Shown here piece after piece: positions 1 through 64,000 of a stretch of 64,000 nt of DNA. Both the position numbers and the translations under genes were made by a program. Below the pieces are notes generated by a model. That model searched no databases. It saw nothing but the letters and a program-made list of their open reading frames with translations, and was not told the DNA's origin. Origin of the DNA: Gimesia sp. (lineage in GTDB: Bacteria; Planctomycetota; Planctomycetia; Planctomycetales; Planctomycetaceae); assembly GCA_002706765.1 (NCBI GenBank), contig PAJV01000013.1, positions 124,001 through 188,000 on the forward strand. Direction: 5' to 3'. Numbering within the stretch: the stretch's first letter is position 1; each line of letters starts with the position of its first letter.

Positions 1-608
1 TCTGTGGTATAATTAGATGATACAATTGCTTCTTTTTTCATCACGAACCAATTTACATCTTCTGAATATGGATAGCTGGTTAGTGATCCTTCGTAATGAA
101 ACCAATTCTGCATATCGACTGTTTCTCCACCAGGTAAGACAGGAAAAAACTTGCCTGGAGTAATTTGATGAGAAGGACTTTTTGTTGACTTCCCCATCAG
201 TTTAAGATTTTTCCTTGTTAGGAGCCCTTTACTAAATTCATCAAGTCCATGTTTCGAAGGAAGAGTATCTGATATTCGATAAAGAATGCCAATTACAACC
301 TTGGGGTCATCTAATGTGCCAGCAACTGGGGTATGAAGAAAATGAACTTCATAATCACTTGGATCATCTGTATCAACAAGATGCTCAGAACAATGGTGAA
401 TATGGACAAAATCCAATTTAAACTTACGTCCTCTGAATTGAATAAGCGGAGGATTACTTGATTCCAGTTTGAAATTACCATGAGCAGGAATATGACCAAC
501 AAATTCCCCTTGATAACTTTGTTCTAAGGGATATTCAATTGACAAAAGATTTTCTGAAGAAGTCAATGGCAAGGCTGTTTCGGTAACTAATTTGATCGGT
601 GACTGCAT
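1..608 (-). CDS. Alpha-carbonic anhydrase (partial, 3' end outside the window)
   Basis: Translating the minus strand from the ATG at 608 gives 202 residues open to the window edge. The alpha-carbonic anhydrase signature is clear. The protein opens with MQSPI (the family QSPI motif). The three zinc histidines are H69 and H71 (VHIHH) and H89 (EVHFLH), and the SEH motif is at 74-76. GSLTSYP then lies where the family has GSLTTPP, keeping the gatekeeper threonine. The family hydrates CO2 to bicarbonate with zinc. No signal peptide is visible, and a stop codon lies 11 codons upstream, so the usual N-terminal stretch before QSPI is missing. The protein is therefore probably cytoplasmic, or its start has been damaged. 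The next gene upstream (727-2535) has the same orientation with a gap of about 120 nt. Confidence 0.85.
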   Translation of the reverse strand, partial: MQSPIKLVTETALPLTSSENLLSIEYPLEQSYQGEFVGHIPAHGNFKLESSNPPLIQFRGRKFKLDFVHIHHCSEHLVDTDDPSDYEVHFLHTPVAGTLDDPKVVIGILYRISDTLPSKHGLDEFSKGLLTRKNLKLMGKSTKSPSHQITPGKFFPVLPGGETVDMQNWFHYEGSLTSYPYSEDVNWFVMKKEAIVSSNYTT

Positions 609-726
609 CGTTAAAATATCTTTCGTAAATTGTGAGATTTAAGTCCAAACTGAAGACTATAGTCGCTCAGGAATGAAGAGAATATTCATCAATATGCGAT
701 GACATCTATATGAAACAATTAAACCC

Positions 727-2535
727 TTACTTTTCAGTCTTCAATAATTCACTGGTAGCATCCAAGATCTCAGAACAACTCTTTTCATCCATGAAATCAA
801 ACCGGTTAGTTTTCAAAACTGCCTGAGCACGCAATTGCAGTACGTTAGCAATTTCAGACTGTACTTTCAGAGTATTAGTTTTATCTTTGAGACGTTTCAG
901 TAAATAACTTCTGCCTGTGGAATGGAATGACAACAGAGAAAGATTGATGCGTCGCTCTGTCGGATCATTAAAGCTTATCTGGTCTCGAAACCAACGTTCC
1001 ATCACAGCCGTTGGTACTTGAGGTAGCTGGTTTAATCGAATCATTGTTTCAACTGCGATTCGCTCTGTTTCACTGCTTGGGGAGCTTGTCTCGATAACTT
1101 CGATACATTTATCGATATGGTTTTTTCCACATGGCCATTGCCAGCGACTCCACAATATCGCCTGATAAAATATCTTATCTTTCAGTCGTTCTTCGATTGC
1201 CCAAGCATTTTCATTGTCAAAAAATGGAGGATGTCCCAAGTCACCCAATGCGTCCAAATATTGAATTTTTAATGTGAGCGGTGCCATCTCATTATAAAGG
1301 ATATATTTTATGCTGTGATAGAAAAGAATCGTTGTATCATCAGGTCCAAAAGCCGCTTCCAATTCACGCCATTTCATGGATGGATCATCGGGATATATCC
1401 CTTCCTTCAAAGAGTGATCTGCAATCCATGTCGTCATTTGCAAAATTTGGAGTACGATGAGTTTGAGTGTGTTGTCATCAATTTCTTCTATCGGTAGTGA
1501 GCGAGACATCTCAGGCGGTTCCAGGCATGATGAATTCAAATAAACAAGTCGTTCCCTTGTATTCAGATCCTTATAGTTCTTAATGGCACTGAAATTGACA
1601 TTATTCCCAAATGGGTGAAAAGCAGTTGTGGCATACCATAGTATTTCAGGCTTAGACTGGTTTTCGAAATTCGGTTTATTTACCTTTCGAAATCCAACTG
1701 ACAATTGTTTTTCAATACTCTCAACTGAGACCTGTGGTAACCGAATTGTATTTGAATGCTTTGTTTGAAAAGAACGAAAACACCAAATTGATTTCTTACT
1801 TCCCTGCGCCCGCACTTCTCCGAGCACTGCCCCGTACCGAATTGCATCATCTGGTGAACGAAACCGTATGCGGATACTCGTTCCGTTTGATTTGTTTAAA
1901 ATCAGTGTATTAGTGACCTCATCCCAGCTTACCTGGGGAATTTCACCTGACATTATCCCATTGATTAGCGAAAGAAAGTCATATCGAATAAAGCCTGTAT
2001 ATCCTTCAGGAGCATAATCAGGATCATATATATTTGAGAGATGTTTTTGATCGAAGATATATCCCCATCTTTCTGCAGGTTTCGAAACATAGTCATTCTC
2101 TTTTTTGAACGAGAAAATGCCATCATCACAAAGATAGTCTCCTGCAGACACAGTGTGACCTGCAAAAGTGAGGGCTGCATGATGGGACTTCTGACTCTCC
2201 AACAAACATCTAAAGAACAGTTTTACGTCCGTACCATTAGTCAACTTAGGGGCTGGTGCATACTGGTAGAACTCAAAATGAAAAGAAGAATTAGGAGCGT
2301 CTGTCGAGAGAATGTAATTCGACTTTTGCAAGGCTTCCCACAACGCTTTACTGTCTCCTTTATTTCGATCGGCAAGAGACAGCAGTTTGGCAAAAGACTG
2401 GTCAGCATCAGTATTGCGTTTTTTAATTTCAGCACAAAGAGTATTTGGATTTTCTAATGTAGAAAATGAATAGTTCCCTCCCATGCCGACGAGGAAAGCA
2501 GCTACAAGTAGAATCATTGTTTTCCTGGATATCAT
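727..2535 (-). CDS. Hypothetical exported protein, 602 aa
   Basis: The N-terminus is MISRKTMILLVAAFLVGMGG, a basic stretch plus a hydrophobic core that fits a signal peptide or anchor. The rest is soluble and mixed in charge, with no motif I recognise. The C-terminal part (roughly residues 350-600) looks helical with short repeated helices, perhaps HEAT-like, but this is only an impression. The start at 2535 is the first ATG before the hydrophobic segment. It reads in the same direction as the carbonic anhydrase and could be co-transcribed with it. The 17-nt element motif is not seen upstream. Confidence 0.75.
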   Translation of the reverse strand: MISRKTMILLVAAFLVGMGGNYSFSTLENPNTLCAEIKKRNTDADQSFAKLLSLADRNKGDSKALWEALQKSNYILSTDAPNSSFHFEFYQYAPAPKLTNGTDVKLFFRCLLESQKSHHAALTFAGHTVSAGDYLCDDGIFSFKKENDYVSKPAERWGYIFDQKHLSNIYDPDYAPEGYTGFIRYDFLSLINGIMSGEIPQVSWDEVTNTLILNKSNGTSIRIRFRSPDDAIRYGAVLGEVRAQGSKKSIWCFRSFQTKHSNTIRLPQVSVESIEKQLSVGFRKVNKPNFENQSKPEILWYATTAFHPFGNNVNFSAIKNYKDLNTRERLVYLNSSCLEPPEMSRSLPIEEIDDNTLKLIVLQILQMTTWIADHSLKEGIYPDDPSMKWRELEAAFGPDDTTILFYHSIKYILYNEMAPLTLKIQYLDALGDLGHPPFFDNENAWAIEERLKDKIFYQAILWSRWQWPCGKNHIDKCIEVIETSSPSSETERIAVETMIRLNQLPQVPTAVMERWFRDQISFNDPTERRINLSLLSFHSTGRSYLLKRLKDKTNTLKVQSEIANVLQLRAQAVLKTNRFDFMDEKSCSEILDATSELLKTEK

Positions 2536-2696
2536 AATCGCTTCTGAGTCCCTTACCTTTTATGAATTCCTTCCCTGGTAACGCCATATACCAGTTATGT
2601 TGTACACATAGGATTATGTACTTTACCAACCCGGCAGTAAACAGACGAATACAGTCGTAGGCATGATTTATTCGGAATCATATCCAAATCAAAAAA

Positions 2697-2721
2697 GCCT
2701 CCCCGCTGAAAGCGGGGAGGC
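2697..2721 (-). terminator. Intrinsic terminator, minus strand
   Basis: An 11-bp perfect stem (GCCTCCCCGCT / AGCGGGGAGGC) with a 3-nt loop. On the minus strand it is followed by a run of T residues. It lies just after the tiny ORF at 2740-2805. Confidence 0.75.
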
Positions 2722-2739
2722 AATGCCGAACTGGCGATA

Positions 2740-2805
2740 CTACTCCCCTTCCCCCGTCATATTCATATCAATATGCTGTCTTATCCCTGACTGATTCTCG
2801 CTCAT
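2740..2805 (-). CDS. Possible 21-residue small protein
   Basis: The reading frame is MSENQSGIRQHIDMNMTGEGE. An AGGAAAG sequence lies about 10 nt before the ATG and a perfect intrinsic terminator starts 18 nt after the stop. The arrangement is that of a complete small gene, and the terminator has no other obvious client. There is no homology that I recognise, and a chance ORF remains possible. Confidence 0.3.
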   Translation of the reverse strand: MSENQSGIRQHIDMNMTGEGE

Positions 2806-2970
2806 TTCTATAACTTTCCTATCAGGCAATCACGCTTCTATCTGAAAATCACCAAATTGAATTGCACCTTTCAGATTCAAAACGATTCTGAGAGGTTTGG
2901 TATTCCGATTGTTATCGCTGTGATTGAATACCACGTTATTGAGTTGTTAACGAAATCTCTGAATAGAGAT

Positions 2971-2987
2971 CAGTGGCTTTGTACCTT
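2971..2987 (+). promoter_or_regulatory. 17-nt element motif, copy 1
   Basis: CAGTGGCTTTGTACCTT, 39 nt before the ATG of the RuvB-like gene. One of nine copies in 2.9-13.8 kb. The last six bases (TACCTT) fit a weak -10 box, so a promoter is a reasonable reading, but an operator or RNA site is not excluded. Confidence 0.6.
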
Positions 2988-3026
2988 GTGGGGCAGAATC
3001 AATCACCCGCAAACAGGAAAGAGCCC

Positions 3027-3974
3027 ATGTCCGATATCAACGATGTGCAACCAACTTCATTGTCCCACCTGATTGGCCAGGAGCATGCCAAGAAGGTTAT
3101 CGAAGTTGGGCTAAACTATGCTTTCTCTGAGAATCAACCTTTTCCGACTCCAACGCTGTTACTCGGGCCTCCAGGGATCGGCAAGACGGCATTTGCCAAT
3201 GTCATTGCCCAGGAGATGTGTTCTTCATTCACAGAGACACTCGCTCAAAGCATCCAGTCGCCAGCCGACATGCACGCCGTTTTGTTGGGAGCCAGAGATA
3301 AGGATGTGGTGTTCCTGGATGAGTGTCACGAACTCGACAAGAAACTGCAAACGCTTCTTTACTTGGCCATCGACAAGCGGCGGATCGTAGTCAATGGAAG
3401 TGGACAGTCTCCGCAATCTATTCCGATTGCCGACTTCACGCTTCTCTTGGCAACTACTGATCCGCAACGGCTTTTACAGCCTTTGAAGGATCGGGCCAAA
3501 GTCATCATCAACTGCGATTACTATGAGCCTGAGGAACTGGCACAAATCGTGTGGCACCGCAGCCGAGCATTGGGGTGGGATGTGCATGAAGCCGTCTTGC
3601 CTCTTATCGCCCAACGATCACGGGGAACGCCTAGAATTGCACTACGGCTGCTCAATTCGTGCTGGCGCTGCTGCCGGTCAGAAGGAGAAAAGAATATTGA
3701 CATCAAACATTTGGAGCAGGCGTGTCAGTTAGAGAAGATCGATGAAATCGGTCTCGACTCTACGGAACGCCGATACCTGATTGCTCTGGGTAAAGGTCCA
3801 ACTCGCCTGGGTGTTATGGCTTGCATTCTTGGCCTGGAATCGAGGGCGGTCAGTCACCACGTCGAACCCTTTCTGTTGCGGAGTGGTTTGGTCGTCAAAG
3901 ATAAGAATGGACTGCGGGAATTGACGCAACAGGGGTATGAATACCTGTCGCATAGTCGTCCTGAAACAGACTGA
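3027..3974 (+). CDS. RuvB-like AAA+ ATPase
   Basis: The 315-residue protein follows the RuvB layout. Walker A GPPGIGKT is at 47-54, Walker B VVFLDE at 94-99 and sensor 1 LLLATTDP at 139-146. A C-terminal winged-helix-like domain begins near residue 240. RuvB drives branch migration of Holliday junctions in homologous recombination. The protein is slightly shorter than housekeeping RuvB and lies among mobile-element genes, so it is probably an element-borne paralogue for recombination or replication of the element. The ATG at 3027 is preferred because AGGAAAG lies upstream and the longer frame starts inside the repeated motif. The HTH gene follows after about 110 nt. Confidence 0.85.
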   Translation: MSDINDVQPTSLSHLIGQEHAKKVIEVGLNYAFSENQPFPTPTLLLGPPGIGKTAFANVIAQEMCSSFTETLAQSIQSPADMHAVLLGARDKDVVFLDECHELDKKLQTLLYLAIDKRRIVVNGSGQSPQSIPIADFTLLLATTDPQRLLQPLKDRAKVIINCDYYEPEELAQIVWHRSRALGWDVHEAVLPLIAQRSRGTPRIALRLLNSCWRCCRSEGEKNIDIKHLEQACQLEKIDEIGLDSTERRYLIALGKGPTRLGVMACILGLESRAVSHHVEPFLLRSGLVVKDKNGLRELTQQGYEYLSHSRPETD

Positions 3975-4085
3975 TTTGCGTTCGGTTTGTGTCTGATATT
4001 TATCTCAATGTGCCGTCGAATCGGTCTCCCCTATCTGTCCGATTCTTGTCGTCTTTTCCCCTGATCTTTGCTGGAGTTATGTCCG

Positions 4086-4547
4086 ATGACTGACCGAAAC
4101 ATGTCTAATTTTAAGGAATTTGTGAGCGTTTCCGAAATGGCTGCCTTGTGCGACCTGTCTCGGCAGCGGTTTCATGAATTGATCGGGATCGTCTTCCCAT
4201 ATCCTGTCTACCTGTTGTCCAATAGGCGTCCGATTTATGACCGGAAACTGCAAGAAGTCTGTTTGGGAGTTCGCAGTACGGGACGATCAATCAATGGCGA
4301 ACCGGTCCTCTTCTATCGTCGTCGATCGCAACAACCAAAGAGTAAACAGCGAAAAGACACCAAGCTACAAAACGGCAACCATGCCGATCTGGTCAAGAGC
4401 CTGGGAGCGTTGGGGCTGACCCCACTCGATGATCGTCAGGTAAGTCAGGCTCTGCGGGAGGTCTTTCCACAAGGGACAGCCGAAGTAGCCCCCGGCGAAG
4501 TGATCCGGCAGGTCTTTCTCAAGCTGAAGTGTGAGAGAGATGTCTGA
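4086..4547 (+). CDS. HTH domain protein, MerR/excisionase-like
   Basis: The protein has 153 residues. The N-terminal third reads FVSVSEMAALCDLSRQRFHE, which has the shape of a MerR or excisionase helix-turn-helix. It is followed by a basic stretch (YRRRSQQPKSKQRKDTK) and a C-terminal part with no recognised motif. It probably binds DNA. Its place between a RuvB-like gene and a tyrosine recombinase fits a directionality or regulatory factor, which is inference. The ATG at 4086 has GGAG about 10 nt upstream; a TTG at 4068 is the alternative. No copy of the 17-nt motif precedes it, so it may be read from the promoter of the preceding gene. Confidence 0.65.
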   Translation: MTDRNMSNFKEFVSVSEMAALCDLSRQRFHELIGIVFPYPVYLLSNRRPIYDRKLQEVCLGVRSTGRSINGEPVLFYRRRSQQPKSKQRKDTKLQNGNHADLVKSLGALGLTPLDDRQVSQALREVFPQGTAEVAPGEVIRQVFLKLKCERDV

Positions 4548-4624
4548 TTTGTGGCGATGGCTGTGACCGGAAGTTGTCGTTATTTTATCAGACGATGATC
4601 TGGGATTGCTTCCACGCTGTCAAT

Positions 4625-4641
4625 CAGTCACGCCGTACCTT
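4625..4641 (+). promoter_or_regulatory. 17-nt element motif, copy 2
   Basis: CAGTCACGCCGTACCTT, 80 nt before the tyrosine recombinase start. The ends of the motif are conserved and the centre varies. Confidence 0.55.
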
Positions 4642-4721
4642 CAAGGCCAGCGAATTCAATTTCGCATAATGGTCAGATCACGAAGTTCAAACCGGGTTTT
4701 CGAGCCAAAGAGGCATCTCCA

Positions 4722-5447
4722 ATGACAGAAAACCGCCCCAATGGCGCATCGCAAAACGGAAAAGCGAAATCAAACATCGTCTCTCAGGTCGTGCGGATCA
4801 TTCGTAAGGCAGGACTGGATTACGAAGACTGGCGATATGTCGCCAAGCGAGTTCGACAGGAATGCGAACTGCGACCTGCCAAGCGAAAGCAAAAACTGCC
4901 TAAGGTTCTGAACGCCGATGATTTCAGGCGCTTTTACAAAATCGTTGATCGGGCGGACAACGTAGAACACAGTCTGATGTTGCGGTTGTTGTTCTATACC
5001 GGCGTGCGGGTCTCGGAATTATGCAGCATGGAAGTAGCTGACTTGGACCTGGAGAACTGCAAAATCAGAATCAACGATGGCAAAGGTTCCAAAGACCGAT
5101 ACGTCCTGTTCGGAAAGAGTTTCGCTACCGCACTGCGGACTCACATCGCTGCTCATTCAGAGAATCGCTGGCTGTTTCAAAGTCGCAGGAACACAAAGTA
5201 TTCGACCAGACGCATTCAGCAAATCGTCAAGGAATATGCAGAGGAAACAGGGGTGAAGGCAACACCGCATACATTCCGACACCAGGCTATCACCTGGCTG
5301 ACCCGCCATTCCGGCATGGCGGATGCAGAACTACAATTGATAACGGGGCACTCTCGGCGAGAGACGTTAGCTGTCTATCAACACATCGCTCTGGATGGGG
5401 AACTCGAAGAACGCTACCAGAAGGCGATGCGGGATGTGGAGTTGTAA
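4722..5447 (+). CDS. Tyrosine recombinase/integrase
   Basis: The 241-residue protein has the complete phage-integrase catalytic set: R96 (GVRVSE), K121 (GKGSKD), H183 and R186 (HTFRH), H210 (GHS) and the nucleophile Y219 (AVYQH). The N-terminal SAM-like DNA-binding domain is short, and the first 20 residues look disordered. It catalyses site-specific strand exchange through a 3'-phosphotyrosyl intermediate. It lies 17 kb from the element end visible here, so it may act on another site, resolve dimers, or belong to an older element nested inside. A perfect 12-bp hairpin follows the stop. Confidence 0.93.
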   Translation: MTENRPNGASQNGKAKSNIVSQVVRIIRKAGLDYEDWRYVAKRVRQECELRPAKRKQKLPKVLNADDFRRFYKIVDRADNVEHSLMLRLLFYTGVRVSELCSMEVADLDLENCKIRINDGKGSKDRYVLFGKSFATALRTHIAAHSENRWLFQSRRNTKYSTRRIQQIVKEYAEETGVKATPHTFRHQAITWLTRHSGMADAELQLITGHSRRETLAVYQHIALDGELEERYQKAMRDVEL

Positions 5448-5462
5448 ACCCGGTCTCAGAAT

Positions 5463-5489
5463 GCCCCGCCCGCCAGTGGCGGGCGGGGC
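5463..5489 (+). terminator. Perfect 12-bp hairpin after the recombinase
   Basis: GCCCCGCCCGCC / GGCGGGCGGGGC with a 3-nt loop, 15 nt after the recombinase stop. There is no T run, so it may stabilise the 3' end or block readthrough rather than act as a classical terminator. Confidence 0.6.
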
Positions 5490-5567
5490 TCGATCAATCT
5501 GTGCAATACCTTAACTTGTCTTCGACAAAAACGGGAGTGGATCTACCCGTACCTCATATGTTACACG

Positions 5568-5666
5568 ATGACCCATTATAGTCTTGATACCAATTCTGGT
5601 AACTTGGCTGACCTAACTCAAATCCTTGGCTACTCGAATTTGAAAACAACAAAGCAATATATTTGA
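5568..5666 (+). pseudogene. Tyrosine integrase C-terminal remnant
   Basis: The frame reads NSGNLADLTQILGYSNLKTT followed by KQYI and a stop. This matches the end of phage integrases (the LQxxLGHSSxxTTxxYx region), including the nucleophile tyrosine. The histidine of GHS is replaced (LGYS) and everything before the last 32 codons is lost. It differs from the intact recombinase just upstream, so it is a relic of a different integrase. Confidence 0.65.
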
Positions 5667-5707
5667 CGTCCAGAGGATGAAGTGAGGGAAGCGGCTGATC
5701 GGATGGA

Positions 5708-6121
5708 CTACTGACCTGCTGAGTCCTCTGCCTTAATGATTCCCTTTGCCATACAAGTTATACCATTCCCAATCGCTGGAGTGCGAGGTTGGGACTCAAA
5801 GCAGAAACGAACCACGTCACCCTGCCTTGTCTCCGATCGAATTGCTTCAGCGATTTCGGCACATCGGCTGTGGATTTGTTGCTCTTGCCCCTGAGCAATA
5901 GGATCAATATCGAATGATGCAGTGACTCTAATCAATTTGCCGGTGTCGTTGACATCGATTACTTTCACGCCGTTAGCAGCCTGCCGCCAGTTGGGCTGCA
6001 CCAATCGGCTAAAGATCCGATCGTATTCCTTTGGATCAAGTTCTGCCAATTTATAATCAATACCTCGGATCGCCTCGGCAAAAATATTCTTCACGTCGTC
6101 AGTGGACGGAACGTCTAACAT
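5708..6121 (-). CDS. Hypothetical protein, 137 aa
   Basis: This is a soluble mixed alpha/beta protein with no motif I recognise. The middle (KVIDVNDTGKLIRVTASFDI) and the later part (VVRFCFES) look like beta strands around helices. The start at 6121 is supported by a diverged copy of the 17-nt motif 62 nt upstream on the same strand (6184-6200). It is transcribed divergently from the DUF932 gene, so the two promoters face away from each other across about 45 bp. The function is unknown. Confidence 0.6.
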   Translation of the reverse strand: MLDVPSTDDVKNIFAEAIRGIDYKLAELDPKEYDRIFSRLVQPNWRQAANGVKVIDVNDTGKLIRVTASFDIDPIAQGQEQQIHSRCAEIAEAIRSETRQGDVVRFCFESQPRTPAIGNGITCMAKGIIKAEDSAGQ

Positions 6122-6183
6122 TTGCCGGTCCTTTTCTGTATGAGGCTAATAAGCTTTTGATTTGTTGAGTTGAAAAAAGATCC

Positions 6184-6200
6184 AAGGTGCAGAGCATCTG
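6184..6200 (-). promoter_or_regulatory. 17-nt element motif, diverged minus-strand copy
   Basis: On the minus strand it reads CAGATGCTCTGCACCTT, 14 of 17 matches to the consensus. It lies 62 nt before the ATG of the 5708-6121 gene, the same distance range as the plus-strand copies. Confidence 0.45.
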
Positions 6201-6244
6201 AATTTCTACTCAGTCTACCCTGTTCACAGTCATTCGGCAACATT

Positions 6245-6261
6245 CAGTCACCTCGTACCTT
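6245..6261 (+). promoter_or_regulatory. 17-nt element motif, copy 3
   Basis: CAGTCACCTCGTACCTT, 62 nt before the DUF932 gene start. It stands back to back with the minus-strand copy at 6184-6200. Confidence 0.55.
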
Positions 6262-6323
6262 GCAATTGCGACGGCTGCCGACTGTCGGCAGCTAATCGCA
6301 ATTATGGCACAGGGAGACACGAC

Positions 6324-7319
6324 ATGCCAGCAAACATTTCTTTTCAGAACAGTAAGGCAGAAGCTTTTACTTCATTGACGCCCGCATGGTGGGATCGCAA
6401 AGGTGAGTACGTCGCCGACCAACATCTCACCAGCAAGCAAGTATGGGGCAAGAGGGGCGTGCTTAATTTTGAGTATGAACTTCGTCCCATATCTGATGCC
6501 AAAACCGGTATGAAACTCGACAGCTATCGTCATTGTATCCGCAAAGATACCGGCGTCACAGTCGGTTGCGGTATGACGGACGGGTACCGTATCGTCCAGC
6601 CACGGCAGGCATTTGACTTCCTGGATGACCTCATGCGGGATGGCGTGATGCGGTACGCTTCCGCCGGTGTTCTCGGTAAAGGTGAAGAGATTTGGATTCT
6701 CGGCGTCATCCCGAATGACGATCAACCGATTTACGGCGAGACTCATAATCGATACGTCCTTTGGACAGATCGATTCGATGGTGGTGGCACGTTGAAATGC
6801 TTCCCATGCGTGACCCGTGTCGAATGTGCGAATACTCTGGCTGTGGCTCTTTCCGAGTGGAACGCCAAATTATTCAAAGGCATCCGTCACAGCGGCGATA
6901 TGCAAGCCAAGCTCGATGCGGCCCGCCAAACGTTGGTTGAAGTCGAAACTGCATTCCAGAAATATAACGCCGACTGCCAGAAGTTGATTTCCGCCCGGTT
7001 CAACCGAGATGATGCTCGACAATTTATTGAGACACTTCTCCCGATGCTGAATGATGATGCCAGTCAGCGCTCGAAGTCAATTCGAGAGAGAAAGGTCCAA
7101 GCTGTACGGGAAGCTATGCGAGATGAGACGAACAACCTCGGCGAGATGAAGGGGACCTGGTATCAACTCGCCAATGCCGTCACGTTTGCCATTGATCATG
7201 GAAACGTACTCCATTTCCGTGGTGACCAGCGAACCAATCGTTTCCGATCACTAATGATGAATGATGGTGCAAACCTCAAACGCAAGGCATTCGACCTTGC
7301 CCTGAATATGGCCAGTTAG
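6324..7319 (+). CDS. DUF932 phage/plasmid-like protein
   Basis: The 331-residue protein resembles the DUF932 (phage/plasmid-like, TIGR03299-type) family. Shared features are the N-terminal W..KG segment, the YRHCIRKDTG..VGCGMTDGYRIVQ region, the conserved RVECANTL motif near residue 170 and the helical C-terminal half. The family is common on phages, plasmids and integrative elements, and its biochemical role is not established. The ATG at 6324 has AGGGAG upstream. The gene is a full module with the 17-nt motif before it and a hairpin after it. Confidence 0.8.
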   Translation: MPANISFQNSKAEAFTSLTPAWWDRKGEYVADQHLTSKQVWGKRGVLNFEYELRPISDAKTGMKLDSYRHCIRKDTGVTVGCGMTDGYRIVQPRQAFDFLDDLMRDGVMRYASAGVLGKGEEIWILGVIPNDDQPIYGETHNRYVLWTDRFDGGGTLKCFPCVTRVECANTLAVALSEWNAKLFKGIRHSGDMQAKLDAARQTLVEVETAFQKYNADCQKLISARFNRDDARQFIETLLPMLNDDASQRSKSIRERKVQAVREAMRDETNNLGEMKGTWYQLANAVTFAIDHGNVLHFRGDQRTNRFRSLMMNDGANLKRKAFDLALNMAS

Positions 7320-7328
7320 TCTCCCTGG

Positions 7329-7369
7329 CCCGTCCCGTTCGGCTGAACATTTCAGTCGGACGGGGTTTT
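7329..7369 (+). terminator. Intrinsic terminator after the DUF932 gene
   Basis: A long imperfect stem (CCCGTC...TTCAG side pairing with CTGAA...GACGGG) with a 3-nt loop, followed by TTTT. It begins 9 nt after the stop codon and ends only 13 nt before the next copy of the motif. Confidence 0.75.
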
Positions 7370-7381
7370 CATTTCTGGAAT

Positions 7382-7398
7382 CAGTGGCTCTGTACCTT
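7382..7398 (+). promoter_or_regulatory. 17-nt element motif, copy 4
   Basis: CAGTGGCTCTGTACCTT, 47 nt before the ATG at 7446. It is identical to the orphan copy at 9003-9019. Confidence 0.6.
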
Positions 7399-7445
7399 GA
7401 GTGGCATGAACCAATTCACATGCCACTCTTACCGGGAAGCCTCTC

Positions 7446-7868
7446 ATGCAATTCAGCATTATTTATTCCGTCGATACTCCGCACAATGTGGACGTCGAAC
7501 AATTCGCTCCACCAAACGCCGACGAAATATGGAATCAAACCGAGGACGACGAACAGTACGAGTACGACTATCTCGAAGGTCGTTGGGAAAACGGCCATCA
7601 CCGAAAATGGTGTGCCATCCTCGACCGCCAGCAGTTTGATGACTTCGTTGGAGATTGCTGCCTGGCTGCCGAAGATGTTGAAACGATGGGCAGCCTGGGT
7701 GCTCCCGGTTTCGGTGTCGGTTGGGTACCAGCAATCAGCTTCAATGGCGACGATCCCGACGCTTTTCAAAACGCATACGTCACACCGATTCCCGAAACCA
7801 AACGGGAACAATGTAACGAAAGGGACTGGCAGCGTGTGCGAGGTGCGGTACTTGCCATCTACGGGTAG
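7446..7868 (+). CDS. Hypothetical acidic protein, 140 aa
   Basis: The protein is acidic and rich in aromatic residues (for example EDDEQYEYDYLEGRWENG), with a cysteine pair in DCCLAAEDVE. No known family is recognised. The module structure supports it as a real gene: the motif 47 nt upstream, GGGAAGCC as a likely ribosome site, and a perfect hairpin about 50 nt after the stop. Confidence 0.6.
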   Translation: MQFSIIYSVDTPHNVDVEQFAPPNADEIWNQTEDDEQYEYDYLEGRWENGHHRKWCAILDRQQFDDFVGDCCLAAEDVETMGSLGAPGFGVGWVPAISFNGDDPDAFQNAYVTPIPETKREQCNERDWQRVRGAVLAIYG

Positions 7869-7919
7869 CAGCTTCCGTTGGATTCAATTCTGAACACCAC
7901 GAAGTTTTGTTATAGATCT

Positions 7920-7946
7920 GCTTCCCCGACCAAAGGTCGGGGAAGC
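7920..7946 (+). terminator. Perfect 12-bp hairpin
   Basis: GCTTCCCCGACC / GGTCGGGGAAGC with an AAA loop. It lies between the 7446 gene and the next copy of the motif. Confidence 0.65.
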
Positions 7947-7960
7947 TCGTTCAACCCGAT

Positions 7961-7977
7961 CAGTAGCTTTGTACCTT
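7961..7977 (+). promoter_or_regulatory. 17-nt element motif, copy 5
   Basis: CAGTAGCTTTGTACCTT, 34 nt before the ATG at 8012, the shortest spacing of the set. Confidence 0.6.
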
Positions 7978-8011
7978 CAAAGGCAAACTTACTCAATCAT
8001 TGGAGACCACC

Positions 8012-8314
8012 ATGACCAAGCAATTCATACATCCTGATGATGCCACCAGACAGGCGGCAAAGTATGCCTTACTCGTCCAGGACGGAGTCAATCTCCGTGC
8101 GATCGTCGCTCAGATGTTGAGGGACATCGATGCAATACGAAAGTCGCAGAAACTCAACGGAGATGCGATCAACTCTCATCCGGTCGTACTGGCATACGTC
8201 AGTAAGCTGGCCAGTCTCACTCAGCTATCCACGGAGCGGGAAGTCGCTGCCCTGGAAGGAGTCGAACGTTTGGCGAATGGCAATGCGGTGGAATCGGAGG
8301 TGATCCCGTTATGA
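8012..8314 (+). CDS. Hypothetical protein, 100 aa
   Basis: This small, probably all-helical protein starts MTKQFIHPDDATRQAAKYAL. No family is recognised. The ATG at 8012 is chosen because TGGAGACC precedes it; the frame is open from a TTG at 8000. The stop overlaps the ATG of the next gene by 4 nt, so the two are translationally coupled. Confidence 0.6.
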   Translation: MTKQFIHPDDATRQAAKYALLVQDGVNLRAIVAQMLRDIDAIRKSQKLNGDAINSHPVVLAYVSKLASLTQLSTEREVAALEGVERLANGNAVESEVIPL

Positions 8315-8523
8315 GTGATGATCAGGCCAAAGAACAACTGACAGCCATACTTGAACATTACACGACAGGCAGTGTTCTACACCTACTTGCCGACTTGTAC
8401 CGAGAGTCAGCAGACAGTGCTCAGCAGGACGGTGATGCACTGGCGTGCGACCGCTTCAAGGCAATTGAGCAGGCTTTGTTTGTAGTGGGGTTGGGAGTCG
8501 ATGCGGCGAATCCTTCATCGTGA
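8311..8523 (+). CDS. Hypothetical protein, 70 aa
   Basis: A small acidic helical protein (MSDDQAKEQLTAILEHYTTG...) with no recognised family. It overlaps the previous gene by ATGA. It probably works with that gene product, since both are short, helical and coupled. A small GGGGAA/TTCCCC hairpin lies about 20 nt after the stop. Confidence 0.6.
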   Translation: MSDDQAKEQLTAILEHYTTGSVLHLLADLYRESADSAQQDGDALACDRFKAIEQALFVVGLGVDAANPSS

Positions 8524-8542
8524 CGAACTCCATAAATCAATT

Positions 8543-8555
8543 GGGGAAATTCCCC
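8543..8555 (+). terminator. Short hairpin between modules
   Basis: GGGGAA-A-TTCCCC palindrome just after the 8311-8523 gene. It is a weaker version of the hairpins that close the neighbouring modules. Confidence 0.35.
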
Positions 8556-8599
8556 GTTCGCTTCGGTTACCAACAGAATTCGCTAACCATTAGAGCCAT

Positions 8600-8616
8600 C
8601 AGTAGCTCCATACCAT
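8600..8616 (+). promoter_or_regulatory. 17-nt element motif, copy 6 (diverged end)
   Basis: CAGTAGCTCCATACCAT, 41 nt before the ATG at 8658. It keeps the CAGT and TACC blocks. Confidence 0.5.
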
Positions 8617-8657
8617 GACTTGCAGATCGTCACTCTTTCAATCAACGGAGACCACAC

Positions 8658-8951
8658 ATGAATTCTGCAAAATTCCCTCTTGGGCAAATCGTCGCCACCC
8701 CCGGTGCATTGGAAGCTCTCGAAAACGCAGGCCAATCACCGGCCGAGTTCCTCAGCCGCCATGCAGCATGTGACTGGGGTGAAGTATGTGACGAGGACAA
8801 GCAGGCCAACGACGAAGCCTTGAAGACTGGAGTAAGATTGTTGTCGGCGTATCATACGGCAGACGACTCAAAAATCTGGATCATCACTGAAGCTGCCGAT
8901 GAGAATGGTCGGCGAGAGGCGACGACGATTTTGTTGCCATCAGAGTATTGA
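8658..8951 (+). CDS. Conserved small protein, 97 aa
   Basis: The protein contains FPLGQIVATPGALEALENAG, an acidic middle with CDWGEVC, and an end with ATTILLPSEY. I recall this as a widespread small family found on plasmids and islands, sometimes labelled as a restriction subunit without good reason. The recall is from memory and the function is unknown. The closely spaced cysteines could bind a metal. GGAGACC precedes the ATG, and a strong hairpin follows the stop. Confidence 0.7.
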   Translation: MNSAKFPLGQIVATPGALEALENAGQSPAEFLSRHAACDWGEVCDEDKQANDEALKTGVRLLSAYHTADDSKIWIITEAADENGRREATTILLPSEY

Positions 8952-8963
8952 TCGATTTAGGAG

Positions 8964-8993
8964 GCCAACTCTCACCGACAGGTGGGAGTTGGC
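8964..8993 (+). terminator. Hairpin closing the 8658 module
   Basis: GCCAACTCTCACC pairs with GGTGGGAGTTGGC across a short loop, starting 13 nt after the stop. Confidence 0.6.
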
Positions 8994-9002
8994 GGGTAGT
9001 GA

Positions 9003-9019
9003 CAGTGGCTCTGTACCTT
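9003..9019 (+). promoter_or_regulatory. 17-nt element motif, orphan copy 7
   Basis: CAGTGGCTCTGTACCTT, identical to copy 4, but no plus-strand gene follows. The sequence runs AT-rich into the 3' end of the convergent HD gene. The gene it once served may have been lost, or it drives a short RNA antisense to the HD gene. Confidence 0.5.
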
Positions 9020-9145
9020 GTTCAGAACAAAACCTGTTACATAATAAAAAACCAAACAACTATTTCCATAATCCCTGAGTAACTTGGCTCCAAGCACGTC
9101 GTCTGGAGTGATATGCAGTCTACGTTTTCTTGGGACTCCTATTTG

Positions 9146-9691
9146 TCACCCATTGCTTCGCTGCCATGCAAGCCTTTCGTCGCCTTGACTGGCAATCTTT
9201 TCAAGCAAGCCATCGAGTTCACTGAAAACTTCCCACTCTTCGACACAAGTTTGACGGGAAATCGTGTCGATCACTTGTTTCTCCAGTTCATCAATCCGTT
9301 GTCCCTTCCAGATCGCATCGCTTAGGGCAACGAGAAGATCTTCGATCGGCAACGCTTCCTTTGTCCAGCGACCGTGAGTTCGGGAAAACTGAGCCAGTCT
9401 CGGTTCAACTCCGTGCTCTTCCAACAACGCCGGTCCATCTTCTTCATGCTGGCGACCGGGGCCGGTCAATTCGTTGGGATGTTTCACCTTCCCAATGTCA
9501 TGGCTCCCTGCCCCAAAACAAACTGCGGCCTCGTCAAACTCCAAGTCATGAAACTTCTGCCGTAATCCTTCGCATAAGTCAACGGCGACGTCATGGACGA
9601 GAATCAGATGGAACAATAGTTTGTTCTCTGCATCCAGTTCGAGGCAAAGTCTCTGAATCTCAACAGGAAGTGGACGAGGGGCGAAAGTCAT
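9146..9691 (-). CDS. HD-domain phosphohydrolase
   Basis: The 181-residue protein has the HD metal-site pattern: H33 (LVHDVA), H64-D65 in GAGSHDIGK, then H82/E83 and H106. HD proteins are metal-dependent phosphohydrolases acting on nucleotides or RNA ends. The substrate here cannot be told. The ATG at 9691 is preferred: it follows the ArdC stop by 10 nt, and a longer in-frame extension would overlap ArdC by hundreds of bases and looks non-coding. It is the last gene of the minus-strand operon that starts at 13660. Confidence 0.75.
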   Translation of the reverse strand: MTFAPRPLPVEIQRLCLELDAENKLLFHLILVHDVAVDLCEGLRQKFHDLEFDEAAVCFGAGSHDIGKVKHPNELTGPGRQHEEDGPALLEEHGVEPRLAQFSRTHGRWTKEALPIEDLLVALSDAIWKGQRIDELEKQVIDTISRQTCVEEWEVFSELDGLLEKIASQGDERLAWQRSNG

Positions 9692-9701
9692 GCAGTGGCC
9701 T

Positions 9702-10730
9702 TTACCAAGCCTTAGTGAAACACATGTTGTCTGGTCCACTGATGAAGTGAACCGGTGGAATGATGGAGCATTTATCGTGATAGACACGTTCCGCTCGTTG
9801 AAGGATCGGATGAAGCAAGAAATCACACACACGGTCGACCTGAGCCATCGCCCAGAAGAAAAACGAATCATCTGTGTGAAAGATAACATTCCAATGTCGA
9901 AGCCACTTTCGGTGATTGTATTCGTCAAAACAATGAGGAACGCCCAACTCCAGACCAAGAATGTGCATTCCCGCCTCGGCGACAAATTCTCGAACAGGTA
10001 GACAATGCATCCAGTCGGTTCGGATCTCAGACCAATGGACCAACTCATGTAGCATGACCGAATAATGATCGGCACGACTTGGAAAATGATTCTCAGATTG
10101 CATCAGGATGTAGTCGCCATATTTGTGAGTAGGGAAATCGTGCCAAGGTTCAGGCACAACGTAGCCATTCCAGTCAGGCGGATTCTTGGTGTCACCTTTG
10201 TCGAATCGAATATCCGGCTGATGGTATTCCAACAACATTCCCATGAAGCTTAAATCAGCTTCGTCATTGGCCATGATCGCACCGTCAGCCTGAAGGCTCT
10301 GGCGGTCACAGGCACCGTGGACCTGGCTGGCGTGAAAGACCAGACAAGGATCGGCCTTGCAACCAACATCACGATATTGAGCAATGACAGTGGGTTCTTG
10401 GCCATACTTGACGACGGCACCGATCGCTTCCCAGTCCTCTGCCGTTCCCCACCATTTGTTGCGATACCCTTTTGTATGATAGGTGTCACATAAGAGCAAA
10501 GTGTTGACGCCACGGTATCGACCACCAGTTCGAACGTTGTGGGGCAAACCACAATTAGGATCATGAGACAAGGGAATCTTCCAGGGAATACGTCCCCGTT
10601 GCAGAGCAACTGTTATCCGCTGATTGATGTAGGCGTTGATATCGGGAACACTTCCTGATCCATCCCAGAATTCATCAGGAAGAATCAGGCGTGAGCGGAG
10701 TAAACGGGATGTTATCGGTGTCTTGATCAT
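9702..10730 (-). CDS. ArdC-like anti-restriction / zincin-type protein
   Basis: The protein has 342 residues. The N-terminal part matches the ArdC DNA-binding domain (INAYINQRI...G..PWKIP, then TGGRYRGVN). The C-terminal part is a zincin-like domain with HELVH at 228-232 and E252 in EFVAEAG as the likely third ligand. ArdC-type proteins are carried by conjugative plasmids and protect incoming DNA from restriction. It follows the TPR gene by 44 nt in the same operon, which supports an establishment role for the operon. Confidence 0.8.
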   Translation of the reverse strand: MIKTPITSRLLRSRLILPDEFWDGSGSVPDINAYINQRITVALQRGRIPWKIPLSHDPNCGLPHNVRTGGRYRGVNTLLLCDTYHTKGYRNKWWGTAEDWEAIGAVVKYGQEPTVIAQYRDVGCKADPCLVFHASQVHGACDRQSLQADGAIMANDEADLSFMGMLLEYHQPDIRFDKGDTKNPPDWNGYVVPEPWHDFPTHKYGDYILMQSENHFPSRADHYSVMLHELVHWSEIRTDWMHCLPVREFVAEAGMHILGLELGVPHCFDEYNHRKWLRHWNVIFHTDDSFFFWAMAQVDRVCDFLLHPILQRAERVYHDKCSIIPPVHFISGPDNMCFTKAW

Positions 10731-10774
10731 TGTGTTTCGGTATTACAATCGTACAAATCTGTATCTTCAAATCA

Positions 10775-11899
10775 TTACTTCATGAATGGATTGTGGACCC
10801 ACTTTCCACCCTGACCACCACAATTGGGACAACGGCGTTCATTTGTTGTGCCGATGTTCTGGAAGCCCTTCCCCCTGCAGGACGGACAGTTATCCCATAT
10901 GGTTCGGCCTCCACTTCCACCTGACGAGCCATTGCTACCGGCCTCTCCACCGCTGGAATTCGAACCACTGGCTGTAGCCATTCCGCCGAGAGCACATAGA
11001 CCGATCGCAGCTAGTCCGCCAACGAGCAGACCCGTCGTCTTGACTGCCTTCCAAGCCCCTTGGGCTACATCACTGGGAACTGAATTGAAAGTTCCACATT
11101 CCACACATTCCTGCTGGCGGCTAATAACAGTAGCAGGATGGTGCTGAAGCATTCCGCACTGGCCACAGTAAAAATTGATGGTCCTTCCCTCCTCTGTTTG
11201 AGTAAATTTCTCAACATACGGAACCGCTCTGACGACAAGCGGCTCTTCTGAAAGAATTTCTGTTTCGGGTAACCCTCGTATTCTGACCCAATCGATTTTC
11301 GATGGATGATCACTGTTGTACTCTGGAACCTCACACTCAGGATTCAATCTATGTGCAACCTGAAAGTCTTCGAGTGCCTTGGCAAGCTTATTTGCTGAGG
11401 CGCTCGCCCTGGCCCACGATTCATATGTCAGGGCTCGATAATAGATCGGCTGAGCATTTTGGGGTTCGCTCTGTATGGCACGATTCAACAGCACGATTGC
11501 TTCTTCAAATCGATTTTGAGTTGTCGCCCTTTCGGCTTGAAGACACAATGTAGGCACATGTTTCGGGACGAGATGTAGTGACTTCTTCAGGTTCTCACTG
11601 GCTTTCTTTTCGTTTCCCAGGCACAAGTAGGTCCAGCCCCGAGAAAAGTATGCGTCAGCACATGTAGGCTCAAGTTCAACTATTCTGTCGAGAAGTATCA
11701 GCGTCTTGTCATACTGAGCATTACCAAAGAAGACATCAGCTTCTTCGAATAGATGCGCCACATTGTTGTTTTCGTCTGTGGAACCGGTCTCATCCAGTAG
11801 ATCCTCACGCAATTCTTTATAGGTCTTCTGATCAATCCGTCCTTCAAGCAAAGCTTTTTGTAGTTTGATTAGATGTTGTTCGGACATGTTATACTTCAC
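10775..11899 (-). CDS. TPR protein with zinc ribbons, membrane-anchored
   Basis: The order of parts is: an N-terminal SHOCT-like segment (LLEGRIDQKTYKELREDLL), TPR repeats from about residue 45 to 180, a zinc ribbon CGQCGM...CVECGTF near 245-275, one hydrophobic segment (LLVGGLAAIGLCALGGMA), a Gly/Ser-rich linker, and a DnaJ-like CPSCRGKGF...CPNCGGQG end. It is probably an assembly or scaffold protein at the membrane. The start is a GTG at 11899 whose last two bases begin the upstream stop (GTGA); an ATG at 11887 is the alternative. The SHOCT-like segment is shared with the next gene upstream. Confidence 0.65.
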   Translation of the reverse strand: MKYNMSEQHLIKLQKALLEGRIDQKTYKELREDLLDETGSTDENNNVAHLFEEADVFFGNAQYDKTLILLDRIVELEPTCADAYFSRGWTYLCLGNEKKASENLKKSLHLVPKHVPTLCLQAERATTQNRFEEAIVLLNRAIQSEPQNAQPIYYRALTYESWARASASANKLAKALEDFQVAHRLNPECEVPEYNSDHPSKIDWVRIRGLPETEILSEEPLVVRAVPYVEKFTQTEEGRTINFYCGQCGMLQHHPATVISRQQECVECGTFNSVPSDVAQGAWKAVKTTGLLVGGLAAIGLCALGGMATASGSNSSGGEAGSNGSSGGSGGRTIWDNCPSCRGKGFQNIGTTNERRCPNCGGQGGKWVHNPFMK

Positions 11900-12636
11900 T
11901 TACTACGGATTACATTGATTTTGAATAGTTGATCCTTGAACTGTCCCCAAAAAGATCCTGGTTCAATTTGAATTTCGTAATGTCCCGAAGCATCGAAATG
12001 TAATGGATGCACAAAGTTCTTATCGATGCGAAAGAAAAAAGGTGCCGAATCTTTGTTTGTTTCGTTTAGCTTGAGAGTGTGGTGACCAGTTGAAGTCTCA
12101 AAGTCGATGTGAATTCCTGCGACTTCAGAACCAGTTCCGATTAGTTCATCATCGAGATAAACATCTATTTTCAATTCAGAGGAACCGCCCTTGCCAACCA
12201 TACAAATATTACCAGTCACCCAGGGAGACACCTTAGACTCACTATTAGTTTGGGAGATTTCCTGCACCGCTGAATCGTTGCTGTCAGTTTTGGATTGTTT
12301 ACTGGCGTAAAGCAAATCTCGTTTGAGCATATCATACGTCTCTTTGTCGATCTGTCCTTCCAGTAGTTTGTCCTGTAGCTCAGTCAGTTGAGAACTAATA
12401 CCTGCACTTGAATTGGACGGCGTTACTTTTGACAACGGCGGTGGCACAGGCCGCTTATGATTTGAGGCATTGAGCAGCCCATCAACTTTTTCGGCTGGTT
12501 CCCACTGGGTCATTCCCTCTCGCCAGACGAGCGTTGTTGAAGAAATATCTCCTGAAAGAACGAGACCCTGCATCTGATCGGCTGGCACTGGTCCAAGTTG
12601 CTCTCCATTGTTACTGAAATACCACTCTGTAGTCAT
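11896..12636 (-). CDS. GYF_2/SHOCT-like domain protein
   Basis: The protein starts MTTEWYFSNNGEQLGPV, a clear GYF_2-type domain (WYF...G.Q.GP....Q...L...G.I...T.VWREGM..W). A proline-rich linker, a SHOCT-like helix pair (ELQDKLLEGQIDKETYDMLK) and a beta-rich C-terminal domain with no known match follow. GYF domains bind proline-rich peptides, and the upstream protein has a PPPP stretch that could be a partner (inference). The ATG at 12636 is chosen because the longer frame would overlap the previous gene. Translation is coupled to the TPR gene. Confidence 0.7.
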   Translation of the reverse strand: MTTEWYFSNNGEQLGPVPADQMQGLVLSGDISSTTLVWREGMTQWEPAEKVDGLLNASNHKRPVPPPLSKVTPSNSSAGISSQLTELQDKLLEGQIDKETYDMLKRDLLYASKQSKTDSNDSAVQEISQTNSESKVSPWVTGNICMVGKGGSSELKIDVYLDDELIGTGSEVAGIHIDFETSTGHHTLKLNETNKDSAPFFFRIDKNFVHPLHFDASGHYEIQIEPGSFWGQFKDQLFKINVIRSK

Positions 12637-12688
12637 TACGGTTCTCCAACTGGATTCACAGCAATCAATACTAAAAATAAACATCTCA

Positions 12689-13660
12689 TTACTTCCCTCG
12701 CATGTCTTCTTCATTAGCGGGGAAACTCTTAGTACGACCAAAAAATACACTTGACCACAATACTCCACCGGGGTGACCAGGAGGTGCTTCGCCCCGATGG
12801 ATCTCAACACGATACTCAAACAGACTCTCGGCTTCATCTGCCAGATGACCGGGCACTCTAGTCGCTTCTAAGGCATCTTCCCAACGTTCCCGAAACTGAT
12901 GGAGCGGCCCTCCGCAGAACCAATTCCAATCTGCAACGAAATAAAGCGGATGATTCCCACGATCAACCCAATGCTTGATGCGGTGGACAGGTTTGTCGGA
13001 GATCGGCTCTAAGCCAAGAATATAAATCATCATCGATAAGTGCGTGAGTGCTCCTTGGGTGGCAAGAGGGTCCACGCCTTCTTCCTCATTGTTTCTTTTG
13101 ATTTCGTTATAAAAGCCACGAAACCATTCAGTGTTGATATATTTTTGCAACTCAGGCGAAGCCACACGACGGCCCATGATCTGGTCAAGAAGTTCCTTCG
13201 GAGTTATATCACCAGATTGAATCTGGCCGTTTCTCCAGTAGCCCTGTTGCTTCAGCGGTCCCAGAAATTGGAAGAGAGTTTGATAGGCACTGCCAGTATC
13301 GTATCCCTCACGGACCATGTGGCGGTAGCAATAGACGGCATTGATGCCAAACTGTTTTTTCAAATCGTCTTCAATGTCTCGGACATACGCCACAGCTTCG
13401 GGGGATGGCAAACCTCCATCATCCAAGGGAGGGGGAGGCGCAGTCTGCTCGGGCGTGAGAGACATCTTGGGATTTCGAGCATTCTGTCCATTCCCACGAT
13501 GATTGTTGGCGATAGCACCTGCGCCGCACAGGCCCAGCGCAATTGCGGCTGGACCAGCAGCAACGCCACCAGCCAGCCACATCAGGCCGGTCCCGATGCT
13601 CATGTAGGAGTACATATCATTGGCTTGTCCTTTGGACATCAATGGGGGGCGGAGTGTCAT
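12689..13660 (-). CDS. Hypothetical membrane protein, first gene of operon
   Basis: The 323-residue protein has a hydrophobic N-terminal segment at about residues 22-52 (GTGLMWLAGGVAAGPAAIAL...), a Pro-rich linker with APPPPL, and a soluble C-terminal domain rich in W, H and R. No family is recognised. Together with the GYF and TPR/zinc-ribbon proteins it suggests a small membrane-linked complex. A minus-strand copy of the 17-nt motif lies 79 nt before the ATG, and the genes down to 9146 follow on the same strand with short gaps or overlaps. Confidence 0.65.
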   Translation of the reverse strand: MTLRPPLMSKGQANDMYSYMSIGTGLMWLAGGVAAGPAAIALGLCGAGAIANNHRGNGQNARNPKMSLTPEQTAPPPPLDDGGLPSPEAVAYVRDIEDDLKKQFGINAVYCYRHMVREGYDTGSAYQTLFQFLGPLKQQGYWRNGQIQSGDITPKELLDQIMGRRVASPELQKYINTEWFRGFYNEIKRNNEEEGVDPLATQGALTHLSMMIYILGLEPISDKPVHRIKHWVDRGNHPLYFVADWNWFCGGPLHQFRERWEDALEATRVPGHLADEAESLFEYRVEIHRGEAPPGHPGGVLWSSVFFGRTKSFPANEEDMRGK

Positions 13661-13739
13661 ATCAAATTTTCTCCTGGATTTGACAGAAATGGAATCAAGG
13701 GTTGGTTAGCCTCAGCATCTGATGAAAAATTCACTCACC

Positions 13740-13756
13740 AAGGCACAAGGCCACTG
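13740..13756 (-). promoter_or_regulatory. 17-nt element motif, minus-strand copy
   Basis: On the minus strand it reads CAGTGGCCTTGTGCCTT, 15 of 17 matches to the consensus. It lies 79 nt before the first gene of the 13660-to-9146 operon. Its orientation follows the gene it precedes, as for the other copies. Confidence 0.55.
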
Positions 13757-13816
13757 ATGACAGAATTCGAAGAAAAGCCGATTGATGTCGCCAACTTTTT
13801 CTGTCACAGCATCCCG

Positions 13817-14905
13817 TTACGGCAAGGTGAAGTTCTTGATCACACCAATTTGAAAGATCGGTTCCACTTTTGGATGACCGGTGATGAATAACTCTTTTGT
13901 CCCAAGAAGATAGCGAGGGCAGCGCACTTGATTCGGGACATTTTCAGTGTCAATGAATTTATAATCAACGAATGGTGTTTTATTATCAGTTCGTTTCAAA
14001 ACCAATAAATTCTTCTTATACTTTGGATTTCCCTCAACAGAACAGACCAATATCAGTCCATCTTCTGACAGCCAGGACCATGTTAGGAATCCCTGTAATT
14101 TGGTTTCCACTGATTTTGCAACAAGAGGACGTGGTGAGCCCCAGGGAGAATTGCGATTTTCCCGAGTTGTGACCACGAGTTGGGCGTTATTTCCTGTACT
14201 GCGAAAGCAGAGTGTCAACCCATCGGACGTGAGATATGGCGACTTTGGGTTTCTGAATGTTTTCAGTTCTCGCACTTCGGTCGCTCGCCGAAATGGCTGA
14301 TCAAGTGACTCTCGACTTGTGGAATGAAGGGTCGGTTCCGATGCGGATGGGTGAGACTTTGCCAGAAACATCAGTTCCAAACCATTACCAGAAATGGCCG
14401 GGTGGCGACCAGGAAATAATCGTTGATGTTGTTGAAAGTAGCTCTCGGAATCTTTCCGTTGCGATGTGAAAAGGATTGCTCCGTTAGAATTCGGGACACC
14501 ATAGACTTCGTAGACGATGTGCTTCCCATCTGCCGTGGGAGACCCGTACAAACCATTGATCTCTTGGACGCCGACGAACTCGGGAACTTTCGGAGTACCC
14601 GAAGCCCGAATCTCAGTAATCACCGCTAAATCCTCGTTGTAATCGAGAACAACCTTGTGACCAGGCTTCAGCTTGTCAAGCGAGGCTGCTTGACCGTTGA
14701 CTTCGACCGTGGCTTTCTTACTGAGGTCTAGTGTTGTTGTCGTCTTTCCCAAAGCCGCTTTGTAGTTGACGGTAATCTTTCCCGCTTCCGAATCGACTGA
14801 AATCACATCGGCCTCGATTTCAGCGGCGAAACAAGTATCAACTTCTGTTGCAAAAAGAGAAACGAAAATTAGAGGTGAAAGCCATAGTAGGAAGTTCTGT
14901 GACAT
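13817..14905 (-). CDS. Exported PD40/WD40-like beta-propeller protein
   Basis: The 362-residue protein begins with a signal peptide (MSQNFLLWLSPLIFVSLFAT). A small beta domain follows at about 20-100 (the VISVDSEAGKITVNYK region). A propeller-like domain with TolB-type strands comes next, for example GSPTADGKHIVYEVY, PAISGNGLELMFLAKS and PYLTSDGLTLCFRST. Such proteins are common in planctomycetes and their substrates are unknown. The ATG at 14905 sits directly before the signal peptide and the longer frame adds an unlikely leader. It follows no obvious partner gene. Confidence 0.7.
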   Translation of the reverse strand: MSQNFLLWLSPLIFVSLFATEVDTCFAAEIEADVISVDSEAGKITVNYKAALGKTTTTLDLSKKATVEVNGQAASLDKLKPGHKVVLDYNEDLAVITEIRASGTPKVPEFVGVQEINGLYGSPTADGKHIVYEVYGVPNSNGAILFTSQRKDSESYFQQHQRLFPGRHPAISGNGLELMFLAKSHPSASEPTLHSTSRESLDQPFRRATEVRELKTFRNPKSPYLTSDGLTLCFRSTGNNAQLVVTTRENRNSPWGSPRPLVAKSVETKLQGFLTWSWLSEDGLILVCSVEGNPKYKKNLLVLKRTDNKTPFVDYKFIDTENVPNQVRCPRYLLGTKELFITGHPKVEPIFQIGVIKNFTLP

Positions 14906-15086
14906 TTCATATCTCCATTGTGGTTTGAAGAAGATCGGTAGCAAAAGCTTTTAAGCCGATTGCCAAGACAGAGACGGAATGCCTCACAACGAGTTTACTA
15001 GTATACAAACTATAATGGTTATTAGCAACTATTATTAGATGTGTTTTGCGTCTCCAAGTTCAGACGAATGAACAATGGAGGTGCGC

Positions 15087-15467
15087 ATGGGAAAAAAGAA
15101 AATTCAAATTCAGCATGCAGAAATCGTGAACCGATTCGGTATACGTCTGCGTGAATTGCGGCGAAGTCGGGGCCTGACGCAGGCAAAACTCGCTCAGGAA
15201 GCTCGTCTGACGGCGTCATATGTGGGTAGGCTGGAAGTCGGTGGCGCTTCGCCTGGAATAGACCTCGTTCAACGACTTGCCGATGCACTTGGAACAACGG
15301 TTCACGATCTGTTACCCACCGAGAAATCCCCTGATACTGAGGCGACATTGAAAAAACGGGCTAAGGATCTTTTCGATGATCTGATGAAATCTGCTGATCG
15401 TGAGACACTTTTGATGCTAGTGCCGCTCCTGGCTAGACTGGGCGAATCGCCGACCAGGCGAAAGTAA
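15087..15467 (+). CDS. Xre-family transcriptional regulator
   Basis: The 126-residue protein has a typical Xre/Cro helix-turn-helix at about residues 15-70 (LRELRRSRGLTQAKLAQEA, then YVGRLEVGGASPGIDLVQRL). A short helical C-terminal part contains TLLMLVPLLARLG. It probably represses element genes. The ATG at 15087 is set by GGAG 6 nt upstream. The preceding intergenic stretch (14906-15086) is AT-rich with ACTATAAT- and TAGCAACTATTATTAG-like sequences that could hold its promoter and operator. It converges with the next gene, with 4 nt between the stops. Confidence 0.85.
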   Translation: MGKKKIQIQHAEIVNRFGIRLRELRRSRGLTQAKLAQEARLTASYVGRLEVGGASPGIDLVQRLADALGTTVHDLLPTEKSPDTEATLKKRAKDLFDDLMKSADRETLLMLVPLLARLGESPTRRK

Positions 15468-15471
15468 AATA

Positions 15472-16134
15472 TCAGTTCCCCTGATAGTCATCATGGACTC
15501 GGTCTGCTGATTCAATCAGAGTTGTGTCAGCTATAGGCTCGATCTCAATCGATACCAAAAGTTCGTTGAGAGGAGGCAAGACTTTCCCAATGCGCATTCT
15601 TATTTGGCGAAGCGCCTCCTCATGCTGTTCTTCGTTGTACATCTCTTCGAAAGTGTATGAGACTGTATCACGAAGCGCCCGAATCACTTCATCCGCAGGC
15701 CGTTGCTCAATCAGATTTACGAGTTTTTGTGTCTTACCATTGTACTTCACCTTCAATTGCAGGTCGTCAAAACGAGCCAGTGTGTATTGAAATACATACG
15801 CCTTCGTGTTGGGGCCGACTTCACTGGGTGGGGGAACGGGCTTCAAATTCAGTTCTTCAAGGACTTCAGGTATTGTTCTTAGTGCCTCAATACAAATCCG
15901 ACGTATTTCCAGCAACGCTTCCAGCAGGCCATCGATAAATGGATTTCTTGGAAATGTAAGCGAGAACGATTTCCGTAAGGCAATCAAAACTTCATCAAAT
16001 AGTGGACACTGAAGCTCATCCAGCAGATTGTTATCAGAATCACCTTCAGGATCTAGCTTCCGATCCTCACCTACCGATGCAAGGATTTCCGCTTCGACGA
16101 TCAGATAGAGTGGCTTGGTTCTGCGGCGCCCCAT
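15472..16134 (-). CDS. Hypothetical protein, 220 aa
   Basis: The protein starts MGRRRTKPLYLIVEAEILAS and then becomes acidic and helical, with pairs of similar helices (LFDEVLIALRKSF... and EALLEIRRICIEALRTI). No family is recognised. The ATG at 16134 is preferred to the further ATG at 16173 because the basic start and its better spacing look natural. The stop lies 4 nt from that of the Xre gene, a convergent pair without room for a separate terminator. Confidence 0.6.
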   Translation of the reverse strand: MGRRRTKPLYLIVEAEILASVGEDRKLDPEGDSDNNLLDELQCPLFDEVLIALRKSFSLTFPRNPFIDGLLEALLEIRRICIEALRTIPEVLEELNLKPVPPPSEVGPNTKAYVFQYTLARFDDLQLKVKYNGKTQKLVNLIEQRPADEVIRALRDTVSYTFEEMYNEEQHEEALRQIRMRIGKVLPPLNELLVSIEIEPIADTTLIESADRVHDDYQGN

Positions 16135-16412
16135 CACAGTTACTCCTGGCAAGGTCAAGCTTCTATTGTACAATAATATGTTCTTATCAGCAAAATGTGC
16201 ATCGTCCGCAGTAAATCGCCAACGAGGCGGAAGTAACTATCATAATCTCCGAGAGTCTTCGTGGAGGGGATAATTGATTTCTAAACAAAAGCCCCTATGC
16301 ATCGAGATCGATATGCTGAGTATATCATAGTGATGTATGATTTTGGCAGTTACGCTAAATTGAATATCGATCCCCCAGAAGTGGGGTGCGAACAGATGCA
16401 AAGCTACAACGA

Positions 16413-16580
16413 TTATCTGGGCAGGAAATGGTCAAGATACTTGATCAACTCAACTGCCTCTCTCAATGTTAGATGTGCAATCTGATCCCCCAACTCTTCA
16501 GGGTCATCATCAGGAAAGCAGCAGCAACAGTTGTTGCCATTGTTATCAGGTGGTTTATTTTCTGTTTGTGTTTTGGGCAT
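16413..16580 (-). CDS. Small protein with CCCC motif, 55 aa
   Basis: The sequence runs MPKTQTENKPPDNNGNNCCC, one more cysteine, FPDDDPEELGDQI and a helical end (REAVELIKYLDHFLP). Four consecutive cysteines followed by acidic residues suggest a metal site or a disordered linker, and the family is unknown. The ATG at 16580 is chosen because the longer frame would begin inside the terminator of the cassette upstream. It is the last of the minus-strand cassettes. Confidence 0.4.
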   Translation of the reverse strand: MPKTQTENKPPDNNGNNCCCCFPDDDPEELGDQIAHLTLREAVELIKYLDHFLPR

Positions 16581-16640
16581 GGGATTAGTTATGTCTGGGG
16601 ATGGAATTTCACTCGGGGGAAGAAGTTTTAACTGCGCATG

Positions 16641-16680
16641 AAAAAACCCCGCTAACAAAGTTGGCGGGGTATCGATGATC
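16641..16680 (-). terminator. Cassette terminator, copy 1
   Basis: On the minus strand a conserved lead-in GATCATCGATA is followed by a CCCCGC...GCGGGG stem and six T residues. The lead-in and the stem edges are shared with 17455-17491 and 18519-18556. Confidence 0.75.
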
Positions 16681-16705
16681 AAAGTTACTTCCCTTGACGA
16701 TGTGG

Positions 16706-17419
16706 TCAATCTGTCGTTAAGAGATCATCGATATTGATCTCATCCCAGCATCCATCATCATCGACACTATACCAGTGTCCTAGATCGTCATTCGGATCAC
16801 CACAATAACAAGCTCCCTCATTACCATCATGCTCATGATAGATGATTTTTGCCTCTACCTCCTCGCCATACTCATCATAGATATCATACAAATCACCATC
16901 CTCGCAATACTGTTGCTGTCTATACTCCCTGTGGTTTGTTGTCTCAGGCTCGATCTCAGGGAGTATGATCCTCCTGATGGTATCTTCTACTGACTCGATT
17001 TTTGTGCTGACGAAATTCTTTTTTACGTCCTCGATGGTCTCTATGTCATCGCCTAGATATTTTGCCATGTAGCTGATGGCCTCATCCACATCGATCGAGC
17101 AATCGATCTCTCCACGATCGTTATAGCAGTGATGCCAATCCGTCTCACAGTTTGGATATGCCGCATGTACGATGGTTACATATTGGATCTCGTCGTAATC
17201 CTCATCGGGATCGTCCTCGATCTCAAAAAATGTACCGATCTCATTGACTCGCTCCTTGCCATCCTCTGGGTCACCCTCCCAGTAGATAATCTTACCGACT
17301 CGACATCGTACTGATCGCCCCCCGATCTCTAGCTCCTCGCCATCCTCTGGAGCATACTCACGGTAGATGATTTCACCTATCACCTCATCTACCGTTTTGA
17401 TTTCTTGTTTTGTTTCCAT
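16706..17419 (-). CDS. Very acidic cassette protein, 237 aa
   Basis: The protein is strongly acidic, with repeated units around IIYxE (GEIIYREYAPEDGEE, KIIYWEGDPEDGKE, KIIYHEHDGNEG). A C-terminal half (TIRRII...YDIYDEYGEEVEAKI...EIN.DD) is clearly paralogous to the protein at 17499-18026. High D/E content is seen in DNA-mimic anti-restriction proteins, but nothing else supports that role here. The ATG at 17419 has an AAAAGGAAG site; the longer frame is made of terminator sequence. The stop seems to have arisen by deletion: 22 bases of the paralogue's next segment survive around and after it. Confidence 0.6.
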   Translation of the reverse strand: METKQEIKTVDEVIGEIIYREYAPEDGEELEIGGRSVRCRVGKIIYWEGDPEDGKERVNEIGTFFEIEDDPDEDYDEIQYVTIVHAAYPNCETDWHHCYNDRGEIDCSIDVDEAISYMAKYLGDDIETIEDVKKNFVSTKIESVEDTIRRIILPEIEPETTNHREYRQQQYCEDGDLYDIYDEYGEEVEAKIIYHEHDGNEGACYCGDPNDDLGHWYSVDDDGCWDEINIDDLLTTD

Positions 17420-17454
17420 TTCATTCTTCCTTTTGTTTTGTTGTTTGTTTGAAT

Positions 17455-17491
17455 AAACCCCGCCCATTTCATGGGCGGGGTATCGATGATC
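17455..17491 (-). terminator. Cassette terminator, copy 2
   Basis: Perfect 10-bp stem CCCCGCCCAT / ATGGGCGGGG, with the GATCATCGATA lead-in and a T-rich tail on the minus strand. The bases between the preceding stop and the lead-in (TAACTTT) are the same as in copy 1. Confidence 0.8.
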
Positions 17492-17498
17492 AAAGTTA

Positions 17499-18026
17499 CT
17501 ACGCTGTTGCTTCTTCTTCTTCCTCTATTTCCATTTTGCCATGATATAGACCAGCAGCATATCCTTCTTTTCTGCCATCATCATAGCCATTATCATAACC
17601 ATGATCGACACCGCCATCTGTGTGACCATCAGCATAGCCACGCTCGTAATCGATTACACTTAGCTTGTGCATGATGTCCTTCAGTTTTGCTTGATCCTCA
17701 ATTGATACATCCTTGACGATGTGGTCAATCTGCTGTTTCAGTTTTTCAACTTCTATTTCTTGGCGTATTTTTGGCGTTATGTAATCATCAGTGTTAATTT
17801 CAGTGTAGGTATAGTCCTCATCAACGTTGTACCACTTGTCATCAATCCTGACAATTTTAGCCTCTACCTCTCTCCCAGCCTCATCATAGATGTCATATCG
17901 ATCACCACCCTCACAATGAGGCTGCTTATACTCTCTGAGTTTTGTTGTCGCCGACCAGTTTGATTGATTGAAAATAATCCTTCTGATGGCATCTTCTATT
18001 GTCTCTTTGAATCTTGGGGTTTTCAT
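17499..18026 (-). CDS. Acidic cassette protein with G-Y-D-rich tail, 175 aa
   Basis: The N-terminal half (ETIEDAIRRII...DRYDIYDEAGREVEAKI...EINTDD) is homologous to the C-terminal half of the 16706-17419 protein. A helical segment with QQIDHIVKDVSIEDQAKLKD follows, then a tail of glycine, tyrosine and aspartate repeats (YERGYADGHTDGGVDHGYDN) and a poly-Glu end. No function can be given. AAAAAGGAG precedes the ATG. A decayed copy of the same family lies at 19037-19237. Confidence 0.6.
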   Translation of the reverse strand: MKTPRFKETIEDAIRRIIFNQSNWSATTKLREYKQPHCEGGDRYDIYDEAGREVEAKIVRIDDKWYNVDEDYTYTEINTDDYITPKIRQEIEVEKLKQQIDHIVKDVSIEDQAKLKDIMHKLSVIDYERGYADGHTDGGVDHGYDNGYDDGRKEGYAAGLYHGKMEIEEEEEATA

Positions 18027-18043
18027 TTCTTCACTCCTTTTTG

Positions 18044-18487
18044 TTATTGTTGATCCTCATACTCAGCTATTCTTTCCTCCCAATCCATTTCACCCTCATC
18101 ATGAATTGTGGTATCACAATCCCAGTACGTCAGCAGGTAGACTATTTCGCCAGTCTCTCTGGATCTGACGACAATTTCCGAGCCATTGCAGCCAGGGTAC
18201 TCCTCCGTCGTAAATTCCGGCATTGACTCGATCCATTCCTCAATAATTATTAAATGTGAACTTGGCAGGTAGCCGGAGAACCAGTCATTAGCGTCAGGCG
18301 CATCAAGCATCTCACTGATGTACTGCTCCAGATCGGATGGCGTCTTCGGATGTTGATTTTTCAGGAGTGTATTCACCTCTTGTGTGACGACATTTACTCC
18401 CGTGCTGCTGAATGCTATTCGATTAGCCAAATCCTCTATCCCGCTAATCGAATCAATATAGTCCTGTACTCTCTGTGGTCGATTCAT
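18044..18487 (-). CDS. Acidic cassette protein, 147 aa
   Basis: The protein is soluble and mixed alpha/beta, beginning MNRPQRVQDYIDSISGIEDL and ending in an acidic helix. No recognised motif. The ATG at 18487 follows the shared leader (CAACAACACAAAAAGGAATT). The longer frame starts in the upstream terminator and is discarded. The 17 nt to the next gene downstream include that gene's own leader, so transcription probably continues. Confidence 0.55.
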   Translation of the reverse strand: MNRPQRVQDYIDSISGIEDLANRIAFSSTGVNVVTQEVNTLLKNQHPKTPSDLEQYISEMLDAPDANDWFSGYLPSSHLIIIEEWIESMPEFTTEEYPGCNGSEIVVRSRETGEIVYLLTYWDCDTTIHDEGEMDWEERIAEYEDQQ

Positions 18488-18518
18488 AATTATAATTCCT
18501 TTTTGTGTTGTTGTTTGA

Positions 18519-18556
18519 AAAACCCCGCCCATTTCATAGGCGGGGTATCGATGATC
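18519..18556 (-). terminator. Cassette terminator, copy 3
   Basis: Stem CCCCGCC / GGCGGGG with the lead-in GATCATCGATA and a T run on the minus strand. It lies between the 18562-18780 and 18044-18487 genes. Confidence 0.75.
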
Positions 18557-18561
18557 TGTGA

Positions 18562-18780
18562 TTATGATCGGGCGTTATATCCTGCAATCCATCCCTCACA
18601 TTGCCCGTCATATAAAACTATCTCATTACTGGCTCTGACCAGATGTGAGACAACCGCATCAAATTCATTTTGAAAATTCTCAGGCAATTTTTCTCTCAAT
18701 TTTTCGACTGCCTCAGTTGCATCAGCTAAGTCCATTGCCAATGCATTCTCTTGCTCAGGGCTTAATTCTTGTACCGTCAT
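18562..18780 (-). CDS. Small helical cassette protein, 72 aa
   Basis: This is a short acidic helical protein (MTVQELSPEQENALAMDLAD...) with no recognised family. It is preceded by the cleanest copy of the shared leader (AACAACAAAACAAAAGGAG) and, further up, by a promoter block that it shares with the 19276-19647 gene. It is the first gene of the 18780-to-16413 set. Confidence 0.55.
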   Translation of the reverse strand: MTVQELSPEQENALAMDLADATEAVEKLREKLPENFQNEFDAVVSHLVRASNEIVLYDGQCEGWIAGYNARS

Positions 18781-18825
18781 TTCATCACTCCTTTTGTTTT
18801 GTTGTTGTTTTCTCAGTCCATCGCT

Positions 18826-18869
18826 GAGATGAGCATTTTACCCTCAATCAAAAACTAAAAAAATGCCGA
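18826..18869 (-). promoter_or_regulatory. Shared promoter block, copy 1
   Basis: About 44 bp that closely match 19688-19728: the plus strand shares GAGATGA, then TAC, AATCAAAAAC and ATGCCGA. Read on the minus strand it contains TTTTTGATTGAGGG and TAAAAT, the latter fitting a -10 box. It sits about 45 nt before the start of the 18562-18780 gene. Confidence 0.5.
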
Positions 18870-18897
18870 TTAAATGCTCAGCACAATAGCAATCTTC

Positions 18898-18923
18898 AAT
18901 CACTGTAGCAGTCTACAGTGATT
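18898..18923. repeat. 11-bp inverted repeat upstream of the cassette promoter
   Basis: AATCACTGTAG / CTACAGTGATT with a 4-nt spacer. Perfect and AT-balanced with no T tail, so an operator is more likely than a terminator. It lies about 30 bp upstream of the promoter block. Confidence 0.5.
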
Positions 18924-18987
18924 TCAAATTCAGGTTATCAGCTTTGCTCATTGTACTGCCCGAAAAGCAGTTGATTAGTAGATTTAA

Positions 18988-19019
18988 AAGAAAAGCCCAT
19001 CACCTGAAAGGTGATGGGC
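18988..19019 (-). terminator. Intrinsic terminator, minus strand
   Basis: GCCCATCACC / GGTGATGGGC stem with a 5-nt loop. On the minus strand it is followed by TTTTCTTTT. It lies directly after the decayed cassette gene. Confidence 0.75.
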
Positions 19020-19036
19020 AAACAACAACAAAGCAA

Positions 19037-19237
19037 TCAATCAATGATTACAGCCAATAGATTACTGGCCATCACATGACCTATCTCTTCGACATCCTGC
19101 AAGCCCTCAGCATAGCCTTGTAAGTGGCCAGCGTCATAATCAGCTTGGCATCGTGTAACTCACAAGTTGGCTTACAAGCTCTCTGTGTCTCATCTGATCA
19201 GCTATAGAGAGCTTGCTGATGATCTGGTCTAGTTCTT
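19037..19237 (-). pseudogene. Decayed paralogue of the G-Y-D-rich cassette protein
   Basis: Two minus-strand frames together give QELDQIISKLSIADQMRHRE and, after a frameshift, ADYDAGHLQGYAEGLQDVEE. They align with the helical and Gly/Tyr parts of the 17499-18026 protein (QQIDHIVKDVSIEDQ..., YERGYADGH). A stop codon stands just before the first part, so the N-terminal domain is lost or out of frame. A terminator follows, as after an intact cassette. Confidence 0.5.
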
Positions 19238-19275
19238 GTTAGATTTCTTTCTTTGTTGTCACTTTTATAGGTCCA

Positions 19276-19647
19276 TTATGAAAGTTGCTTTGCAGTTTCT
19301 TTTTTATCTTGCTGATAGAAACTGACATCTGTGATTTCATCAGCATTCCTCAGGGGGTAGTAATCTTTCTCATGCCATACCCCATCCTCGAAGACATACG
19401 CCTTGATCATCACTCTCACTGCTCTGACCAGTCTGGGCCTGTATTTGATGGCCTGATATTGATAGAGCGCAAAACCATGATCATTCTCATAGCCCTCATG
19501 CATCCCAGCACCTTCAATGGCGCTCTTGAGTTGATTGAGTGTGGCATCTGGATCAGAGAAACAAGGGTCAGTTGTCATCTGCGACCATCCATCATGCTTA
19601 TATTCCCAGCCAATTACGCCTAGCATTTTCCTGTCTGATTGTCTCAT
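19276..19647 (-). CDS. Hypothetical cassette protein, 123 aa
   Basis: The protein is soluble and beta-rich with many aromatic residues (LGVIGWEYKHDGWSQM..., YQYQAIKYRPRLVRAVRVMI). The pattern of one short strand-helix-strand unit looks like a small substrate-binding or phage-type domain, but no family is recognised. The start at 19647 has no good ribosome site; an ATG at 19626 has AGGA too close to it. A promoter block nearly identical to that at 18826-18869 lies about 40 nt upstream. Confidence 0.55.
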   Translation of the reverse strand: MRQSDRKMLGVIGWEYKHDGWSQMTTDPCFSDPDATLNQLKSAIEGAGMHEGYENDHGFALYQYQAIKYRPRLVRAVRVMIKAYVFEDGVWHEKDYYPLRNADEITDVSFYQQDKKETAKQLS

Positions 19648-19687
19648 TGTTATATTACTTTTTCATTGATTGTTTTTTCAGGGGCGT

Positions 19688-19728
19688 GAGATGAAAATAC
19701 ATCAAATCAAAAACAAAAGGAATGCCGA
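19688..19728 (-). promoter_or_regulatory. Shared promoter block, copy 2
   Basis: Matches 18826-18869 over about 41 bp with a 3-nt gap. The minus strand reads TCGGCATTCCTTTTG, then TTTTTGATTTGATG and TATTTT. It heads the 19276-19647 gene. Confidence 0.5.
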
Positions 19729-19965
19729 CATTGATCGCTACAAGATTTTTCAAAACACCTTTTTTTAGGGGTTGTAGAGTGCTATATTGTGCGACAAGGT
19801 TTAAAAGTCAGAGGCAAGAAATTGGGTTTCTGTCGTATCTGGCAGAATACATGACTTGCTTGTCAGTCATCTGCAAACCCTCATGATTCGATGATGTATC
19901 GCAGCCCGATGAATTCTGACAATCTGATGTAAATGACAGATATGAGCGACAAGCTACTAATAGAG

Positions 19966-20059
19966 ATACCGTACTAATGGCAGAGTTGGTCGGTATGGGG
20001 TTACCAAGGTGAAGGCAAACTCTCTATAGTATGACTTGGTGCCATTAACTATACCGTAC
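19966..20059. repeat. Structured segment with nested direct and inverted repeats
   Basis: ATACCGTAC occurs at 19966-19974 and again at 20051-20059. Just inside are TAATGGCA (19975-19982) and its inverse TGCCATTA (20040-20047). The layout resembles either a very small inserted element with a target duplication or a long hairpin RNA. The surrounding 19.75-20.2 kb has no ORF and no other feature that I can name. Confidence 0.4.
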
Positions 20060-20214
20060 CAAATCAATCTCAGGGGAACCTCAGTAAGACTGATGACTTT
20101 TCGTCAGACTAGGAAACACCAGGAGAGGGCTAAGATACACTTAGGTTTGTGTGGGTAGGGGATGGTCCGTAAGTATAATTGAGAGATACAACATTCCTTT
20201 GTTGTCTTTGTATC

Positions 20215-21852
20215 TCATTCAAACTTCTTCCGCCACTTCTCAATATCCTTGACCAGTTTATTCAATGGTGTCTTCTTTGCAGTTGCAATATTGATGTCTG
20301 TCACATAGGGCAGGTTATTTGTGGTTGTCAATATGGCTGTGTGGATACCGCCATTTTTCAGGGTCACCTGAATATAACATCCTACCCGCCTGGGGTTGAT
20401 TTCCCATAACAGCAAATCAACTCTCTCAACAAGCTGATGGATGATTCCTCTGAGTTTTTTTCTCTTGTCATTATCATCGGCAAAGATTGAATTTTTGCCG
20501 ACCTGAGTCAGCAGGTCAGAAACTGGCTCGGTATAGATATTTTCATGCAGAGCTTCTTTGAGTTTCTTCTGTTTTTTCTGCAACTCATTCATTGCCTCAA
20601 TAATTTGCGGTAATGGATTGCTTACATCAGTCAATGCCTGGGCTAATTCGTCAAGTCTGGCTTCAATAGTCTCAAGTTCTGCTTTTGCTTTCTCAATTTC
20701 GACTGTTTTGTTATCTGGTTTCAGATCAGATACTTTCACGCTTTGTAATGTGGTCAGTGCATATCGTTCAACATGGTCAACCAAGAAACTTTTCTTGCAA
20801 GCATCTTGCATCTTTCTGAGCGAAGCATAGCTGACAAGCCGTCTTTGTGTGTGTGGAATTTCTTTTTTCTTTCCAGTCTTGCTCTTGTAAGCTCTCGAAG
20901 TTTGAATGTGCATCACAGATTTATCCCGTGCATTGAAAACTAATCCAGAAAGCAAATTCACAAATTCTGTCTGCCTGCCTGGCTTGAAATTGAAACGGCG
21001 TTTTGATGCAAGCCTTGCTCTTTGATAAGTTCCTTCATCAATCGCAGCAGGGTAATAGTTGTCAATTGGATTCCCTGTGGGGACTCTATCGCCATCCTTT
21101 GTAACCTCATGCAATTGGAGTTGCCCGAAAGTTGTTGGATCAGTAAGAACCTTACTGACAAATGATCCTGTCCATGCCCCACTTGTTCCCATCGGATCGA
21201 ATTTATCAGCAACCTCAGTGAGAATCTGTTTTTGACCGATGCCATCAATGCAACGTTGAAAGATATACTGAATTGCTTTGGCTTTATCTTTATTGAGAAC
21301 AAAGCCTTTTTCGTCATCCCAATCAATCCAGCTAGGACGACGTTTTGAAAGGGGTTTGTTGTTGATCTGGTTTCGTCGTTCATCCCAATGGCTTTTTAGT
21401 CGTTCTCGTTTTTTCAAGCTCTCTTCATGAGCAAGGTGAAATGTAATCAGCGGTTCTAAAACGGTCGCAATGTTTGTGAGGCTGTCTTTATCATAGACTC
21501 TCTCAATCGGCATCAGAGTTACGATTTTTATGCCTGCGCTGAGGATGTCTGAAAATAACCGGTATGCTTCGTTTATGCCCTCTCGGGAAAGTCTGTCGAG
21601 ATTTTCAACAAGTAGAATTGAACCCTTCGGGACTTTGCCTTCTTTGACTGCTTTAAGAAAAACAGACAGTGAGCCCTTGTGTTTATTTTTGCCTCTGAAA
21701 GCGCTGACACCCATGTCTCTCAATGTGAGATCTGCAAGCGTATGTTTGCCCCTGTCGATGAAGTTTGCAGCCCCTTGGTATTGTCTGCGCAGACTGTCTC
21801 CATCCATTTGCATTTTCGTTGAAAATCTAATATAGCTGTATACGAGGGCCAT
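20215..21852 (-). CDS. Large serine recombinase (integrase)
   Basis: The protein has 545 residues. The N-terminal resolvase domain starts SYIRFSTKMQMDGDSLRRQ with catalytic Ser11, and continues to NLDRLSREGINEAYRLF near residue 90. A Recombinase domain covers about 180-280 (AIQYIFQRCIDGIGQKQIL...). No four-cysteine zinc ribbon is visible. A coiled coil lies near 400-450, and the C-terminus is basic. Such enzymes integrate elements by a Ser-linked double-strand exchange between short att sites. The gene starts about 60 bp from the comM junction, the usual position beside an attachment site, so it is the likely integrase of this element. Confidence 0.93.
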   Translation of the reverse strand: MALVYSYIRFSTKMQMDGDSLRRQYQGAANFIDRGKHTLADLTLRDMGVSAFRGKNKHKGSLSVFLKAVKEGKVPKGSILLVENLDRLSREGINEAYRLFSDILSAGIKIVTLMPIERVYDKDSLTNIATVLEPLITFHLAHEESLKKRERLKSHWDERRNQINNKPLSKRRPSWIDWDDEKGFVLNKDKAKAIQYIFQRCIDGIGQKQILTEVADKFDPMGTSGAWTGSFVSKVLTDPTTFGQLQLHEVTKDGDRVPTGNPIDNYYPAAIDEGTYQRARLASKRRFNFKPGRQTEFVNLLSGLVFNARDKSVMHIQTSRAYKSKTGKKKEIPHTQRRLVSYASLRKMQDACKKSFLVDHVERYALTTLQSVKVSDLKPDNKTVEIEKAKAELETIEARLDELAQALTDVSNPLPQIIEAMNELQKKQKKLKEALHENIYTEPVSDLLTQVGKNSIFADDNDKRKKLRGIIHQLVERVDLLLWEINPRRVGCYIQVTLKNGGIHTAILTTTNNLPYVTDINIATAKKTPLNKLVKDIEKWRKKFE

Positions 21853-21915
21853 TCTTCAATCTCCTTTTGTGGGATCATAACATACTCTGTAAGTGCCTAC
21901 AATATACTGTTGTTT
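21853..21915. other. Right attachment site (attR) region
   Basis: Between the recombinase start and the comM Walker B codons lie about 60 bp with AT-rich half-site-like sequence (ACATACTCTGTAAGTGCCT and ACAATATACTGTTG). The comM frame is recognisable from TTGTTTCTGGATGAG on. The crossover should lie close to 21,900, since native YifB proteins have a glycine-rich lead-in there instead. Confidence 0.55.
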
Positions 21916-22536
21916 CTGGATGAGTTGCCCGAGTTCAATCGGCGGACCCTGGAAGTCTTACGACAGCCGTTAGAGGGAGGAGAAGTGACAATCTCCCGGG
22001 CGATTGGCAGTGTGACATTCCCGGCGAACGTGATGTTGATTTCTGCGATGAATCCCTGTCCCTGCGGTTATCTGTCTGATCCGCGAAGAAAGTGCTCCTG
22101 TAATCCGATGCAGATTGAACGCTATCTTTCCAAGATCAGCGGACCCCTGCTGGATCGGATTGATATTCATATTGAGGTGCCTCCCGTGCCTTTTCGGGAA
22201 CTTTCCAACCAGACAGCGGGAACCAACAGTGCGACCATGCGCGAACAGGTGCTGGATGCCCGCGAGATTCAGGCACGGCGGTTCGCAAATGAATCTACTT
22301 CCCACAATGGCCGGATGACGCCGCGCCAGTTACGAAAACACAGTCAGCTGGCAGCAGACGCGGAAGGACTGCTGAAATCGGCGATGGAAGAAATGGGACT
22401 GTCTGCCCGCGCACATGACAAAATACTTCGAATCAGCCGGACAATCGCCGACCTGGATCACTCCGATCAGATTACCGCGGCCCATATCAGCGAAGCCATC
22501 AATTATCGCACCCTGGATCGGCAGTTCTGGTCCTGA
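21910..22536 (+). pseudogene. comM: comM/yifB 3' fragment, split by the element
   Basis: The 208 residues start at the Walker B motif (LFLDELPEF) and run through the rest of the Mg-chelatase-like AAA+ domain: RQPLEGG, SRAIGSVTFPANVMLISAMN and the PCPCGY...CSC cluster. The C-terminal domain ends YRTLDRQFWS. Whole ComM/YifB proteins are about 500 residues; the N-terminal LonC-like half and Walker A are absent from the window. ComM is a hexameric helicase that helps integrate DNA during natural transformation. The gene is presumably inactive unless the element is excised. It converges with the AmtB-kinase gene, with 7 nt between them. Confidence 0.9.
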
Positions 22537-22543
22537 AGTGAGT

Positions 22544-25534
22544 TTAACTGTCAGAATTTGCCACGAGTGATGTCGGCTCGGTAGTGCCTGTCGGCGGTGC
22601 GAGGCGCGCGATTGTTTCCAGCAGCTTCCGCTTATCGACCGGCTTGGTCGCATAAGCATCGCAGCCGGCTTTCAGACATTTATCCATATCATTTTTCATC
22701 GCGTGAGCCGTCAAAGCGATGATAGGTCCGGTGTAACCCTCTTCTCTCAGCTTGCTGGTGGCAGTATAGCCATCCATGACGGGCATCTGCATGTCCATCA
22801 GCACAAAATCGTAAGGCTCTCCCGACTGCAGAGCAGCCATGATCTTTTCGTAACCCAGCTGACCATTGTCTGCCAGGTCTACCTCCATGCCTTCTTTTTT
22901 CAGCAGAAACGAAATCAGTCGCTGATTATCCAGACCGTCTTCGACGACCAGCACGCGGCTGGCTGCAATCGTTTTACAGACACTCTCCGAAATTTCCTGA
23001 CTGGATCCCGTCACAGCACTCTTAATGGAGGCTTGATCCAGGTTCAGCAGTTGCACTCCCTGGAGCGATCCCGTATTGACCGAGATCGTGAAAGTACTTC
23101 CCGAGCCTGTCGAACTGGAAACTTGAATTTGTCCTCCCAGCATTTCCACGAGACGTTTGGAAATGGCCAGTCCGAGCCCCGTCCCGCCATATTTTCGGGT
23201 CGTTGAGTTATCGGCCTGTGTGAATGGCTGATAAATCTGCGCGAGTGCCGTTTTAGAAATCCCGATGCCGGTATCGATCACATCAAACTGTAACTGGGCA
23301 AAACTGTCTTCCCGGTTGATGATTCTGGTTCGCAGCTCCACGTATCCGGTTTCGGTAAATTTAATCGCATTTCCCAGTAGATTAATCAGTATCTGTCTCA
23401 GTCGGGTCGGGTCCGTCACGATTGATTCGGGGATCGGATTTTCAAAAGAGACAACTAATTCGAGTCCTTTCAGATCAGCTTTAATCTGCATTAAAGCGAC
23501 GATGTCGCGGATCACTTCAATTGTATTGACGCGTACCTGTTCCAGTTCAACTTTTCGGGCTTCGATTTTAGACAGATCCAGGATATCGTTAATCACGCCG
23601 ATCAGATATTCGCCGTTGCGTTTGACGATATTTGCGGATTCAATATCGTCCGGATTATTCAGATTCCTCAGCAGAATATCAGTGAAACCCAGAATTGCCG
23701 TCATGGGAGTGCGGATTTCGTGACTCATATTAGCCAGGAATTCACTCTTGGCTTCACTGGCAGCTTCGGCCCGTTTGCGTGCCTCGTTTAGAGATCGTTC
23801 GTAATCTTTGCGCTCACTGATATCCTGAATAATGCCGGTAAAAATTTCGCGGTCCGCCAGGAGAACAGAACTGACGGCCAGTTCCGCGGGAAAAGTCGAT
23901 CCATCGCTGCGCTGCGCCACAATTTCCTGGCGCGATCCAATGGCGCGCACCAGTTGAGGATTCAATTCACCGCTCGAGTACTCGTGTTGAATTTTCTGAT
24001 GCAGGGGAGGGATCAGAAGATCGATGCTTTTGCCGATCGCTTCGTGGTTATAGTAGCCAAACAGATATTCGGCTCCCCGATTGAATTCTTCGATCTTCCC
24101 CTCCAGATCGATGGTGATAATCGCATCCATGACATTATCCATGATGGACCGGTATCGAACTTCACGGTCTTTGACATCGGACAATAGAATTTCCTGTGCG
24201 TCCAACACCCGGTTGTATTGATAGCCGACGATTCCTGCTTCGGTAAAATTGTCGACATCCGCCCGCGACTGGTTGTCTCCCTTTTCATGGGCAATCATGG
24301 TTTCCAGCAGGCTGTGCAATTCGGTTGAAGCCCCATGTTCGGCAACATTCAATCCGATTTTTTCATCCGACGCCGTAACACGGAGTGGCATGAAACACTT
24401 AACCAGCATCATGAACAGCCAGATGCTGCCGAAACTCCAGACAAAACAGACACCCACTCCCAGTGCCTGGATTCCCAGTTGAGAAGTGCGTGAAACGCCC
24501 GTCTGAAACAAACTGGTATCAGCAAATAATGCGACGGCCAGCGTTCCCCAGACACCGGCAAAACCATGCACGGGAATCGCCCCCACCACATCATCGATTT
24601 TAAATCGATTTTCCAGCAGCGAGAGCGAGGCCAGCATCACAACACCAGCGATAAAGCCGATGCAAATGGCACTGGGATAGTTGACAGCATTGCACGAAGC
24701 AGTAATGGCAACGAGTCCCGCCAGGGAGCCATTAAACACTTTTTCCACACGGATCTGTTTTGAGGCGATTAATTCCCAGAGTAAAGCACAGATCCCTCCT
24801 GAGATGCCGGCGAGGATTGTATTTAAGATAATCGAGGGTACTTGCCCGTTTAAAGCAAGTGTGCTGCCGCCGTTAAATCCGAACCAGCCAAACCAGAGAA
24901 TTAAAAATCCCAAAGCCGCCATCGGCAGGTTGCTGGACGAGAACCGCTGTTCGTTTGAGTCTCCCGTGAATCGGCCCGTTCTTGGACCCAGAATCAGAAC
25001 CGCGGCCAAGGCAGCCCAGGCACCGACGGAGTGCACCACACTGGAGCCGGCAAAGTCGAGAAACCCGAGTTTGCCCAGCCAGCCCGCAGGATTTCCTGCC
25101 GAATCATGGGCCCACGCCCAGTGACCAAACAGGGGATATGCGAATGCTCCGATTCCCACTGCCAGCAGCAGGTAGGCACGAAAACGCATTCGTTCCGCCA
25201 CGGCTCCCGAAGAAATCGTCATCGCCGTACTGCAGAATACCAGCTGAAACAGAAACACAACGGTGGGCCAGTGAGCATTGCTGCTGTCTTCAAAAGAGAA
25301 CTGAGTAGTGCCAATCCAGCCGCCGTAGGACTGACCAAACATCAGTCCGAAGCCAAACAGCCAGAAGATAAAAACGCCGATAAAGAAATCGACAATGTTC
25401 TTCGTGGCAACATTGATACTGTTTTTGGATCGCGACAGACCGGATTCCAGGCAACAGAAACCAGCCTGCATCAGAAAGACCAGACTGGTACAGGTCAGTA
25501 CCCAGATTGTATTTGTGGTTAACTCATGTGACAT
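22544..25534 (-). CDS. Ammonium transporter-histidine kinase-receiver hybrid
   Basis: The protein has 996 residues. The N-terminal ~390 form an Amt/Rh-type transporter ([20 protein letters not shown] and other membrane segments, including the GASVVH-like [11 protein letters not shown]). A PAS domain lies near 455-575. A HisKA domain has its histidine in MSHEIRTPM near 605. An ATPase domain has DTGIGIS and [10 protein letters not shown] receiver domain with DMQMPVMDG lies at the end. Fused Amt-kinases are known ammonium sensors, in which substrate or transport state controls phosphorylation. It probably relays nitrogen status. No glnB-like gene is visible beside it. Confidence 0.93.
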
Positions 25535-25769
25535 GAGACAAGGGGCCTGTCAGGATCACGATCCAGCCGTGAAACGCGAATACCGGCTGGTTGATTTTTT
25601 GAAACATACTTTCCCTAACTCTAGGTTAGGAAAAGCCGCAGTCAAAAAAATTATGAGTGAAATCCCTCTGTTCTCGAAGGTTCAGCAGATCGATTCCATG
25701 GTGTGCTCAGACAAGCGGAATAATCGCTGGAATCGTTCTAATAGACCTGAGGAATGGCATGCAGTCTGG

Positions 25770-26837
25770 TCAGGCAGTCGGGGTTTCCAGAGAGAGTGGA
25801 TTCGGTTTTTCGACTGGCGGAAATCGTCCTGGGGAATTTTCCGCATACCACAGGTCCAGTACCGTTAACCAGTCTGCAGCCGTTTTGACAGCGATAAATG
25901 CTTTCTTGACCTCAGCATGTTGCGGGTGGAGTTCCGAATAGAAAATGCCGAACTTCCGCATCGTGTTGCAGACTTTTTTGTCACCGTAAAACTCGCGCGC
26001 CAGTCCAAAATGTGCGGCGATGACATCACGCTGTTCCCTGACATCAGGCGGGGTGATCGATTTTCCCTGCAGCAGGTCTGCCGTCTGTTGAAAGATCCAG
26101 GGATTGCCAATCGCACCCCGCGCAATGGAGACACCGTCCACACCAGTTACCCGTAACATATCCAGACAGGACTGCGGCGAAAACAGGTCTCCACTTCCAA
26201 TCACGGTTTTCTCGCCCGCGTGTTGTTTGACCCGTTTCAGAAACTCCCAGTTACTGGGGCCGACATACTTCTGATGTACCGTTCGCCCATGCACGGTGAT
26301 CGCGGCCAGACCCCGTGCATATGCGCCGTCAAAGATCTTGAAGAAATTGTCTTCCGAATCAATGGTGTCATCAATGCCTCGTCGCATTTTCAAAGTGACC
26401 GGAATTTCTGCAGGCACGGTATCCCGCACCCGAGAGACGATATCCAGCGCCACTTCCGGCTGACTTAAATGATATCCGCCCCGACAGCGACTCATCACTT
26501 TTTTAACCGGGCAACCGAAGTTGATATCGATCACGTGGAAACCCGCTTCGACCATTCTAAGGGCAGCCGGTCCGAATTCTTCCGGCTCGGAACCCATCAA
26601 CTGCCCGCCCACGGGAAACTCATCCGGATGACAGTACATCATCGGATGCTGTTTTCCTTCTCGGGATTGAACGATCATGCGGTCAATCATTACTTCACAC
26701 AGCGTATAAGCAGCGCCAAGCCGGGCGGCGATCACGCGCATGGGATAATCGCTGTAGCCGCTTAACGCGGCCTGATACAGGGGGGACTCCAGTTGATAAG
26801 AGCCCAGAGAAACAGGTTGAAGAGTATTAACTGACAT
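25770..26837 (-). CDS. tRNA-dihydrouridine synthase family protein
   Basis: The 355-residue TIM-barrel protein has Dus features: LYQAALSGYSDYPMRVIAAR at the start, the DINFGCPVKKV motif near 110, and KMRRGIDD and ITVHGRT near 155-190, then VIGSGDL and GVSIARGAIGNPWIF. It reduces uridine to dihydrouridine in tRNA using FMN and NADPH. The start at 26837 is preferred to the far upstream one, which would overlap thiE. Which Dus subgroup it belongs to cannot be told. It lies downstream of the ThiE fusion gene, 34 nt apart, possibly co-transcribed. Confidence 0.85.
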   Translation of the reverse strand: MSVNTLQPVSLGSYQLESPLYQAALSGYSDYPMRVIAARLGAAYTLCEVMIDRMIVQSREGKQHPMMYCHPDEFPVGGQLMGSEPEEFGPAALRMVEAGFHVIDINFGCPVKKVMSRCRGGYHLSQPEVALDIVSRVRDTVPAEIPVTLKMRRGIDDTIDSEDNFFKIFDGAYARGLAAITVHGRTVHQKYVGPSNWEFLKRVKQHAGEKTVIGSGDLFSPQSCLDMLRVTGVDGVSIARGAIGNPWIFQQTADLLQGKSITPPDVREQRDVIAAHFGLAREFYGDKKVCNTMRKFGIFYSELHPQHAEVKKAFIAVKTAADWLTVLDLWYAENSPGRFPPVEKPNPLSLETPTA

Positions 26838-26871
26838 AGAGCGTTTCAGATTTTCTTTTGATCCAGCAGGA

Positions 26872-28434
26872 TCAGCTAGAGAACTGTTCCAGTAATTCCC
26901 GGGTGATCTGTCCCGGCTGCTCATGGCTGCAGATAACACTGCTGAGGGCGACTCGCGTGGCGCCTGCCTTCAGCACCTGCTGCAGATTATCGGCCTGAAT
27001 GCCTCCGATGGCAAACCAGGGCAGGGTGATTTCGGCGGCAACCTGTTTGACGAAATCCAGCCCAGCGTATTCATGGCTCGCGAAATTCTTGGTCAAAGTC
27101 GGAAATGTGGGGCCGACTCCAATATAGTCTGCTCCGTCCAGCACCGCCCGGCGGGCCTGTTCCATATTATGGGTAGAGACTCCGATCAGTCGCCGGGGAC
27201 CCACGATCTGTCGCACTTCCCGTACAGGCAGTTCCTCCTGACCGACGTGCACACCGTCTGCATCAATGGCGATTGCCAGGTCCGGGCGATCATTCATGAT
27301 CAGCATCGCACCCGCTTTTCGAGTCCATTCCCGCACGCGTTTTCCATGTTCCAGTAACTGGCGGTCCGTCATGGATTTCTCGCGTATCTGAACCAGGTCC
27401 ACACCTGCTGCCAGAGATTCCCGTATCGCCGGTCCCGCACCATGATGACACAGGTTTTCCGAAACCAGCAGATACAGTCGGCTGTCCTGCAGCCTGCGTT
27501 GACTGGAAATACAGGTTAAGATGGTTTTCTCCAGCGTATAACTGGCATAACGCATCTGCTTGAAGATCGCTGCCGCGTCTGGCGAAATCAGCTTGCTGAA
27601 TTCTTCCAGTGTCCGCGCTGCTTCCTGAACCCGTTTCAGATTCGCCTGCAGCAGATGTTCCAGCGAAGAACGGTCGAATTCGCTGGTCGTGCTGACCGAC
27701 GTACCGACATCGTTAATGGTGTCGCGGCTGGAAATCAGAGCGTCGGTGCCGATAAACCTGAGAGCATCTGCCAACTGATGCCGGGTGGTTTTCAGCAGGC
27801 TCATTAAATGGGCATCATCCAGCGAAAAGCGGAGAAAGTCTTCGATGACCCGCAAACCTTCACGCAGGCGATTGGCGGCGGCATCGATGGTTCGCAATGT
27901 ATTTGTCTGGTCTCCGGCAGTGGCGCTCGCTTTCCGCAGTGCAAAATCAACATCGATGGGTTCTGCTGTCTGTCGAAACAGAACATTGATCGAGTCGTCG
28001 AGCTTCTCTGCGGAAAGACCTCCTGCTCTCTGGAGCCACGCAGATTCTTCTGCCGATGTCGCCAGCAATCCCCACAACAGATGCTCACTTCCGATTTCCG
28101 CAGGGACGTCCGAGCGACTTGCCTGCTGCATTGCGTGGTTCAGCACTTCTCTGAAAGCCGGGTATTGTTGCAGCGCCTGGGACATTTCCAGTGGTTGCTC
28201 TGGTGAATCGATTGAGAATGCAACGGCATCTCCGGGCAACTGTATCTGGAATTCCTCCAGTATCAGTGTCAGATCAATCTGATGAGCGAGCATGATTTCA
28301 GCCGCCCGCGATTCTTCCAGAGCCAGCGCTGCCAGCAGGGGAGCGAGTGTCGGTTCCATTTCGGTTGAACCGCTGGCAATCCGTTCTGCCTGAATCAAAG
28401 CCCGTTGTGCTCCGGCTGTCAGTGAATAATGCAT
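26872..28434 (-). CDS. thiE: Clp_N-like/ThiD2/thiamine-phosphate synthase fusion
   Basis: Three parts can be seen. Residues about 1-155 resemble a double Clp_N repeat (AQRALIQAERIASGSTEMEP... and IGSEHLLWGLLATSAEE). Residues about 165-305 match the ThiD2 domain of cyanobacterial-type ThiE (RTIDAAANRLREGLRVIED). Residues about 315-520 form the ThiE barrel (LYLLVSENL, QIREKSMTDRQL, NDRPDLAIAIDADGVHVGQ, GVGPTFPTLTKN, FAIGGI). ThiE joins HMP-diphosphate and the thiazole phosphate. The Clp_N-like part is unexpected; it may be an adaptor for the protease encoded divergently next door. No TPP riboswitch was seen upstream. Confidence 0.85.
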   Translation of the reverse strand: MHYSLTAGAQRALIQAERIASGSTEMEPTLAPLLAALALEESRAAEIMLAHQIDLTLILEEFQIQLPGDAVAFSIDSPEQPLEMSQALQQYPAFREVLNHAMQQASRSDVPAEIGSEHLLWGLLATSAEESAWLQRAGGLSAEKLDDSINVLFRQTAEPIDVDFALRKASATAGDQTNTLRTIDAAANRLREGLRVIEDFLRFSLDDAHLMSLLKTTRHQLADALRFIGTDALISSRDTINDVGTSVSTTSEFDRSSLEHLLQANLKRVQEAARTLEEFSKLISPDAAAIFKQMRYASYTLEKTILTCISSQRRLQDSRLYLLVSENLCHHGAGPAIRESLAAGVDLVQIREKSMTDRQLLEHGKRVREWTRKAGAMLIMNDRPDLAIAIDADGVHVGQEELPVREVRQIVGPRRLIGVSTHNMEQARRAVLDGADYIGVGPTFPTLTKNFASHEYAGLDFVKQVAAEITLPWFAIGGIQADNLQQVLKAGATRVALSSVICSHEQPGQITRELLEQFSS

Positions 28435-29038
28435 GGGAATTGTAGTACTTCTGGACTGGTAACTGTCGGGAGAAGGGGAACGGTTTCGACTGGAGACACG
28501 CCAGTCTTAATTTAAATAGAGTAACCGATCAAAGGCTTATCTTGCTACATTAGGGGTTGGGGACTAGAATTGAAAATGCTGGGCTTGTGGATTGTATCGA
28601 TTTTAAAGCTTTGGCAGGCTGGTCATTTTCGCGGTTTTCCACTATGAATCAGACTCCCTGTCCCGGTTTCGAGCAGACCAGTGAAATCCTGATTGGTAAA
28701 ATGGGTATAATATTTCAGTAAGTTGTGATATTTCAGCAACTTCCTCAGTTGTTCTTTCAGTAGTTTTGGGAAATTCCTCGACGTTTTTTGGTGAGTAACG
28801 TATTATTCCTAGGAACCTTTCAATTACAAAGTAACCAATGATTTAATGAAAACGCCGTAAGTGAATGTACACATGCATTTGTGACGTTTTTAATCTTTAG
28901 CAGACAATACAAGACAATTCAAATTTCATAAACAGGTTGGGAGAAGTGAATCTCGAATTGAAGCCGCTGGTTTCAGCTCGGATTCACAGTGTTCATCCAT
29001 AAGAGCCCGGGATGTACGGGCCAGAGGAGAAACAAGTT
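28435..29038 (+). promoter_or_regulatory. Divergent thiE-clpC promoter region and long clpC leader
   Basis: A 600-nt AT-rich non-coding stretch. TATAAT occurs at 28706-28711 without a good -35. No CIRCE or CtsR-type repeat was recognised. If that box is used the clpC mRNA would have a leader of about 320 nt. Confidence 0.35.
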
Positions 29039-31579
<2,541 letters not shown>

Positions 31580-31612
31580 TCTTCGCCCGTCCTCGTTCAG
31601 ACTGAAAAATTG

Positions 31613-31652
31613 AAAAGAGCCCTCCCTGATTGAGTGAGGGCTCTTTTTTTTG
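31613..31652 (+). terminator. Intrinsic terminator after clpC
   Basis: AAAAGAGCCCTC / TGAGGGCTCTTTT stem-loop followed by TTTTTT. Confidence 0.85.
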
Positions 31653-31693
31653 ATACTTGCTGAAATCTCTCAGTTGGTCTGCAGGAATGGACA

Positions 31694-32386
31694 ATGATTC
31701 CCCGACAGCTCGAACCCGAAGTCATGGACACCCGCGCAGAAGCCATCGACTATGACGCCATGGATCACAGCGAAGTCAATCGACAGTTCGCTGAGTCCCT
31801 GCTTCCCCTGCTCACTGCCTGCCAGCAGCAACAGGCGAGCGCAGGTAACACTCAGCCGATCCGATTGCTCGATCTGGGAACCGGAACCGCACTCATTCCC
31901 ATTGAAATCTGTCAGCGCATTTCACCGCTGCAGATCATTGCCACCGATCTCGCCGCGGAAATGCTCAAGGTGGCGCAGCTGAATATACAGCGCGCCGGCT
32001 TGAGTGAAACAATTCTCCTCGAACACGCGGATGCCAAACAGCTCCCCTGTGAAAATCAGAGCTTTGATGGCGTGATCTCTAACAGCCTGATCCATCACAT
32101 TCCCGAACCACAGTTTGTGTTTACTGAAATCAAACGCGTCATCAAGCCGGGAGGCTTTCTCTTTCTGCGCGATCTGCTGCGGCCCGATTCGCATGCCGAA
32201 CTGGATCGACTGGTCACACTGTATGCGGCTGATGCAAATTCCCATCAGCGACAGATGTTTCAGGCATCCCTGCACGCTGCTTTGACTCTGGATGAAGTGA
32301 AAACGTTGCTGCAGCATTGCGACTGGCCTGAAGCAGCCGTGCAGATCACGTCCGATCGTCACTGGACCGTTTCACTCAAACTGTGA
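31694..32386 (+). CDS. Class I SAM-dependent methyltransferase
   Basis: The 230-residue protein has the Rossmann methyltransferase motifs: motif I LLDLGTGTALIPIEI near 58, TDLAAEMLKVA at the adenosine-binding acidic residue, and GVISNSLIHHIPEPQ with the following KPGGFLFLRDL. It resembles Methyltransf_11 proteins, and the substrate is unknown. The ATG at 31694 has AGGAATGG just upstream. It lies alone between the clpC terminator and a minus-strand terminator. Confidence 0.85.
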   Translation: MIPRQLEPEVMDTRAEAIDYDAMDHSEVNRQFAESLLPLLTACQQQQASAGNTQPIRLLDLGTGTALIPIEICQRISPLQIIATDLAAEMLKVAQLNIQRAGLSETILLEHADAKQLPCENQSFDGVISNSLIHHIPEPQFVFTEIKRVIKPGGFLFLRDLLRPDSHAELDRLVTLYAADANSHQRQMFQASLHAALTLDEVKTLLQHCDWPEAAVQITSDRHWTVSLKL

Positions 32387-32416
32387 AAGTGATATCTCTC
32401 TCCGCGCAATAAAACA

Positions 32417-32448
32417 AAGGGAGGCCGACATCGTGATCGACCTCCCTT
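32417..32448 (-). terminator. Hairpin between the methyltransferase gene and csrA
   Basis: AAGGGAGGCCGA pairs with TCGACCTCCCTT (one wobble). On the minus strand it is followed by TGTTTT, so it probably ends the csrA transcript. It may also stop the methyltransferase mRNA. Confidence 0.55.
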
Positions 32449-32618
32449 CGCGACTCATTCAATTACTCTTTAATTGTACTCTTGGATTGCTTCGCTTTTG
32501 ACCATTGCGTCTCGTACGGTAATACACGGTCCCAGTGACCTGCAGACACTTTAGTGAAACTCGATACAGTCCAGCCATTCGCTGCTATCCCCAACAGCGG
32601 AATGACTCTCAGGCAAAA

Positions 32619-32849
32619 TCATTCGCTGGCATTTTTTGATGGCGACTTCGCCGAAGGACGATGTGCTTCCGATTCTTTCATCGCGTTTTCCCGCTGAATC
32701 GCATCGTATACTTCTTGACGGTGTACTGGAATTTCTGTTGGTGCCTGAATTCCTAACCGTACTTTATCACCCCGGATATCGACAATAGTAATGACAATAT
32801 TGTCACCGATGATGATGCTCTCGTCGCGTTGTCTCGACAATACAAGCAT
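32619..32849 (-). CDS. csrA: Carbon storage regulator CsrA
   Basis: The 76-residue protein is a canonical Csr[21 protein letters not shown], then [20 protein letters not shown] and HRQEVYDAI, with a disordered Ser/Lys-rich end. It dimerises and binds GGA motifs in mRNA leaders to control translation. It is divergent from cstA across 650 bp. Carbon-starvation gene cstA is a known CsrA target in E. coli, so the neighbourhood is suggestive. The upstream stretch has no clear promoter that I can name. Confidence 0.95.
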
Positions 32850-33502
32850 CGTGAATACTCCTTCCGTAGATCTTAGTTCTGGGCCAATGAGGTGATATCT
32901 GAAGAGGCGACAAACCTCTTATTGATTTGAATTAAAGTTTGTCACCTGTTGTCTAGTCGTATGTAAGTAAAACAAATCAGACCGGATTCAAGAATTCGAT
33001 CCCGGACAGCTCCGATGCCTCAGGCTGACCAGTGACCGGATGCGTTTTCAGGCATGACTCTCTTACCGGCAATGACCCACATCCCTGCATCATTTAATGA
33101 GTTCCTCGTGGGTACTAAATACATCGACGCTTTCTCACAGATAATTCCTGCTAAGATGGGATAAATAACGCTGTTGGCGAAACATGGGTGCCGCTTTGCC
33201 GAATTCAGCGAAATTGCCGGTTGTGCCGAATATGCCGACACTGTGTGCGCAGGGTAGTGTATGAATGTGTATTTTTCGGTATGGTCGGGCTGCCAGCATG
33301 TCGGACTGATTTGCGATTCCTCATCCAGGTGGATAATCTGTAGTAAGCGCTCTGATTTACGATTTCCTGCTGCCAGGGAGTCCTCCTTCAGTGCAAAATC
33401 GGACATGAAATTCGCATCCGGATCGACTTCAAGCCGGTTCGGACCTCTGAAACCGTCTATCAGTACAGCTGATTTTTTGAGAATTGCTGGAGTAAAACAC
33501 GA
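32850..33502. other. csrA-cstA divergent intergenic region
   Basis: About 650 nt without a gene. It holds several GGA trinucleotides, and the cstA ribosome site itself lies in GCTGGAGTAAAA. No hairpin or repeat stands out. Confidence 0.3.
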
Positions 33503-35401
33503 ATGGCCACACTGTTGATTGCCGCGGGAGCTTTTGTAGGTTACATCATTGCCTACCACACTTATGGGAAGTGGCTGTCCCAGAAAATCTTTAACGTCGA
33601 TGGCGACGCGGAAGTTCCCAGTAAACAACTGCGGGATGATGTCGATTTTGTGCCTACCAAAAAGGAAGTCATCTTCGGCCACCACTTCACCAGCATCGCC
33701 GGAACCGGCCCCATCGTCGGCCCTGCCATTGCTGTCTTCTGGGGCTGGCTGCCCGCGCTCGTCTGGGTTCTGGTGGGTTCGATTTTCATCGGTGCCGTCC
33801 ACGATTTCGGCGCGCTGATCGTCTCGTTGCGCAACCGCGGACAAACCGTCGGCGAAGTTGCCGGCAGGCTGATCGCACCACGCACCCGCATCCTGTTTCT
33901 GCTGATTCTGCTGCTGGCTTTGACAGTCGTTCTTGCGATTTTCGGACTGGTCATCGCCATCATTTTTTCTCTCTATCCGGAAACGGTGATCCCCGTCTGG
34001 ATCACCATGCCCATCGCCATTGTCATCGGCCTGATGGTCTATAAACAGAACGCAAGTCTGCTCGTTCCTTCGCTGGTCGCGTTGGTCATCGTCTATGCTT
34101 CCGTTTATCTGGGCGCCTATTACTGGCCCGTGGATCTCTCGGCCATATTTCCTGACCTTAAACTCACCGGGCCATTCCCGAATGTCGTCATTCTCTGGAC
34201 CTTCGTGCTGCTGGCTTACTGTGCCATCGCCTCGATACTTCCGGTCTGGCTGCTTCTGCAACCCCGTGACTTTATTAACAGTCACCAGCTGGTCCTCGCA
34301 TTGGGGCTGCTGCTGATTGGTGCCATCGTTGCCGGCGCGACGGGCCAGGCAGATCTGGTTGGCAGTGCCCCCGCGATTGCTAAGAACATCCCCGCGGACG
34401 CACCCCCTATCTGGCCTTTCCTGTTTATCACGATTGCCTGCGGCGCCTGTAGTGGCTTCCACTGTCTCGTCAGCAGTGGCACCAGCAGCAAGCAGGTTGA
34501 ATCCGAGCTCGACGCCCAGTACGTCGGCTACGGTGCCATGCTCCTCGAAGGGGGCCTGGCGGTCATCGTGATTCTCGCCTGTTGTGCAGGCGTGGGTATG
34601 GGAGATTTCTCCCGTGTCGGCACAGGCGCCGCCTACCAGTATGAACCCACCATTGATGCCGCTTCGGGCACCCAGCTCACCGGAGTTGCTGCCTGGGAGA
34701 CCCGTTATAACGCCAGCAAAGGCTGGGGCACGTTTGGCTTGAAAGAGAAAATCGGCGCGTTCATTCAGGGCGGTGCGAATTTTCTGGGTGCGATTGGAAT
34801 TCCCATGAAGCTGGGCATCAGCATCATCGCCGTGCTCGTCGCCAGTTTCGCTGCTACCACGCTGGATACCGCGACGCGTCTGCAGCGTTACGTCATCCAG
34901 GAACTGGCGGCTACCATTCACATCAAACCCCTCACCAACAAATATGCGGCCACCGGACTGGCCGTCTTCCTGGGCGGTATGGTTGCGATGTTGCCGAGAG
35001 ATGCTACCTCCGGTCCCGGGAGTGGAGGCCTGATTCTCTGGCCTCTCTTCGGTGCCACCAACCAGCTGCTGGCCGGACTCGCCTTTATGGTCATCGTCTT
35101 CTACCTCCGTCGTCGAAATAAACCCATTATTTTTGCTCTCGTTCCGATGATCGTCATGCTCATCATGCCCGCCTGGGCCATGCTCTGGAACATGTTCAAC
35201 AGTAAATCGGGCTGGGCCTATAGTGCCGATGATTGGCATCTGTTCCTGTTCGGCTTGATTGTGATCGCACTCCAGGTCTGGATGATGATCGAAGGCCTGC
35301 TCGTCTGGTCGAAATCCAAGGGGCACCTCGAACAGCAACTGCCGGAACTGCCTCGCACGCGACCCACGGTCGCGGCTGCTTCGTCGGGTGGTTCGAATTA
35401 A
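33503..35401 (+). CDS. cstA: Carbon starvation protein CstA
   Basis: The 632-residue membrane protein has about 16 hydrophobic segments. CstA marks are AYHTYGKWLSQKIFNVDGDA at the start, VPTKKEVIFGHHFTSIAGTG near 55, CGACSGFHCLVSSGTSSKQ near 310 and ATTLDTATRLQRYVIQE near 455. It imports peptides or pyruvate under carbon starvation in other bacteria. GGAG lies 10 nt before the ATG. A 944-codon antisense frame covers the gene but looks like a shadow. Confidence 0.93.
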   Translation: MATLLIAAGAFVGYIIAYHTYGKWLSQKIFNVDGDAEVPSKQLRDDVDFVPTKKEVIFGHHFTSIAGTGPIVGPAIAVFWGWLPALVWVLVGSIFIGAVHDFGALIVSLRNRGQTVGEVAGRLIAPRTRILFLLILLLALTVVLAIFGLVIAIIFSLYPETVIPVWITMPIAIVIGLMVYKQNASLLVPSLVALVIVYASVYLGAYYWPVDLSAIFPDLKLTGPFPNVVILWTFVLLAYCAIASILPVWLLLQPRDFINSHQLVLALGLLLIGAIVAGATGQADLVGSAPAIAKNIPADAPPIWPFLFITIACGACSGFHCLVSSGTSSKQVESELDAQYVGYGAMLLEGGLAVIVILACCAGVGMGDFSRVGTGAAYQYEPTIDAASGTQLTGVAAWETRYNASKGWGTFGLKEKIGAFIQGGANFLGAIGIPMKLGISIIAVLVASFAATTLDTATRLQRYVIQELAATIHIKPLTNKYAATGLAVFLGGMVAMLPRDATSGPGSGGLILWPLFGATNQLLAGLAFMVIVFYLRRRNKPIIFALVPMIVMLIMPAWAMLWNMFNSKSGWAYSADDWHLFLFGLIVIALQVWMMIEGLLVWSKSKGHLEQQLPELPRTRPTVAAASSGGSN

Positions 35402-35904
35402 TTTCGCTGATATCAGTTCATAAGTCCCGGCTGCTTTTGTAACTGGAGCCGGGCTTTGATCTTGCGCGACTGCACAAACTGGACTTGACCGCTGCGCGCC
35501 GCTGCCGAGGATAAGCACCAAAGTGAGTCGCGCGCGTGACCAGTTTACAGTGCACTGAAACACGGGCCACTTGTTCTGACTCTTCACTACAAAAGAGCCT
35601 GTTTTTTCCAGATTTGCACTGCCTGAAACACCACCCGTTCGTGATGGTAGCCTGCGGGTCGCCGCACATCGCAAAGCTTCGCCCCGGTACCGCCCCGACC
35701 TCGCCGCAGGTCGGTTCTCTGTCAACCCGTATCGCCACATGATATTGTTTATCCCCCTTGACGCCCCCACGCCCTTCCCGAAAATAATCCACCATGCAAC
35801 GAAACCACAGAACCACTGATCGAACAAAAAATCAAACATCAGCATGAACCCCACAACAATAACAAAATTTCAATGTCCTCTTACCAGTCCAGGTGGCCCC
35901 GGCG

Positions 35905-36237
35905 GGTGGCACAGTTGGCTTGTCCAACGGTGCTCAGTGAACCAGTTCCCGCTTGCAAGGCAGGATATCACCGGGTGCCATCTGTCCGCTTGCCCGACAG
36001 TGCCCGAAAAACCAGCCCCCGCACATAAATCAAGGGTGAGCCCGAATGCAATTCGGGCCGAGCGGAGCGAGCAGGAGGTCGCAGCTGCCACGATCAATCC
36101 AGAATCAAGCTTCCCATACCCATTCGACACGGCCGGCCAAGCCGGCCATGCCACCCGGAAACCTGAATATTAAGTGCAATGTTTCCTCCAATATCAGACG
36201 AGCCCGTGCCACTGTTCGGCTTGTCCAACGGTGAAGG
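35905..36237 (+). repeat. Three related short repeats (GTGCCA...CTTGTCCAACGGTG)
   Basis: Related stretches begin at about 35905 (GGCACAGTTGGCTTGTCCAA), at about 35974 (GTGCCATCTGTCCGCTTGCC) and at about 36205 (GTGCCACTGTTCGGCTTGTC). They share the GTGCCA-like start and the CTTG...CC...GTG end at a similar spacing. Confidence 0.5.
36034..36148 (+). repeat. Dispersed palindromic repeat, copy A
   Basis: GGGTGAGCCCGAATGC / ATTCGGG, the GAGCGGAGCGAGCAGGAGG tail with GTCGCAGCTG, then GGCCGGCCAAGCCGGCC about 60 nt later. The parts recur in the same order in copies F and G. Confidence 0.65.
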
Positions 36238-36380
36238 TGCTCACGTCCCTTACAAGTTTCACAAAGCATTATAAAAGAAGTGCCCCACCCCCCGCAGATG
36301 AAAATCCCGAACCACTGAATGATCTATTAGTGGTATCAGTACTCACCATAGAACATCCCATATGAATCTGGTCTGAAAGA

Positions 36381-36430
36381 ACGGGTAGCCCCGGATGCAA
36401 TCCGGGGTGAGCGCAGCGAACAGGAAACGG
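36381..36430 (+). repeat. Dispersed palindromic repeat, copy B (short)
   Basis: GGGTAGCCCCGGATGC / ATCCGGGG followed by GAGCGCAGCGAACAGGAAAC. It is the short form without the GGCCGG part. Confidence 0.6.
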
Positions 36431-36475
36431 TCAGAGCAAGCATTCAAATCAGGGTACACTACCGACCCCTTCAAT

Positions 36476-36528
36476 GTAGGGGTCGACCCATGTGTCGACC
36501 CGCCTGGTGAGGTTCAAACCAGTTTCAC
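36476..36528 (+). repeat. GGGTCGACCCATGTGTCGACCC repeat, copy 1
   Basis: TAGGGGTCGACCCATGTGTC, then GACCCGCCTGG and CAAACCAGTTTCAC. The inner GGGTCGA...TCGACCC is an inverted repeat. It recurs almost unchanged at 38352-38406, in each case about 45-70 nt after a short copy of the palindromic repeat. Confidence 0.65.
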
Positions 36529-36671
36529 CCCGCAACGGGAACTAATTAAATGCTTGAATTGGAATTTTCTACCACGAAAGGACACGAAACCACACGAAAG
36601 TAAAAAGGGTGAGCCCGTATGGTATCATCTGATACACTCGTCATGTCATGTACCCGTGGGCTACAACGCGG

Positions 36672-36992
36672 TTATAAATCGGCATCCTCGATTTCATCCT
36701 GCCTCAGATTAAGGCGGGCGGCGTGACGAATGCTGATGACAAATACAAATGGTTCTCTGATTGTAAAAATGATACGAAAAGGACCGTAAAGAGTCTGACG
36801 AATTTCCTGATCGGTGAATTCATTTTCAGGGGCAAAACCACATGCTTCAGGAAACTGTTCAAGGGAAGAGAGTTTTATTTCCAGACCAGTTTTCCAGGTC
36901 CTGGGATCTGCAGGACCGTGTTGGCGGATATAGGCATAGATTTTTCGAACATCAATCTCTGCCCGTTTTGACAACTCGACACGATAAGTCAT
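36672..36992 (-). CDS. RelE/ParE-family toxin
   Basis: The 106-residue protein has the ParE/RelE fold pattern: YRVELSKRAEIDVRKIYAYI, a central GLEIKLSSLEQFP helix, and the strand pair RQTLYGPFRIIFTI and FVFVISIRHAAR near the end. Such toxins cut ribosome-bound mRNA or block gyrase; this one cannot be assigned. It follows the antitoxin gene with a 4-nt overlap. Confidence 0.85.
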   Translation of the reverse strand: MTYRVELSKRAEIDVRKIYAYIRQHGPADPRTWKTGLEIKLSSLEQFPEACGFAPENEFTDQEIRQTLYGPFRIIFTIREPFVFVISIRHAARLNLRQDEIEDADL

Positions 36993-37237
36993 TCGTTTTC
37001 AAGTTCAGCCAGGACATCACGAAACGGGCGTGTACGGCCGGCATCGATATCCGCCAGCCCCTCTTGAATTGCTTCCAGTGAAGCGGAGAGCTCTGCGTCA
37101 GTGCCCACGCCCATCATGTCTCGATAAACTTCCATCGACATCAGAACGTACTTTCGACCATCCTCATCCACTTCCAATAATCCATGGGACTGAGCAAGGG
37201 CGCGACGTTGTTCTTCTGTAAGGCGTGGTTTAATCAT
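36989..37237 (-). CDS. Antitoxin of the RelE/ParE-type pair
   Basis: The protein starts MIKPRLTEEQRRALAQSHGL, then VLMSMEVYRDMMG and a C-terminal tail TRPFRDVLAELENE. It resembles Phd/RelB-like antitoxins with an N-terminal DNA-binding part. The ATG at 37237 is preferred over a longer frame. The operator would lie just upstream, where AATCATGTCATGATTAT is palindromic around the start codon, a site for self-repression. Confidence 0.75.
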   Translation of the reverse strand: MIKPRLTEEQRRALAQSHGLLEVDEDGRKYVLMSMEVYRDMMGVGTDAELSASLEAIQEGLADIDAGRTRPFRDVLAELENE

Positions 37238-37409
37238 GTCATGATTATACTTGAGTGAGAACCTGTTTGTCACGAGAAGTTTCGTAAAGTGAAATCTGAA
37301 AAGACATTAATCCCATCAGTGCCTCTACCATTGACCTGATTACAATATCGTGTCATCCTCATTAAGTTGTGATTCTCAAATACGATGTGAATGATGGATT
37401 CTGCAACCC

Positions 37410-37667
37410 ATGGCCGATCTCAAAAGCATACGTCTGATCTACCTCAAAGGCCTTCTATTCCTGATGATTCTACTGTTTGCCACGGGTTTGATCATTGCTC
37501 AGACCCGTTCCTGGCAGATAGCATTGTTACTCCTGCTCATCATCTGGTCCTCCGCCAGGCTCTACTACTTCATGTTTTACGTCATCGAAAAATACATCGA
37601 TCCCGACTATAAATTCGCCGGCATCACTTCCTTTCTGCAGTACCTGGTTTCGAAAAAAAATAGCTGA
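37410..37667 (+). CDS. Small membrane protein, 85 aa
   Basis: Two hydrophobic segments, LKGLLFLMILLFATGLIIAQ (about 13-32) and WQIALLLLLIIWSSARLYYF (about 35-55), then a short soluble tail. It lies 19 nt before the barstar-like gene and is probably co-transcribed with it. No family recognised. Confidence 0.6.
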   Translation: MADLKSIRLIYLKGLLFLMILLFATGLIIAQTRSWQIALLLLLIIWSSARLYYFMFYVIEKYIDPDYKFAGITSFLQYLVSKKNS

Positions 37668-37686
37668 CACACAGAATTGAAATGCT

Positions 37687-38172
37687 ATGGAAAAGGAACT
37701 TGATTACCAGATTCTGGCTGATGGGCCAGTCACGAAATACTATTCTATCGAATTGCTTGATCAGCATCAAAACTGGTTTTCGGAGCACGGTTATCAGATT
37801 TATTGCTTTGATGCGAAGACGTGGTATTCCCGGGATAATTTCTATAGCGACATCCATGATGGTTTTGAATTTCCAGAATATTTCGGCAGGAACTGGGATG
37901 CGTTCAATGACTGTATTAGTGATATGGTTTCTGAAAACGGGAAAGTATTAGTGGTCATCAAGAATTTCGATCGCTGGCATCAGGAAGACCTCAGCAGTGC
38001 AATGTTATTTCTGAACTATATGGTGCATCAAACGTATCAGTTTCTGCTGGAAGGCAAGCGGTGGATTACCTTGATTCAGAGTAATACACCTTCATTGGAT
38101 GTATCAGACGCTGGGGCCATGCCAGTTTATTGGAATCGGAAAGAATGGATGAATAAAGATCGAGGGCTCTAA
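37687..38172 (+). CDS. Barstar-family protein
   Basis: The 161-residue protein contains the barstar core from about residue 38: YQIYCFDAKTW..., then FEFPEYFGRNWDAFNDCISD (the family FP.YFG.NWDAL motif) and a C-terminal sheet. Barstar inhibits the RNase barnase by a tight complex. No barnase-like RNase (Ribonuclease/N1 type) is visible nearby, so it may serve as an immunity protein against a toxin encoded elsewhere. A small membrane protein lies just upstream. Confidence 0.8.
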   Translation: MEKELDYQILADGPVTKYYSIELLDQHQNWFSEHGYQIYCFDAKTWYSRDNFYSDIHDGFEFPEYFGRNWDAFNDCISDMVSENGKVLVVIKNFDRWHQEDLSSAMLFLNYMVHQTYQFLLEGKRWITLIQSNTPSLDVSDAGAMPVYWNRKEWMNKDRGL

Positions 38173-38260
38173 CCTGCAATATGATATGCATTAACAAAGG
38201 GGACAGCCGACCGGACAGCCTTCATTGCGAGATAATTTTCCCATCAATCTAAAAGCAGAA

Positions 38261-38307
38261 AGGGTAACCCCGGATGCAATCCGGGGTTGTCGCAGACAAC
38301 AGGAAAC
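38261..38307 (+). repeat. Dispersed palindromic repeat, copy D (short)
   Basis: GGGTAACCCCGGATGC / ATCCGGGG, then GTCGCAGACAACAGGAAAC. Close to copy B. Confidence 0.6.
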
Positions 38308-38351
38308 TCTCAGGGCAATAGTTCAATTCAGAACAAAAAAACTACCGTTCA

Positions 38352-38406
38352 TCGTAGGGGTCGACCCATGTGTCGACCCGCCTGGCGATCTGCAAACCAG
38401 TTTCAC
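38352..38406 (+). repeat. GGGTCGACCCATGTGTCGACCC repeat, copy 2
   Basis: Matches 36476-36528 through GTAGGGGTCGACCCATGTGT, CGACCCGCCTGG and CAAACCAGTTTCAC. Confidence 0.65.
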
Positions 38407-38481
38407 ACCACAATGGGCACAGAAAAGCCCCGCTATCTTCCATTATCAACCACGAAAAATCCGAAACCACCCAAAGAAAAA

Positions 38482-38602
38482 TGGGTGAGCCCGGATGTAA
38501 TCCGGGCCGAGCGTAGCGAGCAGGAGGTCGCAGCTGACTCGTACAAATACAGAACCGAGCATCCTATACTTTCCCGACACGGCCGGACGAGCCGGGCTGT
38601 TA
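38482..38602 (+). repeat. Dispersed palindromic repeat, copy F (long)
   Basis: GGGTGAGCCCGGATG / ATCCGGGC, GAGCGTAGCGAGCAGGAGG with GTCGCAGCTG, then CACGGCCGGACGAGCCGGG. This is the long form, as in copies A and G. Confidence 0.65.
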
Positions 38603-38633
38603 TCAACCAGACTGAGAGACGAGAGCAATAACC

Positions 38634-39149
38634 ATGTTCCAACCCACAATCTATCCCATTCAGACCATCGGTGGCGGCTCCCTGTCGGTGATGGCCAGGC
38701 CGGTTGCCGGGGAATGGATTGACGACGAATTTGCCGGGATCGCGCGGCTGGGAATTTCGCATATCGTCTCCCTGCTCGAAGCTCAGGAATCCATCGAAAT
38801 CGGTCTGGAAGACGAACCCCGGCTCGCAGAACAGCATGGCATGTTATTTACTTCGTTTCCCGTTGCGGATCGCTGTCTGCCTGCATCGGTCGAAGCATTT
38901 GCGGACTTCACCCGGACACTGTATCACGGTATTCTGGAAGGCAGTCACACGGTCGTACATTGTCGCGCGGGCATCGGCCGGGCCGGGATGACGGCGGCGG
39001 CAATTCTGCTGCACCACGGATTGACCACACCAGAGGCGTTCGCGCTGATCTCAAAGCGGAGACGCGTCCCCGTGCCGGATACTCCCGAGCAGCATCACTG
39101 GATCCTGAAACATGAAAAGCAGATTACAGGGAAAGAGAACATTCTCTGA
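38634..39149 (+). CDS. Dual-specificity/tyrosine protein phosphatase
   Basis: The 171-residue protein has the PTP loop HCRAGIGRAGMT with nucleophile C110 and phosphate-binding R116. The likely general acid is D79 in FPVADR. The fold is the cyclin-dependent-kinase-inhibitor/DSP type, as in other short bacterial phosphatases. It removes phosphate from Tyr/Ser/Thr or other phosphomonoesters; the target is unknown. It stands between the repeat cluster and the tRNA gene, and does not look like part of an operon. Confidence 0.85.
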   Translation: MFQPTIYPIQTIGGGSLSVMARPVAGEWIDDEFAGIARLGISHIVSLLEAQESIEIGLEDEPRLAEQHGMLFTSFPVADRCLPASVEAFADFTRTLYHGILEGSHTVVHCRAGIGRAGMTAAAILLHHGLTTPEAFALISKRRRVPVPDTPEQHHWILKHEKQITGKENIL

Positions 39150-39409
39150 ACTGAAACAGGCCGGCAGCGAGTCTGGTTTCGCATTAATCCGGATAATCGA
39201 TTCCAACCCGGTTTTCTGCGAATGGTTGTCCTAAAATTGCGAGGCGTATGACTGGAAAAAGGGGGACAAAGTCTATAACATACCTGCTTCCCCGTGAGAC
39301 GGGACCGATTCGGAAGCAGTTTTTCCGGGTCCAGAGCCAGAAACTCTGTCTCACACGGTTGATATGAAATTGGCGTAAGTCAATAATAACAAAGGGGATC
39401 GGCTTATAA

Positions 39410-39494
39410 GCCCAAGTGGCGGAATTGGCAGACGCGCTAGATTCAGGTTCTAGTGTCCGTAAAGGACGTGGAGGTTCGAATCCTCTCTTGGGCA
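39410..39494 (+). tRNA. tRNA-Leu (anticodon CAG)
   Basis: The acceptor stem GCCCAAG / CTTGGGC is complete. The anticodon stem CTAGA/TCTAG holds loop TTCAGGT, which gives CAG. The variable arm TGTCCGTAAAGGACG is long, as in class II tRNAs. The T arm GGAGG-TTCGAAT-CCTCT is standard. CCA is not encoded. Confidence 0.95.
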
Positions 39495-39499
39495 TTCAT

Positions 39500-39538
39500 A
39501 AAAAAGACTTCGAGCAAACCAGCTCGGAGTCTTTTTTT
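39500..39538 (+). terminator. Intrinsic terminator after tRNA-Leu
   Basis: AAAAAGACTTCGAGC pairs with GCTCGGAGTCTTTTT. It is followed by further T residues. Confidence 0.8.
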
Positions 39539-39568
39539 ACGGATGGGCCGAAACCGGTCGGGAATCAC

Positions 39569-40264
39569 TTATTGCGGGCACTCGCTCTGCAATTGATTTA
39601 ATGTGAGCTGGCGACTGTTTTGAATGTGCACCGTCATGGCCTTGCGGGTCCATTCTGCATCGCGTTTGCTCAGCCCCTTGAGGATCTGGGTGTGATCGTC
39701 AATGGTCATCTCCAGAACTTCGGTGCTGTAACTGTGCCGCGCCGCTCCGATGATTTCTGTCAATAAATGGAAGTCGCCTACGACGGTTAACATCCGCTGG
39801 TTGTTGACCGCGTTCAGGATGGTCTGATGAAATTTCAGGTCAGACTTGTCAAACCGGGCGGAGACCTCCATCGCCTGTTTTTTGCCGGTCAGCACTGAGC
39901 GATGCAGTATTTGCATGGTGTCGAGGGTTGCCTGTAATGACTTCAACTGTCTGGCAGCAATAAACTGCGAAGCCTTCGCGGCTGCAAATGGTTCGATGGC
40001 TTCTCGCATCTCGTATAATTCGGTCGTGTCCGTAATCGTCGGCCGCTTTACGACAGCTCCCAGTTGAGGCACCAGTTCAATCAAACCTTCACTGACCAGT
40101 CGCCCGACTGCTTCCCGCACGGGAGTGGCGCTCATACCGATCTCGTCTCCCAATGGCCCGTAGCGAACGCGGGCACCCGGTGCAAACTCTCTGTTTAACA
40201 GTTTCTGTCGCAGTACTTCATAAGCGATCTCGGACTGATTTTTTTCTGAAGCTGGCTTTCGCAT
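39569..40264 (-). CDS. GntR-family regulator (FadR/FCD type)
   Basis: The 231-residue protein has an N-terminal winged helix (AYEVLRQKLLNREFAPGARV...GMSATPVREAVGRLVSEGLIEL) and a C-terminal all-helical FCD domain with metal-binding-type residues (EAIEPFAAAKAS, DLKFHQTILNA, HTQILKGL). Such proteins sense acids or sugars. The regulated genes are not obvious; it may repress itself from the palindrome in its promoter. The ATG at 40264 lies in good context. Confidence 0.85.
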   Translation of the reverse strand: MRKPASEKNQSEIAYEVLRQKLLNREFAPGARVRYGPLGDEIGMSATPVREAVGRLVSEGLIELVPQLGAVVKRPTITDTTELYEMREAIEPFAAAKASQFIAARQLKSLQATLDTMQILHRSVLTGKKQAMEVSARFDKSDLKFHQTILNAVNNQRMLTVVGDFHLLTEIIGAARHSYSTEVLEMTIDDHTQILKGLSKRDAEWTRKAMTVHIQNSRQLTLNQLQSECPQ

Positions 40265-40333
40265 TTATACTCTGAACCTGATCTGGCTGAGCGGGGAAGA
40301 TCCCGTCAGTAAAGAACCATCAAACTTTGCATT

Positions 40334-40360
40334 GGTACCCATGATACTGACAATGATACC
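40334..40360. promoter_or_regulatory. Candidate operator of the GntR regulator
   Basis: GGTACCCATGATACTGACAA then TGATACC: an imperfect palindrome about 70 nt upstream of the GntR start, with GGTA...TACC ends. Binding by the GntR protein is inference. Confidence 0.35.
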
Positions 40361-40695
40361 TCGTTGTAGTCTTTTTGTTCACTTTTTTGCAACGACACAC
40401 TGTCACAGATCGACAGAAATACCATGATCCACAACCAGGTTGATGTTTCGAGGGAAAACAAACGAGCCGCTTAACTTAAACTCGTCAATCAGTGTCAGCA
40501 AGTATAGTATGCCAGAATATTCTCAGGAATTTTCTTTGCAAGTCGCGGCAAAGTCTATAGACTTTAGGTATGGCTCACTGCTTGCCTTGATTCTGGCAGA
40601 AGCATCAGGTGAGAACAAGAGCCCCATTCTTTGCGATTCAGCATTCATTCTCTTTCTGCCTGACCTGCATTTTTCAATGCGAAAGGACGAGTCTC

Positions 40696-41637
40696 ATGAA
40701 GCGTCATCACGTCAGCGTTCGCGGCTTTACTCTGATTGAGTTACTGGTGGTGATTGCCATCATCGCCATTTTGATTGCCCTGCTGTTGCCGGCTGTCCAG
40801 CAGGCGCGGGAAGCAGCTCGCCGCAGTACCTGTAGAAACAATCTGAAACAACTGGGACTGGCAATTCACAATTATCATGAAACACACCGGGTGTTTCCTC
40901 CCGGATATTGTGGCGATCCGAACAACAGCTGCTCGGTGGTGGATGCTTCCAATAACGGCTGGGGCTGGGGAGCATTTATTCTGCCGTTTATCGATCAGGC
41001 GAATCTGTATAATCAACTCGGGGTGGGCCAGGTGAAACAGGCGGTGTGCAGCGTTCCGACAGGCCCCCAGGCTGCAGCGACCGTCGGCAGTGCCGATTTA
41101 CAGAAGACAGCCATTCCCGTTTACATGTGTCCGACGGCCACCGATCCGCTGATTAACCCGGGACGCGTTTCCGGCGGACATGCCAAATCAAACTATGCCG
41201 GCATAGCAGGCATCGACTGGACGGGAGTCGATACGACCACAGGATTCAAAGCGATTTTTGTCGACGGAACAAAATATGTAACACGAATGCGAGACTTTAT
41301 CGATGGATCGAGTAACACCTTTGCGGTCGGCGAAAAGTACCGACGCGATATCGACGGAACCTTAACGACCCAGGTGGCGGGGGAATATTATGGCGCTGTC
41401 TGGGTGGGGATTGCCCCCGATGTCCGCGCAGCCAACGTTGTCGGGCAACTGGCCCCGACCGGATCGTCCTACGCCGTGAATGGCGGTTCTGTGAATGCGT
41501 TTGCCAGTCAGCATACCGGCGGCGCGCATTTTTTATTCATCGATGGACGGGTTCAGTTTATCAGTGAGAATATGGACCAGGATAAACTGTCTGCCATTGC
41601 CACGGGAAATGATGGCAAGGTCGCCAACATCGAGTAA
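40696..41637 (+). CDS. DUF1559 prepilin-like protein
   Basis: The 313-residue protein opens with a short basic leader and the prepilin segment FTLIELLVVIAIIAILIALL, followed by QQAREAARRSTCRNNLKQLG (the DUF1559 mark). The family end with HFLFIDGRVQFI is near the C-terminus. It is one of the large planctomycete DUF1559 family, thought to be exported by a type II-like pilus or secretion system. The ATG at 40696 is the one that keeps a normal leader. It heads an operon with the lipoprotein and FG-GAP genes. Confidence 0.9.
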   Translation: MKRHHVSVRGFTLIELLVVIAIIAILIALLLPAVQQAREAARRSTCRNNLKQLGLAIHNYHETHRVFPPGYCGDPNNSCSVVDASNNGWGWGAFILPFIDQANLYNQLGVGQVKQAVCSVPTGPQAAATVGSADLQKTAIPVYMCPTATDPLINPGRVSGGHAKSNYAGIAGIDWTGVDTTTGFKAIFVDGTKYVTRMRDFIDGSSNTFAVGEKYRRDIDGTLTTQVAGEYYGAVWVGIAPDVRAANVVGQLAPTGSSYAVNGGSVNAFASQHTGGAHFLFIDGRVQFISENMDQDKLSAIATGNDGKVANIE

Positions 41638-41766
41638 TAGCTGAGCCACAGTCGCAGAAATCCGACCAGTGCAGCACGCGTTGCCGCTGGGTCGGTTTCT
41701 GCTGCACTGACGCGGGTGATCGCAGTCAGTCTCACAAAAACAATCTCAATCACAGCAGGCACAACT

Positions 41767-42180
41767 ATGAGACGAAGATTGAAGACAGCGCTGTTCCTGG
41801 TTATCCCGGGATTATTACTGTCTGCATGCCGTTCCCGCCCGGATGATCAACCGCAACTGGGAAAAGTGAAAGGGCTGGTGACGCTGGACAGCTCTCCCCT
41901 GGAAGGGGTGCTGGTACAGTTTACGCCTGAGGAAGGCCGGGGCTCGCAATCGTTGACAGACAAGGACGGACGGTATGAATTGATGTATGTGTACCCCACG
42001 ATGGGAGCGAAGGTGGGACCGCACACCGTCACGATCAGCACTCCCCCCGTCGATGATTCTGATCCGGAAGCTCCCAAAGTCAAAGAAGTGGTGCCCGAAA
42101 AATATCGTAAGAACTCGATTCTGAAAGCAGACGTCAAAGCCGGGGAGAACGATATCAGTTTTGACCTGCAGACCAGGTAA
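41767..42180 (+). CDS. Small lipoprotein with carboxypeptidase-regulatory-like fold
   Basis: The 137-residue protein has a lipoprotein signal (LVIPGLLLSAC), then a beta-sandwich of the CarboxypepD_reg type: VKGLVTLDSSPLEGVLVQFT, SLTDKDGRYELMYVYP and VGPHTVTIST. It is the usual partner of DUF1559 proteins in planctomycetes. The ATG at 41767 is chosen for the normal signal peptide. It starts 130 nt after the DUF1559 stop. Confidence 0.8.
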   Translation: MRRRLKTALFLVIPGLLLSACRSRPDDQPQLGKVKGLVTLDSSPLEGVLVQFTPEEGRGSQSLTDKDGRYELMYVYPTMGAKVGPHTVTISTPPVDDSDPEAPKVKEVVPEKYRKNSILKADVKAGENDISFDLQTR

Positions 42181-42213
42181 AATAAAAATCAGATGCGCTG
42201 CAAGGAGACTCTT

Positions 42214-44244
42214 ATGCCGTGGAAACCAAAAGGCATGATCAGATGCGTGCTCCTGTTAGTGACTTTCACAGTCTGGGGCCATGGACTGAAATCAGCAGCA
42301 GGAGATGACCAGAAGGTATCATCCAGCAATACGGGTTACTTTACTCCCGCGCATCCCGTTCCCGTTTCGAAAAAAATCGAGTACGGGCAACTCGGGAGAG
42401 GAGAGGATTATCGGTCCATCGTGGTGGGGGCAGCCGATGTTTACGGTTCGGGACCATACGACCTGTTTGTTTTCCCCGACAGGCTGTTTCCTTTTCGTGG
42501 ATTCAGTGAGGGTGGCGTGCCCGTCTATAGGAAGCCTGTCAAAATCACCGGTTCCGCATTGAACGGGACGATTTTTACAGGTCCCGATAAAACGATCTAT
42601 GGTCTGTTTGCCGCTGGCAAAAAAATTCGCCTCTGCAAATTTGATCGCGATAAAACAGAATTTCAGCAGCAGGCGCTCTCACCCGAACTGGATCTGCCGG
42701 GTGGCATGGGGCGGGCAATGGCCGGGTTTATTGACACGCAGGGGCAGTTTCACGTCTATTGTTCGATCGCCGATGGAAGCAGCTACCGTCCGCCCGGTGA
42801 TCATCACGCAACGACTTACATTCCCTACGATGGTGCCGGATTCTGGCGAGGGAATATTACACGTCGCCAGTTATATCACGTAACCTTTGGTTCTCTGGAT
42901 CTGAAAAAAGTGGAAGCGGTTTCTCGCGCAGGGCAGGGGCCCGGAGAATTCCTGTTTAACCTGGGGGGCATGACGGTCGTTCATCTGGGAGAAGATCATC
43001 CGCCGGCGCTGGTGACCAGCGATAAGCCGGGCGTGATCCGCTGCTTCGCAATTGACCCCGAGAACGGCAAACTCTCTCCTCAAAAACTGGTCAACGACCA
43101 GGAGCATGTCGGCTTACGGCATCCCGTGATTAATGCGAATCTGTGTGCAGTCCCCGATCCCGAAACGGGGCTCTCGAACCTGATCGTCGGTGATACCGGG
43201 CGGGTCTGGTTCTATCGCTGTTCCGGCCAGTTCGCGCCAAACGGCTCTCCGGTTTATGAATCAGTGTGTCCCGTATTGAGGGAAGACGCCCACCTCTGCC
43301 TGGGGGAACTGCCCGTCATCAGTCCGGGAGATGTAGACGGCGATGGCTTGACCGATCTGATCGTCGGCAATGATGCGGGGCAACTGTTGTTTGTCAAAAA
43401 CATTGGTGACCAGGCACGAGTGGAGTTCGCGCAACCGCAATCCGTGCCAGTGGGTGGCAAGCCGCTGAACATCAAAGCCGGTTACCGCGGTTCCATCCAG
43501 GGGCCCGGCGAGGGGATGTGGGGTTATACCTGTCCCACACTTTATGACTGGAACGGCGACGGGCGGCTGGACGTGATCCTGAACAGCATCATGGCGGACT
43601 ATATGCTGTTGCTGCAGGAGCCTTCTGAAGACGGTGTTGCTTTTTCAGAACCGAAGCCCCTGTATTGTGACGGATTGCAGATGCATCTGGCATGGAGAAG
43701 TCAGCCGGCCATTACAGACTGGGGCACGCCAGGTCGTCTCTGCCTGATCGCACTGGATGAACAGAACCTGTTAAGGCGGTTCTGGAGGATCGATAATCAG
43801 AATGTGGAGCGCGGCGAATTACTCACGCTCAAAGATGGCACGCCGATTACCGCCAACGTGGATGAAGCCGCTGGCCAGACCGGACGCGCCAAACTGGTGG
43901 CGCATGACTGGGACCAGGATGGGAAAATCGATCTGTTGATCGGTGCCTCCCGGGGCCTGTCCTTCCCGGCTTCAAAATCCACTTACCTGCCCAGTGGTTA
44001 TTTATTGACGAGGCAGGCTTCGATACTGTTTTTACGGAACATCGGCAGTAACGCGGAGCCGGTCTTTGATTATGTCAGGCAACTCGACTTTCAGGGGAAA
44101 CGGATCGGACTGGGAATTCATTCCTGCTCTCCTGCGCCGGTTGACTTTGGTCGGGGAGTGGTCGATCTGCTGGTGGGAACTGAGAACGGAACGATTCACT
44201 ATTACCCGCGCGAAACACTTTCGGTTTCCACGCTGCCCGACTGA
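42214..44244 (+). CDS. Exported FG-GAP/VCBS repeat protein
   Basis: The 676-residue protein has a signal peptide (MIRCVLLLVTFTVWGHGLKS) and calcium-binding FG-GAP-type repeats, for example DVDGDGLTDLIVGNDAGQLL, DWNGDGRLDVIL and DWDQDGKIDLLIG. It probably forms a beta propeller at the cell surface. The function in this operon is unknown. The ATG at 42214 has AAGGAG 7 nt before it. It is the third gene of the DUF1559 operon, 33 nt after the lipoprotein gene. Confidence 0.8.
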   Translation: MPWKPKGMIRCVLLLVTFTVWGHGLKSAAGDDQKVSSSNTGYFTPAHPVPVSKKIEYGQLGRGEDYRSIVVGAADVYGSGPYDLFVFPDRLFPFRGFSEGGVPVYRKPVKITGSALNGTIFTGPDKTIYGLFAAGKKIRLCKFDRDKTEFQQQALSPELDLPGGMGRAMAGFIDTQGQFHVYCSIADGSSYRPPGDHHATTYIPYDGAGFWRGNITRRQLYHVTFGSLDLKKVEAVSRAGQGPGEFLFNLGGMTVVHLGEDHPPALVTSDKPGVIRCFAIDPENGKLSPQKLVNDQEHVGLRHPVINANLCAVPDPETGLSNLIVGDTGRVWFYRCSGQFAPNGSPVYESVCPVLREDAHLCLGELPVISPGDVDGDGLTDLIVGNDAGQLLFVKNIGDQARVEFAQPQSVPVGGKPLNIKAGYRGSIQGPGEGMWGYTCPTLYDWNGDGRLDVILNSIMADYMLLLQEPSEDGVAFSEPKPLYCDGLQMHLAWRSQPAITDWGTPGRLCLIALDEQNLLRRFWRIDNQNVERGELLTLKDGTPITANVDEAAGQTGRAKLVAHDWDQDGKIDLLIGASRGLSFPASKSTYLPSGYLLTRQASILFLRNIGSNAEPVFDYVRQLDFQGKRIGLGIHSCSPAPVDFGRGVVDLLVGTENGTIHYYPRETLSVSTLPD

Positions 44245-44324
44245 TCGGCCTGGCTGAAGCGATTCAGGTTTCACTTGTTCTCTCGCGGATACGAACTCCA
44301 ACTCACGACCGAAAAACAAAAACA

Positions 44325-44356
44325 GACCCGCAACCAGAGTGGCGCGGGTCCGTTTT
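44325..44356 (+). terminator. Intrinsic terminator after the FG-GAP gene
   Basis: GACCCGC / GCGGGTC stem with a 12-nt loop, followed by CGTTTTG. Confidence 0.65.
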
Positions 44357-44432
44357 GCATGCATGATTTATTATAAACCCCTGGCCGGGCAGAACCCGAC
44401 CAGAGAGGGATGGTTTACCTTTTCAATTCGAA

Positions 44433-44891
44433 CTAGCGATTGTTACGCCAGTTGTCGTTGCGATCGTATCGGTCGTGGTCATGACGGTCATGTCGATCAT
44501 GGTCAAAGCGGTCGTGACGATCATTGTCGTATTTGTAGTCGTACTTGTAGTTGCTGTACTTGTTATTGTTGAAATACGACGAAGTGTAGTTTGACACAGG
44601 ACGGTACGTATTGAACAGTCCGCTGTAAGAGCTGTTGTAACGATTCACAGCAGGATTGTACGGAGTGAACAACGGTCGGGTATTCAGGTAGCTGCTGTTG
44701 TAGCTTGAATAGGAATTGTTGTTCCAGTTCCGGCTGGCTGTGGAATTGTAACGTGTGTCGTATTTCGAATTGTCATATTTTGAGTTAAAGTAGCTGCTGG
44801 TGCCGCAGAACGGAGTGGCAGCAAATGAAGTGCTGCTGACCAAAGTAACGGCTGCCATAGCTGCGATTGCGAGTGTGAAGTTTTTCATCAT
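44433..44891 (-). CDS. Secreted low-complexity protein rich in Asn, Tyr, Ser, Asp, His and Arg
   Basis: The 152-residue protein has a signal peptide (MMKNFTLAIAAMAAVTLVSS). The body is nearly all N, Y, S and K repeats (SSYFNSKY, NSKYD, TRYNSTAS), and the tail is a D/H/R tract (DRHDRFDHDRHDRHDHDRYD). Such sequences are disordered, and the tail may bind metal or be surface-exposed. No homologue known to me. AAAGGAGAT precedes two tandem ATG codons; the second (44888) has the better spacing. Confidence 0.7.
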   Translation of the reverse strand: MMKNFTLAIAAMAAVTLVSSTSFAATPFCGTSSYFNSKYDNSKYDTRYNSTASRNWNNNSYSSYNSSYLNTRPLFTPYNPAVNRYNSSYSGLFNTYRPVSNYTSSYFNNNKYSNYKYDYKYDNDRHDRFDHDRHDRHDHDRYDRNDNWRNNR

Positions 44892-45176
44892 TATCTCCTT
44901 TAATGGTTTTGTTTTTTTAAAGTGGCTTTTTTTGTTATCAACTGTTTCATTTGTTGTTGATGAAAGAATACTAAAGCAGCTACCGTGCCATAAAAGTGCG
45001 GAAAGTCTCTAAGTGCATGTTGTGTAAGGAGATAAAAATTATCGCAGTGTCGTGGAAATGATTTGGCATGTTGTCAAAAGTGCAATATTGTAGAATTTAT
45101 TACAATCAATTTGACAACATTGCGGGTTGAGGTGTGTTGTCGTTGTGATGAATTGAATGGGTCGGGGAAGAGAATC

Positions 45177-45566
<390 letters not shown>

Positions 45567-45731
45567 AAGTCTCCAGTATAGAGTAAGCAGTCCCCTTGAA
45601 GTATCCCCAAAATCTGACTTTTCTCAAGAGAAAGGCTTTATAATGTGTGGCCAGCGGTATAGATTAAAGCCATGCGGGCAATTCATGATCTTTTGGTAAA
45701 CAATACGTAACAGAGGCGCCAGGAAGTCGGA

Positions 45732-46238
45732 ATGTTAGGTGAACTCAACCCGTGTGGCGGCGGCGATCCAATCCCGCTGCTGTCAGAAGTGTTATTAATT
45801 GGCCGCCGCAGCAAATGCGATATCACGCTGCAGTTTCCCAATATCTCATCGCATCACTGCCAGCTGGAATTTATCAACGGCTATTGGCGCGTCCGCGATA
45901 TGAACAGCCGCAACGGGATCAAAGTGAACGGAGACCGCTGCGATATGAAGTGGCTGCTGCCCGGAGACCGGCTCTCGATTGCCAAACACGATTACGAAAT
46001 CAATTACACACCCCAGTCCGATGAACCGCCGCCGGAAGAAGAGAATCCGTTCGAAATGAGCCTGATGGAAAAAGCGGGGCTCGTCAAACGGGAAAAACGT
46101 CCGGAACGTCCGATGGCACCACCGGCAAAGAAACCAGATAAAATTGAACTTCCGGAAGACGAATCTCAGATGACCGACGATGAACTCGGACTGAAATTTC
46201 TCATCGATCAGGATGATGAGCAGGACGGTTCATCATGA
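45732..46238 (+). CDS. FHA-domain protein
   Basis: The 168-residue protein has a forkhead-associated domain at residues about 15-90: LLIGRRSKCDITLQFPNISS, then HHCQLEFINGYWRVRDMNSR and NGIKVNGD. It binds phosphothreonine peptides. A Pro/Glu-rich linker and an acidic tail follow. It sits 35 nt upstream of rsgA and may be transcribed with it. Confidence 0.85.
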   Translation: MLGELNPCGGGDPIPLLSEVLLIGRRSKCDITLQFPNISSHHCQLEFINGYWRVRDMNSRNGIKVNGDRCDMKWLLPGDRLSIAKHDYEINYTPQSDEPPPEEENPFEMSLMEKAGLVKREKRPERPMAPPAKKPDKIELPEDESQMTDDELGLKFLIDQDDEQDGSS

Positions 46239-46272
46239 ATTTTGATCAGACGGTGATGGAACCAGAACTGTA

Positions 46273-47427
46273 GTGGCTAAGAAAAAAGGAAAAAAAATCC
46301 GGGTTGCGTTTAAAAAGAACCGCCAGAAAAAGGTCCGGAACAATAAACTCGCCAGCCACCAGATGGACGAGCAGGTCGACTCGCAGTACAGGGATACCAC
46401 CGAACGGCTCACCGGTAAAGGGGATCTCACTCGTCATCGCACCGTCATGGGAGTCGAGCACGAAACCGATGACGGCACCGAAATTGTCATCGATATCGAC
46501 GAGCAGAACTGCATTCCAGGCCGCGTGATCCGCTCGCAGGGCTTGAACTCGGTCGTGCAGGTGGCAGATGGCACACGCTATGAATGCACCATCCGGCGGC
46601 TCGTGCGCACCATGTCCCGCGATGACCGCAACGCCGTTGTCGCCGGCGATCATGTATTGATTCGTCCCGATGGGGATGAGCATCAGGCGGTGATCGAACG
46701 TGTCGAGCCGCGTCGCTCCTATCTTTCACGGGGCAGCAAACGTCGCGAGCATATTCTCGTCAGCAACATTGACCAGGCTGTCATTGTGGTCTCCGCCGAC
46801 GATCCGCCCCTCAAACCCTCGCTGATTGACCGCTTCCTGATCAGTTCGGAAAAAGGCAACATTCACTCCATCATCTGCATCAATAAAATCGACCTGGTCG
46901 ATCCGGTCGCCTTCCAGCCCCTGATCGGCGTGTATGCCCAGATGGGTTATGACATTGTATTAACCAGCGTCACAGAGGGCACCGGCATCCCGCGTCTGCG
47001 GTCGCTGCTCAAAGGTAAGCAGAGTGTTTTCTCGGGCCAGAGCGGCGTGGGGAAATCGTCGCTGCTCAATCAAATTGACGAACGACTGTCACTGGAAACC
47101 GCAGAGATCAGTCAGGAAAACCGCAAAGGACGGCACACGACCCGTTCTGCCTTGCTGCTCGAAATCGCGACTGGGGGCTGGGTGGTCGATACGCCGGGCA
47201 TTCGTCAACTGGAGTTGTGGGATGTGATTCCTGAGGAAGTCGAAGGCTTCTTCCGCGACTTCATCCCGTTTGTGACCCAGTGTCGCTTTCCGGATTGCTC
47301 GCATACGCACGAAGCCGACTGCGGCGTGAAACGCGCTGTCGCCCACGATTTCATTTCCCGCCAGCGCTACCAGAGTTATCTTAAAATCATCGCCAGCGAT
47401 GAGCCGCGGCCCGTTTATCATCAGTAA
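46273..47427 (+). CDS. rsgA: Ribosome small-subunit GTPase RsgA
   Basis: The 384-residue protein has a basic N-terminal tail (KKKGKKIRVAFKKNRQKKVR), an OB domain, and the circularly permuted GTPase order: G4 INKIDL, then G1 GQSGVGKSSL, G2/G3 with DTPGIRQLEL, and a zinc-binding C-x(n)-C-H-C end (CRFPDCSHTHEADCGV). It helps mature the 30S subunit. The start is the GTG at 46273. Confidence 0.92.
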   Translation: MAKKKGKKIRVAFKKNRQKKVRNNKLASHQMDEQVDSQYRDTTERLTGKGDLTRHRTVMGVEHETDDGTEIVIDIDEQNCIPGRVIRSQGLNSVVQVADGTRYECTIRRLVRTMSRDDRNAVVAGDHVLIRPDGDEHQAVIERVEPRRSYLSRGSKRREHILVSNIDQAVIVVSADDPPLKPSLIDRFLISSEKGNIHSIICINKIDLVDPVAFQPLIGVYAQMGYDIVLTSVTEGTGIPRLRSLLKGKQSVFSGQSGVGKSSLLNQIDERLSLETAEISQENRKGRHTTRSALLLEIATGGWVVDTPGIRQLELWDVIPEEVEGFFRDFIPFVTQCRFPDCSHTHEADCGVKRAVAHDFISRQRYQSYLKIIASDEPRPVYHQ

Positions 47428-47591
47428 TTTGCTGTCTGCTTCGCCCGGAAGCCCTTCTGCCTTTCACTGGCACGACAGTTGAACCTGACATCGCTGTTGC
47501 GTAGACTGATTTATAAGCTTCCTTAAATTATCGGGCCGTCCGCATTGTCGGCGATCTCCTGCCAGAAAAACCTGCATTGAAAGTTGATGCC

Positions 47592-49040
47592 ATGAAACTG
47601 AAAACACTCATCCCGCTTAGTGTGATCACACTCGTATTAACGGGGCTGTTCTTGAATCATCACGAAGCATCTCAGCCATTGGTGAAGCTCCCACAAAAAC
47701 CGAAAATGGTAAGATATGCACGAGATGTCAAGCTGTCAGATTATGGCGTCGTCGGAGATGGCAAAACTGATGTCACGGCTGCCATTCAGAAACTGGTTGA
47801 TGCGCCGGTTGGGGTGCTTCGGTTTCCGACGGGCCAGTATCGCCTCACGAAGCCGGTCGTGATTGATTTGAACAAAGTCGGACCGACTTCGATTTCCGGC
47901 GATGGCACAGCGACGATCCTGATGGAAGGAGCCGGCCCCGCTTTTCATTTCATCGGCACTCATAACGGAACGGCAAGCCCCAAAACCGTGCAGCCCGTCG
48001 TCTGGGAGCGGGAGCGGTCGCCGATGGTCGATGGCATCGAAATCGTCGGCAAGCATCCGGAAGCCATCGGGATCGCGGCATCGAAGACCATGCAGCTTAC
48101 TATCACGCGCCTGGTCGTCCGCAAGGCTTTACATGGAATTCATCTTTATGAACGCAACCGGAATGTCTCCATAGATGACTGTCATCTGTATGAAAATGAA
48201 GGCGTCGGCATTTATCTCGAGAATCTGAACCTGCATCAGATCAACATTTCTGACTCGCATATCAGCTACAACAGGCAGGGGGGGATTGTGGTTCGCGGGA
48301 GTGAAATCCGCAACATTCAGATCGGCAACTGCGACATCGAAGGCAACATGGGAGCAGACACTCAGCCCACGGCCAATATTCTGTTCGACATTTCCAAAGG
48401 CTCACTGCGGGAAGGTGCCATCTTCGGCTGCACCATACAACACACGCACGACGCACCCGATTCTGCCAACGTACGCTTCATCGGCAACGGTCCCGAAGAC
48501 CCCCGCAAGGTGGGGAACTTCGCGATCGCCGACAATTCGATGAGTGATGTCGCCGTCAATATTCACCTCAAGCATGCCCGCGGCATCACGATTACCGGCA
48601 ATACTCTCTGGCAGGCATACGAACACAACCTGCTGGTGGAAGACTGCTCGCACATTGTGCTCGGATCCAATCTGCTGGATCGCAATCCCGATTACCGGGC
48701 TCAGACCAAAGATGCGAACGTCTTCAATGACTGCAGTGACTGCACGCTCAACGCGCTGAATATCCTGGCGACCCGGGGCGTTGCTGCCGGGCTGATCCTC
48801 AAGAACTGCGCCCGGATGAACATCACCAACTGTTCGATTCGCCAATGTGAAAACGGAGGTATCCTGATGCAGAACGTCAAGCAGTCCCGTATTTCCGACT
48901 GCCTGATTACCGAAGGCGAGAAAAACTTCGCCATCCGGATCATCGGCGGCCAGCAGATTCAGGTGACCGACAACCTGGTGTCAGGTACAGTGGAATTCGA
49001 CCAGGGAACCGAAGCGTCCAATAACATGACCGTGTATTAA
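47592..49040 (+). CDS. Exported right-handed beta-helix protein
   Basis: The 482-residue protein has a signal peptide or anchor (MKLKTLIPLSVITLVLTGLF), then a Pectate_lyase_3-like start (SDYGVVGDGKTDVTAAIQKL). A long parallel beta-helix follows with repeated units such as INISDSHISYNRQGGIVVRG and VSIDDCHLYENEGVGIYLEN. It probably acts on or binds a polysaccharide; the catalytic residues cannot be placed. The ATG at 47592 is chosen for the signal peptide. Confidence 0.8.
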   Translation: MKLKTLIPLSVITLVLTGLFLNHHEASQPLVKLPQKPKMVRYARDVKLSDYGVVGDGKTDVTAAIQKLVDAPVGVLRFPTGQYRLTKPVVIDLNKVGPTSISGDGTATILMEGAGPAFHFIGTHNGTASPKTVQPVVWERERSPMVDGIEIVGKHPEAIGIAASKTMQLTITRLVVRKALHGIHLYERNRNVSIDDCHLYENEGVGIYLENLNLHQINISDSHISYNRQGGIVVRGSEIRNIQIGNCDIEGNMGADTQPTANILFDISKGSLREGAIFGCTIQHTHDAPDSANVRFIGNGPEDPRKVGNFAIADNSMSDVAVNIHLKHARGITITGNTLWQAYEHNLLVEDCSHIVLGSNLLDRNPDYRAQTKDANVFNDCSDCTLNALNILATRGVAAGLILKNCARMNITNCSIRQCENGGILMQNVKQSRISDCLITEGEKNFAIRIIGGQQIQVTDNLVSGTVEFDQGTEASNNMTVY

Positions 49041-49666
49041 GCAGTCGGGTTGACATAGATCAATTTCAGATCAGATCTAAGTGACGTGAATACATTTAAC
49101 GGTCGATATTTTGCACGTCCAAGAATCCAAATCAGGCTTCCAGAGTTTTTACTGGGAGAGCAACTCGCTGACATCCTATCACGGTCTCACGGTCTTTAAC
49201 ATCGATGCGAATTAGAGACTCTGCTTTACCACTAAAGTATGTCCAACTTCTGAGGGTTAAAGTTGACACCAGTTATATTCGTTTTTTAAGCGATCGGACT
49301 TCCATAACAATCAGTATAACCAGGACGGAAGTTGATATTGATGAGTCAGGCGAACGAACACCGTTATTCCGAATCAGGTTCAGCAGTTTGTTCTGATTTG
49401 TCGCGGTCATCCAAGTTCGCCAGATTGGATTTGAATTTCAACCGATTATCTAACATTGATTACAAGCTGATGGTTTTGAATATCATTAATAACTGTAACG
49501 GCGTAAGTGGATAAAAATTAATTCATTTTAGACACAGGAAACCGCAGCAGTTACAATCGAAGGCATTCTATACCTGTAGCAGTTCCAGACTGATTCATAT
49601 TGGGAATCTTAGCTGGAATAAGATCATTCCTGTGTCTGAATGCTTGAACACTGAAACCGGAGCAGC
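49041..49666. other. Gap without a recognisable gene
   Basis: About 630 nt, AT-rich. Two short frames exist but look random. No repeat or hairpin stands out. Confidence 0.4.
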
Positions 49667-49801
49667 ATGAATTCCACAAAGAAATTCGCAAGATTCATCT
49701 GGCTCTGTATCGGCGGCCTGAGCTTCAGGTACTCTCCTTGTTGGAAGGAAATCAGGAAGCCCCCCGACCCTAAAGAATCAGTCATGTTACGTGTTATGTA
49801 A
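49667..49801 (+). CDS. Possible small protein, 44 aa
   Basis: MNSTKKFARFIWLCIGGLSF followed by RYSPCWKEIRKPPDPKES and a few residues. GGAGC lies 5 nt before the ATG. A short hydrophobic segment with two cysteines follows a basic start. It lies 70 nt before the TlpA-like gene. Its status is uncertain. Confidence 0.35.
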   Translation: MNSTKKFARFIWLCIGGLSFRYSPCWKEIRKPPDPKESVMLRVM

Positions 49802-49872
49802 ACTCCGGAGTATCAGCGAGAGGTGCCAACGGCAGTTTGCCGGACAATATCACGACAGAAAGTGGGCTGAAT

Positions 49873-51489
49873 ATGTTCAGAAGAATCCGCTGCAGTGCCA
49901 ATACTACCGCTTTCGTATTCCTCTCCTTCGTGGTGGCGGCATCGGTCGCTCAAGGTCGCCCTGATGATCCATCTCCCACCACCGAGAGAATATTCAACAA
50001 ATCAGGTCCGATTGAATCCTCGGTGACGCCAAAGACGCCAACGGATGTTTTGATCGATCAGATCCAGAACGAACTCAGAACGTCCCATCGCTCACTCCCA
50101 ACCGAAGATTTCATCCGAACACATACCAAAATCGCAACGCTGATCGGTGATCTCCGTAAAATGTCCCCGGATGACCCTCACGTCGCAAAGTTTTTGCCAG
50201 AACGTTGGCGATCGTTGAAATACCTCGCAGGATTGCCTTCGACTAATGGTCGAAGCACCTTCGATTCGATGCGAGAAGTGAACGCCGAAATCGATGAGGT
50301 TCTCAAGAAAACGACGGATTCCAGACTGAAAAGCGATGCGCTATTTTATCAAACCATGATCAAGTTTAACGGACCGATTAATGGACCTGCGGCTGTCGCA
50401 CTCGCTGAAAAGTTCGTCAGCGAGTGGCCCAAAGACAACCGATCTGCCGAGGTCCTCCACAGCGCAGTCACGAAACTTCATTTTGAGTGGTATCTGCGGC
50501 TAGCGGTCATTGCGCTGTTTTTAGTGATCAGTGCGGTGGTTGCAATGACTGCACGCAGGCCATCATCCAACACATGGAAGTGGCTAAGACTCGGCATTCT
50601 TTTCGGATTACTGGGGATTGTGTTGGTTGTTCTACTACACACCTCGTACCCGCACTTCCCAGGCCTGAGAAAGTTCGAAGCCGCTGTCTTAGAGGCAGTT
50701 CTGCCAGTAGTGACTCTGGCATTGAATCGAAACCTCGAGTCAAGCATCCTAAGTTTTATTGGTACTTATCGTTTTTGGCTCGTCATTGTGGCAGCCAGCA
50801 CAACGGCTCTATTGCTTGTGCCCGTCTGGCAACGTTCGGAAGCAGCGCCCTTCCAACGTTTCTCCAAATTTCGCCAATTGATTCTTGGCTTTTCTTTAGC
50901 TGGAGCCTTCTGCTTTACTGTGGATACTTACCTCATCAGTCGTCAAAGCACTGAGTTAACGCGGCGCATCGCTCAAGAATACCCTGATTCTTTTCGTAGT
51001 CGAATAGCGCAAGGGAAAAACAGAAAGCGTGATCTAATCGGCGAGCCGTTTGAGCTTGAGTTCACTGACGTGATCTCTGGTCGAGCAGTCTCGATGAAGA
51101 ATTTGCGAGGGAAGGTTGTCGTGGTGGAGTTCTGGGCAACCTGGTGTGGTCCGTGCGTTCATGAAATCCCCGAATTGAAGCGGCTGTATGCCAAGTACCA
51201 TGATCAGGGGGTCGAATTCATAGGAGTCAGTCACGATCTACCTGAAAACGACGGAGGATTGGAAAGTTTGAAGTCGTTCGTAGACAAGGAGCAAATTCCC
51301 TGGCCGCAGTATTATCTAGGACGCGACAAACGCGCATTGCGGACAGGATCAGCGCTGAACGATTTTTCAGAATCATGGGGAGTCGATGGAATCCCAGCCA
51401 TCTTCTTGATCGACCCAAGCGGCAATCTCTATTCGACCGAGGCACGGGGCCAGCTTGATACCCTGATTCCACGGCTTTTAAAAAAATAG
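49873..51489 (+). CDS. Membrane protein with C-terminal TlpA-like thioredoxin domain
   Basis: The 538-residue protein has a signal peptide (FVFLSFVVAASVAQG), an extracytoplasmic helical region to about 205, four hydrophobic segments between about 210 and 375, and a thioredoxin domain from about 405 with VVVEFWATWCGPCVHEIPEL. The WCGPC site acts in disulfide exchange, perhaps for cytochrome maturation or envelope proteins. The ATG at 49873 is preferred to a TTG at 49837. Confidence 0.85.
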   Translation: MFRRIRCSANTTAFVFLSFVVAASVAQGRPDDPSPTTERIFNKSGPIESSVTPKTPTDVLIDQIQNELRTSHRSLPTEDFIRTHTKIATLIGDLRKMSPDDPHVAKFLPERWRSLKYLAGLPSTNGRSTFDSMREVNAEIDEVLKKTTDSRLKSDALFYQTMIKFNGPINGPAAVALAEKFVSEWPKDNRSAEVLHSAVTKLHFEWYLRLAVIALFLVISAVVAMTARRPSSNTWKWLRLGILFGLLGIVLVVLLHTSYPHFPGLRKFEAAVLEAVLPVVTLALNRNLESSILSFIGTYRFWLVIVAASTTALLLVPVWQRSEAAPFQRFSKFRQLILGFSLAGAFCFTVDTYLISRQSTELTRRIAQEYPDSFRSRIAQGKNRKRDLIGEPFELEFTDVISGRAVSMKNLRGKVVVVEFWATWCGPCVHEIPELKRLYAKYHDQGVEFIGVSHDLPENDGGLESLKSFVDKEQIPWPQYYLGRDKRALRTGSALNDFSESWGVDGIPAIFLIDPSGNLYSTEARGQLDTLIPRLLKK

Positions 51490-51679
51490 TGTGGATATTC
51501 GGAAGTTAGGCATATACCGCAAGAATCAAGGCATCGCATTCATCAATACAAATTCGATTTTGTGCCGCACATGTGTCGCCTTAAGGCCGCATATCAATCT
51601 TCCAGGCCCTGGCGAAAAAGTTCAATAGTCACTTTGTCATCCTGACACTATCAAGTAGAACAGACCGCGGAGTAAGATC

Positions 51680-51847
51680 ATGACCTCCACGATTAAACTG
51701 AATAGTGTTTCAGAGAAGGATAAGCATGAGTATGACGAATTGTCTTGGTTGCTTCTCCAGACCGCTTGGGAGTTTGAGATTCGACGCTTAATGGTTAGTC
51801 TGAAATCACTCAGCCAAATTCAAGTCAACGAAAATAATGAATTCTGA
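51680..51847 (+). CDS. Possible small protein, 55 aa
   Basis: MTSTIKLNSVSEKDKHEYDE then LSWLLLQTAWEFEIRRLMVS and a short end. GGAG lies 8 nt before the ATG. A W/L-rich helix is the only feature. It may be the start of a truncated larger gene, since it precedes a repeat element. Confidence 0.4.
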   Translation: MTSTIKLNSVSEKDKHEYDELSWLLLQTAWEFEIRRLMVSLKSLSQIQVNENNEF

Positions 51848-51926
51848 AATCGTTTCCACTATTAGATGGCACACGGACGTCTGTTTTGATTGAGCACATG
51901 CAAGATGATCGAAGGTTTCCGTGTGC

Positions 51927-52045
51927 CACGGACCGGCTTGACCGGCCGTGCCGAGTATAGTGGCAGTCTGCTTCTGGGTTGAATACGGCAACGGCGACCT
52001 CCTGCTCGCTGCGCTCGGCCCGGATTTTATCCAGGCACACCCAGT
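51927..52045 (-). repeat. Dispersed palindromic repeat, copy G (long)
   Basis: The reverse complement of the A/F type: GGACCGGCTTGACCGGCC first, then GGCGACCTCCTGCTCGCTGC, GCTCGGCCCGGATTTTATCC. Same order of parts when read on the minus strand. It lies between the small ORF and the AI-2E gene. Confidence 0.6.
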
Positions 52046-52096
52046 TTGCTTTCGTGTTTTTCGTGGTGGAAAAAAAGAGAGCAGGGGGCCTCGTCT

Positions 52097-53308
52097 TCAG
52101 GCCACCGTCGTTGATCCGCCGGGCAGGATGCCGGCCAGCAGGTTGCCTGCGGTCCGTCCGGATTCGAATCGCATCAGGACGATCCGGATGGCAGCGGTGA
52201 TGGGAACTGCCAGGATCGCGCCGATGGGACCCCAGAGCAGTGTCCAGAACGAAAGCGCCAGGAGCACGGTCACCGGGTGCAGTTGCAGGCCTTCTCCCAT
52301 GAGTTTCGGTTCGATGCCGTTCCCGATGGCCATCTGGATGGCGCCGGGAATCAGTATGACGCCGGCAATCGTCCAGGGGCTGTCAGAGAACTGGGCAAAC
52401 GCGACCGGAATCGGCAGCAGCGTTGCGATCACCGAGCCGACAGACGGAATGAAGTTCAGCAGAACCGTCAGAATGGCAAATACCAGCGCGAGTTCCAGCC
52501 CAAACAGTTTGAGAGTCACACCCACCAGGGTGCCTGTAATCAGTGACAGGACGAGTTTGGTCGAAATATAGCTGCGAATTTTCTGCTCGATTTCAAAGTA
52601 GATTTCATTTTTGACGACCGCATTCGGGTCTCGACCTGCCAGCAGGAAAATCACGAAAATCGCGACGAAAAAGGAAGTGGTTGTGAAGTTCAGCGCCGAC
52701 TGCATCGTGCTGACCGCGATCGACTTCAATGAGTTTCGCATGTAGTCCATCGTCGCTGTTTTGAGCGTATCCAGGTCAATGCCCATTTTCTGAAACCAGC
52801 CGGTCTCCGGTTTTTCGGCAACCACTGCATCTGAATCATCGATGTGCGCGGGAGGAGTGATCTCCGGAATCGCCTCTGTCGAATCGGTGTCATCTGACTG
52901 CAGTGCTATATTTTCCTCTGTTGGTTTGGGCCTGGGAAGATTGTCGGCTTCCTTGGCAGCCTCAAACGCATAGTTGATAAAGATGCCGAACTTTTCACTG
53001 TACTGGTTTTCTGCTTTGTAGATCACCTGCTGCGTCGAGTAGATCAATGTCATGCAGATTAAAAAAACAAAAGTGAGTACCAGCAGCAGCGTCAGAGAAA
53101 TCGCGATGATTTGTGGTAACTTCCATTTTAATACCAGCAGGTCGACGATCGGCGTCACAATCGTCGCGATGAAAATGGCGATGACAAACGGGACCAGAAC
53201 CGCCTGGGTCACATAAAAGACACCTGCCAGCGCGATGATGGATAGCAGCAGCAGGCAGCCTGTGATGACCTTGGCTTGCTCATCCGATGGTTGCAGGGAA
53301 GTTGACAT
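52097..53308 (-). CDS. AI-2E family (PerM-like) membrane transporter
   Basis: The 403-residue protein has the AI-2E/PerM pattern: two N-terminal membrane segments (LLSIIALAGVFYVTQAVLVP, IISLTLLL...), an acidic hydrophilic insert near 130-175, and the C-terminal set with LVGVTLKLFGLELALVFAIL, FIPSVGSVIATLLPIPVAF and LWGPIGAILAVPITAAIRI. The family includes the AI-2 exporter TqsA and Na+/H+ antiporters; the substrate here is unknown. Confidence 0.88.
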   Translation of the reverse strand: MSTSLQPSDEQAKVITGCLLLLSIIALAGVFYVTQAVLVPFVIAIFIATIVTPIVDLLVLKWKLPQIIAISLTLLLVLTFVFLICMTLIYSTQQVIYKAENQYSEKFGIFINYAFEAAKEADNLPRPKPTEENIALQSDDTDSTEAIPEITPPAHIDDSDAVVAEKPETGWFQKMGIDLDTLKTATMDYMRNSLKSIAVSTMQSALNFTTTSFFVAIFVIFLLAGRDPNAVVKNEIYFEIEQKIRSYISTKLVLSLITGTLVGVTLKLFGLELALVFAILTVLLNFIPSVGSVIATLLPIPVAFAQFSDSPWTIAGVILIPGAIQMAIGNGIEPKLMGEGLQLHPVTVLLALSFWTLLWGPIGAILAVPITAAIRIVLMRFESGRTAGNLLAGILPGGSTTVA

Positions 53309-53442
53309 GAAAGATGCCCTTTACGGATTGTTATTTTTCTATGCGAGACGTTCGGTTGGCGCGTCTGAAAACGTCGCCGACTTCAAACGGCGTATGCGCA
53401 CGATACTGGGAAACAGGGAAACTGCAAAGAGAAAAATCGTAT

Positions 53443-54666
53443 TTAGCGGCTGATTTGTCGCATGTATCTGAGAAATTGCTGATCAAGCTGAGCCAGATCT
53501 GCGCCGAAGACAGACTGAAAGTCTTTGAGCCGTTCTTCAGGAGTGGACCAGATTAATGGCTTCCGGGCGGCGATCAGATGCACGTACTCTTCGTACTGTC
53601 GGCGTTTGGTTTTGATCAGAAAATAAGAGAAGGCCCACGCTTCCGCATAAGTGTCCAGCACGGCCTCTGCTTCCTGAAAACGCTGGTCTGAAGAGATCAG
53701 GGTCTGCAGCGAGTCGGCGGGTCTGCGCGAGCGGGCATAATCCTGAAACTGCCGCAGTCGCCAGGGATTGGGTTTGCCCACGGTCCGCCAGCCTGTTTTG
53801 CTTTTCAGATCGGGGGTTTCAAAATAAGTCGCCATACCTTCGGTCAGCCAGAGCGGATTGTCGGCGAAGCGGGTATGCAAGCCCACATTAAAGGCGATCT
53901 GATGCGTGCATTCATGGATAATGGTGGCGACATTGAACGGCGACTTTCGCAGTTTGAACAGGATGTCGGCGTCGGTGTAAGCAGGACGCTCATTGGGACC
54001 TGCAGTCAAATCATAGAGCACCATGCGGTTGGATTGAATCGAATAGAAGCCATGCGTGGCGGCGGCTCCTTCACCCAGAAGCTGGCTCGCATACTGTTCG
54101 AAGTTGGCACGGTCCTTGAAGATGACCGCGATCAGAGGCACTTCCGGATCGTGCAGCGGAGATGCTTTGTCGTCCCAGTAATTATGCAGAACCATATAGA
54201 GGCGTTCGAACAGATAGCTGCACCACTGAGAATAACGATTGCCCGCCTGGCTGCAGATGGTGAAATGCTTCGTCTGAGTGACGGTGAAATCTTCGCCGAA
54301 TTCCGCTTTGAGCTGCTTTTCCAGTTCACCGGCATCCAGGGGAGTGAACTCGCGATTCAAAAGCCGTTTACTTTTCAGTTGCTCAGGAGTTGCCGTCAAC
54401 AGGCGTCCGTCGCGGGTCAGCATCACCACCCCTCCATCCTGGGCCTGCAGGATCTGGGCCGCCTCGATAATCTGCTCCTGTTTTTGATCATCCGTAAATG
54501 TGAATTCAAACAGGGGTGGGGCGATTTTTTCCGGTTTGGCAGAGCCCTGGGCAGAAACCGGTCCTGCACTGGAAACGGCACACAGACAGAGACCGCAAAA
54601 GAGAGAGCGCAGGAGGGATCGCACACTCAGCAGTGAAGTTGAAAATGTCAGATCTCTCCAGGTCAT
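53443..54666 (-). CDS. DUF1570 zincin-like exported protein
   Basis: The 407-residue protein has a signal peptide (LLRSLFCGLCLCAVSSAGPV) and the zincin motif HECTHQ (HExxH) near residue 255, followed by NPLWLTEGMATYFE, where the glutamate is a likely third ligand. It is a planctomycete DUF1570-type putative metallopeptidase. It lies upstream of the AI-2E gene in the same direction, 134 nt apart. Confidence 0.8.
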   Translation of the reverse strand: MTWRDLTFSTSLLSVRSLLRSLFCGLCLCAVSSAGPVSAQGSAKPEKIAPPLFEFTFTDDQKQEQIIEAAQILQAQDGGVVMLTRDGRLLTATPEQLKSKRLLNREFTPLDAGELEKQLKAEFGEDFTVTQTKHFTICSQAGNRYSQWCSYLFERLYMVLHNYWDDKASPLHDPEVPLIAVIFKDRANFEQYASQLLGEGAAATHGFYSIQSNRMVLYDLTAGPNERPAYTDADILFKLRKSPFNVATIIHECTHQIAFNVGLHTRFADNPLWLTEGMATYFETPDLKSKTGWRTVGKPNPWRLRQFQDYARSRRPADSLQTLISSDQRFQEAEAVLDTYAEAWAFSYFLIKTKRRQYEEYVHLIAARKPLIWSTPEERLKDFQSVFGADLAQLDQQFLRYMRQISR

Positions 54667-54735
54667 ATCAGACTTTCTGCGCGGGAAGCGAAATGATCCT
54701 TCCAGAATAGGGGAGAGAGGGGTTGAAGTCGATCC

Positions 54736-56919
54736 CTATTTTTTGGCCAGCTTGTCTTTGGCATCTTCATCGGTGATCGTCAGATAAATCACATTCGATG
54801 CGTAATTGGTGGTGATCGAAAAGGTGATGCCGACCCGCGCCATCGCGGCGAAGGGGAAACGCTTGACGGGTGTTGCCTTTTTGGAGGCTTCAATAATCAA
54901 TGTGCCTTCCAGGGTATCGCCGGCCAGACGGGTTTTACTTTTATTGGAAAGCGTGACGCCGGGCGGCAACTGCTCACCGTATTTCGATTTGAAATACATG
55001 AAGGCGGTCGCCAGTGTGACGGGCTCTTTATAAGCTTCGCTGCGTTTGATCTTGACTTTGATCTCGGCTGATTCGCCGGGCTTCAGGACAATTTCACCAG
55101 GCGTGGCTGTGACTTCCAGCAGATCCAGCGGTTTGGTGACACCCACAATCGACGTGTTGATCGGCCAGCGTGCCTGTCCGCCACCACGCGACTGAATTTC
55201 ACAGGTGATGCGACCTTCGCGAACCAGTTCCTGCTCTTTCCCGTCCGGGCCCTTGATTTTGGCTTTGCCGGAAATCGTGACCAGGGACGCGTTGATCGGG
55301 GCATCTTTCGCTGCTTTGAGAATCAGGCCACAATCATTGACTCCGGGGGGGAGCGTCACCGGTTCGAAGGTGACTCCCTTGGGCAGGCCTTCGATATTCA
55401 ATTCAATCGGGCCGTCAAATCCATTCAGGCGTTTGACGCTGGCAAACCACATCATGTTGGTACCCGGTGCAATCTGTGCATAATAGTATTCGCCACTCAT
55501 CTGAAAATCGGGGCCACTCAGTTCCGCCGTCAGGTGATAGGCAAATCGATCGCCGCCCCGGTCGTGCAGATCGCGAAGTGTTACATAATATTCACCGTCG
55601 GCAGGAGCCATGAAGTGGAAGTCAACGTCTTTCATCTGCAGGCCATCGTCGGCCTCAACATTCGCGCCGCCGTTTACATAGACCCGTTGTGCTTTGCCTT
55701 TGGAGTCGAGGACTTCCATCACGCAGTCCAGTGGCAGGTCGATGCGGTTCGACATCAGCTGGAAAGAATAGTATTGGCCTTTTTTGGCCTGGAACGAAAA
55801 GAACTGAGTCTGCTCTGCTTCCGTGATCTGGCCACTGACGCCGAGGGGAAATGTCAGAGGGAAGGCAGTTTTCATTGAGGTATTCGTGTCAGCGGCTACC
55901 GCCTGGGGATGCTCACTGATCAGCGTCCAGACAGCGTTTGTTTCACCGGCCGGTGTCTGAAAGGACCGTTTGGCCCAGCCTGTTGCTTTGGCTTCTTTCG
56001 ATGAGAATGCCGCTTTGGTGTTGCCCTGTAACGCATAACCTTCAAGGGTGACTTCGGTCTGTTTTCCCTGCTGAACCGCCAGGGGCATGGTGTGAGTCAC
56101 ATAGGGACCATCGCTGACTTCAACACAGTAGGCATATTTTCCGGTTCCCACATAACGGGTGTCCCGGATTTCGAAGACATACTCACCGTCGGCGGGCAAT
56201 TTGAATGAAATCAGCGAATCCGATTTAATGAAGTTATCGTTCTGGGCAATAATCTGTTTCTGCGGACCGTACAGGGTCAGGATCGAATCCATCAGGTACA
56301 CGCTGGAAGTCTGCATGGTGTGAATCGCTTCGGTCACGCGCTGGGCATAAACTTCCAGGGTAATCTGCTGTCCCTTTTTCCCTTTGAATTTAAAGCAGTC
56401 CATGTCTTCGGACTTCTCGATGATACCACAGACGGTTGAGGGGAATGTGATTTCCTGGGCGGTATCAAACGTGTTGTTGTCTTTCTTTTCCTCTTCCTCA
56501 ATGACCGGATAAGGGGTGACCAGCAGATGCGAGACACTGGAAACCGCCTGGTCGGTAGCCACCCGGCATTCATAAATACGTGTGGCCTGCTCTTTCGGGA
56601 CTTCGATTTCAAATTCAAACGGAGTTCCCACCGAGCCACGACCACGGCGCGGCGCCGCTTTGGGCTTGGTCTCGGCAAAGGTCATCTTGATCCCCGGCTG
56701 GTCAAAGAAGACCGAGTGGGTATTATCCAGCGTGTAACTGGAGTGCAGTTGAATCTTCCGCTTATCGCCCTGCTGGACGGCGGCGGGTTTGAACGTCACC
56801 AGCTGCCGGAATCCGATCTTTGATGGCGGGGGTGTTTTTTTCTCATCGGCGGCTTTGAGCCGCGCGGGGGTGATCACGAAACAGGTGACAGTCAGTAGTG
56901 TAAAAAGTATGCAGCGCAT
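54736..56919 (-). CDS. Exported PPC-domain protein
   Basis: The 727-residue protein has a signal peptide (ILFTLLTVTCFVITPARLKA) and two bacterial pre-peptidase C-type domains, with NTFDTAQEITFPSTVCGIIE...DMDCFKFKGKKGQQITLEVY near 145-210 and a related unit near 370-440. C-terminal Ig-like beta domains follow, one with LKPGESAEIKVKIKR. Such proteins are frequent in planctomycetes, and the function is unknown. It lies between the DUF1570 and DUF1501 genes, all on the minus strand. Confidence 0.78.
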   Translation of the reverse strand: MRCILFTLLTVTCFVITPARLKAADEKKTPPPSKIGFRQLVTFKPAAVQQGDKRKIQLHSSYTLDNTHSVFFDQPGIKMTFAETKPKAAPRRGRGSVGTPFEFEIEVPKEQATRIYECRVATDQAVSSVSHLLVTPYPVIEEEEKKDNNTFDTAQEITFPSTVCGIIEKSEDMDCFKFKGKKGQQITLEVYAQRVTEAIHTMQTSSVYLMDSILTLYGPQKQIIAQNDNFIKSDSLISFKLPADGEYVFEIRDTRYVGTGKYAYCVEVSDGPYVTHTMPLAVQQGKQTEVTLEGYALQGNTKAAFSSKEAKATGWAKRSFQTPAGETNAVWTLISEHPQAVAADTNTSMKTAFPLTFPLGVSGQITEAEQTQFFSFQAKKGQYYSFQLMSNRIDLPLDCVMEVLDSKGKAQRVYVNGGANVEADDGLQMKDVDFHFMAPADGEYYVTLRDLHDRGGDRFAYHLTAELSGPDFQMSGEYYYAQIAPGTNMMWFASVKRLNGFDGPIELNIEGLPKGVTFEPVTLPPGVNDCGLILKAAKDAPINASLVTISGKAKIKGPDGKEQELVREGRITCEIQSRGGGQARWPINTSIVGVTKPLDLLEVTATPGEIVLKPGESAEIKVKIKRSEAYKEPVTLATAFMYFKSKYGEQLPPGVTLSNKSKTRLAGDTLEGTLIIEASKKATPVKRFPFAAMARVGITFSITTNYASNVIYLTITDEDAKDKLAKK

Positions 56920-57034
56920 CGAATGTCCTGGTTTAGATCAATGTGAGTGCCTGATAAACAGGGACGCCCCTTGGAACTCATACGCTCCCAGGGGCTGTCA
57001 CTGTTGGTTTTCGGATGAGTGAAGCCGCCGGGAT

Positions 57035-58381
57035 TTAACCCATCAGCTCCGGAATCGGTTGACCTTCGCAGACGATCAGGGGGCGACCATCTTCAGGTGA
57101 TACAAAATAATGATCCAGGTTCACACCCAGTTTTGTGTAAATCGTAGCGGCGACGTCGGCAGGATAATACTCTTTCCCGACCGGACGCGAACCGGTGTCG
57201 TCGGTCGCACCGACAACCTGACCGGCGGGGGTGCCTGCACCGATCATCATCATGGTCGACGCGGTGGACCAGTGGTCACGACCGGCGGCCGAGTTGATGA
57301 CCGGGGTCCGGCCAAAGTCGGTCAGCCAGACGACCAGCGTATTGTTCAACAGGCCCCGCTGTTTGAGGTCCAGAACCAGCGAGGTCAGCGCCCGGTCAAA
57401 CGGAGGCAGTGAACCACGCAGCGATTTGAAGTTGTTGGTATGAGTATCCCAGCCACCACTGCTGACGGTGACGAAGCGGGAACCCGATTCAATCAGACGA
57501 CGGGCCAGCAGACAGCTTTGACCCAGGTAGTGACGACCGTAATCATCACGTGTTTTGTCTGATTCCTGACTGAGATCAAAGGCTTTCTGAGTATCAGCCG
57601 ACGTAATCATGCTGAAGGCATTCTGGTAATGTGAGTCAGAAGCTTCGAAGGCATTCTGGTTGCGATCAGCCTGTCGCTGCAGAGTGTCAATCGCCTGCAG
57701 CGCCTGCTGACGGCGTTTCATGCGATCAATGGTAATCCCCGATGGCGGAGAGATATCACGTACTGTGAAGTTCTTCGCGTTGGGATCGCCGGGAATTTCA
57801 AACGGGTTGTATTGCATTCCCAAGTAACCGCCCAGGCCGCCGTTAAAGCGACGGTCGACATGGTTCCCAATCTGAATGTGAGGCGGAATATTGGTTTTGA
57901 ATCCCTTGGTCTTCGCGACCACGGCACCGTAGCAGGGATACGTAACCGAAGGATTGAATTTATGTCCGGAGAGCATAAATGCGTCTGCCGTTGAGTGCGC
58001 ACCGTTCTGCGGATTCAGGTTCCGCATGATGGAGAACTCGTTGGCGTGTTTCGCGAACAGCGGCAGCTGATCGGTAAACTGGTAGCCGGGCAGGGCGGTG
58101 CTGATGGCGGAAAAATCGCCGCGTACATCAGCCGATGCGTTTGGCTTGGGATCGAAAGTATCGTGATGGCTGGTACCGCCTCGCGTCCAGATCAGAATGC
58201 AGTTGGTGTCATTTGAGGGATCTGAGAGCGCTGCAGACTCGCTTTCTGAAGCATGAGCCTGTCCACGCAGCAGGGAATCCAGGGTGATTCCAAACGCGCT
58301 GAGCGCACCAACTTCTAAAAGAAATTGACGTCGACTTCCAGTTTCGCAGTTCGAAACCTTTTGCGGGAATAGCTTCAGCAT
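57035..58381 (-). CDS. DUF1501 family exported protein
   Basis: The 448-residue protein has a Tat-like signal (SRRQFLLEVGALSAFG) and the DUF1501 pattern, related to sulfatase-like alkaline phosphatase folds: ILIWTRGGTSHHDTFDPKPN, NPQNGAHSTADAFMLSG and LVVWLTDFGRTPVIN...GRDHW. It forms a typical planctomycete pair with the DUF1549/DUF1553 gene, here divergent across 510 bp. Confidence 0.88.
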   Translation of the reverse strand: MLKLFPQKVSNCETGSRRQFLLEVGALSAFGITLDSLLRGQAHASESESAALSDPSNDTNCILIWTRGGTSHHDTFDPKPNASADVRGDFSAISTALPGYQFTDQLPLFAKHANEFSIMRNLNPQNGAHSTADAFMLSGHKFNPSVTYPCYGAVVAKTKGFKTNIPPHIQIGNHVDRRFNGGLGGYLGMQYNPFEIPGDPNAKNFTVRDISPPSGITIDRMKRRQQALQAIDTLQRQADRNQNAFEASDSHYQNAFSMITSADTQKAFDLSQESDKTRDDYGRHYLGQSCLLARRLIESGSRFVTVSSGGWDTHTNNFKSLRGSLPPFDRALTSLVLDLKQRGLLNNTLVVWLTDFGRTPVINSAAGRDHWSTASTMMMIGAGTPAGQVVGATDDTGSRPVGKEYYPADVAATIYTKLGVNLDHYFVSPEDGRPLIVCEGQPIPELMG

Positions 58382-58891
58382 GAGAAACTCCTTTAGTGTG
58401 GCAGGATCCTGGCATTGCAGGAATTTATGAGGGAGGGATGTTTTGTCAGGTTTGTTGATATCGCTAAGTCATATAATTATTAACTAACTATCATAATTGT
58501 AACCGTTTATGTAAGGTAGGCAAACATTAAATCGGCTTTCCGACCCGAAATTAATAAGATGGAATTCGCTATCTGAAATAATCACTCCTTGATCGCATGA
58601 AATTATAGCGATAAAATAAAGAGAGCAGGGGACTTCCCCGTACAGTGGTGTAAATTCGGTTTAGGTGAATCGCCGTTTGCTCTGCGTGAAAAAAATGATG
58701 AAAACGCAGAGTTTTTTTTGCTTTCGCATCATTTTTTAGTATATTTAAGTATAAATGGCGTTTTATGTTATGCCATTAGCTTCCCACCTGATACCACACA
58801 CAACCTGCCATCCTTTACCTGTTACAGGTTTTTCTGCGACGACGTGTTTTATTCTGCGAGACCGGTTCTCTCTTTCAAGGGATCCCCTCTG
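58382..58891. other. Divergent DUF1501-DUF1549 promoter region
   Basis: 510 nt, clearly AT-rich in its middle (58450-58620). TATAAT-like boxes occur on both strands but none can be chosen. No terminator or repeat was seen. Confidence 0.35.
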
Positions 58892-61426
58892 ATGAAATAC
58901 GACCCGCTTAAGAAAGTTGATCTTATGTTCGACTGGAAATCATACGTGAAACAAAATCAGACGTTACCACGATTCCTGATCATTGCATTGTTCGTTTCCA
59001 CTGCCTTGATGCAAAACGCATCTTCAGCCGCTGAATCGAAACTGCAGGTCTCGCCGCAACAGATCGTCCTCGACGGGCTGCTGGATTATTTCCAGATCCA
59101 GGTTCCGGTAGAAGAGAAGGGCAAGATTGTCGGCGATTTGACGCATCAATCCACCTTCACCAGTCTCACTCCCGATCTGCTGGAAGTGAACGCCGAGGGT
59201 CTTGTGCGCCCGCTGGCATTTGGTAAGGGAAAAATTGAGGTTGCTCACGCCGGACAGAAGTCGCAGATTTCCGTCGAGATCAAACCCCGTGCGAATGGCA
59301 AAAATGCCAGCTTCGTGAAAGACGTGGTTCCCGTATTGAATAAAGGGGGCTGCAGCCTGGGGGGCTGTCATGCCAGTCAGTTTGGTAAAGGGGGGTTCAA
59401 GCTCTCGCTGTTTGGTTATGCTCCCGAACAGGATTATCCGGAAATGGCCCGTGACGACCGACAGCGACGGGTCTCCATTTTGCAGCCGGAAAACAGTCTG
59501 ATTCTGCAGAAGGCTTCCATGGCAATTGCGCATGGCGGCGGTCGACGTTTCGCGAAAGACTCTTATGAATATCGCATTCTGGAAACATGGATTTCGGAAG
59601 CGGTCACTGAAATTGATGATAAAGAGCCTACGGTCGTCGGCATGCAGTTGACGCCGATGTCACGCCGTTACCAGCAGGGAGACATCCAGCAGTTGCGCGT
59701 TGTCGCTGAATACAGTGATGGTACGAAACAGGATGTGACCGCCCGGGCACAGTATGACAGCCTGATTGAAAATATCGCGACGGTAACGCCCCGGGGTAAA
59801 GTCGAAATTGTGGGAGCCGGCCAGACCGCCGTGATGGTGCGGTACATGGGACAGGCAAAGATTTCGACTGTGATTTCCCCTTATAAAAATGAAGTGGATC
59901 TGGCGGAATTCAAGCCGAACAACTTTATCGATGAACACGTCAAACAACGTTTCAGCGAACTCGGTCTCGAACCGTCGCCGCTATGCAGCGATGAAGTTTT
60001 CATCCGCCGCGCCTTCATTGATACGATCGGCACGCTGCCCCAACCGGAAAAAGTCAAAGCGTTCCTGGCTTCAAAAGCTCCCGATAAACGCAGTCAGCTG
60101 ATTGATGAATTACTCGGTCTGACCGGTGATCCCGAACGGGATGTCTACGTGGAACCCTGGAGTGCCTACTGGGGCATGAAATGGGGCGACCTGCTGCGGA
60201 ATAACCGGAATAAAGTCGGTGATGGCGGCATGTGGGCGTTTTCCAACTGGATTCGCCAGTCGCTGCGGGAAAACAAACCGGTCAACGAATTTGTGAATGA
60301 AATCATCACGGCACAGGGATCGATCTACGAAAACGGCCCGGCCAACTATTTCAAAATTGCGACCAACCCCGAAGACCTGGCGGAAGCCACGTCACAGATT
60401 TTCCTGGGCGTTCGTCTGCAGTGTGCCAAGTGCCATCACCATCCCTTTGAAGTTTACAGCCAGAAAGATTATTACAGCCTGGCCGCTTTCTTCACGCGGG
60501 TGGGAAATAAAGGCAGCGTCGATTTCGGTGCGCTGGGCGCGGATACGATTGTCAAAGTCAAAAGCAGCGGTTCGATTCGGCATCCGCGTACGAAAAAAAC
60601 AATGGAGCCGACGCCGTTGCTGGGTGAGCCCATTGATACGACTTCCTACCGTGATTTCCGTCGTCCCCTGGCACGCTGGATTACATCACCTGAGAACCAC
60701 CTGTTCTCCCGGAACATGGTGAACCGTTTCTGGTCTTATTACATGGGAACCGGATTTATTGAACCCATTGATGACATGCGGGAAACCAACCCGGCTTCGA
60801 ACCCGGAACTGCTGAACGCATTGGCCGACCACTTTATTGAATCGGGTTACGACCTGAAAGAACTGATGCGGGTGATTATGAATTCCCGCGCCTACCAGCT
60901 TTCCTCGGCACCCTTACCGGAGAATGTGGCGAAAACCCGATTCTATACGCATTACAATGTCAAACGCCTGCCAGCGGAAGTCATGCTGGATGCGTTGGAT
61001 GACTTGACCGGTTCGCAGGAACGCTTCCGTGGTGTTCCCCAGGGCACCCGGGCGATTGAATTGCCCGACCCGAATTACAGCTCCTACTTCCTCGATACAC
61101 TGGGACGTCCCAAGCGTGTGATTACCTGTGAATGCGAACGCGCCAGTGAACCCAACCTGGCGCAGGTGCTGCAGGTTGCCAACGGTCAGTTGATCAATAC
61201 CAAACTGGCAACGAAGAACGGACGGATCGAAGAGTTGTTAAAAGCCAAAGCGGCCGATCATGAAGTCTTTACGGAAATGTATCTGGCCTCCTTCAGCCGC
61301 TACCCAACGAAAGCAGAGCTGGCTAACTGCGATCAGATCGTGAAGGCCGCGAAAAATAAACGCGAAGGTTACCAGGACGTGATGTGGGCCATCAGCAACA
61401 GCCGCGAATTCCTGTTCAACCATTAA
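58892..61426 (+). CDS. DUF1549/DUF1553 planctomycete cytochrome-like protein
   Basis: The 844-residue protein has a membrane/signal segment near 30 (LIIALFVSTALMQNASSAA). A Big_2-type Ig domain follows (about 290-365). A PSCyt1-like GGCHASQFGKGGFKLSLFGY is near 160, DUF1549 with DEVFIRRAFIDTIGTLPQPE near 375, CAKCHHHPFE (CxxCH haem-type motif) near 510, and DUF1553 with RPLARWITSPENHLFSRNMV to the end. Thought to be envelope proteins that bind haem; the function is unproven. The ATG at 58892 gives a plausible leader; the further one at 58718 adds a doubtful 58 residues. Confidence 0.85.
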   Translation: MKYDPLKKVDLMFDWKSYVKQNQTLPRFLIIALFVSTALMQNASSAAESKLQVSPQQIVLDGLLDYFQIQVPVEEKGKIVGDLTHQSTFTSLTPDLLEVNAEGLVRPLAFGKGKIEVAHAGQKSQISVEIKPRANGKNASFVKDVVPVLNKGGCSLGGCHASQFGKGGFKLSLFGYAPEQDYPEMARDDRQRRVSILQPENSLILQKASMAIAHGGGRRFAKDSYEYRILETWISEAVTEIDDKEPTVVGMQLTPMSRRYQQGDIQQLRVVAEYSDGTKQDVTARAQYDSLIENIATVTPRGKVEIVGAGQTAVMVRYMGQAKISTVISPYKNEVDLAEFKPNNFIDEHVKQRFSELGLEPSPLCSDEVFIRRAFIDTIGTLPQPEKVKAFLASKAPDKRSQLIDELLGLTGDPERDVYVEPWSAYWGMKWGDLLRNNRNKVGDGGMWAFSNWIRQSLRENKPVNEFVNEIITAQGSIYENGPANYFKIATNPEDLAEATSQIFLGVRLQCAKCHHHPFEVYSQKDYYSLAAFFTRVGNKGSVDFGALGADTIVKVKSSGSIRHPRTKKTMEPTPLLGEPIDTTSYRDFRRPLARWITSPENHLFSRNMVNRFWSYYMGTGFIEPIDDMRETNPASNPELLNALADHFIESGYDLKELMRVIMNSRAYQLSSAPLPENVAKTRFYTHYNVKRLPAEVMLDALDDLTGSQERFRGVPQGTRAIELPDPNYSSYFLDTLGRPKRVITCECERASEPNLAQVLQVANGQLINTKLATKNGRIEELLKAKAADHEVFTEMYLASFSRYPTKAELANCDQIVKAAKNKREGYQDVMWAISNSREFLFNH

Positions 61427-61445
61427 ATCCGGTTACGCTAATGGA

Positions 61446-61485
61446 CAGAGCCCGTTTTCAGCACAAGAAAACGGGCTCTGTTTTT
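61446..61485 (+). terminator. Intrinsic terminator after the DUF1549 gene
   Basis: CAGAGCCCGTTTTC / GAAAACGGGCTCTG stem with a 7-nt loop, followed by TTTTT. Confidence 0.85.
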
Positions 61486-61514
61486 ATCCGGGAACAGAAA
61501 AGCTTCAGCTGCGA

Positions 61515-63023
61515 TCAGGGCTGACTATTCTTCTTTTTCTCTGCTGCTTCCTGTTTGCGATAATACTCGGAGAGGATTTTCCCTTCGTAGCGGGCAAATT
61601 CCCAGGCGGGCCAGCGGGGGGCTTCTGCCTGGACTTCCTCAAAAATTGCCTGCATCTGCCGTTTCATCTTTTCCAGAATTTTCTGTTCGCTTTCCGATCG
61701 GTCGGTCGTTTCAGCGATATCACTCTGGATGTGGTACAGTTCAAATCCTTCCAGTTTCGCATTTTTGACGGCGTCTATTTCTTCGATTGTAATTCCGCCG
61801 GATGGCTTGGGGCTGGGGACATTCAATTTCGCCAGCAGCTTCCATTCTCCATCGCGGATCGCGACCTTGGCATCATTTTTGGCGCGATTGAACTGCCAGT
61901 ACAGTGGCTTCTTCCGCTGGATCGGCTTGCCTTCCAGCAACGGCAAAATATTCGTGCCATCCAGCACCCGATCTGCGGGTGCGGGGATGCCAGCCACGGC
62001 ACACAGGGTGGGGAGGATATCGACTCCGCAGACGGGGACATCGCTGGTGGTTCCCGGTCTGACATGATCGGGCCACTGGATGATGCCGGGCACGCGAATG
62101 CCCCCTTCATAAGTGGCCCCTTTTTTATCCCGCAAGGGACCGGAAGAACCGTGCGGATGGCGCCTGGTGATGGCCGGGCCGTTGTCGCTGGTAAAAATGA
62201 TCAATGTATTCTCCCGCAGTTTCTGCTCGTCCAGTGTTTTCAGGATGCGCCCAAAGGCATCGTCCATCTGGGTGACATTGCCGTGATGGGCGGGCAGGGT
62301 GGAGCCCTCGGGGGCGGTATACAGTTTACGAAAACGTTCTGCGCTGGCGATCGGTTCGTGTGGCTCATGAAAACAGACAAACATGAAGAACGGTTTTTCT
62401 TTGTCGCGGAGTTCCGTCAGCCACTCGTCTGCTTCATCGGCCACGAGCTGTGACGCGAAACCCTGCAGCGGGCCAACCGGTTTGGCATTCCGCACGAAGT
62501 TGAATGGGTTCTCATGGGTGGGCAGGGCGTTGTTCTGGGTCGAGAACCAGTGATCGAATCCATGATCGGAAGGCTGGGGCTGTCCCACCATATTGAACAT
62601 GCCATTGAGGTGCCATTTCCCAACGTGGCAGGTCGCGTAACCGGCCTGTCGCAGTAAAGTGGCGATGGTAATTTCCCGTTTGCGGACATGCATGGGAGAG
62701 AGCATGGGAATCCAATTGTAAACGCCGACGCGGAACGGCGTGCGACCCGTCATCAGGCCGGTGCGCGAGGGAGAACAGTTGGGGTGCGCGGCATAGCAGC
62801 TGGTCAGTTTCAGTCCTTCCTGCGCGAAGCGGTCGATGTTCGGGCTTTGGATCACGGTATGACCGTAACAGGCCAGATCACCATATCCCAGGTCATCGCA
62901 GAGGACGACCATGATGTTCGGTCGCTTGGGAGACGTAGGCTCTGCAGGCGGTGCTGCTGTTGTGGACCTGTTCGGGAAGAGAAGGCTGGCCAGTAATGCC
63001 AGCGCGAGGGAGAAGCTTCGCAT
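61515..63023 (-). CDS. Sulfatase (arylsulfatase type)
   Basis: The 502-residue protein has a signal peptide (SLALALLASLLFPNRSTTAA), the N-terminal metal site NIMVVLCDDLGYGDL and the formylglycine motif NCSPSRTGLMTGR (C-x-P-S-R). The HVGKWHLNG motif and DNGPAITR metal ligands are also present. It removes sulfate esters, probably from marine polysaccharides; the substrate is unknown. An anaerobic/FGE-type maturase is required but not in the window. The ATG at 63023 gives the signal peptide directly. Confidence 0.9.
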   Translation of the reverse strand: MRSFSLALALLASLLFPNRSTTAAPPAEPTSPKRPNIMVVLCDDLGYGDLACYGHTVIQSPNIDRFAQEGLKLTSCYAAHPNCSPSRTGLMTGRTPFRVGVYNWIPMLSPMHVRKREITIATLLRQAGYATCHVGKWHLNGMFNMVGQPQPSDHGFDHWFSTQNNALPTHENPFNFVRNAKPVGPLQGFASQLVADEADEWLTELRDKEKPFFMFVCFHEPHEPIASAERFRKLYTAPEGSTLPAHHGNVTQMDDAFGRILKTLDEQKLRENTLIIFTSDNGPAITRRHPHGSSGPLRDKKGATYEGGIRVPGIIQWPDHVRPGTTSDVPVCGVDILPTLCAVAGIPAPADRVLDGTNILPLLEGKPIQRKKPLYWQFNRAKNDAKVAIRDGEWKLLAKLNVPSPKPSGGITIEEIDAVKNAKLEGFELYHIQSDIAETTDRSESEQKILEKMKRQMQAIFEEVQAEAPRWPAWEFARYEGKILSEYYRKQEAAEKKKNSQP

Positions 63024-63162
63024 GGTGGTTTGCCTTTCTGAATCTGCTGTCTGCCGCACCTGTTTTTTGTGGCGAGGGGACAGCGGTTGAGATTTGCCCG
63101 TAAGGAATACTTGAAAGCAAACTCATCTGAAAAGCAACACTAAGCTGTTATTTCAATAAAAA

Positions 63163-63195
63163 CAGCCCCTTGCACAAAACTCATGCAAGGGGCTG
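63163..63195 (-). terminator. Terminator downstream of the GspG-like gene
   Basis: CAGCCCCTTGCA / TGCAAGGGGCTG stem with a 9-nt loop. T residues follow on the minus strand (TTTTATTG). Confidence 0.75.
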
Positions 63196-63259
63196 ATTCA
63201 GGTTACACTTTTTAATTCAAACGCTCAGCCGGGTTTTGAGGCCAAACCAAGGCGGGAGA

Positions 63260-63781
63260 TTATAATGTGTCCAGGTCTCTGCCGTCAGCGGCAGTTCCGG
63301 CGTTGTTACCTTTGATTTCTCCTGTGGCAGGATTATAAATCCAGCCCACAGTTTCCGTTCCGTCTTTGGCTGCTTCATCAGGTTCCGTACCGGCAACGTC
63401 GGTGACGATCATGATTCCACGTCCCCCGGTGAACGGGTTGGGAGGCACACTGCCAATCAGGTAAGGACCCAGTGGTTTGGTTCCCACGGCACCGGTGGTA
63501 CCATCTTTATCACTGGAAAGTAGCAAGGCATCACGGAAATCATCCGGCTCGGTAGAACCGTCTGCGGGATATTTGCCATCATGCTGGAACTTGTAGACTT
63601 GAATCTGGCTTCGCAGAGTCTGCAAGTCCTGAACGAGTACCGATTCCTTGGCATCATCGTTGGTGGAAATAAACTGTGGTAATACGGTTGCAGCCAGAAT
63701 TCCAAGAATTACGACCACAATCATCACTTCGACGAGTGTAAAACCAGCCCGTCGTGTCTGCTTTTGTGTTGTTTTAATCAT
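63260..63781 (-). CDS. gspG: Type II secretion pseudopilin GspG-like protein
   Basis: The 173-residue protein has a basic leader and prepilin segment GFTLVEVMIVVVILGILAAT, then the GspG pattern LQTLRSQIQVYKFQHDGKYP, with PLGPYLIGSVPPNPFTGG and GWIYNPATGEIKGN toward the end. Major pseudopilin of type II secretion systems. No other gsp genes are visible, and its upstream region (63782-64000) has no other recognisable gene. Confidence 0.88.
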   Translation of the reverse strand: MIKTTQKQTRRAGFTLVEVMIVVVILGILAATVLPQFISTNDDAKESVLVQDLQTLRSQIQVYKFQHDGKYPADGSTEPDDFRDALLLSSDKDGTTGAVGTKPLGPYLIGSVPPNPFTGGRGIMIVTDVAGTEPDEAAKDGTETVGWIYNPATGEIKGNNAGTAADGRDLDTL

Positions 63782-64000
63782 TGCCCTTCTCCGAGAGTTA
63801 CGAAAGTGCGATTCACTTCGTGTTGTTTAAAATGTTTCGAGGTGTTCCAGAATGAGTTCGCTTAAGGAACAGGTAACCCCGGTTTGTTACAGGATCAGAC
63901 TTGTGCTGGATTAAAAAAATTGAGTTACGTATCAGATCCTCTGTCCATTGGCCCGATCAGAGGGGACACCGACTGAGTGGCCACCCAAAACTTATGTTTT

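Follow-up and report, generated by a model that had tools for sequence, protein, structure and literature searches.

In a few model plasmids, antirestriction genes are known to head regulons that span the whole plasmid. The promoter sets of T7, T3 and SP6 follow another plan, in which each element holds many copies of one short asymmetric promoter, related elements use different dialects, and the recognized bases lie directly upstream of the start. On the IncN plasmids pKM101/R46, sequences upstream of ardB, ardK and repA with a consensus of about 13 nt are bound by ArdK (the CUP/ArdK system; PMC6289460). In plasmids of the pLS20 family, ardC and further operons are each preceded by the same regulatory sequence, and the regulon was discovered from the ardC upstream region; EGeRS1 is described as 420-750 bp long with inverted repeats and EGeRS2 (Reg-p576) as a strong promoter with TTATCCCnnTTATCCC operators (PMC8708921). 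Our literature search found no direct description of motif arrays like those reported here.

The sequence analysed, referred to as the window, is a 64,000-nucleotide stretch of a Gimesia sp. genome. Its motif system would best be read as resembling IncN CUP/ArdK or p576, with a divergence between elements like that of T7 and T3. As in CUP/ArdK there are conserved upstream sequences and one element factor, here putative, but a single array may hold up to 19 copies standing ahead of most cassettes, the motif differs between related elements, and no ordinary promoter was seen alongside. Unlike EGeRS1 and EGeRS2, the sites are 12-18 bp long, without a palindrome and without sigma-A boxes. With T7, T3 and SP6 the system shares the many short asymmetric copies per element and the dialects between relatives, and it would also share the placing of the recognized bases right ahead of the start. 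The features of the window's element are given below, together with their counterparts in two related genomes (G129 and G111) and in other loci (L numbers).

2971..2987, + strand: motif site CAGTGGCTTTGTACCTT, ahead of the RuvB-like gene; the RuvB-like genes of G129 and G111 are likewise preceded by sites
3027..3974, + strand: RuvB-like AAA+ ATPase with winged helix (Pfam RuvB_N 6e-30, RuvB_C 5e-15)
4086..4547, + strand: AlpA/MerR-like HTH protein, 3' of the RuvB-like gene, candidate regulator; identity 45 % (G129) and 37 % (G111); no Pfam match itself, relatives match AlpA/HTH_17 weakly
4625..4641, + strand: motif site CAGTCACGCCGTACCTT, ahead of the tyrosine recombinase (20.2 bits, leave-one-out PWM)
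4722..5447, + strand: tyrosine recombinase, 241 aa (Pfam Phage_integrase 1e-33)
5708..6121, - strand: 137-aa protein, motif 62 nt upstream; no Pfam or PHROG match, no family
6184..6200, - strand: motif site, divergent partner of 6245 with 44 bp between (consensus scan and PWM)
6245..6261, + strand: motif site CAGTCACCTCGTACCTT, ahead of DUF932 (PWM)
6324..7319, + strand: DUF932 protein, phage/plasmid-like TIGR03299 (Pfam 2e-36, NCBIfam 2e-47)
7382..7398, + strand: motif site, ahead of the 140-aa gene, hairpin terminator directly upstream (consensus and hairpin scans)
7446..7868, + strand: 140-aa protein without a family; in L146 a motif is followed by a similar ORF of 140 aa
7961..7977, + strand: motif site, ahead of the 100/70-aa gene pair, hairpin upstream (consensus scan)
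8012..8314, + strand: 100-aa element protein; 10 of 24 motif-bearing loci and 14 of 40 others have homologues
8311..8523, + strand: 70-aa element protein, 48 % identity in G111
8600..8616, + strand: motif site CAGTAGCTCCATACCAT, ahead of the 97-aa gene (18.1 bits, leave-one-out PWM)
8658..8951, + strand: 97-aa protein, common in the class and in plasmids (125/397 genomes; 163 plasmid records)
9003..9019, + strand: motif site, followed by a conserved stretch that has no conserved ORF; hairpin upstream (consensus scan)
9020..9145, + strand: possible non-coding transcript, conserved with G129; differs from the RNA of other dialects
9146..9691, - strand: HD-domain protein, whose gene closes the ardC operon (Pfam HD 1e-6)
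9702..10730, - strand: ArdC-like antirestriction protein (Pfam ArdcN 3e-17, MPTase-PolyVal 2e-7)
10775..13660, - strand: TPR, GYF-domain and 323-aa genes, which open the ardC operon
13740..13756, - strand: motif site CAGTGGCCTTGTGCCTT, ahead of the ardC operon; the G129 site is on the same side of its ardC genes (C1:1719228)
15075..15467, + strand: Xre-family HTH protein, candidate regulator, motif-free upstream; identity 75 % (G111) and 70 % (G129)
20215..21852, - strand: large serine recombinase near the presumed right element end (Pfam Resolvase and Recombinase), with chromosomal-type genes beyond it

The nine copies of the motif described in the first-pass annotation are all present, coordinates included, and at eight of them a gene does follow on the same strand, its start codon 34-80 nt past the end of the motif. 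Behind the ninth (9003), the downstream stretch is conserved in a relative without a conserved ORF. Six sites have at most three mismatches to the consensus, against 0.24 expected, a number reached in 0 of 100 shuffles; those at 4625, 6245 and 8600 have four mismatches each, yet score 18-22 bits in the leave-one-out position weight matrix (PWM). Scanning C13:24001-228000 of the window's genome with the PWM returned ten sites of at least 24.7 bits, the next best reaching 14.7, and 11 matches above 14 bits compared with a mean of 0.7 for column-permuted matrices. The tenth site, an exact copy, lies at C13:98330-98346 on the minus strand, 25.7 kb ahead of the window. With up to three mismatches, the whole genome holds 29 matches versus 28 for the reversed pattern, so no site elsewhere stands out. 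A host-wide promoter was rejected on the same ground, the sites of the window's dialect showing no excess elsewhere in the genome; for AGGACACCGGNAAG, 13 of 19 matches with at most one mismatch lie on C13, in two clusters.

Among 392 genomes of the phylum, the pattern was found only in this genome and two relatives (11 matches), while the reversed pattern gave three single matches; the class and phylum scans are even draws rather than a survey of every species. The three elements, from two families, have in common the motif and the genes downstream of it (RuvB-like, DUF932, 97-aa, 100/70-aa and the ardC operon). The proteins common to them are mostly 37-75 % identical, and the motif is kept between flanks that are unrelated. 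Even the variant letters of the 6245 site (CAGTCACCTCGTACCTT) recur at the DUF932 site of G111 and, nearly, at that of G129. Sites were kept if they scored at least 19 bits and adjoined the common genes, which left out weaker matches such as G111 sites scoring 18.5, 15.2 and 15.0 bits, to which no gene could be assigned, and, in G129, one of 14.1 bits opposite the site of DUF932. In the logo of the 22 sites so retained, the motif is the sole strong block. The first-pass annotation had proposed scanning a PWM over related elements and the host, and the motif withstood that scan. Scans of genome contigs gave 108 pattern matches, none of them confirmed, and a second scan gave 0; among viral contigs, seven stretches had one pattern match each.

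Beyond the single motif of the window there is a whole class of such systems, with many dialects. Other mobile-type gene arrays of the class carry their own 12-18 nt motif, oriented with the genes, ahead of many of them. A shuffle-controlled finder strictly detected such a motif in 14 of 60 bait loci, which are mostly the best-scoring matches of a search with the 97-aa protein and not a random draw, and there were weaker signs in 10 more. The finder is conservative, as it misses the window, L027 and L031 (6, 6 and 4 copies) and L014 (where another dialect is present in three exact copies). Its calls at L132, L143, L152 and L156 were dropped, as the repeats there are palindromic, tandem or GC-rich. 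The set of 24 motif-bearing loci considered below comprises the 14 strict detections, L013, six loci with weaker signs and the three elements sharing the window's dialect; L183, L168, L170 and L144, whose motif was recognized later, are counted among the 40 others. Pooling 224 sites from 20 loci gave a common core, RYAC[CT], and in many dialects a second box, GNCGT, which is weak in that of the window; L140 was set four bases off in this table (ACT as core), which dilutes it. AGGACACCGGCAAG and CAGTGGCTYTGTACCTT are spellings belonging to two different dialects. Six loci with the same genes (L148, L150, L154, L181, L182 and L187) showed no clear motif, and 16 DUF932 loci no strict motif array. 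Among four plasmid regions with the 97-aa gene, L191, L192 and L194 gave nothing above shuffles or low-complexity sequence, while in L193 CTTTACTCAACC stands ahead of 5 of 13 genes versus 2-3 in shuffles. Because related elements use the same layout in their own spelling, the data suggest that each element carries a private set of gene switches.

At 107 of the 224 sites the first ATG of a 50-codon ORF lies at +43 to +53 from the core, compared with 9-12 of 222-224 at shifted places, a control in which the start position was defined slightly more simply than in the pooled analysis. To our knowledge, the site geometry, with no -35 block and a core that is not AT-rich, fits no known promoter class. 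The logos show no -35 block of sigma-70/sigma-A type at the sites, sigma-70-like sites in 2700-14000 number 10 against 10.5 in shuffles, and the first-pass suggestion that TACCTT could be a weak sigma-70 -10 box is not supported, as other bases stand there in other dialects. Sigma-54, with the consensus TGGC..TTGC, was rejected on wrong spacing and a GG missing at several sites, and a palindromic operator on a consensus that by eye has no dyad. The 22-site logo likewise contains no dual heptamer operator block of the EGeRS2/Reg kind, and sigma-A boxes are not above chance. The Frpo/ssi elements of plasmid leading regions differ in depending on the transferred strand folding into a structure that contains -35/-10; an Frpo single-strand promoter was rejected, as the sites have little extra structure and occur on both strands. 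Searches of the genome with PF02534 and PF03432 gave no match. The order terminator, motif, gene is present at part of the sites, a hairpin with MFE of -14 kcal/mol or below lying within 60 nt upstream of 10 of the 22 sites in the three elements (a raw count with no shuffle control); a plain terminator scan of 2700-14000 was at shuffle level (11 found, 10.3 expected).

In other dialects, one type of cassette is a covarying RNA of about 180 nt. Of its 53 base pairs, 24 have changed on both sides, a figure matched by 0 of 500 shuffles. The core lies 13-15 nt upstream of the RNA in 13 of 13 matches, five of them outside the model-building set (chance 0.02 per site), and from this constant distance transcription probably starts directly behind the motif. 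Rfam 15 at gathering score gave no match at the RNA in L139, L146 and L188, and the RNA seems to form a new family of its own. The sole Rfam match in that three-locus scan was a tmRNA elsewhere in L146; an Rfam scan of 1-22000 of the window gave nothing useful.

On balance we favor the view that the motif is the part of a promoter that an element-specific factor recognizes, and that it serves an establishment-type regulon. It had been proposed at the outset that the RuvB-like, recombinase, DUF932 and ardC modules are coordinated by an element-specific promoter or operator, and the proposal is supported by restriction to elements, orientation, spacing, the sole strong block and the RNA starting behind the motif. 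Each cassette, whether a protein gene, a small operon or an RNA gene, would have one copy of the motif; transcription would start about 6-14 nt behind the core A, leaving an mRNA leader of about 35-45 nt. These promoters would be read by a factor specific to the dialect of the element, and the genes for ArdC, the RuvB-like ATPase, DUF932, the recombinase and the small proteins would so be switched jointly, probably as a regulon for establishment once the element has entered a cell or been excised. As in such regulons, ardC and other genes lie under one common upstream sequence, and the motif precedes ardC in the window, G129 and further arrays. ArdC occurs in 20 of the 24 motif-bearing loci but also in 20 of the 40 others, and is therefore not specific to the former. 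The motif-bearing loci have no regulator, sigma factor or polymerase in common, nor any reader gene besides the bait: the Xre protein is found in 5 of 24, and the AlpA-like HTH protein in 10 of 24 and also in 13 of the 40 loci counted motif-free. The single-subunit RNA polymerase profile (PF00940) had no match in the window's genome, and as control genomes likewise had none, the search is uninformative.

Other explanations were considered. Transcripts might start further upstream and the motif act in the RNA, as a processing site right ahead of each gene or an ops/put-like antitermination signal. Its position is constant relative to the start codon, it overlaps or follows the preceding stop codon in some arrays, so that read-through transcripts are possible, the conserved RNA would be a processed product, and a constant RNA element would account for much of the same data. 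We nevertheless consider this unlikely: sigma-70-like promoters in 2700-14000 are not above chance, hairpins precede 10 of the 22 sites (as said, without shuffle control), and divergent pairs stand only 44 bp (6184/6245) and 39 bp (G111) apart, which leaves little space for separate upstream promoters. Structure at the sites is also barely above that 400 nt away (mean z -0.59 versus -0.43, n=123 each, RNA parameters, other dialects). The motif could instead serve only as the binding site of a repressor or activator from the element, Xre (15075-15467) or AlpA-like (4086-4547), beside a separate ordinary promoter as in p576. All three elements with the window's dialect have kept both HTH proteins, and there are plasmid precedents with antirestriction genes (PMC8708921, PMC6289460). 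Neither protein is present in every dialect, however, the consensus is not palindromic by eye, and with no further conserved block that resembles an ordinary promoter and sigma-70-like sites at shuffle level, we regard this account as unlikely too.

It is very unlikely that the motif is a crossover site of gene cassettes, integron-like and used by the element's recombinase. Between L138, L139, L141 and L013, cassettes have been gained or lost at junctions that coincide with the motif, a tyrosine and/or serine recombinase family is present in 19 of the 24 motif-bearing loci, and the motif is uniform in each array, but the deletions are explicable by slippage between repeats, two unrelated recombinase types accompany the same layout, and neither the fixed start-codon distance nor a consensus without dyad fits; an integron attC array was rejected for these last two features. 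Chance, or functionless similarity inherited from duplicated cassettes, has next to no probability. The motif is short and some cassette genes recur inside an array, but it stays where flanks are unrelated, is kept between elements with proteins mostly 37-75 % identical, and stands out against the shuffle, permutation and reversed-pattern controls.

The recognition part of an element-specific promoter thus remains our preferred reading. One layout recurs across many elements while its signal takes about a dozen spellings, which allows a factor-promoter pair to be studied while diverging. Identifying the reader could yield a set of orthogonal promoters and explain the joint switching-on of planctomycete element genes, and the motif could serve as a simple test for such genes among many uncharacterized small proteins. 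It is possible, and we suggest it tentatively, that a large family of planctomycete elements carries orthogonal transcription systems, each with its own non-sigma-70, non-sigma-54 dialect, a putative element-encoded factor or polymerase, co-divergence of dialect and reader as in T7-like phages, and a new structured RNA among the genes of these regulons. Such co-divergence would make elements of different dialects separately expressible in one cell. The genome studied here has elements of three dialects.

All nine copies of the 17-nt motif that the first-pass annotation had placed in the window, ahead of RuvB-like, tyrosine recombinase, DUF932 and ardC operon genes, were found where it put them. 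A consensus search with up to three mismatches recovered six of the nine in the 64 kb, against 0.24 expected, and the remaining three are detectable by weight matrix only. A tenth site, an exact copy, lies 25.7 kb ahead of the window start; a matrix of ten sites, run along 204 kb of contig sequence, gave each of the ten at least 24.7 bits (16-33 bits when each was left out in turn) and the next-best sequence 14.7. The genes said to start behind eight of the sites are likewise present, with 39, 80, 62, 47, 34, 41, 62 and 79 nt between motif end and start codon, and at site 9003 a conserved gene was not found downstream. Across the whole 7.9-Mb genome, matches with up to three mismatches numbered 29 versus 28 for the reversed pattern, as expected of the element-specific signal that the annotation had proposed. 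On the same contig (C13), near-repeated upstream regions occur 193 bp apart on the minus strand at L009:14346 and 14539 (C13:98346 and 98539), one with a perfect and the other with a degenerate motif.

The same motif was sought in other genomes. At one mismatch or fewer, 6 of 149 genomes matched, with more than one match only in the genome of the window and in G129 and G111, both from a different family; these two also ranked directly after it in a DUF932 protein search of 148 genomes. The matrix scan of related elements that had been suggested gave six sites of at least 19 bits in each of the two, weaker matches excluded, near shared genes: the sites precede the RuvB-like gene, DUF932, a 100-aa or 70-aa gene and the gene for the 97-aa protein; G129 has one ahead of its ardC operon, too. 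Shared proteins of the three elements are mostly 37-75 % identical, with one tyrosine recombinase pair at 26 %. The divergent site pair ahead of DUF932 recurs in G111; in G129 the partner site has a degenerate sequence scoring 14.1 bits. At DUF932 the site has the variant CAGTC[AG]C in each of the three elements, and a comparably clear retained variant was not seen at their other sites. In a logo of 22 sites the 17-nt block stands out and hardly anything else does. Exact scanning of 392 genomes across the phylum returned 11 matches, all at these places in the three genomes, and three single matches for the reversed pattern. Within the family of G129, nine of 100 genomes had a match at one mismatch, and only G129 and G111 had more than one.

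Homologues of the 97-aa protein are present in 125 of the 397 genomes of the class, and 60 of their loci, mostly the best-scoring ones, were fetched as baits. A matrix scan of the first 20 found no copy of the window's motif. Many bait loci have a motif of their own, repeated ahead of genes; we call these array-specific spellings dialects. A shuffle-controlled finder that required unrelated flanks and at least three copies above any of three shuffles detected such a motif in 14 of the 60 and additionally in L013, a further locus of the window's genome; four more loci were flagged for repeats of palindromic, tandem or GC-rich type and were excluded from the count. None of 16 DUF932 loci and none of 10 other fetched stretches passed, with a finder strict enough to miss the window itself, and the loci L027, L031 and L014. 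Weaker evidence of the same kind was seen in six loci (L135, L151, L165, L167, L171, L180), and comparison of the regions upstream of known cassette genes added four (L183, L168, L170, L144); in several loci with the same genes this comparison found no clear motif. Dialects reach 15 copies (AGGACACCGGCAAG), 19 copies (GCGGACACYGNCTG) and 18 copies (AGGCACCTGCTA); further examples are AGGCACCCCCTAGT, ACGGACACCARCTAC, CTAACNGACACTCGCAAC, TTTANGTCATACCCACTA, AGTTGAGTTGTACAGG and AGTGTCATTGTACC. The window's genome holds three: the window's own, AGGACACCGGCAAG in two clusters on the same contig (C13:59743-62844 and C13:77595-82254), and GACACCCACAAG in L183 (contig C71), found in 8 of 10 upstream regions versus 2-3 in shuffles. 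Another place in this genome with an other-dialect array or single site is C56:17704.

The dialects have a common architecture. In 224 pooled sites from 20 loci, weighted equally per locus and excluding the window's dialect (L140 entered at an offset of 4 bases), positions counted from the core A read G-3 (0.82), A/G-2, C-1 (0.90), A0, C1 and C2 (0.81), an agreement owed in part to the method, which picked the sites by their dialect and aligned them on ACC. Behind this core, RYAC[CT], follow G4 (0.70), C5 (0.73) and A7 (0.75), and a second box, GNCGT, to which this does not apply: G12 (0.49), C14 (0.47), G15 (0.51) and T16 (0.38). The CG stands about 3 nt closer in TTGTACC dialects, and the box is weak in the window's dialect. 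Past the second box the leader is rich in A and C and poor in T; further upstream, the 224 sites show no conserved position. In 107 of the 224, an ORF of at least 50 codons has its first ATG between +43 and +53; positions displaced by 300 or 600 nt, judged in much the same way, give 9-12 of 222-224. In most arrays the sites share one orientation.

One cassette, present in eight loci with at least five dialects, has a conserved stretch of roughly 190 nt that contains a structured RNA.

L139:7919-8096, plus strand: RNA of about 180 nt; the other model-building loci are L013, L141, L146, L188, L167, L153 and L179
L200, L202 and L205-L207 (genomes G752, G599, G814, G005 and G798): new matches to the RNA

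The ORFs listed at this cassette differ between loci. The consensus fold has 53 pairs, 24 of them changed on both sides. In the pair count, 89.8 % of cells are paired; 51 have changes on both sides versus 18.7 in shuffles, a level reached in none of 500. The count of further pair types, reached in 60 of 500 shuffles, is unremarkable, and pairing is lost when the partners are slid. A covariance model built from the folded part alone matched 13 of the 397 genomes of the class, once each, eight of the matches having been used to build it and five being independent. Four of the five new loci carry 5-6 copies of their own dialect (up to two mismatches) within 3.2 kb, and the fifth carries one. The core RYAC[CT] stands 13-15 nt ahead of the first model position in 13 of 13 matches (chance 0.02 per site). 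The 5' helix of the RNA thus starts directly behind the motif, which would place the transcription start at or before core +15 and leaves the motif outside the conserved RNA. In L146 an ORF lies behind the RNA, which may therefore be a leader in addition to a separate RNA. Of the three loci scanned against Rfam, none had a gathering-score match at the RNA; a tmRNA elsewhere in L146 was the sole match. A different stretch, window 9003-9145 and L027 16224-16370, is kept in two elements with the motif ahead and without a conserved ORF, and reaches into the 3' end of an HD gene.

The simplest reading would be a promoter before each cassette, with recognised bases at roughly -25 to -3 and the hairpin of the preceding cassette acting as terminator at some sites. 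The annotation had many modules ending in a hairpin; one does lie ahead of 10 of the 22 sites of the window's dialect. An element acting in RNA, for processing or antitermination, would show many of the same features if it had a fixed place, and is less likely given the hairpins directly upstream of the motif, the closely spaced divergent site pairs and the near-ordinary folding around sites. A role in recombination is possible: cassettes have been gained or lost with junctions at the motif in L138, L139, L141 and L013, although slippage can likewise delete direct repeats. Returning to the promoter, the stability of one dialect across two families, side by side with other dialects in one cell, points to a putative recognition factor belonging to the element itself. 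In L145:13458-15811, near the end of the array, an ECF sigma factor gene has a weak array motif (three mismatches) upstream and is followed by a 586-aa gene. Five arrays have two tandem motifs, 60-66 bp apart, ahead of ardC, as might be expected of a gene under special control.

L139 5532/5598 and 6877/6943: tandem motifs at ardC
L138 7180/7246: tandem motifs at ardC
L141 13693/13627: tandem motifs at ardC
L013 18255/18189: tandem motifs at ardC
L140 2259/2319: tandem motifs at ardC

An upstream sequence common to antirestriction and other plasmid genes is already known in kind: examples are EGeRS1/2 of the pLS20 family (PMC8708921) and CUP/ArdK of IncN plasmids (PMC6289460), and Frpo promoters are another known solution (PMC11541004). 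In the literature searched, which lacks most subscription papers, neither the dialects nor this type of promoter turned up, nor did anything on planctomycete ArdC in mobile genetic elements, on structured noncoding RNA in such elements of Planctomycetes, or combining repeated intergenic motifs, genomic islands and Planctomycetes; Planctomycetes promoter motifs gave no direct match. Three of the four topics conserved promoter, antirestriction, mobile genetic elements and Planctomycetota were combined there only by PMC8708921.

Both ATPase lineages of these elements show the motif layout. Of 24 motif-bearing loci, the same 10 have a RuvB-like ATPase and an AlpA-like HTH protein, nine of them with a tyrosine recombinase; 10 others have another ATPase without a Pfam match, accompanied in eight by serine recombinases from a single family. 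None of these 24 has both ATPases; L131, among the other loci, does. ArdC is present in 20 of the 24 and also in 20 of 40 loci outside this set; all 24 contain the 97-aa protein, since it served as bait. ArdC, recombinases and plasmid-type small proteins together suggest that these are entry or establishment genes. PF02534 and PF03432 had no match in the window's genome. DUF1501, DUF1549 and DUF1559 proteins, families typical of planctomycetes, indicate that the host is one. Homologues of the 97-aa protein occur in four phage records and in 163 records of plasmids, of which 80 are predicted to be conjugative. This family (window 8658-8951) is widespread in planctomycete elements and is sometimes annotated as a restriction subunit. 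Close to a homologue on the Comamonas aquatica plasmid pB1A (L193, CP079746.1:111475-127735), CTTTACTCAACC (up to two mismatches) stands before 5 of 13 annotated genes, compared with 2-3 in shuffles, which may be a layout of the same sort beyond the planctomycetes.
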